In this document: positions 1-64,000 of the stretch, piece after piece
Numbering within the stretch: position 1 is the stretch's first letter
Layout of the letters: each line of letters starts with the position of its first letter
Source: Limnohabitans sp. Rim28
Lineage (GTDB): Bacteria; Pseudomonadota; Gammaproteobacteria; Burkholderiales; Burkholderiaceae_C
Length of the DNA stretch: 64,000 nt
Direction of reading: 5' to 3'
Assembly: GCF_000293865.2 (NCBI RefSeq)
Contig: NZ_ALKN02000005.1
Location: forward strand, 62,001-126,000
Made by a program: the position numbers and the translations under genes
The notes under the pieces: model-generated
The model's database searches: none
What the model was told of the DNA's origin: nothing
The model's input: the letters and a program-made list of their open reading frames with translations, nothing else

Positions 1-885
<885 letters not shown>

Positions 886-974
886 GCCCTGATCGTCAGC
901 AGGCTGAGCCCAGCAGGGTTGGGCTTGCGATGATTTGGAGCCTTTTGTCGCTGGCCTGTAAGCGAATGCGGGTG

Positions 975-1007
975 GCCTGCCAAAACTCAGTTTCTGGCAG
1001 GCTGTTT
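975..1007 (+). terminator. Hairpin downstream of ahcY, possible terminator
   Basis: Eight perfect base pairs (975-982 with 995-1002, GCCTGCCA/TGGCAGGC) close a 12-nt loop and are followed by TGTTT. A weaker 6-bp hairpin (AGCCCA/TGGGCT) lies nearer the ahcY stop. The T-run is poor, so this may only attenuate read-through into the downstream methyltransferase gene. Confidence 0.4.
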
Positions 1008-1114
1008 GCATGTGGCGACTGCCATGGAGGTCGGTGCTCAGGTTGCTGACACCCGCTTTTGATGGCTGTGCTGATCACGGCCTTTTTATACCTCGTTTGA
1101 CCGAACTCCACCGC

Positions 1115-1963
1115 ATGCGCATTGACCAACTTCTCGTCGAACGTGGCTTGGCCGCGTCTCGCTCTCAGGCTCAGCGACTGATCGCCGGAGGCGTGAAGTG
1201 GCAGCAGCCCGACGGGAATTGGCGCAGCGTCGTCAAAAACCGTGACGAAGTGCCTGAAAACGCCGCCTTGGTGTTGCTGGACGATGCCGAGTCGCGTTAT
1301 GTGTCGCGTGGCGGCCTCAAGCTCGAAGGGGCTTTGAAGGCCACGGGTGTGCATGTCGACGGTTTGCGTTGCTTGGATGTGGGCCAAAGCACGGGCGGTT
1401 TCACCGACTGTTTGTTGCAGCATGGCGCGGCCGAGGTGGTGGGCATCGACGTGGGCCATGCCCAGGTGCACCCGCGCATCCGCCAAGACGAGCGTGTGGT
1501 GTGCATCGAGGGTGTGAATGCCCGCGAGTTGGTGCCCGGTGACGAACGCGTGCCCGATGCGCTGGAAGGCTTTGACCTGGTGGTGGGTGATGTGTCTTTC
1601 ATCTCGCTCACACTGGTGCTGCCGGGTGTGGTGCATTTGCTCAAACCCACGGGCCAGTTGCTGATGCTGGTGAAACCCCAGTTTGAGTTGCAGCCAGGCC
1701 AAGTGGGCAAAGGGGGCATTGTGAAAGACGACACGCATTTCCCGTTCATCGAAAACCGTGTGCGCACGGCATTGACCGAATTGGGCATGAAAGTGACGGC
1801 ATGGCTCGACAGCCCGATTGCGGGCGGAGACGGCAACCACGAGTTTTTTGTACAGGCCTGTTGGCCTGACCCTGCCGCAGTGTTGCCTGCGCGAGCGCAA
1901 ACGCGTGTGGCCCATGAGGCCGATCTGGCCGCCAAGGCGGATGCCTTGGCCAACGACTATTGA
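1115..1963 (+). CDS. tlyA: TlyA family RNA methyltransferase (S4 plus FtsJ-like domains)
   Basis: A 282-residue protein starting MRIDQLLVERGLA. The N-terminal ~60 residues are an S4 RNA-binding domain (RSQAQRLIAGG), followed by an FtsJ/RrmJ-type SAM methyltransferase domain with the SAM-binding stretch DVGQSTGGFTD and a later DVSFISL motif. Members methylate rRNA 2'-O positions; older annotations call them hemolysin A. The frame is open upstream to 1010, but the S4 domain begins at the ATG at 1115, so that start is chosen. It lies between ahcY and metF, and its consumption of SAM fits the methyl-cycle neighbourhood. Confidence 0.9.
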   Translation: MRIDQLLVERGLAASRSQAQRLIAGGVKWQQPDGNWRSVVKNRDEVPENAALVLLDDAESRYVSRGGLKLEGALKATGVHVDGLRCLDVGQSTGGFTDCLLQHGAAEVVGIDVGHAQVHPRIRQDERVVCIEGVNARELVPGDERVPDALEGFDLVVGDVSFISLTLVLPGVVHLLKPTGQLLMLVKPQFELQPGQVGKGGIVKDDTHFPFIENRVRTALTELGMKVTAWLDSPIAGGDGNHEFFVQACWPDPAAVLPARAQTRVAHEADLAAKADALANDY

Positions 1964-1980
1964 TTTTGGAAGGTGTTGTG

Positions 1981-2823
1981 ATGTCTGGTTTGAAACTGCC
2001 CATCAGTTTGGAATTTTTCCCACCCAAAACGCCTGAAGGTACCGAAAAGCTGCGTGGTGTGCGCGAAAAACTTTACGCCTTGAAGCCTGAGTTTTGCTCG
2101 GTCACCTACGGCGCGGGCGGCTCGACGCAAGAGGGCACATTTGCCACGGTGAATGCGATACAAAGCGAGGGTGTTGCCGCCGCGTCCCATTTTTCTTGCA
2201 TTGGCGCGAGCAAGGCCTCGGTGCGTGCCGAGTTGGCCACCCTGAAAGCCATGGGCGTCAAGCGCCTGGTGGCTTTGCGCGGCGATTTGCCCAGCGGCTA
2301 TGGGGCTGGTGGTGAGTTCCATTACGCCAGCGATTTGGTGGCTTTTATTCGGGCAGAGACCGGTGACGATTTCCACATCGAAGTGGCCGCCTACCCCGAA
2401 ATTCACCCGCAGGCCAAATCCCCTGAAGCCGATTTGCAAGCCTTCGCCACCAAGGTGAAAGCGGGTGCTGATTCCGCCATCACGCAATATTTTTACAACA
2501 GTGACGCGTACTTTCGCTTTGTGGACGATGCCTACAAATTGGGCGTGGATGTGCCCGTTGTGCCCGGCATCATGCCCATCACCAGTTCATCGCAGTTGCT
2601 GAGGTTTTCAGATGCGTGCGGTGCAGAGATCCCGCGTTGGATCAGGTTGCGGCTGCAAGCCTATGGTGACGACATCGCCTCGATCAAGGCATTTGGCCTG
2701 GATGTGGTGTCCGACTTGTGCGAGCAGCTGTTGAATGGGGGCGTGCCCGCTATTCATTTCTACACCATGAACCAAAGTGCGCCCACGCTCGACATTGTGG
2801 GCCGTTTGAAATCTGGCCTGTAA
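1981..2823 (+). CDS. metF: Methylenetetrahydrofolate reductase
   Basis: A 280-residue flavoprotein that reduces 5,10-methylene-THF to 5-methyl-THF for methionine synthesis. The N-terminus has the conserved LEFFPPKT motif, followed by typical family motifs (SVTYGAGGST, LRGDLP, ITQYFY, PGIMPI). The length matches bacterial MetF. The ATG at 1981 is preceded by GGAAGG at about 1969; an in-frame earlier codon at 1960 overlaps the tlyA stop and is unlikely. With ahcY it forms a homocysteine-remethylation locus. Confidence 0.96.
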   Translation: MSGLKLPISLEFFPPKTPEGTEKLRGVREKLYALKPEFCSVTYGAGGSTQEGTFATVNAIQSEGVAAASHFSCIGASKASVRAELATLKAMGVKRLVALRGDLPSGYGAGGEFHYASDLVAFIRAETGDDFHIEVAAYPEIHPQAKSPEADLQAFATKVKAGADSAITQYFYNSDAYFRFVDDAYKLGVDVPVVPGIMPITSSSQLLRFSDACGAEIPRWIRLRLQAYGDDIASIKAFGLDVVSDLCEQLLNGGVPAIHFYTMNQSAPTLDIVGRLKSGL

Positions 2824-2891
2824 GCCTTGGGCGCAACGGGTAGCTCAGCGGGGTGGGTTGAGCGGCCTGCAGCGCAAGCCGTTCTGAGTGT

Positions 2892-3347
2892 TTACAGGTA
2901 GGGATTCTTCAGACCCAAACCGGCCAAGATGGCGATTTCATAGGCTTCCATCTCTTCGGCGTCAAGGGTGCTGGTTTCGTGGTCCCAGCCTTGCGCGTGC
3001 AGCGTGCCGTGCACCAGCAAATGTGCGTAATGCGCTGCCAGCGTTTTGCCTTGCGCTTTCGCCTCTCTGGCCACCACGGGAGCGCACAGCACCAAGTCGG
3101 CCATCACCACCGGTTCTTGCTGGTAATCAAAGGTCAGCACGTTGGTGGCGTAGTTTTTTTTGCGGTAACCCTGGTTCAGGGAACGCCCTTCTTCTTCGCC
3201 CACGATGCGCACCGTGATTTCTGCGTCATCGGCCAGCGCATGGCGGATGGCGCGCGTGACGGCGTGGCGCGGCAGGGCGGCGCGGTGGCGCGCCGCATCG
3301 GGAATGTCACCGAATTGCAGGGACAGTTGAAGTTGTTGCAAGGGCAT
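2892..3347 (-). CDS. ybeY: Endoribonuclease YbeY (rRNA maturation factor)
   Basis: A 151-residue protein starting [12 protein letters not shown]. The zinc-binding signature [11 protein letters not shown] near the C-terminus matches the UPF0054/YbeY motif HGxLHxxGxDH. YbeY is a single-strand endoribonuclease needed for 16S rRNA 3' maturation and ribosome quality control. The frame is open further upstream to 3527, but that overlaps phoH and shows no family similarity. It follows phoH by 64 nt on the same strand, the usual phoH-ybeY operon. Confidence 0.94.
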
Positions 3348-3411
3348 GGGCAAAGAGAAAATCGGTGTGTCAAGGTGGTGGGGTGCGGCGCGTTCAAGTC
3401 GTGCCGAGATT

Positions 3412-4392
<981 letters not shown>

Positions 4393-4485
4393 GTTGATAA
4401 TCCTAGCTGTGCGCGGTTTTTGGCCAGTGTGGCCCGGGCGAAAGCGCATTTTCTCCCATCCAAGGCATTTAAGGCGTCCCCCACC

Positions 4486-5061
4486 ATGATTGGCAAACTC
4501 ACCGGCATCCTGAGCGACAAAAACCCACCGGAGGTGGTGGTGGACTGCCATGGTGTGGGCTACGAGGTGAATGTGCCCATGAGCACGTTCTACAACCTGC
4601 CCGCCACGGGTGAAAAAGTCAGTCTGGTCACGCACTTTGTGGTGCGCGAAGACGCGCAAATCTTGTACGGCTTTGCCACCCTGGGTGAGCGCGAGGCTTT
4701 TCGCCAGCTCATCAAAATTTCCGGCGTGGGGCCGCGAACCGCTTTGAGCGTGTTGTCGGGCATGAGCGTGACCGATCTGGCACAGGCCATCACCACCCAA
4801 GAAGTGGGTCGCTTGGTCAAAGTACCCGGTATCGGCAAAAAGACCGCCGAGCGATTGCTGCTGGAGCTCAAAGGCAAGTTGGGCGGAGACCTGGGCGGTT
4901 TGTTTGCGGTCAATACCTCCGATGCGCAAAGCGACATCCAGCAAGCCCTTGTTGCGCTGGGCTACAACGACAAAGAAGCCGCTGCGGCCCTCAAGAGCCT
5001 GCCTGCCGATGTGGGCGTGAGCGAGGGCATCAAGTTGGCGCTCAAAGCCTTGAACAAATAA
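4486..5061 (+). CDS. ruvA: Holliday junction DNA helicase subunit RuvA
   Basis: A 191-residue protein beginning MIGKLTGIL. It has an N-terminal OB fold, two helix-hairpin-helix motifs ([10 protein letters not shown] and [10 protein letters not shown]) and a C-terminal UBA-like domain that contacts RuvB. RuvA binds four-way junctions and loads RuvB for branch migration. The frame is open upstream to 3346, but the family start is the ATG at 4486. It diverges from phoH and precedes ruvB by 12 nt. Confidence 0.96.
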
Positions 5062-5073
5062 GTGAACTGAGCC

Positions 5074-6120
5074 ATGAGCATCCGCACCGACGACTTTGCC
5101 CCGCAACCCGAACCTCGGGTCATTTCAGCGGCCCCTGTTTCCCACCAAGAAGAAGCCATTGAGCGCGCCCTGCGCCCCAAGCTGCTGGATGAATACGTCG
5201 GTCAGGTGAAGGTGCGTGAGCAGCTGGAGATTTTCATCAGCGCGGCCAAGATGCGCGAAGAGCCGCTGGACCATGTGCTGCTGTTTGGCCCGCCGGGCTT
5301 GGGCAAGACCACGCTCAGCCACATCATCGCCGCCGAGCTGGGCGTGAACCTGCGCCAGACCAGTGGCCCGGTGCTCGAAAAGCCCAAAGATTTGGCGGCG
5401 CTGCTGACCAACCTGGAGCGCAACGATGTGCTCTTCATCGACGAGATCCACCGCCTCTCGCCCGTCGTTGAGGAGATTTTGTACCCGGCGCTGGAGGACT
5501 ACCAGATCGACATCATGATCGGCGAGGGCCCGGCGGCACGCAGCATCAAGCTGGACTTGCAGCCCTTCACCCTGGTGGGCGCGACCACCCGCGCCGGCAT
5601 GCTGACCAACCCACTGCGCGACCGTTTTGGCATCGTGTCGCGGCTGGAGTTTTACACCCCCGAAGAGCTGACCCGCATCGTGACCCGGAGCGCCGGTTTG
5701 CTCAAGGCGCCGATTGACCCGGAGGGCTCGTTTGAGATCGCCCGCCGTTCACGCGGTACGCCGCGCATCGCCAATCGCTTGTTGCGCCGGGTGCGAGACT
5801 ATGCAGACGTCAAGGGCGATGGCACCATCGACAAAGGCTTGGCCCAAAAAGCCTTGGTCATGCTGGATGTAGACCCGGAAGGCTTTGACCTGATGGACCG
5901 CAAACTGCTGGAGGCCGTGATCCACCGTTTTGACGGCGGCCCCGTGGGACTGGACAACATCGCCGCCAGCATTGGTGAGGAGCGCGACACGATCGAAGAC
6001 GTGATCGAGCCGTATTTGATTCAACAGGGCTATTTGCAGCGCACGCCGCGCGGACGCATCGCCACATTGGCCGCCTTCAGGCATTTGGGTGTCACGCCTC
6101 CGAAAAATTTTGGGCAGTGA
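5074..6120 (+). CDS. ruvB: Holliday junction branch migration ATPase RuvB
   Basis: A 348-residue AAA+ motor. Walker A is GPPGLGKTT, Walker B is FIDEIHRL, sensor 1 is GATTRAG, and the C-terminal winged helix holds RTPRGR. It drives branch migration with RuvA in homologous recombination and fork rescue. It lies 12 nt after ruvA, giving a ruvAB operon. No ruvC is present here. Confidence 0.97.
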
Positions 6121-6161
6121 TCCAAGGGTCTGGGCACCGACTTGGCCCCGATAATCACACC

Positions 6162-7571
6162 ATGAATGAAACCCCTCAAGACGCGACATCGACTGGCTTT
6201 GCCCAGCTGAAACTGGCCCAGGCCACTCTGCAAAACCTGGTGCAATTGGGCTACATCCAGATGACGCCCATCCAAGCGGCCAGTTTGCCCCTGGCTCTGG
6301 CGGGGCAAGATTTGATCGCCCAAGCCAGCACGGGCAGTGGCAAAACCGCCGCCTTTGGCCTGCCCTTGATCGAGCGACTGCAAACGGCCGGCTCGCCCAG
6401 CGCCGCCATCCAAGCCGTGATTTTGTGCCCCACCCGCGAATTGGCCGACCAGGTCACGCAAGAAATCCGCCGCTTGGCCCGTGCCCGCCAGAATGTGAAA
6501 GTCGTCACCCTGTGCGGCGGCGTGGCGCTGCGTGGCCAAACCCTGAGTCTGGAGCACGGGGCCGATGTGGTGGTGGGCACACCTGGCCGCATCTTGGACC
6601 ACCTGGAGCGCGGCTCGCTGAGTTTGGCAGGTGTGAACACGCTGGTGCTGGACGAAGCCGACCGCATGCTGGACATGGGCTTTTTCGACGACATCGCCAA
6701 GGTGGTGCGCCAATGCGCCAAAGACCGCCAGACCTTGCTGTTTTCGGCCACCTACCCTGAAGGCATTGCCAAATTGGCGGCCCAGTTCATGCGGTCGCCG
6801 CAAACCGTCAAGGTCGAGGCGCAGCACAGCGCCCACAAAATTCGTCAGGTGTTCTACGAGGTGAGCGAAAGCCAGCGGCTCGATGCCGTGTCCAAACTGT
6901 TGGCGCATTTCCGCCCTGAGCGCACGCTGGCCTTTTGCAACACCAAGCAGCAGTGCCGCGACTTGGTGGCGGTGCTGCAGGCCCAAGGCTACAGCGCGCT
7001 GGCGCTGTTTGGTGAGTTGGAGCAGCGCGAGCGCGATCAGGTGCTGGTGCAGTTTGCCAACCGCAGCTGCTCGGTGTTGGTGGCCACCGATGTGGCTTCG
7101 CGCGGGCTGGACGTGCAAGGGCTGGAGGCGGTCATCAATGTCGATGTGACGCCTGATGCAGACATCCACATCCACCGCATTGGCCGCACCGGCAGGGGCG
7201 ATGCCGAAGGCCTGGCGCTGACTTTGGCCAGCATGGACGAGATGGGCGCGGTCGGCAAGATCGAGGTGATGCAGGGCCGCGAATCCAATTGGGAGCCCTT
7301 GTCCGGCCTGACGCCTGCTGGCGGTGGGCTGCTGCAACCACCCATGCGCACGCTGCAAATTGTGGGTGGACGCAAGGAAAAGATTCGTGCGGGTGACGTG
7401 ATGGGCGCGCTGGCGGGCGAATGCGGCCTGACGCGAGAGCAGGTTGGCAAAATCAATGTGAATGAGTTTTCGACCTATGTGGCGGTGCAAGCGGCCTTGG
7501 CCAAAAAGGTCGAGGCGCAGCTGTCGCACGGCAAGATCAAAGGCAAAAGTGTGAAAGTGCGATTGCTCTGA
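6162..7571 (+). CDS. dbpA: ATP-dependent RNA helicase DbpA
   Basis: A 469-residue DEAD-box helicase. Motifs in order: ASTGSGKT (I), PTRELADQV (Ia), VLDEADRMLDMGF (II), FSATYP (III) and HRIGRTGR (VI). The last ~75 residues match the DbpA-type RNA-binding domain (GALAGECGLTREQVGKINV), which binds a 23S rRNA hairpin during 50S assembly. The ATG at 6162 begins MNETPQDATS; an upstream in-frame codon at 6117 overlaps the ruvB stop and is less likely. Confidence 0.93.
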   Translation: MNETPQDATSTGFAQLKLAQATLQNLVQLGYIQMTPIQAASLPLALAGQDLIAQASTGSGKTAAFGLPLIERLQTAGSPSAAIQAVILCPTRELADQVTQEIRRLARARQNVKVVTLCGGVALRGQTLSLEHGADVVVGTPGRILDHLERGSLSLAGVNTLVLDEADRMLDMGFFDDIAKVVRQCAKDRQTLLFSATYPEGIAKLAAQFMRSPQTVKVEAQHSAHKIRQVFYEVSESQRLDAVSKLLAHFRPERTLAFCNTKQQCRDLVAVLQAQGYSALALFGELEQRERDQVLVQFANRSCSVLVATDVASRGLDVQGLEAVINVDVTPDADIHIHRIGRTGRGDAEGLALTLASMDEMGAVGKIEVMQGRESNWEPLSGLTPAGGGLLQPPMRTLQIVGGRKEKIRAGDVMGALAGECGLTREQVGKINVNEFSTYVAVQAALAKKVEAQLSHGKIKGKSVKVRLL

Positions 7572-7578
7572 GGCGTTT

Positions 7579-8523
7579 ATGGAAACCAAGTGGCTGGAAG
7601 ACTTTGTGAGCTTGGCTGAAACCCGCAGTTTCAGCCGTTCGGCGCAGCTGCGCCATGTCACGCAACCAGCGTTTTCTCGCCGTATCCAGTCGCTCGAAGC
7701 TTGGGCGGGGGCCAACTTGGTGGACAGAAGCTCTTACCCCACCCAACTCACGCCAGCGGGCGTGACCTTGTATGCGCAGGCACTCGAGATGCTGCAGGCG
7801 CTGCAAAACACCCGGGCCATGCTGCGAGGCCACAACGCAGTGGGGAAAGACTTTATCCAGTTTGCGGTGCCCCACACCTTGGCTTTCACTTTCTTTCCGG
7901 CTTGGATGGCGGCTTTGCGTGAGAGTTTTGGCCCGATCAAAAGCCGATTGAGCGCCCTCAATGTGCACGATGCGGCCATGCGCATGGCCGAGGGCGGGTG
8001 TGATGTGCTGATCGCATACCACCACCCGTCGCTGCCGTTGCAAATTGACCCCGATCGTTATGACATGGTGGTGTTGGGGCATGAGGTCTTGGCGCCCTAC
8101 GCCCCTGCTCGCCCGGATGGTCGTGCGCTGTTCAGCTTGCCGGGTCTTGCGGCCAAGCCATTGCCTTATTTGGGCTATGCGCCAGGCGCTTATTTGGGTG
8201 AGATCACCGACTGGATTTTGAAGCAGGCTGGCACGCCGGTGCATTTGGAGCGGGTTTACGAAACGGACATGGCCGAGGGTTTGAAGGTGATGGCTTTGGA
8301 GGGACATGGCGTGGCTTTCTTGCCCCGAAGCGCGGTGAAAAAAGAAGTGCAAGCGGGTGCGCTGGTCGAGATGACGCTGCCGGAAGGGCAGGCGCTGGCG
8401 CTCAACATGGAGGTGCGGGCTTATCGCGAAAAACCGTTCTCTCAACCCACAACACCCAGTCCGGCGCATCTGCTTTGGCAGCATTTGACCCAAAGCACGG
8501 GCCCCATTCATTCGTCTCGTTAA
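7579..8523 (+). CDS. LysR family transcriptional regulator
   Basis: A 314-residue LysR-type regulator. The N-terminal winged helix-turn-helix (WLEDFVSLAETRSFSRSAQL, then HVTQPAFSRRIQSLE) is canonical, followed by a type-2 periplasmic-binding-like effector domain. The N-terminus resembles the HypT/YjiE subgroup, but the effector is not identifiable. It starts 8 nt after dbpA, so co-transcription is possible. It precedes the amino-acid importer, but no direct control can be shown. Confidence 0.9.
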   Translation: METKWLEDFVSLAETRSFSRSAQLRHVTQPAFSRRIQSLEAWAGANLVDRSSYPTQLTPAGVTLYAQALEMLQALQNTRAMLRGHNAVGKDFIQFAVPHTLAFTFFPAWMAALRESFGPIKSRLSALNVHDAAMRMAEGGCDVLIAYHHPSLPLQIDPDRYDMVVLGHEVLAPYAPARPDGRALFSLPGLAAKPLPYLGYAPGAYLGEITDWILKQAGTPVHLERVYETDMAEGLKVMALEGHGVAFLPRSAVKKEVQAGALVEMTLPEGQALALNMEVRAYREKPFSQPTTPSPAHLLWQHLTQSTGPIHSSR

Positions 8524-8804
8524 GCGTTCATCTTTTGTTAATGTTTGTGGCTTGATGGTCAGGGAAAACCTGAGCAGAACAGGCCTCAGAACAGGCTATA
8601 TTCACCCACTTGACTGGACAGGCACGCTTTGTGCAAAAGACCGGTGTGGAGGTTGTGGTGATGCGTCAACTTGGTGCATATCCAGCCAAAACCCTTGTCC
8701 ATCAAAAGCCCTAGGGTACTTACCTAGGCCATCCAAGTCCGGATTTGTCATCTAATCTGGGAGTGGCTTTTTGCCGCTCAACCGTTCTAAAGAGGATTCA
8801 ACCC
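8524..8804. promoter_or_regulatory. Intergenic region upstream of the amino-acid transporter
   Basis: 281 nt without a convincing gene. It contains two CCTAGG palindromes in direct repeat (8710-8715 and 8723-8728) separated by GTACTTA, a candidate operator about 80 nt upstream of the aapJ start. AGAGGA at about 8791-8796 is the likely ribosome binding site of aapJ. A short open frame at 8552-8755 has no coding character and is not called. Confidence 0.35.
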
Positions 8805-9833
8805 ATGAAGAAATATGCACACACCGTGATCGGTACCGTTCTGGCGACAGCCGGTTTGTTGGCAGGCACATCCGCGATGGCCGGCAAGACACTTGACCAA
8901 ATCAAGCAGCGCGGTCAAATTGTTTGTGGTGTCAACACAGGTTTGGCAGGGTTTTCGGCCGCTGACTCCAGCGGCAACTGGTCGGGTCTCGATGTGGACC
9001 ACTGCCGTGCTGTGGCGGCTGCCGTTTTGAGCGACGCCACCAAAGTCAAGTACGTGCCCCTGACCGCCCAGCAGCGCTTTACAGCCTTGCAGTCTGGCGA
9101 AATCGATGTGTTGGCCCGCAACAGCACCAGCACGCTCAGCCGTGACGCTTCCTTGGGTCTGCACTTTGCCGGCGTGAACTACTACGACGGCCAAGGCTTC
9201 ATGGTTCCCAAAGGCAAGATCACCAGCGCCAAGCAGCTCAAGGGCGCCACCGTCTGCGTGCAGTCCGGCACCACGACAGAGAAAAACCTGACCGATTACT
9301 CGCGCGCCAACAAGCTCAACCTGAAGCCTGTGGTGTTTGAGAAAGTGGAAGCCGCTACCGGTGCTTACTTCGCGGGCCGTTGCCAGGCTTACACCACCGA
9401 CACCTCCGGCTTGGCCTCTGTGCGTGCCAAAGAAGCCAAGGACCCAGCCGCCCACGTGATCTTGCCCGACCTGGTCTCCAAAGAGCCCTTGGGCCCCATG
9501 GTTCGCCGCGGTGACGACGAGTGGTTGGCCATCAACAAGTGGGTGTTGGCTGGTTTGATCGAAGCCGAAGAGTACGGCATCACCCAAGCCAATGCTGACC
9601 AAATGAAGTCCAGCGACAACCCGCAAGTCGGTCGTTTGCTCGGCGCGACGGAAGATTTGGGCAAGCATTTGGGCCTGGACAAAGAGTGGCTCTACCGCGC
9701 GATCAAAGTCACCGGCAACTACGGTGAGATTTTTGAGCGCAATGTGGGCCCCAAGACCTCCATCAACCTGCCCCGCGGCATGAACCGTCAGTGGAATCAG
9801 GGCGGCTTGCTGTACTCGGCACCGCTACGTTGA
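8805..9833 (+). CDS. aapJ: L-amino-acid ABC transporter, periplasmic binding protein
   Basis: A 342-residue family 3 solute-binding protein. The first ~26 residues form a signal peptide (MKKYAHTV..., hydrophobic core, AMA before GKTLDQIKQRG). The mature start LDQIKQRGQIVCGVNTGLAGFS matches AapJ/BztA, general L-amino-acid binding proteins. It captures amino acids in the periplasm and delivers them to the AapQM permease. An in-frame upstream codon at 8745 would precede the signal peptide and is rejected. A terminator-like hairpin follows, so this gene may be expressed above the permease genes. Confidence 0.93.
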   Translation: MKKYAHTVIGTVLATAGLLAGTSAMAGKTLDQIKQRGQIVCGVNTGLAGFSAADSSGNWSGLDVDHCRAVAAAVLSDATKVKYVPLTAQQRFTALQSGEIDVLARNSTSTLSRDASLGLHFAGVNYYDGQGFMVPKGKITSAKQLKGATVCVQSGTTTEKNLTDYSRANKLNLKPVVFEKVEAATGAYFAGRCQAYTTDTSGLASVRAKEAKDPAAHVILPDLVSKEPLGPMVRRGDDEWLAINKWVLAGLIEAEEYGITQANADQMKSSDNPQVGRLLGATEDLGKHLGLDKEWLYRAIKVTGNYGEIFERNVGPKTSINLPRGMNRQWNQGGLLYSAPLR

Positions 9834-9858
9834 TGTCCTGCCTCTTTTGAAGGCTCTG

Positions 9859-9887
9859 AATACGCCCCTTCTTGGGGCGTATTTTTT
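9859..9887 (+). terminator. Rho-independent-type hairpin between aapJ and aapQ
   Basis: A perfect 10-bp stem (9859-9868 with 9874-9883; AATACGCCCC/GGGGCGTATT) with a 5-nt loop is followed by a T-run. It lies inside the operon rather than at its end, so it probably causes partial termination that keeps the binding protein in excess over the membrane subunits. Confidence 0.75.
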
Positions 9888-9916
9888 GCCAAACCGTTTT
9901 TATTCAGGCAGCTAGC

Positions 9917-11116
9917 ATGTCCCATTTTTCTATGATTGAGGCCAGACCCTCACCCGACAAGAAAAACCGGTCGATTTCGTGGCGCAGCCGCGAAGGGCGA
10001 TCGGTCATCTACCAGGTCGTGGCGCTTTTGTCGGCTTTTGCGCTGGTGGCTTTGTTGGTGCGCAATACCCTCGCCAACATGCGTTTGCGCGGCATCCAAA
10101 GCGGTTACGATTTTTTATTTCAACCGTTTGGCTTTGACATCAGCGAAACGGTGATCGATTACGCGCACAACAGTTCGTACTTTGTGGCGTTTGCGATCGG
10201 CATGCTCAACACCCTGAAGGTGGCCATCATTGGCATTGCCTTGGCCACCGTGCTCGGGGTGTTGATTGGCGTGGGCCGGTTTTCGGCCAACTTTTTGGTG
10301 CAAAAGATTTGCTATGCCTTTGTGGAGTTCTTCCGCAATGTGCCGGTCTATTTGCAGTTGCTGATTTGGTATTTGGTGTTTGCTGAAGCTTTGCCCGACT
10401 TGGACAACGCCTGGAATGCGGGCCACTTTTACCTCAGCAAAAACGGTATTTCTTTCCCTTGGCCCGTCTGGCAGTTGGGCCAAACACTGGCCTTGGTCGG
10501 GGCGGTTTTGGGCCTGGTGTTCGGGCTGTATTATCGGCATTTGGCACGGGCACACTTTGACCGCACGGGCCATGCGCGACCTGTCTTCGGGGTGGTTTTG
10601 GCCGCCATTTTGGGCATGGCCGTTTTGGGCTGGCTGGCCGGTGGTGCACCTGCGGAGTGGGATCTGCCCAAAGTGGGCGATTTCCAAATCGAAGACGGTG
10701 GCGCCTTCAGCCCCGAGTTCATGGCCTTGCTGTTTGGCTTGGTGTTTTACACGGCAGCTTTCATTGCCGAAGTGGTCCGTTCGGGCATCGCGTCGGTGTC
10801 TTTGGGTCAGCATGAGGCCGCAGCCTCTTTGGGCTTGACCAAAAACCAGTCCATGCGCCTGGTGGTGTTGCCGCAGGCTTTGCGGGTGATCATTCCGCCG
10901 CTGACCAGCCAGTACCTCAACCTGACCAAGAACTCCTCTTTGGCCGTGGCCATCGGCTACCCTGAACTGGTGTCGATCGCCAACACCACACTCAACCAAA
11001 CGGGGCGCGCCATCGAGGCCCTGTCGATTGTGATGTTGGTTTACTTGACCCTGTCCCTCATTACCTCGGCGCTCATGAACTGGTTCAACGCCAGTGCCGC
11101 CATTCAGGAGCGCTGA
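9917..11116 (+). CDS. aapQ: L-amino-acid ABC transporter permease (AapQ/BztB type)
   Basis: A 399-residue inner-membrane protein with several hydrophobic segments and the His/Glu/Gln/Arg opine permease signature. The EAA loop is near the C-terminus (LGQHEAAASLGLTKNQSMRL). The length, about 400 residues, is typical of the AapQ half, which is longer than ordinary polar amino-acid permeases. The ATG at 9917 (MSHFSMIEARP) is chosen; the frame extends upstream to 9872 through the terminator hairpin. Its stop is followed after one base by the aapM start. Confidence 0.92.
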   Translation: MSHFSMIEARPSPDKKNRSISWRSREGRSVIYQVVALLSAFALVALLVRNTLANMRLRGIQSGYDFLFQPFGFDISETVIDYAHNSSYFVAFAIGMLNTLKVAIIGIALATVLGVLIGVGRFSANFLVQKICYAFVEFFRNVPVYLQLLIWYLVFAEALPDLDNAWNAGHFYLSKNGISFPWPVWQLGQTLALVGAVLGLVFGLYYRHLARAHFDRTGHARPVFGVVLAAILGMAVLGWLAGGAPAEWDLPKVGDFQIEDGGAFSPEFMALLFGLVFYTAAFIAEVVRSGIASVSLGQHEAAASLGLTKNQSMRLVVLPQALRVIIPPLTSQYLNLTKNSSLAVAIGYPELVSIANTTLNQTGRAIEALSIVMLVYLTLSLITSALMNWFNASAAIQER

Positions 11117-11117
11117 C

Positions 11118-12221
11118 ATGACCATGGTTTTCAAATCCAGTGAAGCGCGGCCCATGCCGGGTCGCAGCGCAGGCCTAGGTGCCTGGTTTCGGGCCAACTT
11201 GTTTTCCAGCGTTGGCAACAGCCTCTTGTCGGTGGTGTTGTTGGCTGTGTGTTTGTGGCTCTTGTATTCGTCCATGGACTGGGCGGTGGTGCAAGCGGTG
11301 TTCGGGGCCAATTTGCAGGCTTGCAATGAAGTTCGCGGTGTCGGCGCTTGCTGGGGTGTGATCACCGAAAAAGGCCGCTTGATCGTGATGGGCCGCTACC
11401 CTGAAGCCGAGCATTGGCGGCCGGTGATCGCGACCGCTTTGATGTTGGGTGTGGTGGTCATCAGCTGCATGCCGCGTTTTTGGAACAAATCACTGCCCTT
11501 GATCTGGGCCCTGATGTTGGTGGTTTACTTTGTGCTCATGAAGGGCGGATTTTTCGGTCTGACCGACGTCGACACCGACCAGTGGGGCGGCTTTCCGCTC
11601 ACGGTGATGCTGACCGTGATTTCCATGACCTTGGCGTTTCCCTTGGCCATTTTTGTGGCTTTAGGGCGTCGCTCCAACATGCCCGCCATCAAGGCTTTGT
11701 GCACCCTGTATGTCGAACTGATCCGTGGCGTGCCGCTGATCACCGTGCTGTTCATGGCCTCGTTCATGCTGCCCTTGTTCATGCCCGAGGGCGTGAAGAT
11801 CGACGTGCTGGTGCGCGTGGTGGTGGGCATCACGCTGTTTTCGGCAGCTTACATGGCCGAGGTGATTCGCGGTGGTCTGCAGGCTTTGCCCAAGGGACAA
11901 ACCGAAGCTGCAGCCACTTTGGGCCTGACTTATTGGCAGACCCAGCGCATGATTGTTTTGCCGCAAGCCTTGGCCACCGTGGTGCCGTCCATCATGAACA
12001 CCTTCATCGGCCTGTTCAAGGACACATCGCTGGTCACCATCGTGTCCCTCTATGAGCTGACCGGAGCTTTGGGTCTTGCGCTCAACTCGGACGCCGACTG
12101 GCGCCCCTTCAAGATCGAAGCCTACCTCTTCATCACCTTCATTTATTTCGCGTTCTGCTTTGCCATGTCGCGCTACAGCCTGTGGATCGAAGAGCGCACG
12201 GCCGTGAGCAAAGTCCGCTGA
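11118..12221 (+). CDS. aapM: L-amino-acid ABC transporter permease (AapM/BztC type)
   Basis: A 367-residue partner permease of AapQ, with multiple membrane segments and an EAA loop (LPKGQTEAAATLGLTYWQTQ). The central sequence (LIRGVPLITVLFMASFMLPLF) is typical of this family. It starts one base after the aapQ stop, indicating tight translational coupling. It is followed by the ATPase gene aapP. Confidence 0.92.
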   Translation: MTMVFKSSEARPMPGRSAGLGAWFRANLFSSVGNSLLSVVLLAVCLWLLYSSMDWAVVQAVFGANLQACNEVRGVGACWGVITEKGRLIVMGRYPEAEHWRPVIATALMLGVVVISCMPRFWNKSLPLIWALMLVVYFVLMKGGFFGLTDVDTDQWGGFPLTVMLTVISMTLAFPLAIFVALGRRSNMPAIKALCTLYVELIRGVPLITVLFMASFMLPLFMPEGVKIDVLVRVVVGITLFSAAYMAEVIRGGLQALPKGQTEAAATLGLTYWQTQRMIVLPQALATVVPSIMNTFIGLFKDTSLVTIVSLYELTGALGLALNSDADWRPFKIEAYLFITFIYFAFCFAMSRYSLWIEERTAVSKVR

Positions 12222-12234
12222 ACGAAAGACACCT

Positions 12235-12990
12235 ATGACCTCCAACGCGACCCCCATCATTGAATTCAAAGGCGTGAACAAGTGGTATGCCAGCAATGGC
12301 TACCACGTGCTGCGCGACGTCAACCTGCAGTTCGCCAAAGGCGAAAAAGTGGTCATTTGTGGCCCCTCGGGTTCGGGCAAATCCACCCTGATCCGCTGCA
12401 TCAACGCCCTGGAGGAATACCAGGAAGGCACCCTCACCGTGGACGGCACCGTTTTGGGCGATGACCTCAAGGGCATCGACCAAGTGCGCCGCGAAGTCGG
12501 CATGGTGTTCCAGCAGTTCAACCTGTTCCCGCACCTGACGGTGATGGAAAACCTGATCTTGTCACCCACTTGGGTGGCCAAGATGCCCCGCAAAGAAGCC
12601 ATCGACAAAGCCATGGTGCAACTGGAGCGTGTGCGCATTGCCGAGCATGCCCACAAGTACCCGCTGCAGTTGTCCGGCGGCCAGCAGCAGCGCGTGGCCA
12701 TTGCCCGTGCGTTGTGCCTGACCCCCAAGATCATGCTGTTCGATGAGCCCACCTCGGCCCTCGACCCTGAGATGATCAAGGAAGTGCTGGACGTGATGAT
12801 CGAGTTGACCAGCCAGGGCATGACCATGCTGTGCGTCACGCACGAAATGGGCTTTGCCAAAGCGGTGGCCGACCGCGTGATCTTCATGGACCAAGGTCAG
12901 GTGGTTGAGCAAGCCCCGCCCCAGCAATTCTTTGATGCGCCGCAAACCGATCGGGCGCAAGACTTTTTGTCCAAGATACTCGGGCATTGA
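12235..12990 (+). CDS. aapP: L-amino-acid ABC transporter ATP-binding protein
   Basis: A 251-residue ABC ATPase: Walker A GPSGSGKST, Q-loop VFQQFNLFPHLT, signature LSGGQQQR, Walker B IMLFDEPTSALD, switch His in CVTHEMGFA. It powers the AapQM permease. It closes the four-gene aapJQMP set; downstream is a large inverted repeat and then pyrC. Confidence 0.94.
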   Translation: MTSNATPIIEFKGVNKWYASNGYHVLRDVNLQFAKGEKVVICGPSGSGKSTLIRCINALEEYQEGTLTVDGTVLGDDLKGIDQVRREVGMVFQQFNLFPHLTVMENLILSPTWVAKMPRKEAIDKAMVQLERVRIAEHAHKYPLQLSGGQQQRVAIARALCLTPKIMLFDEPTSALDPEMIKEVLDVMIELTSQGMTMLCVTHEMGFAKAVADRVIFMDQGQVVEQAPPQQFFDAPQTDRAQDFLSKILGH

Positions 12991-13014
12991 GCGTATTCCA
13001 CCGCAAACGTTCGC

Positions 13015-13091
13015 ACCAGAGTTGGGGTCACGGGTTGGGGCGATTTGGCGAGCTTGCGAGTATGAGCCCGGCCCGTGACCCCAACTCTGGT
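13015..13091. repeat. 20-bp perfect inverted repeat with 37-nt loop
   Basis: Arms at 13015-13034 and 13072-13091 are exact reverse complements; the left arm reads ACCAGAGTTGGGGTCACGGG. There is no T-run, so a classical terminator is unlikely. It fills the short aapP-pyrC gap. It could be a dispersed palindromic element or a transcript-stabilising hairpin. Confidence 0.8.
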
Positions 13092-13144
13092 TCCAATCAA
13101 GTGAACCCCAATGACCTACCAGTAGGTTTGCGACAATACGCCCC

Positions 13145-14182
13145 ATGACCCAAGAACTGACCCTCACTCGCCCCGACGACTGGCACCTGCATGTGCGCGA
13201 TGGCGCCGCCCTGGACGTGGTGGTGCCCCACACCGCTGCACAATTTGCCCGCGCCATCATCATGCCCAACCTCAAGCCGCCGGTGACCACGGCAGAGCAG
13301 GCGTTGGCTTACAAAAAGCGCATCTTGGCCGCTGTGCCCCGGGGCATGGCCTTTGAGCCACTGATGACCTTGTACCTCACCGACAACCTGGACCCGGCAG
13401 AGATCGCCCGTGCCAAAGCCGCAGGCGTGGTGGCGTGCAAGTTGTACCCCGCTGGTGCCACGACCAACAGCGACGCGGGTGTGACCGATCTGCGCAAGAT
13501 TTACCCTGTGCTCGAAGCCATGCAGCGCGAAGGCGTGCTGCTCTTGGTGCATGGCGAAGTGACCACGTCCGACATCGACCTGTTCGACCGCGAAGCGGTG
13601 TTCATTGAGCGGCACTTGATGCCTTTGCGCCGGGACTTTCCGGCGCTCAAAATCGTGATGGAACACATCACGACCTCGGAGGCGGTGCAGTACGTGTCTG
13701 CGGCCGACAGCCACTTGGCAGCGACCATCACGGTGCACCATTTGCTGTACAACCGCAATGCCATCTTCACGGGGGGCATTCGCCCGCATTACTACTGCCT
13801 GCCTGTGCTCAAGCGCGAGACGCACCGCCAGGCGCTGGTGCAAGCCGCCATCTCGGGCGACCCACGCTTCTTTTTGGGCACCGACAGTGCGCCCCATCCG
13901 GCCCACTTGAAAGAGCACGCCACAGGCTGTGCCGGTTGCTACACGGCGCATGCCGCCATGGAGATGTACGCCGAGGCCTTTGACCAGGCGGGTGCTTTGG
14001 ACAAGCTGGAGGGGTTTGCCAGTTTGTTTGGGGCCGATTTTTATGGCTTGCCACGCAACACAGACCGCATCACTTTGCGCCGTGAAAACTGGACGCCCCC
14101 CGAGAGCTACGCGTTTGGCGAGGCCGAACTCAAGCCCTTGCGTTCCGGCGAGGCGCTGCCGTGGCGACTGCTGAGCGCCTGA
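13145..14182 (+). CDS. pyrC: Dihydroorotase
   Basis: A 345-residue class II dihydroorotase of pyrimidine biosynthesis, interconverting carbamoyl-aspartate and dihydroorotate. Visible metal ligands: DWHLHVRDG (His-x-His), the carboxylated lysine in [15 protein letters not shown], and the catalytic Asp in FLGTDSAPH. The length fits the E. coli PyrC class. The following DUF3025 gene may overlap its 3' end. Confidence 0.96.
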
Positions 14183-15006
14183 ATCCCCACCGTGCTGGTC
14201 GTCGCTGCGCAGCCGCTACGGCCCTGCGTGTGAGTGACATCGATTGGCAAGCGCCCTGGCTGGCCGACTGGCGCGCTGTGGGAGAGCCCATCGCCCAGCA
14301 AGTGGCCACGGGTTGCCCCCAGCACCAAGCTTTGAATGCAGCCCGCCGTGCCTCCGTGCGTTTTGTGCCCCAAGACGACTTGCCAGAAGGTCAGGCCTAT
14401 GAAGACTTCATCTTTGCCAGGGGCCAAGTGCCCACCCGTGAAGGCTTGCACGACTTTTTCAATGCCTTGTGCTGGATGCATTTCCCCTTGACCAAAAAAC
14501 GTTTGAACCAGCTGCAAGCCCATGAAATCGCCCGCGCTGGTGTGGGCCAAGTGCGCGGCAAAGTCCGCGATGCGGCGACCGTGTTCGATGAAAATGCTTT
14601 GCTGGTTCAGCCGTCTGACGCATTGTGGGAGGCGCTGACTGGTCACCGATGGGCTGACGCCTTCATGGGATTGAGAAGTGAGTGGGCGCACACACGCGTT
14701 TGGGCCTTTGGCCATGCTGCGTTAGAAAAAGCCGTGCAGCCCTACAAGTCGATCACAGTGCACATGTGGCGTGTGCCGCTGGGTGTGCCGTCACAAGACA
14801 TCGATGCTTGGTTGGCGCAAGACTTGACCGAGACCAAGTTGTCGCAAAAACCCTTCAGTCCTTTGCCCCTGCTGGGCTTGCCCGGTTGGTGGCCCGACAA
14901 CGAAAACCCTTCTTTTTACGCCGACCCCACCGTTTTCAGGCCCAAACGGCGTCCATCCCCCATTGAAAAACCACACGCCGATCAGGATTACGAAGCACTG
15001 TCTTGA
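14161..15006 (+). CDS. DUF3025 domain-containing protein
   Basis: A protein of up to 281 residues resembling the DUF3025 family of proteobacteria ([12 protein letters not shown] near the start; central [20 protein letters not shown]). Its function is unknown. The start is uncertain: the GTG at 14161 overlaps the pyrC end and has GAGG upstream, while the GTG at 14230 would begin immediately before the conserved region. No signal peptide or membrane segment is evident. Confidence 0.8.
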
Positions 15007-15076
15007 ATTTGTATTTTGAGACCCTAATATTCAATCCCACGTGCCCGCGTATTTCGGGCTGAAAGTGAAACTCAAC

Positions 15077-15952
15077 ATGAAACGCATTTTTCTTTTTGTC
15101 ATGACCAACCTGGCTGTGGTGGTCGTGCTGGGCATTGTGGCCAACCTGCTGGGCGTCAACCGATTCCTGACGGCCAATGGCCTGAACTTGGGCGCACTGC
15201 TTGGTTTTGCGCTGATCATGGGTTTTGGCGGCGCCATCATTTCCTTGCTCATCAGCAAGCCCATGGCCAAGTGGACATCCGGCGTCAAGGTCATCACCCA
15301 GCCTGCCAATGCCGATGAAGCCTGGATCCTGGACACGGTGCGCAAGTTTGCCGACAAGTCCGGCATCGGCATGCCCGAAGTCGGCATCTTTGAGGGTGAC
15401 CCCAACGCATTTGCCACCGGCGCTTTCCGCGATTCGGCGCTGGTGGCGGTGTCGACCGGCTTGTTGCAAAACATGACGCACGAGGAAGTCGAGGCGGTGA
15501 TCGCCCATGAAGTGGCGCACATTGCCAACGGTGACATGGTCACCATGACCTTGATCCAGGGTGTGATGAACACCTTTGTGGTGTTCATCTCGCGCGTGGT
15601 GGGTTATGCGGTGGACAGTTTCTTGCGCAAGGGTGACAGCGAAAACACCGGGCCTGGCATGGGTTACTACATCACCACCATCGTGATGGACATTCTGCTG
15701 GGCTTTGTGGCGGCGATCATCGTGGCCTGGTTCAGCCGCCAGCGCGAGTTCCGCGCGGATTCCGGCGCGGCCCAGCTGATGGGCCGCAAGCAGCCCATGA
15801 TCAATGCCCTGGCCCGTTTGGGCGGTGTGCACACGGCCGAGTTGCCCAAGACCATGGCGGCCATGGGCATTGCGGGGGGCATCGGTCAGCTGTTCAGCAC
15901 CCACCCGCCGATTGAAGAGCGGATCGCTGCGCTGCAAAACAGCGCCTCATAA
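15077..15952 (+). CDS. htpX: Protease HtpX (M48 metalloprotease)
   Basis: A 291-residue inner-membrane zinc protease. Two N-terminal membrane segments precede the [10 protein letters not shown] zinc motif, followed by further hydrophobic segments and the third ligand region [17 protein letters not shown]. HtpX degrades misfolded membrane proteins. The ATG at 15077 (MKRIFLFVM) matches the family start. Its 3' end overlaps the convergent histidine phosphatase gene by 6 nt. Confidence 0.96.
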
Positions 15953-16591
15953 AGACGTTTCGTCTTTGGCCAGTGCGTCCAGGTGGGATGTGTCTCCCCA
16001 TCCCACCAAGGACAGGCCTTCAGGTGTCCATAACAAGCGGTTGACTGCGGTGTTGGTGAGCGACCAAGTGCGAGGGGCCTGATGGTCCAGGCGGGTGGCC
16101 GCGCGATACAAGATGTCGAGCACACCGCCATGGGCCACCAACACAATTTGTTGCCCGGTGTGTTGGGCGGCCAACTCGTTCACGCTGTTCATGATGCGCT
16201 GATGCAACACCAGCAGTGATTCGCCGCCGCCAGGTGGCGTCCACTCGGGTGTGCGTTTGCGCCATTGCACAGCGTGCTCGGGCCACTCCGCTTCGACTTC
16301 GGAAAAGGTGTGTCCTTGAAAAACACCAAAATGCCGTTCGCGCAAACCCACATGCGTACGCACAGTCTGTCCCACGGCATTGGCCAGGGCTTGTGCCGTG
16401 GTGTGCGCCCGTGACAAGTCACTGGCATAAATGGCATCCACCGTTTCACGACCCGTCAATGCGCGTGCCAAGCGATCGGCCTGCAGCAGCCCGGTGTCGT
16501 TGAGTGGAATGTCCAAATGACCTTGGAGGCGTGTCTCCACGTTCCAAGCGGTTTCTCCGTGGCGAATCGCCAAAATTCGGGTGAAGTCCAT
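15947..16591 (-). CDS. Histidine phosphatase family protein
   Basis: A 214-residue phosphoglycerate-mutase-like protein. The catalytic RHGETAWN motif is at the N-terminus, with a second His in [10 protein letters not shown]. Members include sugar and cofactor phosphatases (CobC, GpmB-like); the substrate cannot be assigned. The start chosen is [12 protein letters not shown]; upstream sequence in frame belongs to the neighbouring gene region. Confidence 0.88.
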
Positions 16592-16604
16592 GGGCCTGAA
16601 CCGC

Positions 16605-17234
16605 TCAGCGCGGCAATTCAATGTTGACCCGCCGTAAGCCCGCTGGCGGGTTGGGGAAATTGGCCAGGGCGGCTTGAAACAGTGTGGCAAAAATCGGGAC
16701 GCTGTCACTCCATGGACCCGAGTGGCTGGCCCGGGTTTCGTACACCACCTGGCCCGACTTCAAGTCGCGCATGATCAGGCTCACATCGCGTCGGTAATGG
16801 GTGGGTGGCGGAAAGCGCATGCCCATGCCCACGCCAATGTGCGGTCCAAATCCACCGCCAAAGCCCGAACCCACGGCGATGCTGCCATAAGGTGCCCAAC
16901 CTGGGGCGAGCGGTCGGCCCCAAGGGTCGGCCAAGTAGCGGTTGCCCCCGAAGCCCACCAACACACTCAATTGGGCCCCCGCATCGTCGCGCACCAGGCC
17001 CACGGCGGTCATGGCGGCTTGGGCTTGTTGTTCGGCCAAGCCCGCTTCCGGGTTGCTGGCTTGAGAGGGGAGGCGCTCAAAACGGTAGGTGGCCCCTAGC
17101 AGGCTCATGCCGGGCGGCACCGCCGCCACCGACACCACATCGCTGTCGATCAGGCGCATCGAAGCACAGCCCGACAGCAGACCCAAGGTCGCTGCGGCCA
17201 AGGCCAACAAAAAACGCCGAACGATCGTGTTCAT
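16605..17234 (-). CDS. DUF4136 domain-containing lipoprotein
   Basis: A 209-residue predicted lipoprotein. A signal peptide ends in the lipobox LSGC (about residues 20-23), with Ala-Ser following the Cys. The body is glycine-rich in the middle (VGSGFGGGFGPHIGVGMGM) and ends with DUF4136-like sequence (LIMRDLKSGQVVYETRASH). The function is unknown. It is 20 nt downstream of ttcA on the same strand. Confidence 0.8.
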   Translation of the reverse strand: MNTIVRRFLLALAAATLGLLSGCASMRLIDSDVVSVAAVPPGMSLLGATYRFERLPSQASNPEAGLAEQQAQAAMTAVGLVRDDAGAQLSVLVGFGGNRYLADPWGRPLAPGWAPYGSIAVGSGFGGGFGPHIGVGMGMRFPPPTHYRRDVSLIMRDLKSGQVVYETRASHSGPWSDSVPIFATLFQAALANFPNPPAGLRRVNIELPR

Positions 17235-17254
17235 GAAGATGCTCTCTTGGTGGT

Positions 17255-18193
17255 TCAGATGGAAATGACCTGGATGCCTGGCAAGGCGGATTCCTTGAAC
17301 TCTTCCTCGTCAAAAGCCTTATCGCCGTCGTCTGATTCGATGCCCGTGATTTTCAGATCCTTGAAGCCGTGCAATTTGGCGTCCATCAGATGCGAGGGCA
17401 CGACATTTTGCAAGGCCGAAAACATGTTTTCAATCCGGCCAGGGTGCTTCTTTTGCCACTCGCGCAGCATGTTGCCCACCTGCAGGCGTTGCAAATTCTC
17501 TTGGCTGCCACACAGTGTGCAGGGGATGATGGGGAACTGTCGGTGCGCTGCCCAACGGATCAGGTCGGACTCGGCCACATAGGCCAGCGGGCGGATCACC
17601 ATGAACTCGCCGTTGTCACTGACCAGCTTCGGCGGCATGCCCTTGAGCTTGCCGCCAAAGAACATGTTCAAAAAGAAGGTCTGCAGCATGTCGTCGCGGT
17701 GGTGGCCGAGCGCCAGTTTGTTGCACTTCAATTCACGTGCCACGCGGTACAAAATGCCCCGGCGCAGTCGGCTGCACAGGCTGCACATGGTTTTGCCTTC
17801 GGGGATCTTGTCCTTCACGATCGAATACGTGTCTTGCGTCTCGATGTGGAACTCCACGCCCAGCTCTTTGAGGTAGGCGGGCAGGATGTGCTCGGGAAAC
17901 CCTGGTTGCTTTTGGTCCAGGTTGACCGCGACCAATTCGAAGTCGACCGGCGCACGGGCCTTCATCTTGAGCAAGATGTCGAGCATGCCGTAACTGTCCT
18001 TGCCGCCGGACATGCAGACCATGATGCGGTCGCCTGCCTCGATCAGGTTGAAGTCGCTGATGGCCTGGCCCATTTGGCGGCACAGGCGTTTTTCGAGCTT
18101 GTGGGTTTCGCGTTCGATCTTGATGGCTTTGGCGGCCTCTGATTCGGCTTGTGCTTGTACCCAGGCGTTGTCTGCTTCTGTGTCTGTGTTCAT
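17255..18193 (-). CDS. ttcA: tRNA 2-thiocytidine(32) synthetase TtcA
   Basis: A 312-residue PP-loop ATPase that thiolates cytidine 32 of tRNAs. The PP-loop SGGKDS, two Cys pairs (CSLC and CTLC) for the Fe-S cluster, and LGHHRDD are visible. A start at MNTDTEADN (18193) is preferred; an in-frame codon 12 nt upstream is also possible. It is the last gene of a minus-strand run beginning with the FolM-like SDR. Confidence 0.95.
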
Positions 18194-18198
18194 GAGGT

Positions 18199-18570
18199 TC
18201 ACCACTGTCCGGTTTCCATGCGAATGGCCACTTCGCAGTCTTCAAAAATTTCAAGTTTGGCAATCTTGACGCGCACGCCCAAAACGCCGGGCAACTGCAT
18301 CAGGCGGTTGGAGACTTTGCCAATCAGCGTTTCCAGCAGGTTGATGTGCTCAGCCGTGCATTCATCGATGATGATTTTGCGCACTTTGCGGTAGTCCAGC
18401 ACCGAGTGGATGTCGTCGTCGCTGGGCAGCAGGGGTTGCGTACCCAGGTTCAATTCGGCGTCCACCTGGATCGGCTGGGGATCGGTTTTTTCGTGTTCGA
18501 GGATGCCCAGGTTGGCGTCAAAGCGCAAACCGGTCAGCTCCAAGGTTTGATGGCCAGCAGGGGTTTTCAT
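18199..18570 (-). CDS. Dihydroneopterin aldolase-like protein (second FolB/FolX paralogue)
   Basis: A 123-residue tunnelling-fold pterin protein ([20 protein letters not shown] at the N-terminus, [14 protein letters not shown] at the C-terminus). FolB aldolases and FolX epimerases share this fold. Its ATG overlaps the stop of the upstream paralogue by 4 nt (ATGA). Two such genes side by side suggest different steps, for example aldolase and epimerase, but the sequence does not decide which is which. Confidence 0.85.
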
Positions 18571-18962
18571 CTGGAAGATTTGGTCTGGAAAATTTCCACC
18601 CCAACCGCTTCGCAGTCCGGGTACACATCGGGTTTGCAGCTGGACAGGCGCACCGCCTGCACCTGCGGGTGGGCGATCAGCTCGCGCATCAGGTCGTCGC
18701 ACAAGGTCTCTTGCAAAACGATGTGGCCTTGGGCCACCCGCTGTGCAATCACCTCGCGGATGAAATCGTAGTCCACCACCTCGGCCAGATCGTCTTGCGT
18801 CGGTGTGGACGCGCTGTAGGGCACGAACAGCTCCACATTGAAGACGATCCGCTGGGGGCCGAGCTTTTCAAAGTCGTGCGCACCGATGCGCACGTCCACC
18901 GTGTGGTTGCGTAAAAACAGGCGGCGGCAGTTCAGCGCCAATGGTGTCATCAGATCGCTCAT
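18567..18962 (-). CDS. Dihydroneopterin aldolase-like protein (first FolB/FolX paralogue)
   Basis: A 131-residue FolB-fold protein: RIGAHDFEKLGPQRIVFNVE, VVDYDFIREVI, and a C-terminal CKPDVYPDCEAVGVEIF. The two paralogues are clearly divergent from each other. It is coupled by 4-nt overlaps both to the SDR upstream and to the second paralogue downstream, so all three are probably one translational unit. Confidence 0.85.
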   Translation of the reverse strand: MSDLMTPLALNCRRLFLRNHTVDVRIGAHDFEKLGPQRIVFNVELFVPYSASTPTQDDLAEVVDYDFIREVIAQRVAQGHIVLQETLCDDLMRELIAHPQVQAVRLSSCKPDVYPDCEAVGVEIFQTKSSR

Positions 18963-19732
18963 GCAGCACCTTTCGGGTCGGCCAAAAACATCACATCCCG
19001 CGCCAAAGGCACCAGGTGCTGGCCGTTGTCCACACACACCGTGGTGCCGGTGATGCAGGGGTTTTGCGCCAGAAACAGGCAGGTGGCCGCCACCTGCGCC
19101 GGGTCGATCGGCTCGCGCAGCAGGTTCACGCGGCTGGCGCGGTCAAAGTTCTCCTGGGTTTGCGGGCCGCTCAAAAACATCAGGCCTGGGGCCACGCCGC
19201 ACACCCGCAAGGGGGCCAAGGCCTGCGCCTGCAAGGCCACGGCACGCTCGAGCGCCAGTTTGGATACGGTGTATGAAAAATAGTCCGGGTTCAGGTTGAA
19301 CACCTTCTGGTCCAGGATGTGGACCACGCTGCGCTGGCCGGGCGTGGCCTTGGGCGAGGTTTGCTGCGCCATGAGTGAGGCCATCAACATGGGCGCGATC
19401 AAATTCACCTCGATTTGCTGGCGCGCACCGGGCAAGTCCATGTCGGTGCCCTCGTCCGGCTCGAACAGCGAAGCGTTGTTGACCACGCAGTCGAGCGGGC
19501 CGTGGCTTTGCGCGATGTGCGCCATCATCTGTTCGACTTGTGCGCTTTGTGCCAAATCGGCTTGCACGCATTCAACCAAGCCCCCAGCGGCCTGCAGTTC
19601 CGCCTGCAGCGCCTTGGCCGCATCGGCCGAGCGTTGGTAATGGCACCACACGCGCCAGCCCGCCGCCGCAAATTGGCGAACGATCTCTGCGCCCAGGCGA
19701 TGAGCGCCTCCGGTGACCAGAACTTGTTTCAT
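18959..19732 (-). CDS. SDR oxidoreductase, pteridine reductase/FolM-like
   Basis: A 257-residue short-chain dehydrogenase. The NADP-binding N-terminus is TGGAHRLGAEIV; the NNAS motif (VVNNASLF) and catalytic YTVSK are present. The TGGAHRLG form and the coupling to two FolB/FolX-like genes point to a dihydromonapterin or pteridine reductase (FolM type); this is inference. The start MKQVLVTGG at 19732 is chosen. It diverges from the MidA-like methyltransferase gene. Confidence 0.82.
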   Translation of the reverse strand: MKQVLVTGGAHRLGAEIVRQFAAAGWRVWCHYQRSADAAKALQAELQAAGGLVECVQADLAQSAQVEQMMAHIAQSHGPLDCVVNNASLFEPDEGTDMDLPGARQQIEVNLIAPMLMASLMAQQTSPKATPGQRSVVHILDQKVFNLNPDYFSYTVSKLALERAVALQAQALAPLRVCGVAPGLMFLSGPQTQENFDRASRVNLLREPIDPAQVAATCLFLAQNPCITGTTVCVDNGQHLVPLARDVMFLADPKGAA

Positions 19733-19863
19733 GAAGGGGGGCTGGGCAGAGGGGACTGCGCCAGAACATCCAAAGTGACAAAGGCCTGAATTATCGGGCA
19801 AGCCATGGAATGGACCCCCGGTGCCCCGGCAAACCCCCGTACGCCTTCGGCGACAATCAGCGC

Positions 19864-20967
19864 GTGAGCTTGCCGAATCCCCATCCCCCTGCTGAATTGA
19901 CCCCGCGTATCCACCAGGCCATTGCCCAAGCCGGTGGCTGGATCGGGTTTGACCGTTTCATGGCCATGGCCTTGTACGAACCTGGCTTGGGGTACTACGC
20001 CAATGCGCTGCAAAAATTCGGGGCCATGCCCGCTTCGGGCAGCGACTTTGTGACCGCGCCGGGCATGTCCCCGCTGTTTGGCCAAACCTTGGCCGTGCAG
20101 GTGCGCCAGGCGCTGCAAGCCACGGGCAGCGATGAGGTCTGGGAGTTTGGCGCGGGCACCGGGGCACTGGCCCTGCAACTGCTGGACAGCCTGGGCGATG
20201 CGGTGCGCCGTTACACCCTCATCGATTTGTCGGGCACTTTGCGCGCCCGTCAGGCCGATACCTTGTTGAAGCACGCCGACAAAGTGCGCTGGCTCGACGC
20301 CTGGCCCGACGCCATCGAAGGCGTGGTGGTGGGCAACGAGGTGCTCGACGCCATGCCGGTACAGCTCTTGCAAAGAACGCAGGGTGTCTGGCACGAGCGG
20401 GGTGTGGTCAGCGCCGGGGAAACATGGGCTTGGCAAGACCGGCTCACCGATTTGCGTCCGCCTGTTGAGATTGAGGGCGAGCACGATTACTTGACCGAGA
20501 TCCACCCTCAGGCCGAAGCCTTCATCGCCAGCTTGGCCGAGCGCATGCTGGCTGGGCGGGGTGGCGCGGCGTTTTTTCTGGATTACGGCTTTCCCGAGGG
20601 CGAATACTTTCACCCCCAGCGCCACATGGGCACCGTGATGTGCCACCAACTGCACCAGGCCGACGACAACCCCTTGGTGGCAGTGGGCCAAAAAGACATC
20701 ACGGCCCATGTGAACTTCACCGGGGTGGCCTTGGCCGGGCAAAACGCGGGGCTGAATGTGCTGGGCTACGCCAGCCAAGCCTGGTTCTTGCTCAATCTGG
20801 GCCTGGCCGAGCGCATGGCCGAGGCCTCTTTGCCCGAACGCAGCCAGGCCCAGCGCCTCATCAACGAGCACGAAATGGGCGAGTTGTTCAAAGTGGTCGG
20901 GTTCGCCACGTCGTCCGATTGGGCCGCTCAGGGCTTTGCCCGGGGCGACCGCTCGCACCGCCTGTAA
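19864..20967 (+). CDS. MidA/NDUFAF7-like SAM-dependent methyltransferase
   Basis: A 367-residue class I methyltransferase of the DUF185/MidA family: GFDRFMAMALYEPGLGYY, PGMSPLFGQTLAVQ, and the SAM loop EFGAGTGALALQLL. The mitochondrial member NDUFAF7 methylates a complex I subunit; bacterial substrates are not established. The GTG at 19864 is preferred because the upstream stretch looks like promoter; an in-frame ATG at 19810 would add 18 residues. Confidence 0.85.
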   Translation: MSLPNPHPPAELTPRIHQAIAQAGGWIGFDRFMAMALYEPGLGYYANALQKFGAMPASGSDFVTAPGMSPLFGQTLAVQVRQALQATGSDEVWEFGAGTGALALQLLDSLGDAVRRYTLIDLSGTLRARQADTLLKHADKVRWLDAWPDAIEGVVVGNEVLDAMPVQLLQRTQGVWHERGVVSAGETWAWQDRLTDLRPPVEIEGEHDYLTEIHPQAEAFIASLAERMLAGRGGAAFFLDYGFPEGEYFHPQRHMGTVMCHQLHQADDNPLVAVGQKDITAHVNFTGVALAGQNAGLNVLGYASQAWFLLNLGLAERMAEASLPERSQAQRLINEHEMGELFKVVGFATSSDWAAQGFARGDRSHRL

Positions 20968-20985
20968 ACGGCACCCAGGCAAGCT

Positions 20986-21180
20986 ATGTTGCGCTGGCTC
21001 ATCGTGGTGTTTCTGGCCCTGATCATTTTCAGTGGTTTGCAAAAGTGGCTGCAGAAATTCGGCTTTGGGCGTTTGCCCGGCGACTTTCGGTTCCGTCTTT
21101 TTGGGCGGGAATGGTTCATTCCCTTGACCAGCACCTTGTTGCTCAGCCTGTTGGCGGCCGCCATTGCCCGTTGGATCTGA
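20986..21180 (+). CDS. DUF2905 family small membrane protein
   Basis: A 64-residue protein with two hydrophobic segments (LRWLIVVFLALIIF and PLTSTLLLSLLAAAIA) flanking the conserved GRLPGDFRFR motif of DUF2905. The function is unknown. It lies 18 nt downstream of the methyltransferase gene and is probably co-transcribed. Confidence 0.85.
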   Translation: MLRWLIVVFLALIIFSGLQKWLQKFGFGRLPGDFRFRLFGREWFIPLTSTLLLSLLAAAIARWI

Positions 21181-21553
21181 CTGGGCGTCTCCAAGGGCTT
21201 GCAACACGAACGTGTTACAGTGCGTCACGCCATTGGCGACTTATGCCCATCTCGCTCTTGCTGAGCCGATAGCGCATCCCGGCAGAGGGATGCCAGTCTT
21301 GTCCTCCACTGTGCACATCGCCCGCCATGCTTTCTAAGCTGGGCCCAGACGATTTTTTGCTTCCCTTTTCATGCACCTCTGCACGGTGCGGTTGTTCGCC
21401 AAGCTTTGCAGCTGGCATTCGAGGGAGCTTTTTGGCAGCAGGACATGCCAAGAACCGTTCCGCCAAACAGCCCCCTAGAGGGCCTTGTGTGCGGTTCGAC
21501 CCCCTTCGTTAAAATACATGACTACCTTTTATTGTTCACACCAACCCATCTCC
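21181..21553. other. Gene-free 373-nt region upstream of the small protein and infA
   Basis: No convincing gene on either strand. It contains a perfect 7-bp hairpin (21274-21280 with 21287-21293, GCATCCC/GGGATGC) and a TAAAAT box at about 21511-21516 that could be a -10 element for the downstream genes. Whether it is a long leader or encodes a small RNA cannot be decided from one sequence. Confidence 0.3.
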
Positions 21554-21769
21554 ATGGGAAAATTCCGAATTCAACCGTGCTCCAGGGCTTTGCCCAATGG
21601 CGCATTTGGCGCGCAAGTGTCTGTGGCCAGTGGCCGCGGCAGCGCCAGCACCGACCGCGTGATGCGTTTTGTGCCTGAATTTGCGACGCCTGCCGCCGCC
21701 AGTCAATACGCCCTCGATGAAGGCATGTTGTGGGTGGAGCGCCAGACGACAAAACCGATCCTGCTTTGA
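21554..21769 (+). CDS. Conserved small hypothetical protein upstream of infA
   Basis: A 71-residue protein (MGKFRIQPCSRALPNGAFGA..., ending WVERQTTKPILL), soluble, with a basic N-terminal half. The frame extends upstream to an ATG at 21518, but that start overlaps a possible -10 box, so 21554 is preferred with low certainty. It is 14 nt before infA. The function is unknown. Confidence 0.65.
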   Translation: MGKFRIQPCSRALPNGAFGAQVSVASGRGSASTDRVMRFVPEFATPAAASQYALDEGMLWVERQTTKPILL

Positions 21770-21783
21770 GAAAGACGTTTTAA

Positions 21784-22044
21784 ATGGCTAAAGAAGAACT
21801 GATTGAATTGATGGGCGTGGTCAACGAGGTGTTGCCCGACACCCGTTTTCGCGTGACGCTGGACAACGGCCATCAATTGATTGCTTATTCCGCTGGCAAG
21901 ATGCGCAAGAACCACATCCGCATTTTGGCGGGAGACCGCGTGACGCTGGAGTTGTCGCCTTATGACCTGAGCAAAGGCCGCATCAGCTTCCGTCACTTGG
22001 CTGGACGTGCACCGATGGCGCCTCGCCGCCCACCCGCACGCTGA
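21784..22044 (+). CDS. infA: Translation initiation factor IF-1
   Basis: An 86-residue S1/OB-fold protein: [44 protein letters not shown]. Compared with the usual ~72 residues it has an extra basic, proline-rich tail ([12 protein letters not shown]). It binds the ribosomal A site during initiation. Its position outside a ribosomal-protein operon suggests a standalone infA copy of the kind seen in Burkholderiales. Confidence 0.93.
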
Positions 22045-22139
22045 TCCTGGTCGCTTCTTTGCGTTGACCTGCGTCAACGCGCAAGGCTCTTGAATCGCAG
22101 AGCATGGCCCCCAAGTGTTTTTGAAATACAGGGGAATCC

Positions 22140-22586
22140 ATGACCGTTTCAGCCGACGCCTTGCACATTGTTTGTCCGCACTGCCACACCACCAACCGCG
22201 TGCGTGTGGCCGATCTGCACAACACACCCGATTGCGGGCAATGCCACCAAAACTTGTTTGCAGGACACCCGCTGGCGCTGGATGCAGCCAGCTTTGACAA
22301 GCACATCGGCCGCAATCAAATCCCGGTGTTGGTGGACTTTTGGGCCTCTTGGTGTGGGCCTTGCCGCATGATGGCCCCGGCCTACGAGCAGGCAGCGGGT
22401 CTTTTGGAACCCCAAGTGCGGGTGGCCAAACTCAACACCGAAGAGGCGCAAGCCATCGCTGCCCGCTTCAACATCCGCAGTATTCCCACACTCGCTTTGT
22501 TTGTCGGCGGTCAAGAAGTCGCCCGCCAAGCTGGGGCATTTCGCACGGCGCAAGACATCGCCGATTGGGCGCGCTCTCACCTTTGA
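22140..22586 (+). CDS. trxC: Thioredoxin 2
   Basis: A 148-residue protein with an N-terminal zinc finger (CPHCHTTN and CGQCHQ) before a thioredoxin domain with active site WCGPC. This arrangement defines TrxC, a cytosolic oxidative-stress thioredoxin. AGGGGAA lies just upstream of the ATG. It converges with cca, 10 nt away. Confidence 0.94.
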   Translation: MTVSADALHIVCPHCHTTNRVRVADLHNTPDCGQCHQNLFAGHPLALDAASFDKHIGRNQIPVLVDFWASWCGPCRMMAPAYEQAAGLLEPQVRVAKLNTEEAQAIAARFNIRSIPTLALFVGGQEVARQAGAFRTAQDIADWARSHL

Positions 22587-22596
22587 GCTGACGCAC

Positions 22597-23847
22597 TTAC
22601 AACACGTGCGCAATGGCCTTGACGCGGGCCTGGGCGATCTGCGCGCCAATTTGCGCGCCTTTGAGACCTGCAGCCGCCGCTGCTTGTGCAATCGGCGCGG
22701 TCTCGACGGACAGCGCCGCTTTTTGTGCCTGCTGTAAACGTGCTGCCTGTGGGTAAGCCGTTTCTTCAAACCCCAGCCGCCCCCGCGCATCGCATTCGCA
22801 GGCTTGCAGCACCTGTGCAAAACGTTCGGGTTGACGGATCGCATCGCAGCGTTCCAGCAAGCGCATCACGGCTTCGGCATTCAAGTCCCCACTGCGGTGG
22901 ATGTTGCCGTGCTCCCGCGCCACCACATCGGCGAGTTCTTTGCAGTCGTTGGGTACGCGCAGGCGTTCGCAAACTTGTTGCAAAAGCTTCACGCTGCGGC
23001 CTTCGTGGCCGATGTGGCGCGGCAGCACGTCGGCAGGGGTGCTGCCTTTGCCCAGGTCGTGCATCAGGCAGGCCACGCGCACGGCCAGCGGCATGTTCAA
23101 CCTGGCCGCCATGTCCATCACCAACATCATGTGCACGCCCGTGTCGATTTCGGGGTGGTATTCGGGGCGCTGGGGCACGCCCCACAGACGGTCCAGCTCG
23201 GGCAGCAAGACTTGGAGCGCGCCGCACTCGCGCAGCACCGCGAACATGCGAGAAGGCTTCTCGCTCATCAGCCCCTTGCTCAACTCCTGCCAAACGCGCT
23301 CGGGCACCAGGTGGTTGGCCTCGCCGTGATCCACCATTTGGCGCATCAGCACCATTGTCTCGTCGGCCACACTGAAGTCGGCAAAGCGCGCCGCCAAGCG
23401 CGCCACGCGCAGGATCCGCACCGGGTCTTCGGCAAAGGCCCCGGTCACATGGCGCAGCACCTTGTGGTTCAGGTCAGCCTGGCCGCCATGGGGGTCAATG
23501 ATGTGGCCAGCCCAGGTGCTGGGCAGCGCGTGCGCCAGCGCCTCCGGCACGGCCATGGCGTTCACCGTGAGGTCGCGCCGCGCCAAGTCTTCTTCAAGGG
23601 TGACGTTGGGCGCAGCCTGCACCGCAAAGCCCTTGTAGCCCCGGGCCGTTTTGCGCTCGGTGCGGGCCAAGGCATATTCTTCGCGGGTCTGTGGATGCAA
23701 AAAAACAGGAAAGTCCTTGCCGACGGGGATGAAGCCCTGGGCGCTCATGGCTTCGGGGGTGCTGCCCACCACCACCCAGTCGCGGTCATTCACGGTCTGG
23801 CCCATCAAGGCATCACGCACTGCACCGCCAACGACAAAAACGCCCAT
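22597..23847 (-). CDS. cca: Multifunctional CCA tRNA nucleotidyltransferase
   Basis: A 416-residue class II nucleotidyltransferase: GGAVRDALMG, the catalytic DRD pair, LARRDLTVNAMA, and a C-terminal HD domain (CLMHDLGKG). It builds and repairs tRNA 3' CCA ends. The long form with an HD domain matches gammaproteobacterial and betaproteobacterial Cca. It is 8 nt downstream of the GST gene. Confidence 0.95.
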   Translation of the reverse strand: MGVFVVGGAVRDALMGQTVNDRDWVVVGSTPEAMSAQGFIPVGKDFPVFLHPQTREEYALARTERKTARGYKGFAVQAAPNVTLEEDLARRDLTVNAMAVPEALAHALPSTWAGHIIDPHGGQADLNHKVLRHVTGAFAEDPVRILRVARLAARFADFSVADETMVLMRQMVDHGEANHLVPERVWQELSKGLMSEKPSRMFAVLRECGALQVLLPELDRLWGVPQRPEYHPEIDTGVHMMLVMDMAARLNMPLAVRVACLMHDLGKGSTPADVLPRHIGHEGRSVKLLQQVCERLRVPNDCKELADVVAREHGNIHRSGDLNAEAVMRLLERCDAIRQPERFAQVLQACECDARGRLGFEETAYPQAARLQQAQKAALSVETAPIAQAAAAAGLKGAQIGAQIAQARVKAIAHVL

Positions 23848-23855
23848 GATGGCCC

Positions 23856-24539
23856 TCAGCGTTGGAGCCGGAAAGGCTCTTCAAAGTCGATGAAGTCCTG
23901 CTCGGCCATTGCCTCGTCGATCCAGGCCTTCACGCCGGGCAGGGCGCACACGCGGTCCATGTAAGCGGCCACATCGGCCGGTACGGGCAGGGCGTAGGTT
24001 TTGAGGCGCATGACCACTGGGGCGAAGTAGGCGTCGGCGATGGTGAAGTGACCAAACAGCATGGGGCCGCCGTGCTCTGCCAGCAGACCGCTCCACAGGC
24101 TGCAAATGCGGTTCAGGTCAGCACGCACAGCAGGTTTATCGCGCAGGGCCAAAGCGCCAATCTCGGGCAGATGCGCTTCGATGTTCATGGGGCAGGCACT
24201 GCGCAAGGCCATGAAGCCGCTGTGCATCTCGGCGCAGATGCTGCGGGCGCGTGCTCGGGCAGCGCGGTCCTGTGGCCAAAGCTGCTGGTCTGGAAACTGT
24301 TCGGCCACATATTCCGCAATCGCCAGCGTGTCCCACACGGCCAGACCGTCGTGCACCAGCACGGGCACCTTGCCCACCGGGTTGACGTCTTTGAGCGCGG
24401 CCTTGAACTGCGAGTCGGGCGCAAAGCTGTCAAAGCGCACCAAGACCTCTTCAAAGTCAATGCCCGCCTGGCGCAGCATCACCCAGGGGCGCATGGACCA
24501 GGACGAGTAGTTTTTGTTGGCGATGTAAAGCTGGATCAT
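23856..24539 (-). CDS. Glutathione S-transferase family protein
   Basis: A 227-residue protein with an N-terminal thioredoxin-like domain (NKNYSSWSMRPWVMLRQ; PVGKVPVLVHDG) and a helical C-terminal domain. SSWS supplies the likely catalytic serine. The substrate is unknown. Upstream lies a large hairpin-forming element. Confidence 0.9.
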   Translation of the reverse strand: MIQLYIANKNYSSWSMRPWVMLRQAGIDFEEVLVRFDSFAPDSQFKAALKDVNPVGKVPVLVHDGLAVWDTLAIAEYVAEQFPDQQLWPQDRAARARARSICAEMHSGFMALRSACPMNIEAHLPEIGALALRDKPAVRADLNRICSLWSGLLAEHGGPMLFGHFTIADAYFAPVVMRLKTYALPVPADVAAYMDRVCALPGVKAWIDEAMAEQDFIDFEEPFRLQR

Positions 24540-24614
24540 TGTTTTCTCCCGTCAATCAGAGCCCACATGTTAGCGGTCACGGCTGCAGACGAGGCGCATA
24601 TTGCACCGCTAAGG

Positions 24615-24686
24615 TGTGTGAGGGCATGCGGCGGGTGACGATTTTCGGTACCCCGTCATGAGGAACCCGTCGCATGCCCTCACACA
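24615..24686. repeat. 22-bp inverted repeat in the GST upstream region
   Basis: Arms 24615-24636 and 24665-24686 pair over 22 positions with a single G-U; the core is TGTGTGAGGGCATGCG against its exact complement. The 28-nt loop can form a further 4-bp pair (GACG/CGTC). It lies between two minus-strand genes. It lacks a T-run and could be a dispersed palindrome or a transcription block. Confidence 0.8.
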
Positions 24687-24712
24687 TCCACCAAAGCGGC
24701 TTGCAAATGGAA

Positions 24713-25672
24713 TCAGCGCCCCGCGCCCGATCGCCAACGGTTCAACTTGCTGCGCGGGCCGCGGTGACCCAGATAGGTCGGCGCCACGCCCGCAGCCGAT
24801 GCGGCCGTGATGCCCAAGGCCGCAAGACCTGGCAGCAGGCCCGTGCCCACGTTGTCCACTTTCATCGAGGCCAGGTTGTCTCGGCTCATCAAAGGCTCAC
24901 CCGGGGCCAACTCCATGGCCGCCGCTTGCAGCCAGCCCACCCACATCGGCAAACCGATCACCGGTCGGCCTCGGCCGTTATTGATGCCCGCCCATTGGCC
25001 AGCGCGCTGCACCAATTCACCCAGGGTCAGCACGTCCGGGCCGCACAGCTCGTAGGTCTGACCGATGGTGTTGGGCTGTTGCAAGCAGGTCACCACCGCG
25101 CGCGCCACATCCCCCACCCACACCGGGGCAAAGCGTGTGCCGCTGCCTGCCAGGGGCATGAAAGGGGCGACCGCCTGCAGATCGGCGAACAGGTTGAGGA
25201 ATTTGTCTTCGGCCCCAAAAATCACGCTCGGGCGCAGCAAGGTCAGTTGCAGGCCTGCAGCTTGCAAAACCGCTTCGCCGCGCGCCTTGCTGCGCTGGTA
25301 CATCGAGGGGCCTTGAGGGTCGGCGCCCAAAGCGCTGACATGCACCAAGCGCTGTACGCCCGCTTTTTTCATGGCGCTGGCGATCTTGCCGGGCAAGTTC
25401 ACATGCACGTTCTCAAAACGGTGTTCGTTGCCGTGCAGCACCGCCACCAAATTGACCACCGCATCGTGGCCGGGCATCAGGCGTGCCAGATCGGCCTCGC
25501 TGTGCACAGAGGCTTCAATCACCGTGAGCCCGGGCAAACTTTGCACCTTGGCCGCATGCACGGCGCGGCGGGTGGGCACGGTGATGTGCCAGCCCAAGCG
25601 CGCCAGTTGTTCGCACACTTGGCGGCCGACAAAGCCACTGCCACCCAGGACCAGAACGCGTGGTGTGCTCAT
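24713..25672 (-). CDS. NDUFA9-like NAD(P)-binding SDR protein
   Basis: A 319-residue extended/atypical SDR beginning STPRVLVLGGSGFVGRQVCE. The family is annotated as complex I NDUFA9 subunit-like; bacterial members lack an assigned reaction. The catalytic Tyr-Lys pair is not evident, as in other atypical members. The frame is open upstream to 25741, but the Rossmann motif begins at the chosen start. Its start overlaps the upstream DUF2817 gene stop by 4 nt. Confidence 0.85.
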   Translation of the reverse strand: MSTPRVLVLGGSGFVGRQVCEQLARLGWHITVPTRRAVHAAKVQSLPGLTVIEASVHSEADLARLMPGHDAVVNLVAVLHGNEHRFENVHVNLPGKIASAMKKAGVQRLVHVSALGADPQGPSMYQRSKARGEAVLQAAGLQLTLLRPSVIFGAEDKFLNLFADLQAVAPFMPLAGSGTRFAPVWVGDVARAVVTCLQQPNTIGQTYELCGPDVLTLGELVQRAGQWAGINNGRGRPVIGLPMWVGWLQAAAMELAPGEPLMSRDNLASMKVDNVGTGLLPGLAALGITAASAAGVAPTYLGHRGPRSKLNRWRSGAGR

Positions 25673-26757
25673 GGTGTGCTCAATCCGGTGACTGCCTGGT
25701 GCATCGCTTCCAGGGCTTGATCGACGATTTGGGTGCGCCATGCGTCGGTGTCGGTGTAGAAGGCGTCCATCAGGTCTTGTTTGATTTGCTTTTTCAGAGC
25801 TTCAGGCGCTTCGGGGTGCAGCTGCAGCCAATGGTCGCCACGCAAGGCGCCAATGACCTTGTCTTGGGTTTGTGTGCCGTATTCCATGGCGATGCCGGTG
25901 TACTCGGCTTGCGGACATTCCTGGTAAGCCGCCATCCACATCAGGCCGGTGAGGAAGGCCGAGGTGGATGAACCGTCGTAAATGGAGGTGATGCCCTGGC
26001 CCCACCAGGCTTTGGCGCGGGCAAAGGCTTTGGCGTCGTCGGCGCAGGCAAAGATGCGCTCGCCCACACCGCTGGGGCCCAGGCCGGTGTGCAGGTCGAT
26101 CCAGGCCATTTTTTGGCAAGACTGGGCGTATTTCTGCAGCACTTGGCGCAGCGTCAGGTTGCTCCAGGTGGGGGCCTGGCCACCAAAGAACAGGCCGTCT
26201 GGAAATTCGTGTTGTCCTTGAGAGACCGCAGCCTGAAAGGCTTTCATGCCGCGCTCGGCGATGTACTGGGTGGTGGCCGCTGTATTGGCGGCATCGGGTG
26301 GCCAGACCTCGGGCAGCAGCAAGGGGTGGATCTCGCGGTAGGCCGCGTTGTCGGGCAGTGGCTTGGAGAAGTCCTGGAAGTTTCGATTGATGTCCACGTT
26401 TTCGTGGGTCACCCGGCGTACATGCGAAAACCCGTGCGGGTTGAGGGCATGGATGTAGAGCACGGCCACACCCTGAGCCTTGGCCGCCTCTCGCCAAGCG
26501 GTGTTTTGCAGCGCGTGGATTTGCACGCCGGAGCCGCAGTAGCCCTCTACGCCGTGGCAAGCGCTGCTGATGACCAGAAGCTTTCGGGCTTCGGCCGCGC
26601 CGTCCAGCACCACGTCCATGGCCAGGGTTTCACCGTCCCGACCGGGCAGGGGGTGAAGCTTCGAGTCCACCGGAAGGCCCGCATTTTGGGCAGCGTTCAG
26701 GAATTTCTCGCGGGCCTGCGCGTAGCTTTGAGAAAAGCCATTCTGGATGTCGTTCAT
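25669..26757 (-). CDS. DUF2817 (M14-like) zinc hydrolase
   Basis: A 362-residue protein similar to DUF2817, related to M14 carboxypeptidases. It has SACHGVEGYCGS, which supplies the His and Glu metal ligands, and ENVDINRNFQDF. The substrate is unknown. The start MNDIQNGFSQ at 26757 is chosen. It sits between the M20 hydrolase gene and the NDUFA9-like gene, 10 nt from the former, so the three are probably co-transcribed. Confidence 0.85.
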   Translation of the reverse strand: MNDIQNGFSQSYAQAREKFLNAAQNAGLPVDSKLHPLPGRDGETLAMDVVLDGAAEARKLLVISSACHGVEGYCGSGVQIHALQNTAWREAAKAQGVAVLYIHALNPHGFSHVRRVTHENVDINRNFQDFSKPLPDNAAYREIHPLLLPEVWPPDAANTAATTQYIAERGMKAFQAAVSQGQHEFPDGLFFGGQAPTWSNLTLRQVLQKYAQSCQKMAWIDLHTGLGPSGVGERIFACADDAKAFARAKAWWGQGITSIYDGSSTSAFLTGLMWMAAYQECPQAEYTGIAMEYGTQTQDKVIGALRGDHWLQLHPEAPEALKKQIKQDLMDAFYTDTDAWRTQIVDQALEAMHQAVTGLSTP

Positions 26758-26767
26758 GCGAGGGCGG

Positions 26768-27979
26768 TCAAGTGGTTTGTGTCGGGCTGGCCAGCCATTG
26801 CGTGGCCAGTTCGACCCAATAGGTGCCACCCAGTGGAATCAGGTCGTCGTTGAAGTCGTAACTCGGGTTGTGCAGGGTGCAAGGGCCGCCGCCGTGGCCC
26901 ATCTCGCGGTGCGCGCCGTCGCCGTTGCTGATGAAGACATACGCGCCCGGCTTGGCTTGCAGCATGTACGAGAAGTCTTCGGCGCCCATGGTGGGCTCTT
27001 GAGACATCACATGGTCAGCGCCCACGATGCCGTTCATCACTTGGCGTGCGAAGTCGGCTTCTGGGGCGCTGTTGATGGTGGGCGGGTAGTTGCGGTGGAA
27101 TTCAAACTCGCATTGCGCGCCAAAAGCCGCGCAAAGCGACTCGGCCACTTGCTTCATGCGGGTTTCGATCAGGTCCAGCACTTCAATGCTGAAGGTGCGC
27201 ACTGTGCCCTGCAACTCGCACGAGTCGGGCACCACGTTGGTGGCCTCACCCGCGTGGATCATGGTGACCGAGATCACACCCGCATCCACCGGCTTTTTGT
27301 TGCGGGTGATGATGGTCTGAAAGCCTTGCACCAGCTGGCAGGCGATCGGCACCGGGTCGATGCCGTTGTGCGGCAGCGCCGCGTGGCTGCCTTTGCCCCG
27401 GATGGTGATCTTGAACTCGTTGCTGGACGCCATGACCGGGCCAGGGCTGACCGCAAAAGTGCCCACAGGCGCGCCAGGCCAGTTGTGCATGCCAAACACG
27501 GCCTGCATGGGGAACTTCTCGAACAAACCGTCTTTGATCATTTCGCGGGCGCCGCCGCCGCCTTCTTCGGCGGGTTGGAAGATCAAATACACCGTGCCGT
27601 CAAAGTCGCGGTGCTTGGCAAAGTGCTTGGCCGCAGCCAAAAGCATGGCCGTGTGGCCGTCGTGGCCGCAGGCGTGCATCTTGCCCGGGTAGCTGCTGGC
27701 GTGGGCGAAGGTGTTGAACTCCTGCATGGGCAGGGCGTCGATGTCGGCGCGCAAGCCAATGCCGCGACCGCAAGCCCCGCCATCTCGCCCATGCACGATG
27801 CCCACCACGCCGGTGGTGCCCATGCCGCGGTGGATGGGGATGCCCCAGTCGGTCAGCTGCTGGGCGACCACGTCGGCTGTGCGCACTTCTTGGAAGCACA
27901 GCTCGGGGTGGGCGTGGATGTCTTTGCGGATGGCCGCGATGCTGGCCGCGTCGGTGAGGATGGTGTCGATGAGTTTCAT
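26768..27979 (-). CDS. M20 family amidohydrolase (hippurate/N-acyl-amino-acid hydrolase type)
   Basis: A 403-residue M20D metallopeptidase homologue. Motifs: DIHAHPELCFQE, CGHDGHTAML, PAEEGGGGAREM, MGAEDFSYML. It probably hydrolyses an N-acyl or amide-linked amino acid. The start MKLIDTIL is chosen; the upstream extension to 28051 lacks similarity. With the downstream DUF2817 protein it suggests a small peptide or amide catabolic operon. Confidence 0.9.
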   Translation of the reverse strand: MKLIDTILTDAASIAAIRKDIHAHPELCFQEVRTADVVAQQLTDWGIPIHRGMGTTGVVGIVHGRDGGACGRGIGLRADIDALPMQEFNTFAHASSYPGKMHACGHDGHTAMLLAAAKHFAKHRDFDGTVYLIFQPAEEGGGGAREMIKDGLFEKFPMQAVFGMHNWPGAPVGTFAVSPGPVMASSNEFKITIRGKGSHAALPHNGIDPVPIACQLVQGFQTIITRNKKPVDAGVISVTMIHAGEATNVVPDSCELQGTVRTFSIEVLDLIETRMKQVAESLCAAFGAQCEFEFHRNYPPTINSAPEADFARQVMNGIVGADHVMSQEPTMGAEDFSYMLQAKPGAYVFISNGDGAHREMGHGGGPCTLHNPSYDFNDDLIPLGGTYWVELATQWLASPTQTT

Positions 27980-28116
27980 GGTGTTCAGTCTAGCGATAGT
28001 CGGTCTATTTTGCCAATTCCCGCTGCACCACCCGCAGCGCATCGGGGACATGCCCGTCTTTTACCCTGTGCAGCGCATCGGCCACAATCGGGATTGCGAC
28101 TTCAGGAAGACCTCTC

Positions 28117-30237
28117 ATGTTGCCCCAGCCCGCTGCCCATGTGGCCCTTGACACCCTCCAGACCGTGCGCGGCGCTTGCCCGCACGACTGCCCCGACACC
28201 TGCGCCTTGCTGACCACGGTGGAGCACGGCCGTGCCACCAAGGTGCAGGGCAATCCCGCGCACGCGCAGACCGATGGTGTGCTGTGCACCAAGGTGTCCC
28301 GTTACACCGAGCGCACTTACCACCCGGATCGCCTGTTGACGCCGATGAAGCGCGTCGGCCCCAAAGGCACGGGCCAGTTTGAGCCTGTCAGCTGGGATGA
28401 GGCGCTGGATGCGATTGCCGCCCAGCTGAAAATCATCGCTGCGCGCGACCCGCAGGCCGTCTTGCCTTACAGCTACGCGGGCACCATGGGCCTGGTGCAG
28501 GGTGAGTCGATCGCGGCGCGGTTTTTCCACCAATTGGGCGCATCGCTCTTGGACCGCACGATTTGCGCCTCGGCCGGGGCCGAAGCCCTGACCCAGACCC
28601 TGGGCAACAAGGTGGGCATGAAGGTCGAGTTTTATGCCGAATCCAAGCTCATCGTCATTTGGGGCAGCAACTCGATTGGCAGCAACCTGCACTTTTGGCG
28701 CATCGCCCAAGAGGCCAAGCGCCAGGGGGCCAAGCTGGTCTGCATCGACCCAAGGCGCAGCGAGACGGCCGAAAAATGCCACGAACACATCGCCTTGCGC
28801 CCTGGCACCGACGCTGCGCTGGCGCTGGCCCTCATGCACGAATTGATCGTGCACGGCTGGCTGGACTTGGATTACATCGAGCGCTACACCTTGGGCTGGG
28901 AAGCCCTGAAAGCCCGCGCCTCGCAGTGGTCACCCGAACGCGCGGCCGAGGTGTGCGGTGTGCCGGTTGAACAAATTCGCCAACTGGCCCGCGACTGGGG
29001 CACGACCCAACCCGCGGCCATTCGACTGAACTACGGCATGCAGCGCGTGCGCGGGGGCGGCAACGCGGTGCGGGCGATCGCTTGCCTGCCCGCGCTCACG
29101 GGCGCTTGGCGGCACCGTGCGGGCGGTGTCTTGCTCAGCAGCTCGGGGCATTTCCCGGTGCGGCGTGCGGCCTTGCAGCGGCCTGACTTGCTGGGCGAGC
29201 GGCGTCCGCGCACCCTCAACATGTCCACCATTGGCGACGATTTGCTGCGTCCCGCTTCGCCCGAGTGGGGCCCGAAGGTGGAGGCCTTGGTGGTTTACAA
29301 CAGCAACCCGGTGGCGGTGGCCCCCGAGTCGGGCAAGGTGGTGCAGGGCTTTGCCCGCGAAGACCTCTTCACCGTGGTGCTGGAGCATTTCCAGACCGAC
29401 ACGGCCGACTACGCCGATTTCATCTTGCCCGCCACCACGCAGCTGGAGCATTGGGACATCCACACCAGCTATGGCCACACCGACGTGCTGCTGAACCGCC
29501 CGGCCATTGCCCCCGTGGGCGGTGCGCGCACCAACACCGACATCTTCCGGGCGCTGGCGGTGCGCATGGGGTTTGACCATCCGTGTTTTGCAGACACCGA
29601 CGAAAGCCTGTGCCGCAGCGCCATTGGCGACGAAAAAGACTTCGAGCAGCTGCTGGCGCACGGCTTTGCTTCACTGCCTGTGCCGGATGCGCCTTTTGCC
29701 CAGGGCAACTTCCCGACGCCTTCGGGCCGCTGCGAATTCTTCAGCCAGCGCCTGGCCGACCAGGGCCTGGACGGCCTGCCCGATCACCTGCCCAATTACG
29801 AAGCGGCGGGCAGCGATGCACGTTACCCCTTGGCCATGATCTCGCCGCCAGCGCGCAACTTCCTCAATTCGACCTTTGTGAATGTGCAAAGCCTGCGCGA
29901 CATCGAAGCCGAGCCGGTGCTGGAAATGCATCCGCAAGACGCGGCGGCGCGCGGCATTGCCGACGGTGCGGTGGTGCGCGTGTTCAACGACCGGGGCACT
30001 TACCACTGCAAGGCGCGCTTAAACCAGCGTGCGCGGCCCGGCGTAGTCAACGGCCTGGGCATCTGGTGGCGCAAGCTGGGCCTGAACCGCACCAATGTGA
30101 ACGAGCTGACCAGCCAGCACCTGACCGATCTGGGCCGAGCGCCCGTGTTTTACGACTGTTTGGTGCAGGTGGCCTTGGACGCTGCATTTGCGGCCACCAT
30201 CGCCGCCGTAGAGACTTCGAAAGAACCCCATGCCTGA
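28117..30237 (+). CDS. Molybdopterin-dependent oxidoreductase (DMSO reductase family)
   Basis: A 706-residue catalytic subunit. The N-terminal Fe-S signature CPHDCPDTC with a following VLCTKV cysteine is present; central and C-terminal molybdopterin domains carry GTMGLVQGES, IVIWGSNS, YNSNPVAVAP and a formate-dehydrogenase-like dinucleotide-binding end. No Tat signal is visible, so it is probably cytoplasmic. The electron acceptor and substrate are unknown. The next gene starts inside its last 8 nt. Confidence 0.9.
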   Translation: MLPQPAAHVALDTLQTVRGACPHDCPDTCALLTTVEHGRATKVQGNPAHAQTDGVLCTKVSRYTERTYHPDRLLTPMKRVGPKGTGQFEPVSWDEALDAIAAQLKIIAARDPQAVLPYSYAGTMGLVQGESIAARFFHQLGASLLDRTICASAGAEALTQTLGNKVGMKVEFYAESKLIVIWGSNSIGSNLHFWRIAQEAKRQGAKLVCIDPRRSETAEKCHEHIALRPGTDAALALALMHELIVHGWLDLDYIERYTLGWEALKARASQWSPERAAEVCGVPVEQIRQLARDWGTTQPAAIRLNYGMQRVRGGGNAVRAIACLPALTGAWRHRAGGVLLSSSGHFPVRRAALQRPDLLGERRPRTLNMSTIGDDLLRPASPEWGPKVEALVVYNSNPVAVAPESGKVVQGFAREDLFTVVLEHFQTDTADYADFILPATTQLEHWDIHTSYGHTDVLLNRPAIAPVGGARTNTDIFRALAVRMGFDHPCFADTDESLCRSAIGDEKDFEQLLAHGFASLPVPDAPFAQGNFPTPSGRCEFFSQRLADQGLDGLPDHLPNYEAAGSDARYPLAMISPPARNFLNSTFVNVQSLRDIEAEPVLEMHPQDAAARGIADGAVVRVFNDRGTYHCKARLNQRARPGVVNGLGIWWRKLGLNRTNVNELTSQHLTDLGRAPVFYDCLVQVALDAAFAATIAAVETSKEPHA

Positions 30238-30526
30238 TTTGAGAATAGAACGTGAACACACCTTGGGCCTGGACGGCGCGCGCTTGGTGGCCGATCGCTG
30301 GCGCGAGCAGGCTGAGCAAGACTGGGGCATGACGTGTTCTTTAGAGCCAGGTGAGGCGGTGGACCGCATGCGCTTTGAGCGCAGCGGTGTGAGTGGTGAG
30401 CTGTCTGTGAGCGCTTCCCGCTTCGACATGCAGATCAAGCTTGGCTTTTTGCTGGGCGCCTACAGCAGCAAGATCGAAGAAAAAATCCAAGCCAATTTGG
30501 ATGCTTTGTTGGGCCCGGTGGTCTGA
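30230..30526 (+). CDS. Polyhydroxyalkanoic acid system (PHA granule region) family protein
   Basis: A 98-residue protein that matches the small PHA_gran_rgn family (MPDLRIEREHTLGLDGAR; LGFLLGAYSSKIEEKIQ). The family is named from neighbours of PHA genes; its activity is not established. Its start overlaps the molybdopterin gene end by 8 nt. No PHA synthase or phasin gene lies nearby. Confidence 0.8.
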   Translation: MPDLRIEREHTLGLDGARLVADRWREQAEQDWGMTCSLEPGEAVDRMRFERSGVSGELSVSASRFDMQIKLGFLLGAYSSKIEEKIQANLDALLGPVV

Positions 30527-30544
30527 AACCAGGTTTTGCCGGAC

Positions 30545-32521
30545 TCAAGGCAGGTCTTTATCCACGGAGGCCATTGGCCCGTTGCGTGGCCCGATCTGGC
30601 CCAAACGTGCTTTGAGCGATTGGGGCTGGCGCGTCAGAATGGCAGCGTAGTTGGTGGTGTTGGCCAGCACTTTTTTGACGTAATCACGCGTTTCAGAAAA
30701 CGGGATGTTTTCAGCCCAGATGGCCGCTTCGAGCACCGGACCTTTGCGCCAGTTGCGGGGCCGGCTGGGGCCTGCGTTGTAGGCGGCGGTGGCCATGGGC
30801 ATCGAGCCTTCAAAGTCATCGAGCACCAGTTTCAAATAGGCCGTGCCAATCGTCACATTGGTTTCGCGCTCGTTGATTTGTTGCGGCGTGAAGCCGGCAA
30901 GGCCGATTTTTTGGGCGGTCCATTTGGCGGTGGCGGGCATGACTTGCATCAAGCCCGAGGCGCCCACATGCGAGCGCGCATCCATGATGAAGCGGCTTTC
31001 TTGTCGGATGAGGCCGTACACATACGCGGGGTCCAGTCGGATATCGCCAGCGCGGCGCACGACCAACTCGCGCAGGGGCATCGGAAAACGTTGTTCGTGG
31101 TCAAACACCTCCTTCGTGCGTTCGCTGGTGTTGATGCAGCGGTCCCACACCTGGCGCTGGCAAGCCAAGTCGGCGGCCGCCAGCAGTTCGCGGTCGTTCA
31201 TGCCACCGGGCGTGTGCAGGTTGGTGCTGTAGTTCCATTCGCGGTTGCCTTCTGCCCTCAAGCCCAGAGCAATCGCATACAGGGCGCGTTGCAGGCCGGG
31301 GTGGGTGAGCGCTGCGGTTTTTTCTGAGGGTGTCAGGGGCGATGGGCGTTCGGGTGTACCAATGGTTTGGCCCAACTCTTCCAGCGCCAGTTGTTCGTAA
31401 AAACCGCGAACGCTGGCGATCTGCGTCAACAAGGTTTGGGCTTCGTGGCGATGGGCTTCGGTGGGCGCAAGGGCGAGCAGGGCGCGGGCGCGCCAATAAA
31501 TCCAGGCCGGGTCGCTGCGTGTGGCTGCGCTCATGGCTTGGGTGGCCGATAGCACCTGAGGCCATTGGCCTTGGCGAAGGGCTGCGCGCACTTTCCAAGA
31601 CAGCAAGTCGTCGTTCAGATCGCTGTCTTTTTGAACCTTGGCAAAGTAGCTGCTGGCATTGTCTTGCAGTTTTTGTGCGGCCTGTTTGCCGATCACGGCC
31701 CAAGTCCAATGGCGCTCTTCGGCACTCAGGTGCCGCGCCCATTGTTGCTCCAGCAGTTGGGCCGCTTGATCGGGCTGACGGGCGGCCAGGCGGATCAGCG
31801 CCAACACGGCCAATTCTTTTTGGTTCCGCGTGATGGCCAAAATGCGTTTGCTCAAATAGCCTGCTGGATCTGCATGGATTTTTTGGATTTGCTCGCTGGC
31901 ACGCGGCGCTTCAATGTCCACGGCCGCTTGGGCGGCGCGAGGTCGGTTGGCGTCCATGGCGATGCGGGCTTTACGCCAAATGTCCAGTGCATTGATTTGC
32001 CGCCCTGAATGCAAGTGTTCGGCCACATAGGTGCAGCCGTCGTCGGCTTCGCGCAGCGCATACCAAATGCGCTTGGCTTCTTCGGCCACATCGGCTTTGG
32101 TGTTCATGGCTTCGGTGGCCAGCGCGTAGCAGCGCACTTCGCGGTCATCGCGCATGCGGTAGCGTGGGTATTCGGCCGTGAACGTGGCCCAACTGCGGCG
32201 CTTGCCCAGTTGTTGCAACCAGTCGTTGCGCAGGCGGTCTTCGTAGTAGCTGCCGGCGTAGCTGTTCATAAATTGGCGTATTTCCGAGTCTGATGCGGTG
32301 TCCAGCCGAACCCGCATCTCCCAATAAGCGGCCAAAGGCTCCAACACGTGGCCACGCACTTGCGGCAGCAGGGCAGACAAGCGTTTGGCGTCGTTTTTGC
32401 CATAGGCCCTTTGCATCTCCAGCACGACCTCATCGCCCTTGTTTTGGGCCTGTGCAGGCAGACTGTACAAGCCGGTGGTGACCAGGCTGGCCAGCAGTGT
32501 CAAAATCAGAGTCAATTTCAT
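30545..32521 (-). CDS. slt: Soluble lytic murein transglycosylase
   Basis: A 658-residue periplasmic enzyme that cleaves peptidoglycan, forming 1,6-anhydro muropeptides. It has an N-terminal signal peptide (MKLTLILTLLASLVTT..., AQA), a long helical repeat domain, and a C-terminal SLT domain with catalytic Glu in LIRQESRF, then GASGLMQVMPATA and TAAYNAGP. The frame stays open far upstream (to 33463), but the signal peptide marks the start at 32521. It diverges from the 5-formyl-THF cyclo-ligase gene by 9 nt. Confidence 0.93.
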   Translation of the reverse strand: MKLTLILTLLASLVTTGLYSLPAQAQNKGDEVVLEMQRAYGKNDAKRLSALLPQVRGHVLEPLAAYWEMRVRLDTASDSEIRQFMNSYAGSYYEDRLRNDWLQQLGKRRSWATFTAEYPRYRMRDDREVRCYALATEAMNTKADVAEEAKRIWYALREADDGCTYVAEHLHSGRQINALDIWRKARIAMDANRPRAAQAAVDIEAPRASEQIQKIHADPAGYLSKRILAITRNQKELAVLALIRLAARQPDQAAQLLEQQWARHLSAEERHWTWAVIGKQAAQKLQDNASSYFAKVQKDSDLNDDLLSWKVRAALRQGQWPQVLSATQAMSAATRSDPAWIYWRARALLALAPTEAHRHEAQTLLTQIASVRGFYEQLALEELGQTIGTPERPSPLTPSEKTAALTHPGLQRALYAIALGLRAEGNREWNYSTNLHTPGGMNDRELLAAADLACQRQVWDRCINTSERTKEVFDHEQRFPMPLRELVVRRAGDIRLDPAYVYGLIRQESRFIMDARSHVGASGLMQVMPATAKWTAQKIGLAGFTPQQINERETNVTIGTAYLKLVLDDFEGSMPMATAAYNAGPSRPRNWRKGPVLEAAIWAENIPFSETRDYVKKVLANTTNYAAILTRQPQSLKARLGQIGPRNGPMASVDKDLP

Positions 32522-32530
32522 GGGTGGATT

Positions 32531-33115
32531 ATGGACAAAGCTGAAGCCAAAAAGACCTTGCGCAAGGCCTTGATTGAAGAAAGACTGCACTTGCCAGACC
32601 GCCTGGCACGGGCCGAAGCCTTGCAGCGCGTGATGCGCATCTGGCTGTTTGACCGTCCCGACACCGTCATAGGGGCTTACTGGCCCATCAAGGGCGAGTT
32701 TGACCCTTTGCCCGCGCTGCACCGCTGGAAAGAAGATGGCGAGTTGCATGGTGAGCCGCAGCGTCGCCAAATTGGTTTGCCCGTGGTCAACAAACAGCAT
32801 AAAACCTTGACTTTTCACACCTGGTACCCCGGTTGCCCGATGGAAGAAGATGCCTACGGCATTCCCAAACCCAAAGACACCGAAGTCATCGTGCCCACCT
32901 TGTTGTTTGTGCCCTGCGTGGGTTATGGCATCGGTGGCTACCGCTTGGGCTATGGCGGTGGTTTCTATGACCGCACCTTGGCCACGCTGCAGCCCAAACC
33001 CTTCACCGTGGGCTTGGGCTACACCCACGGCTTTCTGGACGACCTGGAGCCGGAAGACCACGACGAGCCACTGGATGCGATCTTGAACGACAACGGGGTG
33101 GTTTGGCCGGTTTGA
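32531..33115 (+). CDS. 5-formyltetrahydrofolate cyclo-ligase
   Basis: A 194-residue protein converting 5-formyl-THF to 5,10-methenyl-THF. It begins MDKAEAKKTLRKAL; the C-terminal GYGIGGYRLGYGGGFYDRTL motif is diagnostic. Only 9 nt separate its start from the divergent slt start, so the two promoters must overlap the opposing genes. Confidence 0.92.
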   Translation: MDKAEAKKTLRKALIEERLHLPDRLARAEALQRVMRIWLFDRPDTVIGAYWPIKGEFDPLPALHRWKEDGELHGEPQRRQIGLPVVNKQHKTLTFHTWYPGCPMEEDAYGIPKPKDTEVIVPTLLFVPCVGYGIGGYRLGYGGGFYDRTLATLQPKPFTVGLGYTHGFLDDLEPEDHDEPLDAILNDNGVVWPV

Positions 33116-33133
33116 GTCAGACGCGAAAGAACC

Positions 33134-33763
33134 ATGGCAAGACCCAAATCTGCAACCCACGACATCAAGCGCGACGCGATCCTGGACATCGCCGCGCAAT
33201 GCTTTGCCCAGCGCAGCTACCCTGCGGCCAGCATGAACGAAATCGCCACAGCGTGCGGCACCTCCAAAGCGCGGCTGTACCACTACTACGAGAGCAAAGA
33301 GGCCATTCTGTTTGACTTGCTGGACCGTCACACCCAACGCCTTTTGGCGGTGATCGCGCAAACCGAAGCCACGGCCCAGCGCAAAGACCTGAACGAACGC
33401 GCCACTTTGCATGAGTTGGTGCGGGCATTTTTGCAGGAGTACGAGACCTCGGCCACGCGGCATGCGGCACTGCTCAACGACACGCAGTTTTTGAGCGATG
33501 CGCCCGACCCGGCCTTGGGCGCAGCGCCTGTGTCTCCGCGTGAGCTGATTCTGAACCGCCAGCGCGACATCGTGGCCGCCATGACCCGCTTCATGAAGCG
33601 GGCCTACCCCGAGCGCCTGAACCCCACCAATCAGACCGCCCTGACCATGATGCTGTTGGGCATGATCAATTGGACCTTTACTTGGCTGCGCCCCGGGGGG
33701 CTCATCAGCTATGCGGCCTTTGCCGAAGAGGTGATTGGCATGTTGGAAAAAGGTTTGGGCTGA
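33134..33763 (+). CDS. TetR family transcriptional regulator
   Basis: A 209-residue repressor-type protein. The N-terminal helix-turn-helix reads ILDIAAQCFAQRSYPAASM then EIATACGTSKARLYHYYESK. The C-terminal ligand domain is not identifiable to a subgroup. It lies between the folate gene and the MBL-fold gene, the latter being its most likely nearby target. Confidence 0.9.
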   Translation: MARPKSATHDIKRDAILDIAAQCFAQRSYPAASMNEIATACGTSKARLYHYYESKEAILFDLLDRHTQRLLAVIAQTEATAQRKDLNERATLHELVRAFLQEYETSATRHAALLNDTQFLSDAPDPALGAAPVSPRELILNRQRDIVAAMTRFMKRAYPERLNPTNQTALTMMLLGMINWTFTWLRPGGLISYAAFAEEVIGMLEKGLG

Positions 33764-33847
33764 GAGGGGTCTCAGGGTTGAAATTTAACAATCCGTAATG
33801 GATTTCGTTTAGGTAAAATCGTGGCTTCACCGATCGGAGCCATTTCC

Positions 33848-34885
33848 ATGTCCAAAACACCCGCCAAAGCCTCTGCAAAAGCCCCCTTGAAAGCCCCGAT
33901 CAAGGCCTTCGCCAGCCAGGCCGATTTGAGCGAAAAGAAGATCACGTTTGAGCAACTCAGCCCTCACTGCTGGGCTTACACCGCAGAGGGTGACCCCAAT
34001 TCGGGCGTGATCATTGGGGACCGCTTCATCATGGTCAGCGACGCCACGGCGACGCCTGCCATGGCGCAAGACCTGATCAAGAAGATCCGCACCGTCAGCG
34101 ACCTGCCCATCAAATATGTGTTGCTCACCCATTACCACGCCGTGCGCGTTCTGGGCGCTTACGCTTACGCCGCCGAAGGTGCGACCGAGATCATCGCCAG
34201 CCAAGGCACTTTGGATCTGATCCAAGAGCGCGGCGCACAAGACATGAAGAGCGAGATGGAGCGCTTCCCCCGCCTGTTCCGTGGCGCCGACAGCATTCCC
34301 GGCCTGACCTGGCCCACCCTGGTGGTCGGCGGCGGCAACCCCACAAAAGGTGAGGTGCCCGGCAAACTCAGCATCAACTTGGGCGGTGTGGTGGTGCAAA
34401 TCTGGCACCCAGGCCCGGGTCACACGCGTGGCGACACGATTGCTTGGGTGGAAGAGGAAAAAGTCCTGTTCTCGGGCGATCTGGTCGAGTACGAAGCCGG
34501 TGTGTACACCGGCGACGCGCAACTCGAAGAGTGGCCGGCCACCCTGGAAGCCCTGCGCGCTCTGAAAGCCGAATTCATCGTGCCCGGCCGCGGCGAAGCC
34601 ATGAAGGGCAATGCCAACGTCAACAAGGCGCTCGACTACACCCAGCGTTGGGTGACCACCTTGTTCCAAGCGGGCAAAGAAGCGGTTGCAGGCAAGATGG
34701 ACCTCAAAGCGGCCATGGCCCACACCCGCAAAAGCATGGACCCGGTGTTTGGCCATGTGTTCATTTACGAGCACTGCCTGCCGTTTGACGTGACCCGCGC
34801 CTACGACGAAGCCAGCGGCATCAAGAACCCCCGCATCTGGACCGCCGAGCGCGACATGGCGATGTGGAAAGCACTGCAAAGCTGA
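33848..34885 (+). CDS. MBL-fold metallo-hydrolase-like protein with altered metal motif
   Basis: A 345-residue beta-lactamase-fold protein. The N-terminus is Lys/Ala-rich (TPAKASAKAPLKAPIKA). The canonical HxHxDH metal motif is H95-Y-H97-A-V99-R100, so the Asp and second His positions are Val and Arg. Later ligand positions GHTRGD and FSGDLVEYEAG are present. A similar THYHAVR form is recalled in betaproteobacterial relatives, so this may be a subfamily trait; substrate and metal content are unknown. Confidence 0.8.
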   Translation: MSKTPAKASAKAPLKAPIKAFASQADLSEKKITFEQLSPHCWAYTAEGDPNSGVIIGDRFIMVSDATATPAMAQDLIKKIRTVSDLPIKYVLLTHYHAVRVLGAYAYAAEGATEIIASQGTLDLIQERGAQDMKSEMERFPRLFRGADSIPGLTWPTLVVGGGNPTKGEVPGKLSINLGGVVVQIWHPGPGHTRGDTIAWVEEEKVLFSGDLVEYEAGVYTGDAQLEEWPATLEALRALKAEFIVPGRGEAMKGNANVNKALDYTQRWVTTLFQAGKEAVAGKMDLKAAMAHTRKSMDPVFGHVFIYEHCLPFDVTRAYDEASGIKNPRIWTAERDMAMWKALQS

Positions 34886-34902
34886 AGCCCGTCACGAATT
34901 TC

Positions 34903-34942
34903 ACAAAAAACCCCGCACAGTCAGACTGGCGGGGTTTTTTGT
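34903..34942. terminator. Bidirectional rho-independent terminator
   Basis: A 14-bp stem (34903-34916 with 34929-34942) containing CCCCGC/GCGGGG is flanked by A6 and T6 runs, with an inner 4-bp pair in the loop. It ends the MBL-fold gene on the plus strand and the DUF6279 lipoprotein gene on the minus strand. Confidence 0.85.
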
Positions 34943-34978
34943 GGGGTGGGCAGAGCGTAGTGCGTGGAGCCCGGCTGT

Positions 34979-35830
34979 TCAGGGCCGGGTCAGGTCTTGG
35001 ATGTCACGCTCGTACGCCCGCAAGCGCCTGGCCACCCGCACGCGTTGCTCGGGCGTGGTGGTGTTGTGCAGCTGGGCCAGGTTCTCGCAGGCGCGTTGAG
35101 ACAGGCTTTGCAGCACAGCGCGTTGTGCTGGGTCGATCGGTTGCAGCCAGCGCTGCCAAACGCTCCACAACAGGGCTTCGGCCTGGGCGGTCGGCATGCC
35201 GCTTTGGGCGATACGCTGCAAAGTGGACAGCAAATCTTGCTGGCGGCGTTGGCGGTCGCGTCGACCCCATTCGGCGGTCCAAGGCGACTGAGCCAGTTGT
35301 GCCCTGACCATGCTGACTTGCGTCGGATTCAGATCCCCGTAAAACGAGTTGAAGCGGTTCACCGCCCTGTCCAAGCGGCGGTCCAGCCGGGCTTGTGCGT
35401 CACCCTGCAGCCACTCTTTTTCCCAATCTTCATTTTTGCTTTCCCATTGGCGAGCGATGTGGCTCAGTTGCCTTGGGCCCAGCACCAAAACAACCGGAGC
35501 CGCTTGCACCACCGCTTGTCGCATCAAGACATCCAGACGCGCTTGAACATCGGTGACGACGCTGCAGACCTGCTCGGCTTGCAAAGGACCGGTGGACAGC
35601 TGCCCAATGCGTTGCAGCACCTCGCCATAACCGGCCAACTCTTCACGGCGGTGCCACTGGTAGAGCTTGTCGATGGCCTCTTTGGCCGCAGGCGTTTGGG
35701 CGTTGCTGAAAGACACCGTGCTGTCGAGCCACCAATACGACAGCGTAGGCAGCTGTTGGTAACCCAGTTTGATGGCACTGCAAGCGGGCAAAAGCACCAG
35801 TGCCAAAACGGCGAGCCCAAAGCGGATCAT
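34979..35830 (-). CDS. DUF6279 family lipoprotein
   Basis: A 283-residue predicted lipoprotein with lipobox LLPAC at about residues 13-17, followed by SAIKLGYQQLPTLSYWWLDS, typical of DUF6279. The rest is helical and rich in Gln and Arg. The function is unknown. Its start overlaps the stop of the upstream lipoprotein gene by 4 nt. Confidence 0.82.
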   Translation of the reverse strand: MIRFGLAVLALVLLPACSAIKLGYQQLPTLSYWWLDSTVSFSNAQTPAAKEAIDKLYQWHRREELAGYGEVLQRIGQLSTGPLQAEQVCSVVTDVQARLDVLMRQAVVQAAPVVLVLGPRQLSHIARQWESKNEDWEKEWLQGDAQARLDRRLDRAVNRFNSFYGDLNPTQVSMVRAQLAQSPWTAEWGRRDRQRRQQDLLSTLQRIAQSGMPTAQAEALLWSVWQRWLQPIDPAQRAVLQSLSQRACENLAQLHNTTTPEQRVRVARRLRAYERDIQDLTRP

Positions 35831-36336
35831 TGCAGGCCTTCAGCGCGCAAGGACCAGCCCACCAATGAGCCTGTTGGCGTGGTGGTCGTTGAGTTGTTGT
35901 CAGTGACTCTGACAGACCAGTTGCCAGACAAGCTCCGGAGGGACTGAAGACTGCTGGATGACAGCGTGGTTTGTAAAAGTTGGCCGCTGATCAAACAAGC
36001 CCCTGCGGAATTGGCGTTTTGGATGCTCAAATTTTGCGCAGTGCCATCAGGCAGCAAGAGTTCAGCAGTTAACTCATTGATTTGCGCGTGATCAAGACAA
36101 ACACCCACGGTGAGTGTCTGGACTCGTTGAAGGGCACAAGGGTTGAATTGTCGGTTGATGGTTTGCGCCACAGTATCGATCCTGTTGCCACTGCTGACGC
36201 CATTGGCATAGGCCAATGGCAGCTCGCAGACAGCGACCGATCCTCCGGAAGATGTCGAGCCACCGCCACCGCAGCCAGCCAAAACCAATGAAATGGTGAA
36301 ACTGATGCAAACCAGTTTTAAAGAAAATTGACGCAT
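35827..36336 (-). CDS. Lipoprotein with P-domain-like (proprotein convertase) fold
   Basis: A 169-residue protein with lipobox VLAGC followed by a glycine/serine linker. The C-terminal ~100 residues resemble a proprotein-convertase P domain: VCLDHAQINELTAELLLPDG and GNWSVRVTDNNS, ending GSLVGWSLRAEG. P domains are usually fused to proteases; here it stands alone on a lipid anchor. The assignment is by pattern only. It is coupled to the DUF6279 gene. Confidence 0.65.
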   Translation of the reverse strand: MRQFSLKLVCISFTISLVLAGCGGGGSTSSGGSVAVCELPLAYANGVSSGNRIDTVAQTINRQFNPCALQRVQTLTVGVCLDHAQINELTAELLLPDGTAQNLSIQNANSAGACLISGQLLQTTLSSSSLQSLRSLSGNWSVRVTDNNSTTTTPTGSLVGWSLRAEGLQ

Positions 36337-36445
36337 AGTGAAACTGCCTTTGGGTCGGATCATAGGCCTCATGCCGGAAGGCGATAATTTAACCATGCGT
36401 GATCATCTTTGAAAATCGCCGGGTACATCAGAAAGTTGGAAGTCC

Positions 36446-37852
36446 ATGAAAGCCTCTTTTCCCCCCATCGACGTTGTCATCATGGCCGCTGGCAAAGGCA
36501 CCCGCATGAAAAGCCGCTTGCCCAAAGTGCTGCAGCGCTTGGCGGGTGTGCCACTGGTGCAGCATGTGCTGAATACGGCGGCGCAACTGAACGCCCGCTC
36601 GGCCGTGGTCATCACCGGGCACGGCGCTGAGCAAGTGGAGCCTTTGGTGCTGGCCCCGGGCCAGGCGCTGGCGGTGCAATGCGTGCGCCAAGAGCCGCAG
36701 CTGGGCACCGGCCACGCTGTGCAGCAAGCCGTGCCTGTGCTGCCCGACGATGGGGTGGTGGTGGTCTTGTCGGGCGATGTGCCGCTGACCGAAGCCGACA
36801 CGCTGCAGGCGCTGATCGACCAATGCGGCGGCGACAAGCTGGCGCTGCTGACCCTCGACATGGCCGACCCCACGGGTTATGGCCGCATCGTCCGAAAGGG
36901 TGAAGCCGTGCAAGCCATCGTCGAGCACAAAGACGCGAGCGAGGCGCAGCGCCAGATTCATGAGGTGTACAGCGGCATCATGGCCGTGCCCGCCCGGCAG
37001 CTCAAAGGCTGGCTGGGCCGCATCAACAACCAAAACGCCCAAGCCGAGTACTACCTGACCGATGTGGTCAAGTTGGCCGTGACCGATGGTGTGCCTGTGG
37101 TGGCGTACAAGATCAGCGACGCAGTCCAGGTGGCCGGTGTCAACAGCCCGGTGCAACTGGCCGAACTCGAGCGCGCCCACCAGCTGCGTCAGGCCCACCG
37201 CCTGATGGCGCAAGGCGTGCGCCTGCAAGACCCGGCGCGCTTCGACCTGCGCGGGCAGCTCGACTGTGCGCAAGACGTCGAGATCGACGTGAACTGCATT
37301 TTTGAGGGCAGCGTGTCTTTGGGCGAAGGCGTGAAGGTTGGCGCGAACTGCGTGCTGGCCAACTGCACGATTGCGGCGGGCGCGGTCATCCACCCCTTCA
37401 CCCACATCGACGGCGAAAAACTCGGCGTGAGCGTGGGCGAGGGCGCCCTCATTGGTCCCTTTGCCCGCCTGCGCCCTGGTGCGCAGCTGGCGGCCGAGGT
37501 GCACATCGGCAACTTTGTAGAGGTCAAAAATTCCACCCTGGCCAAGGGCGCCAAGGCCAACCACCTGGCTTATCTGGGCGACGCCACCGTGGGCGAGCGG
37601 GTGAACTACGGCGCAGGCAGCATCACCGCCAACTACGACGGCGCCAACAAGCACCGCACCGTGATCGAGGCCGACGTTCACATCGGCAGCAACTGCGTGC
37701 TGGTGGCCCCGGTGACGATTGGCGCGGGCGGCACGGTGGGCGGCGGCTCCACCATCACCAAGAGCACCGAGCCGGGAGCCTTGAGCGTGGCGCGCGGCAA
37801 GCAAATCAGCATTGCGAACTGGGCGCGGCCAGCCAAAAAGTCCAAAGACTGA
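36446..37852 (+). CDS. glmU: Bifunctional UDP-GlcNAc pyrophosphorylase / GlcN-1-P acetyltransferase
   Basis: A 468-residue protein. The N-terminal nucleotidyltransferase domain has AAGKGTRMKS and LSGDVPLTEADT; the C-terminal left-handed beta helix carries the acetyltransferase (NYGAGSITANYDGANKHRT). It makes UDP-GlcNAc for peptidoglycan and LPS. glmS, the preceding pathway enzyme, lies 1.5 kb downstream, separated by the SDR and Lrp-type genes. Confidence 0.96.
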   Translation: MKASFPPIDVVIMAAGKGTRMKSRLPKVLQRLAGVPLVQHVLNTAAQLNARSAVVITGHGAEQVEPLVLAPGQALAVQCVRQEPQLGTGHAVQQAVPVLPDDGVVVVLSGDVPLTEADTLQALIDQCGGDKLALLTLDMADPTGYGRIVRKGEAVQAIVEHKDASEAQRQIHEVYSGIMAVPARQLKGWLGRINNQNAQAEYYLTDVVKLAVTDGVPVVAYKISDAVQVAGVNSPVQLAELERAHQLRQAHRLMAQGVRLQDPARFDLRGQLDCAQDVEIDVNCIFEGSVSLGEGVKVGANCVLANCTIAAGAVIHPFTHIDGEKLGVSVGEGALIGPFARLRPGAQLAAEVHIGNFVEVKNSTLAKGAKANHLAYLGDATVGERVNYGAGSITANYDGANKHRTVIEADVHIGSNCVLVAPVTIGAGGTVGGGSTITKSTEPGALSVARGKQISIANWARPAKKSKD

Positions 37853-37874
37853 GCTGGCCAGTTCAGAGGCCTTT

Positions 37875-38687
37875 TCAGCGCTGGGTATCGGACTTTTTCA
37901 GGGCAGCCCAGGCCATGCGATCCACCCAACTTGGGGCGATCAGCTTGAGCCAACGGCCCACATGCCCGGTCGGGCTCATGAGCACGTCGCGCTGGCGTCG
38001 CTCGGTGCCTTGCAAGATTTTTTGCGCGCACACTCCAACGGGCATGGCCTTGTCCTCGCTCAAGCCGCTGGAGCCTGCGGGTTGGCCCAGGGCATTGAAG
38101 CCTCGGCGGCGGATGTCGGTGTCCACCACCCCAGGGTAGGCAATCGTCACCGATACCCCATCGCTCAACAATTCGGTGCGCAGCGCCTCCATGAAGCCAT
38201 TCATCGCAAATTTGCTGGTGCAGTAAGCCGTGCGACCCGGCACACCCACCAAGCCTGCCAAGGATGAGACCGCCACCAGCCGACCGCGTGAGGCTTTGAG
38301 GTGCGGCAATGCCGCATGTGTGCACCAGATGGTGCCCCAGAGGTTGACCTGCATGAGCGCTTCATACCAACCCAAATGGCTTGCTTCGACATCGTGCAGC
38401 AGGGCGTGTGCAGAAATACCCGCGTTGTTGATCAACGTGTCGACTCTGCCAAACTGCTGAACGGTCTGTGCGATCAGGGCTTCGCAGTCTGCGCGCACGC
38501 TGACGTCGGTGGGCACACACAACACCTGCGCCCCGTGCTGGCGACAGGCGGCGGCCACCGCGTCGAGCTTGGCTGCCTGGCGGGCCGCCAACACGAGCGC
38601 CACGGCGGCACCTTTTGTGTGCGCCAGTTGCTTGGCCATTTCGGCCCCAATGCCTTCAGATGCCCCTGTGATGATGGTCACATTCAT
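37875..38687 (-). CDS. SDR family oxidoreductase
   Basis: A 270-residue classical short-chain dehydrogenase: TGASEGIGAEMA, NNAGIS, SSLAG, catalytic YCTSK. The C-terminal region ends with a short hydrophobic/basic tail, as in DltE/SadH-like members. The substrate is unknown. The start MNVTIITGAS at 38687 is chosen over upstream in-frame codons. Confidence 0.88.
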   Translation of the reverse strand: MNVTIITGASEGIGAEMAKQLAHTKGAAVALVLAARQAAKLDAVAAACRQHGAQVLCVPTDVSVRADCEALIAQTVQQFGRVDTLINNAGISAHALLHDVEASHLGWYEALMQVNLWGTIWCTHAALPHLKASRGRLVAVSSLAGLVGVPGRTAYCTSKFAMNGFMEALRTELLSDGVSVTIAYPGVVDTDIRRRGFNALGQPAGSSGLSEDKAMPVGVCAQKILQGTERRQRDVLMSPTGHVGRWLKLIAPSWVDRMAWAALKKSDTQR

Positions 38688-38771
38688 GCCAGTTTTCCTT
38701 GTGGTGGGCTTGCTCAAGATGCGCCGGCCCTGCTTGTCTGAAGATTCTTTCACACCTGTGCGGTTCACCCG

Positions 38772-39263
38772 TCACGTTGACGGCAGCACCGGCCAGGTCG
38801 TCGTGAACTTGGCGCGTTTGGTGGCAAAAAACGCTTTCACGTTGCGCACATTGGCGTCTTGGGTGAACAGGGTTTGGCTGATCGCCAAGTAGTGCGGCAT
38901 GTCGCGGGCCTGCACCACCAGCATGAAGTCGGGACCGGGGGAGACGCGCCAGCACTGCTGAACCGCCTCGTGCGCGACGGCGCGGGCTTCAAACGCCTCC
39001 AGGTGTTCACTCCCTTGCTGGTCGAGCGACACCTCCACGAGGGCCGTGAGGCCGTGCCCAAGCGTGGCGGCGAGCCGGTCGGTGCTGAGCACGGCCACCT
39101 GCCGCTCGACCCAACCGCCCTCCACCAAGCGCTTGACGCGGCGCAAGCAGGTGGGTGGCGAGACCTTGACCTTTTCGGCCAGCGCCACATTGCTCAGGCT
39201 GGCGTCGCGTTGCAGGCTGTCCAGCAGTTGAAGATCGACCGCATCGAGTTCATTGTGTTCCAT
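38772..39263 (-). CDS. Lrp/AsnC family transcriptional regulator
   Basis: A 163-residue regulator with an N-terminal helix-turn-helix (VDLQLLDSLQRDASLSNVAL, then KVSPPTCLRRVKRL) and a C-terminal RAM/AsnC domain (ALVEVSLDQQ; VVQARDMPHYLAI). An alternative ATG 9 nt upstream exists. It diverges from glmS across a 137-nt, unusually AT-rich gap that must hold both promoters. Confidence 0.9.
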   Translation of the reverse strand: MEHNELDAVDLQLLDSLQRDASLSNVALAEKVKVSPPTCLRRVKRLVEGGWVERQVAVLSTDRLAATLGHGLTALVEVSLDQQGSEHLEAFEARAVAHEAVQQCWRVSPGPDFMLVVQARDMPHYLAISQTLFTQDANVRNVKAFFATKRAKFTTTWPVLPST

Positions 39264-39400
39264 ATAAGTCATTTTAGTGAAATAAAATTTCAAATTAGAA
39301 AATCAATGAAATTTTCATATAAATTTAGCTAATAAAATAATGAGAAATTTCTTTCAGATCGTTCTAGCATCCAACACCTACCCAGTTTTGGAGCTTCAAC
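39264..39400. promoter_or_regulatory. AT-rich divergent promoter region (Lrp-type regulator / glmS)
   Basis: A 137-nt gap much richer in A and T than its neighbours, with runs such as AAATTTAGCTAATAAAATAATG. Lrp-type regulators commonly bind AT-rich sequence, so self-control and control of glmS are plausible, but no specific operator can be named. Confidence 0.4.
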
Positions 39401-41260
39401 ATGTGTGGCATCGTCGGCGCAGTTTCTTCCCGCAACATCGTGCCCATCCTCGTGCAGGGCCTGCAAAGGCTGGAATACCGGGGCTATGACTCGTGCGGTG
39501 TGGCCGTGCACGCGGCCAGTCTGGGTGGCCAAGGCGGCTTGCAGCGCGCCCGCAGTACCTCACGGGTGGCTGAGCTGATGGACCAAGTGAGCGCCGACCG
39601 CATCGAAGGCGGCACCGGCATCGCCCACACCCGTTGGGCCACGCACGGCGCGCCTGCGGTGCACAACGCGCATCCGCACTTCAGCCATGGGACAGGCGCA
39701 GCGGACAACAAACCGGGACGCGTGGCTTTGGTGCACAACGGCATCATCGAAAACCACGACGAGCTGCGCGCCGCACTGCAGGCCAAGGGCTATGTGTTTT
39801 TGAGCCAGACCGACACCGAAGTCATTGCCCACCTGGTGGACAGCGTGTACGACGGCGACATTTTTGAAGCCGTCAAAACCGCCATCCGCCAGCTGCACGG
39901 CGCGTACGCGATTGCGGTGTTCCACAAAGACGAGCCGCAGCGCGTGATCGGTGCCCGTGCAGGTTCGCCTCTTATTTTGGGTGTGGGCCAGGGCGAAACA
40001 TTCCTCGCCAGCGATGCCATGGCCCTGGCGGGTGTGACCGATCAAATCCTTTACCTGGAAGAAGGCGACGTGGTGGACATCCAGCTGGGTAAATACTGGG
40101 TGGTGGACCGCGAACACAAAGCCGTGACCCGTGTGGTGAAAACCGTGCAGGCCCACAGCGGTGCGGCCGAACTCGGGCCGTACCGTCACTACATGCAAAA
40201 AGAAATCTTCGAGCAGCCCCGCGCCATTGCCGACACGCTCGAAGGCGTCGAGGGCATCACGCCTGAGCTGTTCGGGGATGGCGCGTATTCCACCTTCAAG
40301 GCAATTGACAACGTGTTGATCTTGGCCTGCGGCACCAGCTACTACAGCGGCTGCGTGGCCAAGTACTGGATCGAGGCGATTGCCAAAGTGCCCTGCCAAG
40401 TGGAAATCGCCAGCGAATACCGCTACCGCGAATCGGTGCCCAACCCGAACACCTTGATCGTCACCATCACACAAAGCGGCGAGACCGCCGACACCCTGGC
40501 CGCGCTGCGCCACGCGCAAAGCTTGGGGCTCCTGCACACGCTGACGATTTGCAATGTGGCCACCAGCGCCATGGTGCGCGAATGCCAACACGCCTATGTG
40601 ACCCGCGCCGGTACTGAGATCGGCGTGGCTTCGACCAAAGCCTTCACCACTCAGCTGGCGGGTTTGTTTTTGCTCACCTTGGCGCTGGCCCAAACCAAAG
40701 GCCGCTTGTCTGACGAAGAAGAAGCCGGGCACATCAAAGCCATGCGTCACTTGCCCGCTGCGCTGCAAGCCGTGTTGGCGTTGGAGCCGCAAATCATCGC
40801 TTGGGCACAAGAATTTGCCAGCAAAGAAAACGCGCTTTTTCTGGGCCGGGGCACGCACTACCCGATTGCATTGGAAGGCGCGCTCAAACTCAAAGAAATC
40901 ACCTACATCCACGCCGAAGCCTATGCGGCTGGCGAGCTCAAACACGGCCCGCTGGCCCTGGTGACCAGCGCCATGCCGGTGGTCACGGTGGCCCCCAACG
41001 ACCAGCTGCTGGAAAAGCTCAAGAGCAACATGCAAGAGGTGCGCGCCCGCGGCGGCGTGCTCTATGTGCTGGCCGACGGCGACACGAAGATTGAGAGCAG
41101 CGAAGGCGTCAACGTCATCCGCATGCCCGAGCACTACGGGGTGCTATCGCCCATTTTGCATGTGGTGCCGCTGCAGCTGCTGAGTTATCACACAGCTTGT
41201 GCGCGGGGGACGGATGTGGACAAGCCGCGCAATTTGGCGAAGTCGGTGACCGTGGAGTAG
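39401..41260 (+). CDS. glmS: Glutamine-fructose-6-phosphate aminotransferase (isomerizing)
   Basis: A 619-residue enzyme making glucosamine-6-phosphate. The N-terminal glutaminase begins MCGIVGAV with catalytic Cys2; two SIS domains follow ([32 protein letters not shown]), and the C-terminus is LAKSVTVE. The last 11 nt (41250-41260) appear to be supplied by the integrated element: the same end, with different third bases, recurs at 52155-52175 on the far side of the island. The protein sequence is preserved across this exchange. Confidence 0.97.
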
Positions 41261-41281
41261 TTCAGCTAGTGAGTAATTTTT
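41228..41281. other. Left junction (attL-like) of the glmS island
   Basis: glmS sequence up to 41249, then element sequence from 41250. The arm 41260-41281 begins GTTCAGCTAGTGAGTAA and is the reverse complement, with one mismatch, of the right arm. The spacer between the AC centre and the arm is 10 nt (41250-41259), as at the right junction. Confidence 0.75.
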
Positions 41282-41301
41282 ACGATCTGACGAGATTGGT
41301 C

Positions 41302-41574
41302 ATGGTCGTCAAAGTGAAAAGTAATGCGCTTTTTATTGGACCCTACTCAAGCAGTCAGCAACGGCTGTTTGACAGGGTCTACTTGTTGCGTGAACGAGAT
41401 CAACTGACTTTTGAAGCCATTGCCAAGCTGTTGACGAAGTCAGGCACACGCTCTGTCAATGGCTGCTTGTTAGGTGCTGAGCATGTGTTTTCCATCTACA
41501 AGAAAGGCAAGCACAGGCAAGAACGACTCACATTGAAGGTTGAACCAGAGTTGACAGACCTGTGGTTTGAATGA
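41302..41574 (+). CDS. Small putative DNA-binding protein next to the left island end
   Basis: A 90-residue basic protein (MVVKVKSNALF...). A helix-turn-helix-like stretch LTFEAIAKLLTKSGTRSVNG is followed by AEHVFSIYKKGKHRQERL. The frame is also open from a GTG at 41269 inside the left arm. Its position beside the attachment site, opposite the recombinase end, makes a recombination directionality factor or repressor plausible; this is inference only. Confidence 0.6.
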   Translation: MVVKVKSNALFIGPYSSSQQRLFDRVYLLRERDQLTFEAIAKLLTKSGTRSVNGCLLGAEHVFSIYKKGKHRQERLTLKVEPELTDLWFE

Positions 41575-41590
41575 TGTTCATTGGCGAGGT

Positions 41591-41636
41591 CATGTCCGTT
41601 GAAAGGACATGATGAGCGTCTTGTTACGGGACGGTT
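41591..41636. repeat. Hairpin plus degenerate island palindrome
   Basis: 41591-41611 is a 7-bp hairpin (CATGTCC/GGACATG). It is followed at 41614-41636 by a degenerate copy of the island palindrome family (TGAGCGTC ... ACGGGACGG). It sits just past the 3' end of the minus-strand wHTH gene at 41624 and may terminate it. Confidence 0.5.
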
Positions 41637-41860
41637 GGCAACTTAGCTGCGTACACACTCAAAACAAGTTGCTCATATTTGCAGAGACGGGTGCGAAGTA
41701 AGTCCGTGGCAACAATGAGTTGAAATCGCCTATCTTTGCTGTGCCCTACTATTTCACACCAGCCACCGTCAATTAGCTGCTCTAGGACATAGCGGATGCC
41801 GCGTTCACTGTACTTGAGAGAATTACAGCGCTCTTTGAGTGTTAGCGGCTTGTCTGTCAC
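41624..41860 (-). CDS. MarR/winged-helix-like regulator, N-terminus uncertain
   Basis: 78 residues from a GTG at 41860: LTLKERCNSLKYSERGIRYVLEQLIDGGWC resembles a winged-helix DNA-binding domain. The same frame stays open upstream to about 41992 and reads VVFLDLFILIAHSNV just before the GTG, which looks like the first helix of such a domain. No ATG, GTG or TTG start for that longer form was found, so the gene may be 5'-damaged or use a rare start. Confidence 0.6.
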   Translation of the reverse strand: MTDKPLTLKERCNSLKYSERGIRYVLEQLIDGGWCEIVGHSKDRRFQLIVATDLLRTRLCKYEQLVLSVYAAKLPTVP

Positions 41861-42229
41861 ATTGCTATGTGCGATCAGGATAAAGAGATCGAGAAATACG
41901 ACTTTGACAGAGAGGCAGGAAACGATCTTCCAAATTGCGTATGTTTTGAAAGCATTTGGTAAAGATGTCTTTTTGTTGGCTTTCTGCTGTGATCATTCGC
42001 TGCTGTTGACAGCGATGCGTGTATTCCCATAAAATAATTCCTACCAAAATTGCTGGCAATTTTTGCTTGTAATATTTATTGACGATTAATATTTACAAGA
42101 ATAAAATTCTTTTAAATAAATCAATTCTATTGCACGCAGTTGCGCACAACTTTTCAAAGAAACTAAGCAAAGATTGATTAATTGCCAAAAATTGCAACTT
42201 ATTCTCAAAAAACAAAAGAAGAATTTAAT
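41861..42229. other. Gene-poor AT-rich region in the island
   Basis: About 370 nt with no secure gene. The part up to 41992 may code for the N-terminus of the minus-strand wHTH protein. From about 42030 the base composition becomes very AT-rich, suggesting promoter sequence for the secreted-protein gene at 42230 or separately acquired DNA. Confidence 0.4.
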
Positions 42230-42511
42230 ATGAAAAAATTATTATTTATTCCTGCTCTTATGGCAACTATTATGTTATCGGCGCAAGCCCAAGAATCAGA
42301 ATGGAAATACATAGGAAGCGTTAGCAAATATAAATACTACTTGGCGCCTCTGTCCAAAGGACGTTACTATACGTTTTCACCAGGGGGATTTAGAGAGATA
42401 TTGGTAATAAGCAAAGGTGGTAGTATGGATTTGGCGCTTCCAGATAGATACCATATTGATTGCTCTAAAGATCTTATAAAAAATAAAACAGAATTTAATT
42501 GGAGTTCGTAA
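42230..42511 (+). CDS. Small predicted secreted protein
   Basis: 93 residues with a clear signal peptide (MKKLLFIPALMATIMLSAQA, cleavage likely before QESEWKY). The mature part is short, aromatic-rich (YKYYLAPLSKGRYYTF) and has one cysteine. No family recognised. Strongly AT-rich coding sequence unlike the rest of the window; probable cargo. Confidence 0.7.
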   Translation: MKKLLFIPALMATIMLSAQAQESEWKYIGSVSKYKYYLAPLSKGRYYTFSPGGFREILVISKGGSMDLALPDRYHIDCSKDLIKNKTEFNWSS

Positions 42512-42624
42512 AAAGTGGTTCTATGTTGGAGGCGATAATGCAAGAGGGATGTGAATTGCGCTAAAAAATTATTGATATTTAATTCAACATGAAATATTTA
42601 CTTTGATCACATGGTGTGTGACCT

Positions 42625-43113
42625 TTAAGAAAACAACTTCGGGGCTGCGCTAGCTGTTCTCAATTTGACTTGGGCTTTCAATAGATTGGTTTGCGCCTTC
42701 TTCAATTTCGCTTGCTGATTGAGTCTCGTGGCTTGGTCAGCAAGCGATTTCACTTGTAGCTCGGCGGGACTCTAGACCCGAGCGTCAGCTCCAGCTTCTG
42801 AAACGCACGAAATAGCATCATTACCAGTTTTTCTGGTTTGACGCTGTTTGTGTATTCTTCGATCTGGAGCAGTCGCTTGAGCTTGGATCTCGCAGATCCT
42901 AGGGGACTTAGTGACGAGTTCATTGATCGACAAAACATTCCCTGTCCCATACAATCGAGTCAGCATCTGTCGTGCTTGTTGCTTGTTGCTGGTTGCTGGT
43001 TGCTGGTTGTTGGCAGTGATCGTGGTTTTTGCTATGCTAACTGCACCGTTGATGACGACACGGACTGTGGCAATGTAGGACTGAGGAATGTTGGTGAGTT
43101 CGTAGATCTTCAT
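42625..43113 (-). pseudogene. Decayed paralogue of the island gene at 44057-44419
   Basis: The N-terminus (MKIYELTNIPQSYIATVRVV) and C-terminus (ELQVKSLADQATRLNQQAKL, ending KLFS) align with the intact copy (MKINEFTSKLNTYIATVRVV; ELQVQSLAKKAEGY). Both parts are in one frame but are separated by a stop codon at 42772-42774 and a longer, unrelated middle segment. A repetitive CAACAAGC-like stretch near 42980 also suggests slippage damage. Confidence 0.7.
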
Positions 43114-43205
43114 GTAATTATTTATACGATCTAATTTTTAAAATGATTATTAATTAATTAGCTAATAATATTAATATTTTCATGTTCAATCATCAAAATC
43201 ACGCA

Positions 43206-43931
43206 ATGAAAAAATTTATCAAAATCATCTTTCTTTTGTCATTTGCTTTAACCAATAATATATATGCAAACACGCAGCCAAGTTTTAATTGCTCAAAAGC
43301 TAAATCAGTTGTTGAAAAAATAATTTGTGGTGATCAAGAGCTTGCTGAGAAGGATAGAAGATTAAATAGTCTATTTAAAGAAGCGAGAATACAAGCATCT
43401 AATATAAAGGATTTTGAAAGAGATGCCGTTGAAGCTTGGAAAAAAAGAGAAAGCCAATGTCAAGATCGTGAGTGCATAAGAAATTGGTATGATTCAAGAA
43501 TATCTTTATACTCAAAGAATGAAGTAAAAAATTTTTTATTAGGGATTTGCGAAATTCCCCATCGATCCTCATTAACTGAATGTAGTATTAGAGCAATTGA
43601 ATTGATGGATGGCACAGCAGGTAGCTATCAAATCTTCAAAGAAAATACTATTAAATTCATCGTTCGAAGCTCAAACAGTGTGCCTGAAAAATTAAGATAT
43701 AAAAATGAATTCGATGTCAAAGTTACTTATGATGTAACTAGAGAAAACGAAATCAAAGTAACAACAGTAGACACTAGTGGCAAATGCTATTCGTGGAAAA
43801 AATATCAGAAACAAGGGAGTGCAATTATGGTGCAAAAAGGTGAAATGTATGGGTCATGCAGTGATGTTCAGAAATTAACCCATGACTCTTTTGATGAAAA
43901 TTATAAAATGAAATGGGGTATTCCTAAATAG
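43206..43931 (+). CDS. Secreted LprI-like (DUF1311-like) protein
   Basis: A 241-residue predicted exported protein. The signal peptide (MKKFIKIIFLLSFAL...) is followed by SFNCSKAKSVVEKIICGDQE and a later CQDRECIRNWYDSRIS, the cysteine pattern of the LprI/DUF1311 family of lysozyme-inhibitor-like proteins. The C-terminal ~130 residues are unassigned, with more cysteines. The coding sequence is very AT-rich and probably foreign even to the rest of the island. Confidence 0.75.
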   Translation: MKKFIKIIFLLSFALTNNIYANTQPSFNCSKAKSVVEKIICGDQELAEKDRRLNSLFKEARIQASNIKDFERDAVEAWKKRESQCQDRECIRNWYDSRISLYSKNEVKNFLLGICEIPHRSSLTECSIRAIELMDGTAGSYQIFKENTIKFIVRSSNSVPEKLRYKNEFDVKVTYDVTRENEIKVTTVDTSGKCYSWKKYQKQGSAIMVQKGEMYGSCSDVQKLTHDSFDENYKMKWGIPK

Positions 43932-43956
43932 TGTTAATTAAAAATAATCAGAATTT

Positions 43957-44058
43957 TTAATCGAATTTAATTAACCTCGCCCTCTCGCTTTCGGCAGCCC
44001 TACCAATTTGACCATCAATCGATCCGTCGCGCATTAGCTCTTTTGTCTTGCGAAGTTC
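43957..44058 (-). pseudogene. C-terminal fragment of a DUF6641-like gene
   Basis: Reading the minus strand gives ELRKTKELMRDGSIDGQIGR then AAESERARLIKFD and a stop. This matches the C-terminus of the intact DUF6641-like protein at 44937-45383 (LDGSLDAQIEQAADSVKARF). No start or N-terminal part remains; it begins at the stop of the neighbouring gene. Confidence 0.6.
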
Positions 44059-44419
44059 AGCTAGCGCTGACGCCACGACTTGCTTTCATCAAGTTCTGCT
44101 GAGCCTTCGCCATCTGCTGACGAGCCTTCAATGCCTTTTCTTGTTGTTTGTAGCCCTCTGCTTTTTTGGCGAGTGACTGAACTTGGAGTTCTTGTGAACT
44201 GAGGGTCTTTGTAGCCTCTGTCATTTCTTCATCTTCAGCAAACACTTGATTGATGTTCAAGACATTGCCATCGCCATACGTGCGTGTTGAAATTGCACGT
44301 GCTTGCTGTAGCGTGTCTGCTGCGATCATGGTTCGTGCTGTCGTGCTCCCATCACGCAAGACGACACGAACTGTCGCAATATAGGTATTGAGTTTTGATG
44401 TGAATTCATTGATCTTCAT
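44057..44419 (-). CDS. Island hypothetical protein (intact member of a duplicated family)
   Basis: A 120-residue protein. An N-terminal beta-rich domain (YIATVRVVLRDGSTTARTMI, QARAISTRTYGDGNVLNIN) is followed by a helical, Gln/Lys-rich C-terminus likely to form a coiled coil. A decayed second copy lies at 42625-43113, and a C-terminal remnant may lie near 46190. The function is unknown. It diverges from the gene at 44443. Confidence 0.7.
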   Translation of the reverse strand: MKINEFTSKLNTYIATVRVVLRDGSTTARTMIAADTLQQARAISTRTYGDGNVLNINQVFAEDEEMTEATKTLSSQELQVQSLAKKAEGYKQQEKALKARQQMAKAQQNLMKASRGVSAS

Positions 44420-44442
44420 GTTTGTATTTATCAGGAGAAAAC

Positions 44443-44895
44443 ATGAAGACACAGAAACAAATATTGGCAGAACTACTGTCTGAAATCTCCGGTCTCAAAT
44501 TGATGGTGCAGAGAATTCATGGATATGTAGTAGAAATCCAAGACAAGGAAAGCAGACGCCTGCTGACTGAAGTTGACATGCTCAGCAAGCCTGCAACTTT
44601 GACAGTCAATGAAGATCAAGAGTGCATGGAATACGACAAGTCAAGCATTCACCTAGATCGACAAGAGAGATTGCTTATAAATGGCGGTGTTTACTTTTGC
44701 ATTCGTGGAGAAGACCTATATGAGGAAGGTGATGATTTCAAAATGTTGATGATCTGGGAGTTCAACAACCCAAACGAAGTGAAGTTGATTGCAAATGCCG
44801 TTTGTATTGGCAAAGACGGAAAAGAAGACGAACACTTTCGGGACTGTGTTTACGAAGGAGAAATTCATCCGCATATGCTTAAAGAAGACAAGTGA
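44443..44895 (+). CDS. Island hypothetical protein
   Basis: A 150-residue acidic protein (MKTQKQILAELLSEISGLKL...), with AGGAG just upstream of the ATG. The N-terminal third looks helical and the C-terminal part beta-rich (GGVYFCIRGEDLYEEGDDFK). No family recognised. It ends at one of the island palindromes. Confidence 0.65.
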   Translation: MKTQKQILAELLSEISGLKLMVQRIHGYVVEIQDKESRRLLTEVDMLSKPATLTVNEDQECMEYDKSSIHLDRQERLLINGGVYFCIRGEDLYEEGDDFKMLMIWEFNNPNEVKLIANAVCIGKDGKEDEHFRDCVYEGEIHPHMLKEDK

Positions 44896-44918
44896 GTGTC
44901 CCGTAACTGGACGCTCAC
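44892..44918. repeat. Island palindrome, copy at 44.9 kb
   Basis: A 10-bp stem (44892-44901 with 44909-44918, one G-T) with the 7-nt loop CGTAACT. It overlaps the stop of the upstream plus-strand gene and precedes the 3' end of the minus-strand DUF6641 gene, so it lies between convergent genes. Confidence 0.75.
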
Positions 44919-44936
44919 CATTCATCCCAGATCAGG

Positions 44937-45383
44937 TCATTTGGCAAAACGAGCTTTGACTGAATCCGCTGCCTGTTCGATCTGAGCATCTAGCGATCCA
45001 TCGAGAACTGCCTCTTGCAACTTCGACAATACAGCGATCAGTTCATCGCCGTTCGCAACTTCCACGGCGTTCTTGCCCTTCGCCAGATCGATTACCTTGT
45101 TGCCATAGAACAACTGCACAGCTACACGCTTTGTATCAATGTTCGTGAACCACCAGGTCTTGACTCGCTTCGATACCTCAATCATTGAAGTCAAACCAGA
45201 AACCTCATCACGCTCTTTTCTGATGCGCTTGACCGTGAATATTTCACCCTTATTCATCGCCAGTGCCATAGCGATCTGAACCTTCAATTTCTCATTGAGT
45301 TTGTTGCGCCGAAAGACAACCGGATCGATTGAATTTTGGCGCTTTGCATTGACTAATTTCAGACTGGAAAGAATCGCACTCAT
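44937..45383 (-). CDS. DUF6641 family protein
   Basis: A 148-residue basic protein: AILSSLKLVNAKRQNSIDPV, VSKRVKTWWFTNIDTKRVAV, and the C-terminal DGSLDAQIEQAADS. This pattern matches the phage- and plasmid-associated DUF6641 family, of unknown function. TCTCC (AGGAGA on the minus strand) precedes the start. A C-terminal fragment of a second copy lies at 43957-44058. Confidence 0.7.
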   Translation of the reverse strand: MSAILSSLKLVNAKRQNSIDPVVFRRNKLNEKLKVQIAMALAMNKGEIFTVKRIRKERDEVSGLTSMIEVSKRVKTWWFTNIDTKRVAVQLFYGNKVIDLAKGKNAVEVANGDELIAVLSKLQEAVLDGSLDAQIEQAADSVKARFAK

Positions 45384-46518
45384 TAAAATCTCCTTGTTTG
45401 TTGATGAGTGCTGTTAAGCCTATTGCCGTGTCCATTTGATTCCTAGTCCTTGGTGTTTGGTTCTTTCATGGAAATATTTGGTTATGGTTGGATTGGCATA
45501 AATACATGTTCAAGCACTGGATCAAAAGTTAGCATCACTTCAAAGCATGCCGACAATCCGTTCTCATTCGTGTAGTGGCGGTAGATGTGAGGTTCAGCAC
45601 AGTCTTTACAGAACTACTCATGCCACGAGTAACCCCGCTATGCCTGACATAGCAAAAGAGTCTGTATCGGATGGGGTGTCTTGATATTCAGGACAAAAAC
45701 AGCAATCAAGAACAGGTCTGCCATGACTTCAAATTCACCTTAGAAGAAGTCTTAAAAATAGTTGTGGAACGGTGCGGAACAGAGCCGAGAGCAGGTCATT
45801 GCTGAGAGAAAAAAAATGAGCGCAACGAAAGGCATGGTCACATAGATCATGACCGAGACAATTGTCGGAAACGGCATGTAGTGCGTGATCCACTGAGAAA
45901 AAGTCTAATGGCGACGGACAGGTACAGAGATGTACTCACTCACCCCTGCTTAAGGGTGAGTGCGGCTCAAGTACAGATGACAGAAAAGAAGTCCAGAAGA
46001 CCGATAAATTTCAATCGTTATTTCTTATTAAGTTAGTCCGAACTGAAGGGCTGAGCAAACGAATGAGCGAAGCGAGATGAGTGCGAAAGCACTTAGCGAA
46101 CTGCAGGTTCGCTATCAGCGTAGACAACATAGATGCTGAATTGATGAATGGACTGGTACGGGTGTTGCGTCAGGTATACGGATTCAGATCGATCTCGGGG
46201 CTGCGCTAGCAACAAACACATGAACAGGGCAGCTAGCGCAGAGGCACGCGGCATTCATTTAGCCCATACGTCAGTACCTATCAGATCCACGCACAAGCGC
46301 ACATCGTCAGTCCCACAACACAAAGCATGTGTTGGCGTGACGAACGCTCAGATTCGAAACGCACATGAAAACCAAAACTAATTGAAGGAAGCTTCGATTC
46401 CTGCGCAAGTTGTTGATTCATATGGGTTTCCAATATTTCGCCAAAAGGCTTGTCCTACCTAATCAAAGGGAAGAGACTAAATACACGTCAATCATTTGAT
46501 ATGTAAGGAAACTCAGAA
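45384..46518. other. 1.1-kb gene-free region in the island
   Basis: No convincing coding sequence; an open frame at 46148-46381 lacks coding character. The segment 45491-46119 is packed with hairpins (see the ncRNA entry). At 46195-46210 there is a 16-bp exact match to 42639-42654 (C-terminal codons of the decayed island gene), and CTGCGCTAGC at 46201-46210 recurs inverted at 46232-46241. Confidence 0.6.
45491..46119 (+). ncRNA. Candidate large structured non-coding RNA
   Basis: Pairings seen by eye: GGATT+GGCAT (45491-45500) with ATGCC/AATCC (45548-45560); TACTC/GAGTA (45615-45631); GCTATG/CATAGC (45637-45653); TCTTGAT/ATCAAGA (45679-45711); GTACA-GAGA-TGTAC (45922-45935); a 9-bp stem 45937-45945/45954-45962; and a closing stem GCTGA/TCAGC (46050-46054/46115-46119) enclosing AGTGC-GAAA-GCACT (46080-46093) and AGCGAAC/GTTCGCT (46095-46113). 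Two GNRA tetraloops read only on the plus strand, which sets the orientation. No known RNA family is recognised; ends are uncertain. Confidence 0.4.
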
Positions 46519-47121
46519 ATGTCCCAAGCAAAAGTGCTCACTGAAAAAGAAGTCCGCAAAGTCCTTATCTACATTGCAAGTCGTAAACACGCATCACGCA
46601 ACCGAGCAATGTTCGTACTGCTCAACGCAACTGGAATGCGTGTTGGGGAGTTGGCAGCACTTCGCTTGTGTGATGTTTTGACACCGACTGGTGAGATCGT
46701 TGAGGAAATTCGTCTTGCCGCAGATCAGACAAAGGGATCACGGGGACGTGTTGTGGTTTTGAATCAGAAGGCGCAGGAGGAAATCAAGAACTACTTGATG
46801 ACTCGATTCAAGCTGAAAGACTTGTTGGCAGTGACCATGACCGACACATCACGGGCATTGTTTACGACACAGAAAAACCCGAACCGTGGCTTTTCCTCGT
46901 CCACACTCGCACAGCACTTCCATTACATGTACAAGGGCTCGGGCATCATGGGTGCTTCATCCCACAGTTCGCGCAGGTCATTCATCACGAAATTGAGCGA
47001 AATGGGCGTTTCAGTGCGAGTGTTGATGGATTTAGCAGGTCACCGCAGCCTTGCAGTCACACAGAAATACATCGAGAGCAATCCCAAGCTCATGCGCTCA
47101 GCGGTCGAATTGTTAGCATGA
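46519..47121 (+). CDS. Tyrosine recombinase, catalytic domain only
   Basis: A 200-residue phage-integrase-family protein. All catalytic residues are visible: R41 (GMRVGEL), K72 (QTKGSRG), H149-x-x-R152 (HSSR), H175 (LAGHRSL) and Y184 (QKYIE). It lacks the usual N-terminal core-binding and arm-binding domains, so it is far shorter than island integrases. It may act at internal sites, resolve dimers or invert DNA; the serine recombinase is the better candidate for integration. Confidence 0.88.
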   Translation: MSQAKVLTEKEVRKVLIYIASRKHASRNRAMFVLLNATGMRVGELAALRLCDVLTPTGEIVEEIRLAADQTKGSRGRVVVLNQKAQEEIKNYLMTRFKLKDLLAVTMTDTSRALFTTQKNPNRGFSSSTLAQHFHYMYKGSGIMGASSHSSRRSFITKLSEMGVSVRVLMDLAGHRSLAVTQKYIESNPKLMRSAVELLA

Positions 47122-47124
47122 AAA

Positions 47125-47145
47125 AAGCCAGCACGTAGCTGGCTT
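47125..47145 (-). terminator. Rho-independent terminator for the minus-strand gene at 47171
   Basis: On the minus strand an 8-bp stem (AAGCCAGC/GCTGGCTT) with a 5-nt loop is followed by a run of T from 47126 to 47121. It overlaps the 3' end of the plus-strand recombinase gene, and an island palindrome lies between it and the minus-strand gene. Confidence 0.75.
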
Positions 47146-47146
47146 G

Positions 47147-47174
47147 CTGAGCGTCCCGTGACTGGACAGTTCAG
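47147..47174. repeat. Island palindrome, degenerate copy at 47.15 kb
   Basis: CTGAGCGTCC-CGTGACT-GGACAGTTCAG: the inner GTCC/GGAC and outer CTGA/TCAG pair, with a gap on the right side. The loop CGTGACT matches the family. It lies between the convergent recombinase gene and the gene at 47171. Confidence 0.6.
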
Positions 47175-47635
47175 GCAGGGAATTGAGACTGAATGAAGCG
47201 GCGGTGAATGGCTTCATGCAGAAAGTCATGTTCCTCTTGGTTTTCATTCACATATGAAGTCAGCGGTGATAGCAGGTACTTGCTATCCGGTGGAATCCGC
47301 GAGTAGTCAGTGCCGCAACGATCTATTTCACTGGCGATGGACTCCAATTGCTTGAGGTCGGATTCAGATGAAACACAGTAAATCGCTTCGTCATTTCTGA
47401 TTAGATGGGCGTAGGTCAGATTTCCAGGATCAACATCAGGAATCACCAGAACATTCTTGAAGAACACCAATGGATGCTGGTATCTGGCAACATCCCATAT
47501 TTGATGTACATCTGGGTGATGCTTTAAGTACGGGCTGTAATCTGACAGTATGACATTGGAGGTCTTGTCAGACTTTATATGCAAATACAACTTCACATTC
47601 GGGACGGTATAGAAGATATAGGCTTTGGGAAACAT
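47171..47635 (-). CDS. Island hypothetical protein
   Basis: 154 residues (MFPKAYIFYTVPNVKLYLHI...), aromatic- and His-rich, soluble. No family recognised. It is the distal gene of a minus-strand group with the AAA+ ATPase and its upstream neighbour, separated from the ATPase gene by a perfect island palindrome. Confidence 0.6.
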   Translation of the reverse strand: MFPKAYIFYTVPNVKLYLHIKSDKTSNVILSDYSPYLKHHPDVHQIWDVARYQHPLVFFKNVLVIPDVDPGNLTYAHLIRNDEAIYCVSSESDLKQLESIASEIDRCGTDYSRIPPDSKYLLSPLTSYVNENQEEHDFLHEAIHRRFIQSQFPA

Positions 47636-47651
47636 AAGAGTCTTTCAGATG

Positions 47652-47682
47652 GCATGAGCGTCCAGTCACGGGACGCTCATGC
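47652..47682. repeat. Island palindrome, perfect copy
   Basis: A 12-bp perfect stem (47652-47663 with 47671-47682; GCATGAGCGTCC/GGACGCTCATGC) with loop AGTCACG. It lies between the 3' end of the AAA+ ATPase gene and the start of the next minus-strand gene. Confidence 0.85.
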
Positions 47683-47689
47683 AGTCATA

Positions 47690-48400
47690 TCACTTGATGA
47701 CGGTCAGCACAGGTTGCATGAGCTGCGGTGCTGGCACAGCTGGCAGTGGCATGTTGCGCAAATTCATGAAAATCAGCTTGTCAAGAACTGACATGTAGTC
47801 TCGTACGTCGCTGGTCTTGATGGTCATTGTGTTCAGATAGTGCAGAACACTGGCATCAGGCAAGATCAAATTCTCTTGCGTCAAGATGTACTGAGCGCGG
47901 TTTAGAAATTGATCAGGCGTAATCCGCGTGAAGTTGTATTTGTCGCAACGGGAACGAATGGCATTTTCAAGATTCATCGGATTATTGGTTGTAATGATGA
48001 CCAGAAGGTCATCTTTCAAGCGGTCCATCGCGGTCCATAATTTGTTCAGTGAACCCGAGTACTTGTCGAGTTCATTGAAGACGATCACAACTCGGTCGTT
48101 ACTAGACGCACCGTACATGCCAGCGGTATTTTTGACCATGGAAAAGTATGTGTACAGGTCTGCCTGCGCCATGACGGTGTCAATAGGGTCATTCAACAGT
48201 AAGTAAGGGCAGTGCTTGGTCAGTTCATGTGCGATCAAGTTCGCCAGAGTCGATTTGCCGTTGCCATTCGTGCCACTGAGGAAAAGGTGGCGCGTTCTGA
48301 AGCCCTGAAAAATCAGCTTTAGCTGCTGCTCGTTGAAGGCGTTGTTCAAGACCACATCGTTGATGTGCGTGGGTGCGTATTTAACTTCGCAGGTAGTCAT
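47690..48400 (-). CDS. AAA+ ATPase, replication-factor-C/clamp-loader-like
   Basis: A 236-residue AAA+ protein. YAPTHINDVVL resembles the RFC box; Walker A is GTNGNGKST (residues 43-51), Walker B is VVIVFNELD with Asn109 in place of the usual Asp, sensor 1 is TTNNP, and an arginine finger SRC (R141) is present. It lacks the long collar domain of full clamp loaders. In this setting it may load or regulate an island replication, recombination or defence factor; the partner is unknown. Confidence 0.8.
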   Translation of the reverse strand: MTTCEVKYAPTHINDVVLNNAFNEQQLKLIFQGFRTRHLFLSGTNGNGKSTLANLIAHELTKHCPYLLLNDPIDTVMAQADLYTYFSMVKNTAGMYGASSNDRVVIVFNELDKYSGSLNKLWTAMDRLKDDLLVIITTNNPMNLENAIRSRCDKYNFTRITPDQFLNRAQYILTQENLILPDASVLHYLNTMTIKTSDVRDYMSVLDKLIFMNLRNMPLPAVPAPQLMQPVLTVIK

Positions 48401-48472
48401 ATTTAAGCTCCGTATTTTCAATAAGGTAATAAATGGGGACACGAGCCAAGCTCGTGCCCGCGCATATAGTCA

Positions 48473-49264
48473 TCAAGCAGCTTTTTTCATCTGCTGATCG
48501 TTGGAGGCATGCTGTTGAGGCTTCAGCTTTGCAGCTTCGGCGGTCACGGCATCGTCTTCGTCTTGCTTTGCGACGATTTGCTTCGCAGCTTGCTTGAGCA
48601 AGGCGTTGTAAAGACCGTCAGAAACTTCAGTGAGCACATAGGTCACATTGAAGTTGCCACTAACATCGCCGACTGCCAGCATGATGTTGAGCTTTGCAGG
48701 GCTAAAGCCATCCACGCTTACAGTAGCAAGCGGATTCACTTGTGCTTCAGTAATCAATTGCTCAGCAGTCTCTTTCGCCTGCTTGCGCTTTTCTAGACGA
48801 TCTTTCGCTTCAGCACTCTGAACCATCTTGCGCTTGATCTCTTCAATGCCACCTTCGCTGACGATCCACTGCGGCAGTTGAGCAGCTGTGACGTTGTGCG
48901 AAATCGCGGCGTTGAGCACATAGCTGTAGCCGTGGGCACGCTTGCGATCACTGTTGAATACGAAGCGCACGAACAGATTGAGCGTCGGACTGTTCTTTTG
49001 AGTCTTGACCTTCAACTCTGCAAGTCGAGAAATCAGCTCACTGCGAAGTGTGCGTTGATCGTCTTTCTTAGCCTCAATGAAGTTGCTATTGAACACATCC
49101 AGACATTGCGCCAGTAAATCGTAGAGACCTTCGTTCGCTTTCTTGAATGCTGTTTGTTCCCAGTTATCACGAGCAATAGACAGAGCGTCCAGTGACTGGA
49201 CGATGCTTGTCGCAAATGCGGTGTTTAAGGCGGATGGGGTGAAGGTTTTAGTTTGCTTGCTCAT
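48473..49264 (-). CDS. Island hypothetical protein upstream of the AAA+ ATPase
   Basis: 263 residues (MSKQTKTFTPSALNTAFATS...), with AAAGGAGA just upstream of the ATG. Mostly helical, with a charged stretch (KMVQSAEAKDRLEKRKQAKE) likely to form a coiled coil and a Gln/Lys-rich tail. No family recognised. It precedes the AAA+ gene by 72 nt and is probably co-expressed. A copy of the island palindrome core lies inside its 5' region. Confidence 0.7.
   Translation of the reverse strand: MSKQTKTFTPSALNTAFATSIVQSLDALSIARDNWEQTAFKKANEGLYDLLAQCLDVFNSNFIEAKKDDQRTLRSELISRLAELKVKTQKNSPTLNLFVRFVFNSDRKRAHGYSYVLNAAISHNVTAAQLPQWIVSEGGIEEIKRKMVQSAEAKDRLEKRKQAKETAEQLITEAQVNPLATVSVDGFSPAKLNIMLAVGDVSGNFNVTYVLTEVSDGLYNALLKQAAKQIVAKQDEDDAVTAEAAKLKPQQHASNDQQMKKAA
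49185..49203. repeat. Island palindrome core inside a coding region
   Basis: CGTCC-AGTGACT-GGACG core (49186-49202) with the same 7-nt loop pattern as the intergenic copies. It lies within the N-terminal coding region of the gene at 48473-49264 and is the only copy not at a gene end. Confidence 0.5.
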
Positions 49265-49394
49265 AGGTTTCTCCTTTAGTTGAGCTATCAACATCCAACT
49301 AGGCACTGCGCTTTCGTTGAGTCGATATAAGGAATATACCTACTTCATCAAGTAATTTTATATTCATATAATTAGTCAAATTATTTGTTGACAT

Positions 49395-50327
49395 ATGGCT
49401 ATCAATCTTCTTCCGTGGGTACTTAGAGGCGGTGACTTTTCAAAGCCAGGCTGGCATTCGCAGCCAACTGCTGCCTATCAATTGATGTTCGAGTTTTTGC
49501 GAGTTAGTCCAAGTTATGAACTTGCTAGAAAAGAACGTACTACTGGATTGAGCCAAGAGGAAAAGACAGCTCTGCCTGATGACTTTGAGAAAGTCCTCAA
49601 GACATATGACTTGATCGGCGACGTGAACTGTGTGTTGTTTCGGTCGTGGTGGTTAAAGCGCGGCTTGAAGGTGTTCGGTAATCCTTACAGCAAGCCCGAT
49701 GTCCATGAAATTTCTGTCATACCCGCAGGAAGCGACATGGACAACAAGAAAGTTTTGAATTCGCTTCAAACAGACTTCTCAGATAAAAGACGAGATGAAG
49801 GATTGACAGCTTCGTTGCTGATTTCATTGCCACTTGATTTGAAGACAACCGAAATACTGCGAAAAGTTCGGAAGTTGCTGAATGCTTATAAGGACAGGGA
49901 TGTGGGTGCACCGTCACCACCGAAGATCAAATTGATGGGAAAGCGATTTCACGCCAATCCGATGTTCAAGGGTTTGCGACTGCTTTGGTTTAGAGCGGCT
50001 AAACCTAATTGGGAGTTGTGGCGATTAGGTGCGAAAGCTCAATTGAGTGACAGCTACTCAAAAGTGCTTGACCCTGCCGCACCACGCAAGCCGAAAGATC
50101 CGATTGAAATGGATGATCGCATCACCATGAGCAAGATCACATTCCGTGCTGTTCATCGCTTCGAACACATTGCTGAAAACGCCGCACGTGGACGATTCCC
50201 ATGCGCTGACCCGGTGGATATGTCAGTCTTTAACTATCCCGAGATTGCTCAAAGGTTGTTGAAGCACTCAAAGTGGGTGAAGAGTCAGAAATTGAAATGG
50301 GTAGAAACTCATAAAAAGGAAAAATGA
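49395..50327 (+). CDS. Island hypothetical protein, possible DUF6499-like N-terminus
   Basis: A 310-residue basic protein. The N-terminal segment AAYQLMFEFLRVSPSYELAR recalls the WEFLRRNPxY motif of DUF6499-type proteins seen in mobile elements; this is a weak resemblance. The remainder has a basic mid-region (PKIKLMGKRFHANPMFKG) and no known domain. It diverges from the 263-residue protein gene and precedes the serine recombinase gene. Confidence 0.6.
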   Translation: MAINLLPWVLRGGDFSKPGWHSQPTAAYQLMFEFLRVSPSYELARKERTTGLSQEEKTALPDDFEKVLKTYDLIGDVNCVLFRSWWLKRGLKVFGNPYSKPDVHEISVIPAGSDMDNKKVLNSLQTDFSDKRRDEGLTASLLISLPLDLKTTEILRKVRKLLNAYKDRDVGAPSPPKIKLMGKRFHANPMFKGLRLLWFRAAKPNWELWRLGAKAQLSDSYSKVLDPAAPRKPKDPIEMDDRITMSKITFRAVHRFEHIAENAARGRFPCADPVDMSVFNYPEIAQRLLKHSKWVKSQKLKWVETHKKEK

Positions 50328-50328
50328 C

Positions 50329-50345
50329 CGTCCCGTAACGGGACG
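50329..50345. repeat. Island palindrome, copy at 50.3 kb
   Basis: CGTCC-CGTAACG-GGACG, a 17-bp palindrome symmetrical except for its central base. It begins 2 nt after the stop of the upstream gene, before the serine recombinase. Confidence 0.75.
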
Positions 50346-50429
50346 CTTGTGAACCAAAATGGGCACATTAGAGCTATCTGGCTAGGAAATGATGCCCAAA
50401 GGGAATATGCTTAGTTTTTAGGCGAAAAA

Positions 50430-52118
50430 TTGATTTTTGAGAGCAATTCAGTGACTGGTGCCACTTCAGCCGATAAGACGCTTCACATTTACACCCGTGT
50501 GTCTACGGTCGCACAGGCAGAGCAGGGCACATCACTTGAGTCACAGCATGACCTAGGGGTCAAGAAGGCTAAAGAGCTTGGGTTTGACTTCAAGGTATGG
50601 AATGAAGGTGGACGCAGTTCCCACCATGAAAACATCGCTGATCGCCCAGAACTGAATGCTCTGTATGTTGCGATGAAGGCAGGACAAGTAAAGCATCTTT
50701 GGGTTTATGACCAGTCCAGACTTTCGCGGAACGACCAAGTCGCTTCTGTCTTTCGGTATGAGTGCAACAAGCAGGGTGTCACGCTCTACACAAAAGACGG
50801 TCAGTTTGATCTGTCATCACCACAAGACAAGTTTCTGAAACAGTTGTTGGACGCTGTTGCCGAGTTTGATAACGTCACACGGGCAGAGCGAACAAGACTT
50901 GGAAAGCTCAATCGTGTTCGTTCGGGCAGCTGGCACGGTGGACCTCCACCATACGGCTACAAGCTAGACGACAGAAAACTCGTCGTTGTTGAAGAAGAAG
51001 CGAAATGGGTCAGGCGCATCTTTCAAGAGGTCGTGAAAGGTGGCGCGGCAACGCATATCAAGCAAGTCTTAGATTCAAATGGTGTGAGTCCAAGAAGAAA
51101 GAAAGGCTTGTGGACGATTGGATCAATCAATGCGCTACTGAAGAATACGCACTATTCAGGGCACTACATCTACACCGACAGCAAGTCAGGTCAGACGATT
51201 GAAGTTCAATGTCCCAGCATCATTGACCAGACCACTTGGAATGCGGCTCAGCACAAGCGTTCCAGCGAGGTGCTCAGAAATTCACAGAAGAACGCTACTG
51301 TTAAGAACTTCTATCTTTTGCGTGATTTTATGTACTGCGCTCATTGCGGTCGTCCGATCAGTGGACGAATCATCAAGGCTCGTACAGAGTCTTCTTATTA
51401 CTGTCCCAATAAAGAGCGTGACTGGGTTGAAAAGGGTGGATCAGACACGCCATGGAAAAGGGGCACGGGTTGTGGCTTCGCTCGTGCCATGAACATTCCA
51501 CAGACTGACAAATTGGTGTGGGAACTTGTCACATCACTTCATGCGAAGTCCAGCACATTGAAAGAAGAGGTTAAGAATCGGTTGCTCAAAGAAAGCGGCA
51601 TCAAGATTCGCACCGATGCTGAGATCAGAGCATTACAGGCAAAGATTCGCAGGCTCCAGAAGAGCTATGGCTCCATGAGCGAAACGCTTGGCAATCTTGA
51701 AGCGAATAAGTTGATCGGCAAGATCAATGATGTGAGTTACGACACCACAGTTCAGAGAATTCGGGATGAACTCGGCAACATTGAAACGGAGCTTGCCAGC
51801 GCACGGCTAGAACTGGCTGGTACTGCGGAATCTCGGAAGTGGGTGAACTGGTTGAAAGCGTTTGGCGACGAAGTAGAGAAGCTGGACGCACTGACTGATG
51901 AACAAAAGAAGGAATACATCGGTGGCTTGGTAAAGCGGATTGATGTGCGCTACGACTCTAAAAATCGTGAACACCACTTAACGTTGACCATGAGTCTGCC
52001 CATCGTCGATGACGGTATCAAGAAATTGCGATCTGGGCGACAGGGACGGGAATACGAAGTCATTCCAGGAACAGACAAAGTCGCTCTAGTCTCCAAAAAA
52101 AAAGACGGTCGAGGATAG
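50430..52118 (+). CDS. Large serine recombinase (putative integrase of the glmS island)
   Basis: A 562-residue protein. The N-terminal resolvase domain has the nucleophile in YTRVST (Ser25) and YDQSRLSRN; a recombinase domain follows (GPPPYGYKLDDRKL; TIGSINALLKNTHYSG), then a zinc-ribbon (MYCAHCGRP; SYYCPN; GTGCGF) and a coiled coil (IRALQAKIRRLQKSYG). The start is a TTG at 50430 or a GTG at 50451. It lies against the right island end, the usual position of such integrases relative to attP. Confidence 0.93.
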   Translation: MIFESNSVTGATSADKTLHIYTRVSTVAQAEQGTSLESQHDLGVKKAKELGFDFKVWNEGGRSSHHENIADRPELNALYVAMKAGQVKHLWVYDQSRLSRNDQVASVFRYECNKQGVTLYTKDGQFDLSSPQDKFLKQLLDAVAEFDNVTRAERTRLGKLNRVRSGSWHGGPPPYGYKLDDRKLVVVEEEAKWVRRIFQEVVKGGAATHIKQVLDSNGVSPRRKKGLWTIGSINALLKNTHYSGHYIYTDSKSGQTIEVQCPSIIDQTTWNAAQHKRSSEVLRNSQKNATVKNFYLLRDFMYCAHCGRPISGRIIKARTESSYYCPNKERDWVEKGGSDTPWKRGTGCGFARAMNIPQTDKLVWELVTSLHAKSSTLKEEVKNRLLKESGIKIRTDAEIRALQAKIRRLQKSYGSMSETLGNLEANKLIGKINDVSYDTTVQRIRDELGNIETELASARLELAGTAESRKWVNWLKAFGDEVEKLDALTDEQKKEYIGGLVKRIDVRYDSKNREHHLTLTMSLPIVDDGIKKLRSGRQGREYEVIPGTDKVALVSKKKDGRG

Positions 52119-52132
52119 ATATTTATGAACAC

Positions 52133-52178
52133 AAAAATTACTCACTACCTGAACCAGTCTGTCACGGTGGAGTAAAAG
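52133..52178. other. Right junction (attR-like) with glmS 3'-end remnant
   Basis: The arm 52133-52154 (begins AAAAATTACTCACTACC) mirrors the left arm with one mismatch. Then a 10-nt spacer to the AC centre (52164-52165), followed by CGGTGGAGTAA, the original last codons of glmS. Across the junction the phrase S-V-T-V-E-stop is readable (52158-52175). Confidence 0.75.
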
Positions 52179-52288
52179 TTTGAAGCGCCCATCGCCTTGA
52201 ACCCCACACGGTTAATTCGCGGTCTGGCTCGGGTTGGTGATAATTTCTGCAGCTTCGCGCCGCATGCGCACTTAACCCGCACCGATCC

Positions 52289-53974
52289 ATGACAATTCAC
52301 TCCGCCTTGTCCCAGCCGCGCACCCCGTCTTCGGGTCTGTCCCATGTTCGAGGTGTTGACGATCAGCCCCTGAGCAAGGCTTGTTTGCACGAGTTGCTGG
52401 CCCAAGCTGTGCAGCGCTGGCCTGAGCGCGACGCCGCCATTTTTTGTGCCGAAGGCATCCGCTGGAGTTGGGCGCAATTTCAGAGCCAGGTGAATGCCGC
52501 CGCAGCCGCCTTGCATGCGCTGGGTGTGCGGTGTGGCGACAGGGTGGGCATCTGGTCGCCCAACCGATCCGAGTGGTTGGTCACGCAATTTGCCACTGCC
52601 CGCTTGGGGGCGATTTTGGTCAACATCAACCCCGCCTATCGGGTGGCCGAGTTGGCTTATGCGCTGAACAAAGCCAGCGTATCGGTTTTGGTCAGTGCCA
52701 GCCGTTTCAAAACCAGCGATTACTTGGGCATGCTGGTTCAGCTGGGCTTCGGTGCTGCTGACACCCAGCTGCCCGCTTTGCGGCGTGTGATTCGACTGGG
52801 TGAAGGGGGCAACGCCGACATGCTCGATTGGGCGACCTTGATGGCACAAGGCCACACCAGCCTGCCCGATGCACAAAGCCTGCATGCGCACCAGCCCATC
52901 AACATCCAGTTCACCAGCGGCACCACGGGCGCGCCCAAAGGGGCCACCCTCACGCACCACAACATCGTGAACAACGCCATCGCGGTGGCCGCCTGCATGC
53001 GGCTGTCGGCGCAAGACCGGCTGTGCATTCCGGTTCCGCTTTACCACTGCTTTGGCATGGTGTTGTCGGTCTTGGCTTGCACCTCGGTCGGTGCTGCCAT
53101 GGTTTTTCCGGGTGAGGGTTTTGACCCGGTGGACACCCTCGCAGCCGTTCAGTCTGAGCGCTGCACCGCTTTGCATGGCGTACCGACCATGTTCATTGCC
53201 GAGCTCGACCATCCTGAGTTTTCCAAGTTTGATTTGCACACCTTGCGCACCGGCATCATGGCGGGTGCACCTTGCCCCATCGAGGTGATGCGGCGGGTTC
53301 AGTCGCTCATGCACATGCGCGAGGTGACCATTGCTTATGGCATGACGGAGACCAGCCCGGTGAGCTTTCAAAGCGCGACCGACGACCCACTCGACAAGCG
53401 GGTCACCACGGTGGGCCGCGTCTTGCCGCACCTCGAAGTGCGCATCGTCGATGCCCAGGGCCAAACCGTGCCGATTGGTGAAACGGGTGAGCTGTGCACC
53501 CGGGGTTATTCGGTCATGCAGGGTTACTGGGACGAGCCCGAACGCACGGCCGACACCATCCAAGACGGCTGGATGCACACGGGCGATTTGGCCACCATGG
53601 ATGCTGAGGGCTATTGCAACATCGTGGGGCGACTCAAGGACATGGTGATTCGTGGCGGCGAGAACATCTATCCGCGCGAAATCGAGGAATTTTTATTTCG
53701 CCATCCCAAAATTGCCGCGGTGCAGGTGTTCGGTGTGCCGGATGAGCGGTATGGCGAGCAGCTGTGTGCTTGGGTGGTTCAGCGCCCGGGGGCCGAATGC
53801 ACCGAACAAGAGCTTCGGGTCTTTTGCGAGCAAAACATCGCGCACTTCAAAGTGCCCCGTTACATCCGCATGGTCGAAGAGCTCCCGGTCACGGTGACGG
53901 GCAAGCCGCAAAAATTTTTGATGCGCGAGGCCATGGTGGCCGAATTGGGTCTGAGCCGCCCGGCTTCGGCCTGA
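52289..53974 (+). CDS. Acyl-CoA synthetase (AMP-binding family)
   Basis: A 561-residue adenylate-forming enzyme activating a fatty or carboxylic acid to its CoA thioester. Motifs: [56 protein letters not shown], and the C-terminal lysine in TGKPQKF. Chain-length preference cannot be read. It was the original downstream neighbour of glmS before island insertion. Confidence 0.93.
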
Positions 53975-53987
53975 ACGCGAGGCCTTC

Positions 53988-54443
53988 GTGAAGCCCTCAG
54001 CACCGCCCAGTCCCATTGAGGTCCTGTCTTCGGCCGTGCATGGCAAAGGCGTGTTTGCCACACGCCACATGGCCGCAGGGGAACGGGTCATCGAGTACGC
54101 GGGTGAGCGCATCAGCATGGCCGAAGCCATTCGCCGCCACCCGCACGATGCGGACCAGCCTGACCACACCTTTTATTTTCACCTGGACGATGGTCAGGTC
54201 ATTGATGCGCTGTACGGTGGCAATGACTCGAAGTGGATCAACCATTCCTGCCGTCCTAATTGTGTGCCCGACGAAGTCAAAGGTCGGATTTACATGTTGA
54301 CGCGCAGGCCTGTCTTCAAAGGGGAGGAGCTGACCTTTGACTACGGCCTGTTCAGCGACGAGCCGATGACCGATGCGCTGAAAGCCCGGTATGCCTGCCG
54401 CTGCGGCGCCACCAAGTGCAGAGGCACGATGCTGTCGGACTGA
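53988..54443 (+). CDS. SET domain-containing protein
   Basis: A 151-residue protein with a compact SET domain: HGKGVFATRHMAAGERVIEY, WINHSCRPNC, ELTFDYG, and a post-SET cysteine cluster (CRCGATKCRG). SET proteins methylate lysines; bacterial substrates are mostly unknown. It starts 13 nt after the acyl-CoA synthetase stop. A 6-bp hairpin (54444-54449/54460-54465) follows. Confidence 0.9.
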   Translation: MKPSAPPSPIEVLSSAVHGKGVFATRHMAAGERVIEYAGERISMAEAIRRHPHDADQPDHTFYFHLDDGQVIDALYGGNDSKWINHSCRPNCVPDEVKGRIYMLTRRPVFKGEELTFDYGLFSDEPMTDALKARYACRCGATKCRGTMLSD

Positions 54444-54474
54444 GCAGCCGGGCGCTGCTGGCTGCCCGCGCCGA

Positions 54475-54783
54475 TCAAAAGTCCTGGCGTTTTTGGTCGC
54501 GCAACATGAACAGGTAAAGGCTTTCCACCTTCTCGCGTGCCCAAGGTGTTTTGCGCAAAAACTTCAGGCTGGAGCCGACGCTGGGCTCGTGGGTGAAACA
54601 GCGCACAGGGATACGTTGGCCCAGATCGTCCCATCCATAAAAGTCGGCCAATTGGGTCACGATGGCTTCTAAGGTCAGGCCATGCAGCGGGTTGCGTGCT
54701 TGTTGTGGCCGTTGTGCTGGGGCGCTTGAATCCGGCATGGCGAGCAATGTGTGGGGTGTGGCGGTGGGTTCGTCAGCTTGCAT
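54475..54783 (-). CDS. VF530 family protein (DUF2132-like)
   Basis: A 102-residue protein whose C-terminal ~70 residues match the VF530 family: [46 protein letters not shown]. The family is small and proposed to bind DNA. The start is uncertain: ATGs at 54783 and 54738 are both possible, and the frame is open further upstream into the Lon-like gene. It diverges from that gene. Confidence 0.8.
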
Positions 54784-54903
54784 AGAGCGATTGTCAACGC
54801 AAAAAGTCTCGTCCGTCACAAACAGGGCGTGACCGTGGCTTGCCGCACAGTCTGCGAGCGGGGTGGGCCATACGCTCAGGCTTTGCCAAGACGGTGATGC
54901 CCG

Positions 54904-57324
54904 ATGACTGTTGCTGAATTGAGCCCATCTGATTTGTGTCTCTCCGTGAGTCCTGCCCAGCTGGGCTTTGAGGACACGTCCGAGTTGCTGGGTCTGCCCT
55001 TGCCTTGGTTCGGGCAAGAGCGTGCCGAAACAGAGGCCCGTTTTGGGCTACAGATCCGTCAGCCGGGCTACAACCTGTTGGTTTTGGGTGCTGTGGACAC
55101 GGACACCACCGGCATGCTGACCCGTCTCATGCTGGAGCAGGCTGCCTTGCGGCCTGTGCCCCCAGACCTGTGCTTTTTGAACAACTTTGAGCAAACTGGC
55201 CAAGCCCTGGCGCTTCGGGTGCCCGCCGGTCTGGGCAGGCAGTTGCACCAAGGCATGGCCGCTTGGGTGCAAGCCATTCAGGAGGACGTGCCGCAACGCT
55301 TTTTGGAGGCCGATTTTTTGGTGGCACGAAAAGAGCTTGAGCAGGCGTTCAAAGCCCAAACAGAGGTGGCTTATGCCGCGTTGACCGCTTATGCCCAGGC
55401 TCACCATTTCGCGGTGGTACGCGACCAGGGTCACATGGTGTTCACCCTGAAAGACGCCCACGGTGAACCTGTGACGGCAAGCAAAGCCTTGTTGCTCAGC
55501 GCAGCTGAACGCACAGCGTTGAACGCGGCCGAAGAGGCGCTGCGGGGAGAAATGGACCAGTACCTTGAATGCGCCCGTTCGACGGAGCGTGCCATGGCGC
55601 AAGCGCTGGCTGCTTTGCGCCAGCGTTTTTTGCGTCCAGTCTTGGCGCATGGTTTGGCCCAGTTGCGCCAAGCACTGAATTTGTCGCCTGACACCGATGC
55701 CCGGTTGGCGGCCTACATGGCGCTGGCTTTGCAGTGCGTGCTTGAAAAGCACCGCCTGCTGATGCCCGGTGACGAAGAAGCGACGCGACGGGCCGAGTTG
55801 GCCCTGTTGCTGTCGTGGCTCAAGGTGAACGTGGTGGTGGACCACCACGCCACAAAAGGCGCACCCGTTGTGGTGGAAGACAACCCGGTTTTTAACAACC
55901 TGTTTGGCAGCATCGCCCTCGCGGCCGACGGTGGGGGGCAGGAGATCGATTTCCTCAACCTGCGTGCAGGCAGTTTGCTGCGGGCTAACGGTGGGTTTTT
56001 GATGTTGCACCTGCAAGATCTTTTGGCCGATGCGCCTGTCTGGGAAAGGCTGCGGCGGCTCTTGCGCAGTGGCCGATTGCAGCTGGAACAGCCGGGTTTT
56101 TCATCCAACGCCGGCGTCCAACCGCACGCGTGGTCCGACGCGATGGATGTGGACATCAAGCTCGTGCTGATCGCTTCGGACCGGGCCTTCGATGCGGTGC
56201 AAGAGATCGTCCCCGATTGGGCTTGCCATTTTGCTTGCAAGGTGGAATTGGCCGAAAGCTTCAAGGCGACACCTCAAAATGCACAGGCCATGGCCGTGGA
56301 GGTGGCACACATTTGCCAACGCTTGGGTTTGTTGCATTGCACGGCCGCAGCCGTTGCGCGGGTCATGGAGGACAGCCACCGTGCAGCGGGCGACCAAACG
56401 CGCCAGAGCGCCCGCACCGGCTTGTTGCGAGCCTTGGTGGTGGAGAGCCATGCCTTGGCACAAATGCGTGGGGCGCAACGGGTGGAGGCGCAGGACGTGT
56501 TGCTTGCAAGACAGCACCAAAGAGCGCGGCGTGATGGCCTTGAAGCGCGGGTTCAAGACAGCATTGCCAGTGGTGAACGCTTGTTGGTGGTCAGTGGCGA
56601 ACGGGTGGCGCAGGTCAATGGCCTGACCGTCATGGACTTGGGCGACCACAGTTTTGGGGTGCCTGTCCGGGTCACCGCCCGCGCGTTCGCTGGCGACGAG
56701 GGCTTGCTCAACATTGAACGCGAAGTCGACATGTCTGGCCCCATCCATGACAAAGGGGTGCTGATCTTGCACAGTTATTTGTCGGGCTTGTTTGCCCACA
56801 TCGCCCCTTTGTCGATGAATGCGGCGGTGGTGTTTGAGCAGGAGTATGGCGGTGTGGAGGGTGATTCGGCGTCATGTGCCGAGTTGTATGCCTTGTTGTC
56901 CAGTCTGTCTGGTTTGCCTTTGCGCCAGGGCATTGCTGTCACAGGTGCTGTCAACCAGCAAGGTGACTTGCTGCCCGTCGGCAGCATCAACGAAAAGATC
57001 GAGGGCTACTTCCGCAGCTGCGAGTTGTTGGGACTGGATGGCCAACAAGGGGTCTTGATGCCGGCGCGCAATCGGCGGCACCTGATGCTGGCACCCCAAG
57101 TGGTGCAAGCCGTGGCACGGGGGCAGTTTCACATCCATGTGGCCGACCAAGTGGGGGAGGGCATGAGCTTGCTGACAGGGGTTCCTTATGGCCTCTGGGG
57201 TCCTGGTGGGTATGCGGTGGGTTCGGTGCTGGCCCGTGTTCAAACCACGTTACAGCGTTTCCGCCATGCCTGCGAGCTCTTGGCTTCGCACCGGTCCAAA
57301 CGCCGATGGCGCGCGGTTCGGTGA
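54904..57324 (+). CDS. Lon-like (S16) protease with AAA+ domain
   Basis: An 806-residue LonB/YcbZ-like protein. The C-terminal S16 domain has catalytic Ser655 (GDSAS) and Lys698 (NEKIEG), 43 residues apart as in Lon. The N-terminal ATPase part is degenerate: the Walker A position reads [11 protein letters not shown] (residues 61-71) with no GKT/S, although a LonB-like DVDIKLVLI segment is present. It may be an ATP-independent or atypically regulated protease. It diverges from the VF530 gene. Confidence 0.88.
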
Positions 57325-57331
57325 TGGATTT

Positions 57332-57351
57332 CGCTGACCAGGCCGTCAGCG
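57332..57351 (+). terminator. Weak hairpin downstream of the Lon-like gene
   Basis: A 7-bp stem (CGCTGAC/GTCAGCG) with a 6-nt loop, followed by a poor T-run. It is a possible terminator for the protease gene. Confidence 0.35.
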
Positions 57352-57485
57352 CACTACTGGTTTGAAAGTAATGATTTTGATATTTTTAAGGATTTCCATT
57401 TGTCCTTGGCTTGGCTATCGTGGTCATCAGGCCTTAGCCCAGCGGGTGTAGGGCAGCATGTGCCATGTTTCAGAAAGAGCAATCC

Positions 57486-58121
57486 ATGAGCATTGAACTG
57501 GTTTTGGCAGATCCCCATCCGGTGCTGCTCGAGGGTTTGTCGCAAGTTTTTCAAGCATGCCCTGAGTTTGTGGTCAAAGCCTGTGCCAGTACGGGAGACG
57601 ATGCCCTGGCAGCGGTGAAAAAACACGAACCGGACATCCTTGTGATGGATGTGTCCTTGGCGAACCGAAGCGGCTGGTCGGTCTTGGAAGACATGAAGCA
57701 GCACCACGCGCGAACTCGACCTGTGGTGTTCACCGATGCGCCGATTGACGATGTCATGCGTGTCATTGATTCGGGGGTGCCGGGTCTGGTGGGCAAAGAC
57801 AAGTCCCGCCAAGAGTTGGCCCGTTGCATTCAGGCGGTCCATGCAGGTCATAAGTGGTTGGACCGGGACCTGACCCTCAAGACCATGTCTGTGCTGATGG
57901 CGCAGCAAAAGAAAAAGCCGGCGCTTGTCACGCCATTGACCCCCCGAGAGTTGACCGTGGCCCGCATGGTCACGGAGGGTTTGCCGAACAAAAAAATTGC
58001 CAGCCAGTTGTTCATCAGTGAGGGCACCGCCAAGCTGCACCTGCACCACATTTACCAAAAATTGCAATGTCCTGGGCGCATGTCTTTGCAGCGCTACATG
58101 CAAGACAACGGCTTGATGTGA
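57486..58121 (+). CDS. LuxR-family response regulator
   Basis: A 211-residue NarL-type regulator. The receiver domain has the acidic site (D9), phospho-acceptor D55 (ILVMDVS) and a Lys in LVGKDK; the C-terminal LuxR HTH is LTPRELTVARMVTEGLPNKK then SEGTAKLHLHHIY. A start 21 nt upstream (57465) is also possible. No histidine kinase gene is adjacent. It opens a regulatory cluster reaching to 61.6 kb. Confidence 0.88.
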   Translation: MSIELVLADPHPVLLEGLSQVFQACPEFVVKACASTGDDALAAVKKHEPDILVMDVSLANRSGWSVLEDMKQHHARTRPVVFTDAPIDDVMRVIDSGVPGLVGKDKSRQELARCIQAVHAGHKWLDRDLTLKTMSVLMAQQKKKPALVTPLTPRELTVARMVTEGLPNKKIASQLFISEGTAKLHLHHIYQKLQCPGRMSLQRYMQDNGLM

Positions 58122-58160
58122 AGCTTGTCTATTTCAATTCAACCCACAGGAGAAGACACG

Positions 58161-58454
58161 ATGGCCAACGATCAGAAAACCCCTGAAATCGAAAACTTGG
58201 AAAACATGAGTCACCATTACAAGCAGGCTTCGGAGGAGTTGCTTCACGCTTACCAGCGCAATAAGGAGGCGGCACGCCATCACGATGCAGGTGCTTTCAA
58301 GGCGGCATTGCACCACGCCAAGTTGTCCAAGCACCACAGCTTCAACGCGCATGCGCACTTGACCGATGCGCTCGGCATCGCTGAGAAACTGGATGCAGCC
58401 CAGCCATGGCCAAGTCTGGTGGTGCGCCCGCCGTCCGGTTCGGGCGTTCACTGA
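58161..58454 (+). CDS. Small hypothetical protein in the regulatory cluster
   Basis: A 97-residue, His- and Ala-rich helical protein (HHYKQASEELLHAYQRNKEA; AALHHAKLSKHHSFNAHAHL). CAGGAGA precedes the ATG. No family recognised. It lies between two LuxR-type response regulator genes and is probably co-regulated with them. Confidence 0.7.
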   Translation: MANDQKTPEIENLENMSHHYKQASEELLHAYQRNKEAARHHDAGAFKAALHHAKLSKHHSFNAHAHLTDALGIAEKLDAAQPWPSLVVRPPSGSGVH

Positions 58455-58600
58455 TTCGCTGAGTCTTTCGCGCGGTGTGTGCTGTCGCGAACAGTCAAAA
58501 ACCGGGACGCTTCTTACACTGAATCCAGTACTTGCATTGGCGGCCTCGTCTTGATGAGCGGCTGTTGGTTGCAGCACAAGATCAATTAAGGAGCGTTTCC

Positions 58601-59245
58601 ATGTCCATCCGTGTTTTGTTGTCGTCCAAGCACAAAGTGGTGTCAGAGGGCATTGCGGCTGTCTTGCGAACGCACCCTGACATCCATCTGGTCGGAATGG
58701 CCGACACCGACGCCACCACACAAGCACTGTGTGCGGCGTCGGAACCCGATGTCCTGTTGATCGGTATGCATGCCCATGGGCAGCAGGATTTGTCCTTGAT
58801 GCAAAAAATTGCCCAAGACCCCACCAGCCCCCACATGGTGGCTTTTTCGGGGGACACCGATCGGCACGCCATCATCGAAATTCTGGATGCTGGTGCCAAG
58901 GGCTATGTGTCGACCACCAGCAGCATTGACGAGTTGATGTCGGCCATTCGATCGGTGGCATCAGGGCGGGTTTATTTGTGCCAAACCGCGGCCTCGGAAA
59001 TGATGGCGTCTGTGCGCAACTTCCGTTCAGGTCATGGCACTGGGAAAAACCATTTGGGCAACCGCGAAGAACAGGTCTTACGCTTGATTGCCGATGGTTT
59101 CTCCTCCAAGGAAATTGCGCGAAATCTGCAAATCGCCCCCAGTACAGTCGAGGTGCATCGGCGCAACATCATGCGCAAAGTAGGCCTGCATAAGGTGGCA
59201 GACTTGACCCGCTATGCCATCCGCAATCAGATGGTTTCGGTTTGA
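58601..59245 (+). CDS. LuxR-family response regulator lacking the phospho-acceptor Asp
   Basis: A 214-residue protein. The C-terminal HTH is canonical (LGNREEQVLRLIADGFSSKE; IAPSTVEVHRRNIMRKVGL). In the receiver, the phospho-acceptor position is Gly55 (DVLLIGMHAHG) and the N-terminal acidic pair is Ser-Ser (LLSSKH), so it cannot be phosphorylated in the usual way. AAGGAG precedes the ATG. Its 3' end overlaps the convergent Crp-like gene by 77 nt. Confidence 0.85.
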   Translation: MSIRVLLSSKHKVVSEGIAAVLRTHPDIHLVGMADTDATTQALCAASEPDVLLIGMHAHGQQDLSLMQKIAQDPTSPHMVAFSGDTDRHAIIEILDAGAKGYVSTTSSIDELMSAIRSVASGRVYLCQTAASEMMASVRNFRSGHGTGKNHLGNREEQVLRLIADGFSSKEIARNLQIAPSTVEVHRRNIMRKVGLHKVADLTRYAIRNQMVSV

Positions 59246-59990
59246 CCACCGCCCCTTTGACACAAAACTCTTGACACCTGAGCTGTTGCAGCAGTTTGTA
59301 GCATTCACAGCTGCGTTGCACCAAGCCCGCTCGGTCCAAGACCTCAAGATGCCCTCTTGAATAGCTGATAAAGCCTTGTTTCATGAGTTTGGCAGCGGCC
59401 AAACTGACGGACTCTCGGCGCACACCCAATGCCTGCGCCATGCCTTCATGCGTCTTGTGCATGTGCAGCTCTTTTTGTCGGTCCAAAACCATCAAGATCA
59501 TGCGGCTCAGTTGTTGCTCAACCGTGTGGTGTTGACGGCACACATTGCCATGCGACATTTGTGCAATCAGTGCCCCCGCGTACAACATGATCAAGCTTTG
59601 CGCGATCTGATTTTGTTGAAAACTTTGCAGGACCACATCCAGTTTGATGCGAATGCAGTGGCCTGCAGTCTGAACAACGGCCTGGTTGTTGCTGTGCATG
59701 GCCCCCATCAACAAGTCCAGGCCCACCAAGCCCTCCTTGCCCACCATCGCGATTTCGGTGCATTCGCCAGAGGCCAGCAAATATTGCCAAGACACGATGG
59801 CCGTGGTTGGGAAGTAAATGTGCGTCAGCGCTTGGCCGGGTTCACAAAGGATCCGACCTTCTGGCAGCGCCAGCTCTTCAAAGTGGACCTCCCAATGGGC
59901 CCAAACATCTGCCGGTAATTGGGTCAAAATGCAATTGCCCAATGCTTGTATGGGGATCATTTTTTTGCAATGACTGGTTAAATTCATCAT
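59169..59990 (-). CDS. Crp/Fnr family transcriptional regulator (first of three)
   Basis: Up to 273 residues. The cyclic-nucleotide-binding-like domain (ILCEPGQALTHIYFPTTAIV) and C-terminal helix-turn-helix (HEGMAQALGVRRESVSLAAA) are clear. No Fnr-type N-terminal cysteine cluster is visible. The C-terminus is long, with many cysteines (RSCECYKLLQQLRCQEFC), and runs 77 nt into the convergent response regulator gene. The start may instead be the ATG at 59960. Confidence 0.82.
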   Translation of the reverse strand: MMNLTSHCKKMIPIQALGNCILTQLPADVWAHWEVHFEELALPEGRILCEPGQALTHIYFPTTAIVSWQYLLASGECTEIAMVGKEGLVGLDLLMGAMHSNNQAVVQTAGHCIRIKLDVVLQSFQQNQIAQSLIMLYAGALIAQMSHGNVCRQHHTVEQQLSRMILMVLDRQKELHMHKTHEGMAQALGVRRESVSLAAAKLMKQGFISYSRGHLEVLDRAGLVQRSCECYKLLQQLRCQEFCVKGAVVKPKPSDCGWHSGSSLPPYAGLLCA

Positions 59991-60086
59991 CCGATGAACA
60001 TAACAGGGGCTGTGCTGATGTTGTGTTCGACAACGCACATACGGGGTCTTCAGGCGGCAGTTCACCTGTGTTGTGCGATGCGGCTT

Positions 60087-60806
60087 TCAGTTGGGCAGGG
60101 CAGCTTGCGCCAAGCCGGGCAGGTTCAGCAAATGCACTTGGCCGCGTGAATAGCTCAAAAGACCCTGCTCGCGCAGTTGGCCTGCCGCCAGCGTGATGCT
60201 CACGCGCCGAACGCCCAGCATGTGGGCCAGGTGCTCATGGGTGAGGCTCAGGTGCTGGCTGTGGGCAGTTTCAGCGGACAGCACCAGCCAGGCCGCCAAC
60301 CTGGCTTGGATGTCCAGGGTTTGGATGCTGGCGGCAAACGAGGCCACATGGGACACCAACAACCAAAGTTGGCGGGAAATCGCGTTCAGGATGGCCGCAT
60401 GGTCCAGTGCCAGGGCTTGGAGCAACGGGGCTGGAATACACCATGCTGCCCCTGCGGTTTGCACGCGGTGCTCGAGTGTGGGGTTGTGGCAACCCAGCAC
60501 CTGCTCAAGGCCCACCGCATGTGCAGAGCCGAGCAGGCCGACCGCCAAGCTGGCGCGGTGTTCATCCATGACCAAAAGAGCCACAGTGGCACCCGTCAAA
60601 AAGTACACCATGGGCGTGACGTCTTTGGCCCCCAACACTTGGCCCGCTTTCAATTCGATCGGCTCACAGGTCTTCATGAGCAGTGAACGCTCCAGTTTGG
60701 GCAGGTCAGCCAGGAGACCGTTGTCTGACAGGTTCACAAGAAACACCTGATCAGTTGCAAGGCTTGCAAGGGGGTTTTCACGGGTTTTGGACGGTTTGGG
60801 GATCAT
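60087..60806 (-). CDS. Crp/Fnr family transcriptional regulator (second of three)
   Basis: A 239-residue Crp-like protein: an effector domain (PIELKAGQVLGAKDVTPMVY; ATVALLVMDEHRASLAVGLL) and a C-terminal HTH (HEHLAHMLGVRRVSITLAAG) followed by QLREQGLLSYSRG. The last segment closely resembles the neighbouring Crp-like protein (KLMKQGFISYSRG), suggesting duplication. The start MIPKPSK at 60806 is chosen; the extension to 60959 overlaps the divergent gene. Confidence 0.84.
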   Translation of the reverse strand: MIPKPSKTRENPLASLATDQVFLVNLSDNGLLADLPKLERSLLMKTCEPIELKAGQVLGAKDVTPMVYFLTGATVALLVMDEHRASLAVGLLGSAHAVGLEQVLGCHNPTLEHRVQTAGAAWCIPAPLLQALALDHAAILNAISRQLWLLVSHVASFAASIQTLDIQARLAAWLVLSAETAHSQHLSLTHEHLAHMLGVRRVSITLAAGQLREQGLLSYSRGQVHLLNLPGLAQAALPN

Positions 60807-60927
60807 GAGCAAATCATTCTGAGTATAGGTTCGGTAAAACCTGAGTAAACCCGTTTTTGAGTCTGTTTTTATGTTCGGTGGAGAACATAGAATGAACGAA
60901 ACCCAACATCCTCCAGGGTGACCTCCA

Positions 60928-61617
60928 TTGACCCACCCTTTATCCCCTAACTCGCTCATTCAAAGTTTGCTGTTGTCCGCACCGGAACGCCTGTCGGTTT
61001 TGGAGCGGGTGCACCTGGACATGGGGCCTTGGACCGAACAGTCCGGTGATGGCGGCAACTTTTTGTACTTTCCTGAAGACGCCTTGCTCGGTGTGTCCTC
61101 AGACCTCAAGAGGTCTGGGGTGACGCACGCTGCGCCTTGTGCTTGGTTGGGTCGCCATGGTGTTTGGTCGCCGAATCCAGTGCTGTCCAGCGGTTTACAA
61201 GTTCAGGTGATGGTGGCCGGTTGGGCTTTTCGGGTGCCTGAGGGGGCGTTGCTTGCGGCAGACAGGCGTTTGTCGTCTTGGGCCTTGCAAATGGCGGCCA
61301 GTTCGCAGAAGTTGCTGTCTCAAATGGCCCAGATGTCTTTTTGTGTCCGTCATCACACGGTTGAGCAAAGTTTGGCCAGTTGGTTGTTAATGGCTTGGCA
61401 TCACAGCCCTGGACACCGGCTGCAGGTGCCTGTGGCATCGCTGCAAGCCGGTTTCGGTTTGGCGCCCGAGACATGGCAGCAAGCTTGGCAAAAACTGCAT
61501 GGCCTAGGTGCGGTAACTTTGACAGGTCAAGGCGCTTTGGCCGAGATTCAATCCCGCTTACTCCCACCTTTGTCGGGTTTGGCCTGTAGCTGTCATCACA
61601 AAATCCAGGTGAATTGA
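60928..61617 (+). CDS. Crp/Fnr-like protein with degenerate effector and HTH regions (third of three)
   Basis: A 229-residue protein from a TTG at 60928 preceded by AGGG. Its layout follows the two neighbours (FLYFPEDALLGV; SFCVRHHTVEQSLASWLLMA, matching the HHTVEQQLSRMIL segment of the first), but the HTH is altered (ASLQAGFGLAPETWQQAWQK) and may not bind DNA normally. It diverges from the second Crp-like gene. Confidence 0.7.
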   Translation: MTHPLSPNSLIQSLLLSAPERLSVLERVHLDMGPWTEQSGDGGNFLYFPEDALLGVSSDLKRSGVTHAAPCAWLGRHGVWSPNPVLSSGLQVQVMVAGWAFRVPEGALLAADRRLSSWALQMAASSQKLLSQMAQMSFCVRHHTVEQSLASWLLMAWHHSPGHRLQVPVASLQAGFGLAPETWQQAWQKLHGLGAVTLTGQGALAEIQSRLLPPLSGLACSCHHKIQVN

Positions 61618-61634
61618 GGCGGGCCGTTTAGGGT

Positions 61635-63452
61635 TCAAGAACAGGCCACCAGGGACCGCCCCAAAGACTCGGCCACCTTGATGCCGTCCACCCCTGCCGA
61701 CAAAATGCCGCCCGCGTAACTGGCGCCTTCGCCAGCCGGGTACAAGCCGTGGGTATTGGTGCTTTGGTGGTCCTCGCCGCGCGGAATGCGCAGGGGTGAG
61801 GATGTGCGTGTTTCCACCCCGGTCATCACCGCATCGGCCATGTCATAGCCCTTGATCTTGCGGCCAAACACCGGCAGCGCTTCGCGCATGGCCGCTACCG
61901 CGTAGTCGGGCAACACATCGGCCAGATCGACCAGCTTCACGCCGGGTTTGTACGACGGTTGCACGCTGCCCCAAGTGGTGGAGGGGCGTTGTGCCAAAAA
62001 GTCGCCGACCAGTTGGCCTGGGGCTTCGTAGTTGCTGCCGCCCACTTCAAAGGCCCGCGTTTCGAGTTGGCGCTGCAGCACGATGCCCGCCAGAGGATGC
62101 GGTGAAGGCGGTTGTTGCGCGGCCAAGGCATGGGCTTCTTGCGCCAGCTGCGCGCCGTCTTGCGCACCAAAGGCGGCTTGCCAGGCGGCGGTGTCCAGCG
62201 GGTAGTCGGGCGGGTCGATGGCCACCACCATGCCCGCGTTGGCATTGCGTTCGTTGCGCGAGTACTGGCTCATGCCGTTGGTGACCACGCGGCCCGGCTC
62301 GCTGGTGGCGGCCACCACGGTGCCGCCAGGGCACATGCAAAAGCTGTAAACAGCCCGGCCGTTTTGTGCGTGGTGCACCAGTTTGTAGTCGGCCGCACCC
62401 AGCAGCGGGTGACCTGCATGGCGGCCCCAACGGGCTTGGTCGATCACGCTTTGCGGGTGCTCAATGCGCACGCCAATGGAAAACGCTTTGGCCTGCATGG
62501 CCACACCACGGCGGTGCAGCATGACAAAAGTGTCGCGCGAGCTGTGGCCCAGGGCCATGACGGCGTGGCGGGTGTGCAGGGTGTGGTGTTCTCCGGTGCG
62601 CAGGTCTTGTACGTGCAGCCCCGTGAGTTGCTGGCCGTCTGCGGCGGACGAGAGCAGCACATCGCTCACGCGTTGCTCAAATCGGATATCGCCGCCCAGC
62701 GCGATGATCTGCTCGCGAATGTGCTCGACCACCTTGACGAGCTTGAAGGTGCCGATGTGCGGGTGCGCGGCGTACAGGATGTCGGCGGGGGCCCCTGCCT
62801 TGACGAACTCGTCCATCACCTTGCGGCCCAGGTGGCGCGGGTCTTTGATTTGGCTGTAGAGCTTGCCGTCAGAAAAGGTGCCTGCACCCCCTTCGCCAAA
62901 CTGCACATTGCTCTCGGGGTTGAGGACCTTTTTGCGCCATAGGCCCCAAGTGTCTTTGGTACGCTCGCGCACCGGTTTGCCCCGCTCCAGCACGATGGGC
63001 TTGAAACCCATTTGCGCCAGCGCCAGGGCGGCGAACATGCCGCATGGCCCAAAACCCACCACCACCGGGCGTTCGCTGGCCTCAGAGCCAAAACCGGCAG
63101 GGGCTTGGCAGGGCGGGTGCCAAGCCATGTCGGGCGTGGTTTGGATGTGCGGGTTTTGTTCGAACTTGTGCAGCAAGGCGGCTTCGGTCTGGGCATCGGC
63201 CAGCGACACATCCACGATGTACACCGCCAGCAAATCGGCCTTGCGGGCGTCAAAGCTGCGTTTGAAGACGTGCAAAGAGGCGATGTCGGCGGCGCTGATG
63301 CCCAGTGCTTGGGCTGCGAGTTGGCGCAGCGCATCGATCGGGTGCGGCGTGGGCAGCCGGTCTTCGTCGGTTTCGGAGGGCGCATCGGCGGCGCGGCGCA
63401 CGTCGACCGGCAAGGCCGACAAGGGGAGTTTGAGTTCTGAAATCCGGATCAT
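61635..63452 (-). CDS. FAD-dependent dehydrogenase (NAD(P)/FAD oxidoreductase)
   Basis: A 605-residue protein of the COG2509-like family. An N-terminal region of ~100 residues precedes the FAD-binding motif VVVGFGPCGMFAALALAQMG; later EGGAGTFSDGKLYSQIKDPR and a C-terminal GLYPAGEGASYAGGI are typical. The physiological substrate is unknown. It lies 42 nt downstream of cysK on the same strand. Confidence 0.9.
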   Translation of the reverse strand: MIRISELKLPLSALPVDVRRAADAPSETDEDRLPTPHPIDALRQLAAQALGISAADIASLHVFKRSFDARKADLLAVYIVDVSLADAQTEAALLHKFEQNPHIQTTPDMAWHPPCQAPAGFGSEASERPVVVGFGPCGMFAALALAQMGFKPIVLERGKPVRERTKDTWGLWRKKVLNPESNVQFGEGGAGTFSDGKLYSQIKDPRHLGRKVMDEFVKAGAPADILYAAHPHIGTFKLVKVVEHIREQIIALGGDIRFEQRVSDVLLSSAADGQQLTGLHVQDLRTGEHHTLHTRHAVMALGHSSRDTFVMLHRRGVAMQAKAFSIGVRIEHPQSVIDQARWGRHAGHPLLGAADYKLVHHAQNGRAVYSFCMCPGGTVVAATSEPGRVVTNGMSQYSRNERNANAGMVVAIDPPDYPLDTAAWQAAFGAQDGAQLAQEAHALAAQQPPSPHPLAGIVLQRQLETRAFEVGGSNYEAPGQLVGDFLAQRPSTTWGSVQPSYKPGVKLVDLADVLPDYAVAAMREALPVFGRKIKGYDMADAVMTGVETRTSSPLRIPRGEDHQSTNTHGLYPAGEGASYAGGILSAGVDGIKVAESLGRSLVACS

Positions 63453-63494
63453 GGCAACCTCTGTGGCTTGTGGTTATCAAGCAAGAAGCGTTGA

Positions 63495-64000
63495 TTATCC
63501 TTGAGGCAAGAAACCATCGACCGACAAATAACGCTCGCCCGTGTCGTAGTTAAAACCCAAAACGGTGGCACCGGAGGGCAAGTTTGGCAGTTTTTGTGCA
63601 ATGGCCGCCAGCGTGGCCCCCGACGACAAGCCCACCAGCATGCCTTCTTCGCGGGCCGATCTGCGGGCGAACTCGCGTGCCTCTTCCGCATCGATGGGGA
63701 TCACGCCATCGAGCAGGCTGGTGTCGAGGTTTTTGGGAATGAATCCGGCCCCAATGCCCTGGATGGGGTGAGGCGCAGGTGTGCCACCAGAGATGACTGG
63801 CGAGGCCGCAGGCTCGACCGCAAAGACTTGGAGTTTGGGGAATTTGGCCTTGAGCACCCGGGCCACGCCTGTCAGGTGCCCTCCCGTGCCCACGCCGGTG
63901 ATCAGGGCGTCAATGCCCTCCGGAAAATCGGCCAAAATTTCCTGCGCGGTGGTGCGCACATGCACGTCGATGTTGGCAGGGTTTTCAAACTGCTGGGGCA
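63495..64000 (-). CDS. cysK: Cysteine synthase A, C-terminal part
   Basis: The gene runs off the window edge; about 168 C-terminal residues are visible. [48 protein letters not shown] and [14 protein letters not shown]-type sequence mark an O-acetylserine sulfhydrylase, a PLP enzyme making cysteine from O-acetylserine and sulfide. CysK is favoured over CysM by the GIGAGFIP form. Confidence 0.92.

Follow-up and report, generated by a model that had tools for sequence, protein, structure and literature searches.

The staphylococcal cassette chromosome (SCC) employs large serine recombinases (CcrAB/CcrC) for insertion into the 3′ coding end of rlmH, and is described as combining a core of replication-type genes, including an MCM-like helicase, with variable cargo (PMC6222049, PMC7581432). 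Diverse large serine recombinases sharing one conserved coding target (Mg-chelatase/protease gene, prolyl isomerase) were reported by Durrant et al. in 2022, the main text of which does not name glmS or glucosamine (PMC10083194). Tn7 and CAST I-B are known to home to glmS by means of a transposase and TnsD targeting, with insertion outside the gene (PMC10293859). Tycheposon-type islands of freshwater Methylophilaceae, which involve tRNA-Met and the tyrosine recombinase xerD, have glmS at one border (PMC10872708).

In Limnohabitans sp. Rim28, the last codons of glmS host a GC-poor island of 10.9 kb, contained in the window analysed here (a stretch of 64,000 nucleotides from contig NZ_ALKN02000005.1). 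GC content per kb amounts to 0.32–0.50 in segments wholly inside the island vs 0.58–0.63 outside, and the C-terminal part of glmS shares 97 % identity with glmS of Limnohabitans sp. 15K. The following features define the junctions:

39401–41260, + strand, glmS (619 aa; ORF), the last bases of which (41251–41260) are supplied by the island
41218–41281, unstranded, attL (B half and P′ half) with centre AC at 41249–41250, from the junction sequence
41249–41250, unstranded, left crossover dinucleotide AC, from att-site reconstruction
41260–41281, unstranded, left arm of the attP dyad, from inverted-repeat comparison
50430–52118, + strand, large serine recombinase (integrase), 562 aa; PF00239, PF07508, sub-threshold PF13408; phrog_95 integrase, 1e-81
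52133–52154, unstranded, right arm of the attP dyad, from inverted-repeat comparison
52133–52196, unstranded, attR (P half and B′ half) with centre AC at 52164–52165, from the junction sequence
52158–52175, + strand, duplicate GlmS tail (SVTVE*); the original host end runs from 52164 onward
52289–53974, + strand, acyl-CoA synthetase (ORF) of the host right flank, located 254 bp after glmS in genome G014

The preliminary description had placed a serine-recombinase island within the coding end of glmS, which is borne out to the base by the recombinase domains and the restored glmS end. The two 22-bp inverted arms agree at 21 of 22 positions, in accordance with the single mismatch noted earlier, and the integrase gene indeed ends 14 nt from the right arm. 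Both junctions share the dinucleotide AC, as proposed, and 9 nt separate it from each arm (22+9+2+9+22 = 64 bp). The correction to the position of AC is trivial, as the interval ends originally given (41250, 52164) fall within the dinucleotides. Between two 200-bp junction blocks, the best 22-mer match expected by chance is 13–15 (30 shuffles), and all other 22-mer inverted pairs with at least 20 matches in 38001–56000 originate from one short palindromic repeat family. Chance repeats were considered as source of the arms and rejected. In 11 islands with both junctions readable, the left flank varies with the host as far as AC and is constant among islands beyond it, and the right end displays the opposite arrangement; this switch supports crossover at AC.

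When joined, the island ends yield the anticipated 64-bp dyad attP centred on AC, which is symmetric at 21 of the 22 offsets 10–31, whereas 2000 one-arm shuffles reach 14 at most. The rejoined attB is symmetric at 4 of 22 and hence non-dyad. Both sites conform to those of large serine integrases, in which inverted arms of attP flank a short central core and attB is shorter and different. The flanks rejoin to an intact glmS end reading LAKSVTVE*, confirming another earlier claim, and since attP encodes the GlmS tail, GlmS is unchanged by the insertion. All 11 attL sites, those of relatives included, read ...AKSVTVE*. Of 12 reconstructed attP dyads, 9 score above every one of 2000 shuffles, and the other three (L092, L103 and L105) do not. 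Coding constraint and recombinase preference are inseparable in the attB sequence, and no sequence logo is therefore claimed.

Resolvase N-terminal and Recombinase domains were detected in the 562-aa protein (PF00239, 2.4e-20; PF07508, 1.6e-16; Pfam), and the zinc-ribbon model PF13408 scores 21.6 bits, below its cut-off of 25.3. Across 12 aligned relatives, C303, C306, C325 and C348, constituting the four-cysteine pattern of a zinc ribbon, as well as the catalytic-type YxRVS motif are invariant. CcrB (80.9 bits, cut-off 900) and CcrA (67.8 bits, cut-off 700) are among the best NCBIfam models, both sub-threshold. The assignment as large serine integrase is supported by the domains, the adjacency to the att site, the dyad attP and the non-dyad attB.

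All 12 loci with a recombinase of 44–93 % identity end at the GlmS-tail sequence (11 SVTVE, 1 TVTVE), as do 7 of 10 relatives on viral contigs (38–56 % identity), the sequence being located no more than 140 nt away from the recombinase match in each of these cases (threshold for the 12 loci, at least 44 %). The GlmS tail is found neither at any of the 11 more distant recombinase loci which that search yielded nor at any of 15 distant recombinase loci from relatives. Phylogenetically, the recombinases form one clade of 23 rows (support 98/99), 20 of which are located at glmS, 2 elsewhere (L101 and L102, where the GlmS tail was looked for nearby and is absent) and 1 is unreadable. A system of 88 % identity is present in Limnohabitans sp. 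15K. The element is rare, occurring in its own genome and one close relative among 60 genomes; plasmid and phage record searches yielded only recombinases of <60 % identity. Relatives are listed as viral in IMG/VR, and island sizes range from 8.4 to 15.3 kb. Use of the glmS end by a serine integrase had been called unusual. This holds insofar as the literature search retrieved no paper placing a serine integrase at glmS, but not with respect to the recombinases, an entire clade of which regularly targets glmS; relatives in many other bacteria insert at this position, making glmS-end insertion a habit of the recombinase family rather than a one-off event.

Relatives thus speak for the serine-integrase reading by way of the 12 loci at the GlmS tail and a circular-looking relative with joined attP. 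The latter (L100), a contig of 10 kb, has a direct terminal repeat of 99 bp and the order recombinase, attP dyad, left gene, and is predicted to represent the circle; its recombinase is only 39 % identical. Terminal repeats of this type could also come from a tandem array, which L099 resembles. The uninterrupted junction of glmS and acyl-CoA synthetase envisaged for relatives was recovered in part: G014 possesses the gene order, but an unrelated stretch of about 150 bp intervenes, and no scarless empty site was found in the relatives read. Arms in relatives lacking the recombinase gene, named beforehand as evidence to the contrary, do literally occur at 3 of the 29 other glmS loci read (G011, G022 and G018), and no close recombinase was found in these three genomes. 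As G011 retains a left-end gene of 86 % identity, these arm-like sequences are read as probable island remnants.

The remaining island genes are as follows:

41269–41574, + strand, left-end gene, 101 aa, start codon within the arm; in 8 of 8 complete islands
42772–43113, − strand, paralogue of the 44057–44452 gene, 113 aa; same blastp cluster
43182–43931, + strand, secreted-looking protein (cargo), 249 aa; weak LprI match
44057–44452, − strand, protein with relatives in L053, L054 and L055, 131 aa
44937–45383, − strand, DUF6641 protein, 148 aa; PF20346, phrog_31551
46519–47121, + strand, single-domain tyrosine recombinase, 200 aa; PF00589
47690–48442, − strand, RFC/T4-gp44-like AAA ATPase, 250 aa; PF00004, phrog_168; in 7 of 8 islands
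48473–49306, − strand, core protein forming a pair with the AAA ATPase gene, 277 aa; weak alignment (A3) across 8 islands
49395–50327, + strand, core protein, 310 aa; all 8 islands contribute a member to a single blastp cluster

Common to the 8 complete islands are the small left-end gene, a core protein of unassigned function and a second small recombinase. In the left-end family, 3 of 8 members bear a weak resemblance to PF07508/HTH, and the product is a candidate recombination directionality factor. The tyrosine recombinase (XerD/invertase-type NCBIfam models, below cut-off; cluster present in 5 of 8 islands) probably acts as resolvase or invertase. An invertible segment between the repeats at 47148 and 47655 was rejected, both being copies of a six-copy dispersed palindrome. 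The family profile of the AAA ATPase matches best to the RFC small subunit (E 2e-32), and a scan with the AAA protein found no relatives in viral contigs. Predicted structures of two core proteins of unassigned function are of low confidence (mean pLDDT 50.7 and 55.5). Cargo matches of anti-phage type occur in 4 of 8 complete islands.

Judged from its sequence, the island is with high confidence an integrative element, the circle of which would be inserted into the glmS end by the serine recombinase via attP × attB with crossover at AC. The circular form would recombine within the last glmS codons, catalysis presumably being performed by the 562-aa recombinase. The attP centre mimics conserved GlmS-tail codons, such that attL still codes for ...LAKSV-TVE* and the essential gene survives. 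Excision may involve the small left-end gene as directionality factor, and the RFC-like AAA module may replicate or maintain the circle.

Mobility by way of helper-phage capsids, i.e. a phage satellite or defective prophage equipped with a serine integrase, is an unlikely though not negligible alternative. The size range of phage satellites accommodates 8.4–15.3 kb, IMG/VR classes the relatives as viral, and a similarity exists between the AAA ATPase and clamp loaders of phages; yet no structural or packaging family, as required of a temperate phage, was found among the 10 island proteins scanned, and no phage record holds a recombinase of >60 % identity. The DUF6641 protein has a sub-significant head-scaffolding match (E 0.007). 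This alternative bears on transfer and does not conflict with the mechanism of integration. Even less likely, the island could be a fixed relic that is no longer mobile, as the remnants in three genomes and its rarity (own genome and one close relative of 60) might suggest; against this stand the recombinase ORF open over 562 aa, the arms matching at 21 of 22 positions and two intact att sites.

The tyrosine recombinase, XerD-like by its PF00589 domain and present in 5 of 8 islands, is a highly improbable integrase with the serine recombinase as cargo: L092–L094 share the glmS junctions without a tyrosine recombinase of that cluster, it is the serine recombinase that adjoins the junction and tracks the target, and the combination of a dyad attP and a core of 2 bp is the pattern of serine recombinases. 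Tn7 inserts downstream of glmS with target duplication. A Tn7-like transposon in the glmS attachment site is contradicted, and practically without chance, by the crossover at a core of 2 bp inside the coding end and by the absence of TnsA, TnsB, TnsC and TniQ from the 10 island proteins scanned (Pfam, E up to 0.1), in line with the lack of Tns proteins stated in the preliminary description, even though glmS is the homing gene of Tn7 (PMC10293859).

Beyond integration by the serine recombinase, a wider proposal is tentative and rather doubtful as a whole: the islands may represent an undescribed cassette-chromosome-like lineage of Beta- and Gammaproteobacteria, counted as viruses in IMG/VR, with glmS as ancestral home, movement as a replicating circle driven by a clamp-loader module that is RFC-like and lacks a polymerase of its own, anti-phage cargo, an attP evolved as mimic of the GlmS tail keeping the host alive, and island-specific intergenic palindromes marking exchangeable modules. 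TnsD of Tn7 and an unrelated serine-recombinase clade would have converged on one essential gene end, Tn7 landing beside glmS and the island within the gene, where it supplies a coding patch for repair, rendering the GlmS tail a natural experiment on the choice of durable safe sites by mobile DNA. From a practical perspective, the clade offers several serine integrases, each with attB and attP predicted as a matched pair, and the gene targeted is conserved among bacteria. With the RFC-like core, the testable question arises whether recruitment of archaeal/eukaryotic-type replication parts is a recurrent event in bacterial cassette chromosomes, for which the MCM-like helicase recruited by SCC is described as precedent (PMC7581432).

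Among known systems, tycheposon-type islands likewise are freshwater betaproteobacterial islands bordering glmS, but there glmS is described merely as the first conserved gene past the island. Tn7 and CAST I-B are described as using the same gene end as safe conserved landing site, but no protein homologous to theirs was found in the island; as in the systems of Durrant et al. 2022, diverse recombinases have one conserved coding target in common. The closest analogue is SCC at rlmH rather than Tn7. The ccr genes lie centrally in SCC, whereas a single recombinase is located beside attR here. Insertion at rlmH and ccrA/B/C recombinases, diagnostic of SCC, are absent, and for a cch/cch2 helicase no helicase model is among the best matches of the AAA protein (ten main island proteins scanned). 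Relative to SCC as described, target (glmS instead of rlmH), host phylum and recombinase clade differ, and an RFC-like AAA protein takes the place of the MCM-like helicase. By analogy, the island may nevertheless function like a cassette chromosome with glmS in place of rlmH, resembling published accounts of SCC and the Enterococcus cassette chromosome in its serine recombinase, the 3′ end of a housekeeping gene as target, attL within that gene, variable cargo and a replication-type core.

The arm positions, AC positions, spacing and recombinase position claimed in the preliminary description of the island in the last codons of glmS all match the window sequence exactly. The 22-bp arms (41260–41281 and 52133–52154) agree at 21 of 22 positions, far beyond chance expectation: 30 shuffles of the junction blocks reached 15 at most. 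From AC (41249–41250) to AC (52164–52165) the island spans 10,915 bp (GC 0.45). The predicted dyad centred on AC was recovered once the arms were joined, and the rejoined flanks restore, without dyad, the glmS end LAKSVTVE*. Both attL and attP are read through to ...TVE*, hence the island supplies its own codons for the GlmS end.

Genes of the window island, left to right
41269–41574 (+), 101-aa left gene, start inside the left arm
cargo, among it an LprI-like protein (weak match)
DUF6641 protein
46519–47121 (+), tyrosine recombinase, 200 aa
47690–48442 (−), RFC-like AAA ATPase
48473–49306 (−), 277-aa core protein (AAA-neighbour family), function not assigned
49395–50327 (+), core protein of the 310-aa family, function not assigned
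50430–52118 (+), serine recombinase, 562 aa, right end

A pair of small paralogous genes on the same strand (42772–43113 and 44057–44452) has direct repeats in common. Six copies of a 25-bp palindrome (approximately TGAGCGTCCcGTnACgGGACGCTCA) are scattered over the island at 41613, 44893, 47148, 47655, 49182 and 50325, mostly intergenic, and may represent an operator, a hairpin terminator or the boundary of a module. The core sequence GTCCNGTNACNGGAC is present at five sites genome-wide, all inside this island; one copy was detected in L091 (Limnohabitans sp. 15K). The viral contig L100 harbours a second repeated motif and a palindrome of its own, CTCTAATCAGAG, at seven sites near gene ends (including 1104, 2862, 3874, 4665, 7081, 7962 and 9015), as if each element carried a private intergenic repeat.

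Search for the recombinase over genome contigs yielded 23 loci. Twelve of them reach 44% identity or more; they come from Limnohabitans, Polaromonas, Oxalobacteraceae, Polynucleobacter, Zwartia, Rhodoferax, Nitrosomonadales and bins of less certain assignment, and every one displays GlmS-tail sequence 31–136 nt beyond the recombinase match (SVTVE in 11, TVTVE in one). No such sequence was found in the other 11 (22–36% identity), searched across all available DNA of each, nor in 15 distant recombinase loci from relatives. Seven of ten viral contigs likewise possess the tail (SVTVE in two, TVTVE in one, SITVE in four), among them L098 in opposite orientation; L101 and L102 lack it, and L106 ends before this point. 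For L099 and L100, glmS as target is deduced from the att sequence, the host gene being outside view.

The recombinase ORFs of L092, L093 and L060 continue into the att site and end in GlmS-tail codons (SVTVE* or TVTVE*), such that a single stop serves both readings. L060 is a 5.6-kb contig with a typical betaproteobacterial-clade recombinase, and its assignment to Klebsiella pneumoniae is probably a binning error. In L098 and L110 the arrangement is reversed, the recombinase (interrupted in L110) adjoining attL and pointing toward glmS.

Both junctions are readable in 11 islands: the window, L054, L055, L091, G015 (split over two contigs), L092, L093, L094, L062 and the viral contigs L103 and L105. 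Their attL reads ...AKSVTVE* throughout, and the 10 measurable ones (all except G015) range from 8.4 to 15.3 kb. Including L100, the attP dyad exceeds all 2000 shuffles in 9 of 12 cases; those of L092, L103 and L105 (13/22) remain below the shuffle maximum of 14–15.

In a 29-row tree, all 23 recombinases belonging to this group fall into a single clade (98/99), with 20 labelled as targeting glmS, two other targets and one unknown. Both "other" members are nested inside the clade, which is compatible with glmS targeting as the ancestral state and later re-targeting. Label shuffles on this tree do not discriminate (500 of 500 as low as observed), few rows being without the glmS label. The branch of L102 is very long and its placement unsure. 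In the clade member L101, the recombinase end enters an unrelated ORF with GTCAC at the likely junction, pointing to a probably re-targeted element.

Among the eight complete non-viral islands, the left gene and the 310-aa family are present in all and the AAA ATPase in seven (absent from L055), while the AAA-neighbour family reaches 8/8 only when two weakly similar clusters (3 + 5) are merged. The second recombinase is tyrosine-type in five and small serine-type in three. By profile, the AAA protein is matched far better by RFC small subunit (2e-32) and T4 gp44 (1e-31) than by bacterial gamma/tau (2e-16), and, judged from chain length, ends short of the collar region. PADLOC, applied to selected cargo proteins, gave matches in four of the eight islands: L093 (PDC-S37/Hhe-like helicase-nuclease), L094 (type III restriction-modification pair), L062 (C5 methyltransferase) and L091 (PDC-M53A). 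The one cargo protein submitted from the window had no match.

Most likely, the recombinase brings attP together with the glmS end and exchange occurs at AC, which would leave the GlmS protein sequence unchanged. After integration, the left gene begins 8 nt past the glmS stop and would be cotranscribed with glmS. Excision would demand a directionality factor, and position and conservation make the left gene the obvious candidate; known domains match it only marginally. A circular form may be represented by L100 (10,053 bases, the first 99 identical to the last 99), in which recombinase, dyad attP and left-end gene follow each other, an order that requires joined ends. This order could also stem from a tandem array; L099 runs recombinase, att, left gene and onward to another recombinase and att. 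L099 contains two or more distinct elements arranged in tandem, with a repeat gene of 69-bp period between them; a third left-arm-like sequence lies past the second recombinase.

At high similarity, the recombinase was detected, besides its own genome, in one other of 60 relatives, one of 399 genomes within the order and none of 369 within the class; a broader profile retrieved its own plus two of 398 within the phylum, one being L110. Arm-like sequence occurs at 4 of 29 other glmS ends, with an island in G015 and without a close recombinase in G011, G022 and G018. Arms lacking the recombinase in relatives had been named beforehand as an observation that would refute the proposed integration; they do exist in these three, which are read here as decayed islands, G011 retaining the left gene (86% identical) next to restriction-modification-type genes (labelled from one blastp match, a type III methyltransferase).

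Within the literature searched, subscription papers and supplements being outside its reach, no description was found of a serine integrase or recombinase at glmS, nor, in the accessible texts on glmS islands, site-specific recombinases, prophages or integrative elements at glmS and Limnohabitans islands, of a glmS serine-recombinase island. Conserved coding targets common to several serine recombinases are already known (Durrant et al. 2022, PMC10083194). With Tn7 the island has the gene alone in common. The nearest working analogue is SCC, from which the glmS island differs in target, recombinase type and helicase.
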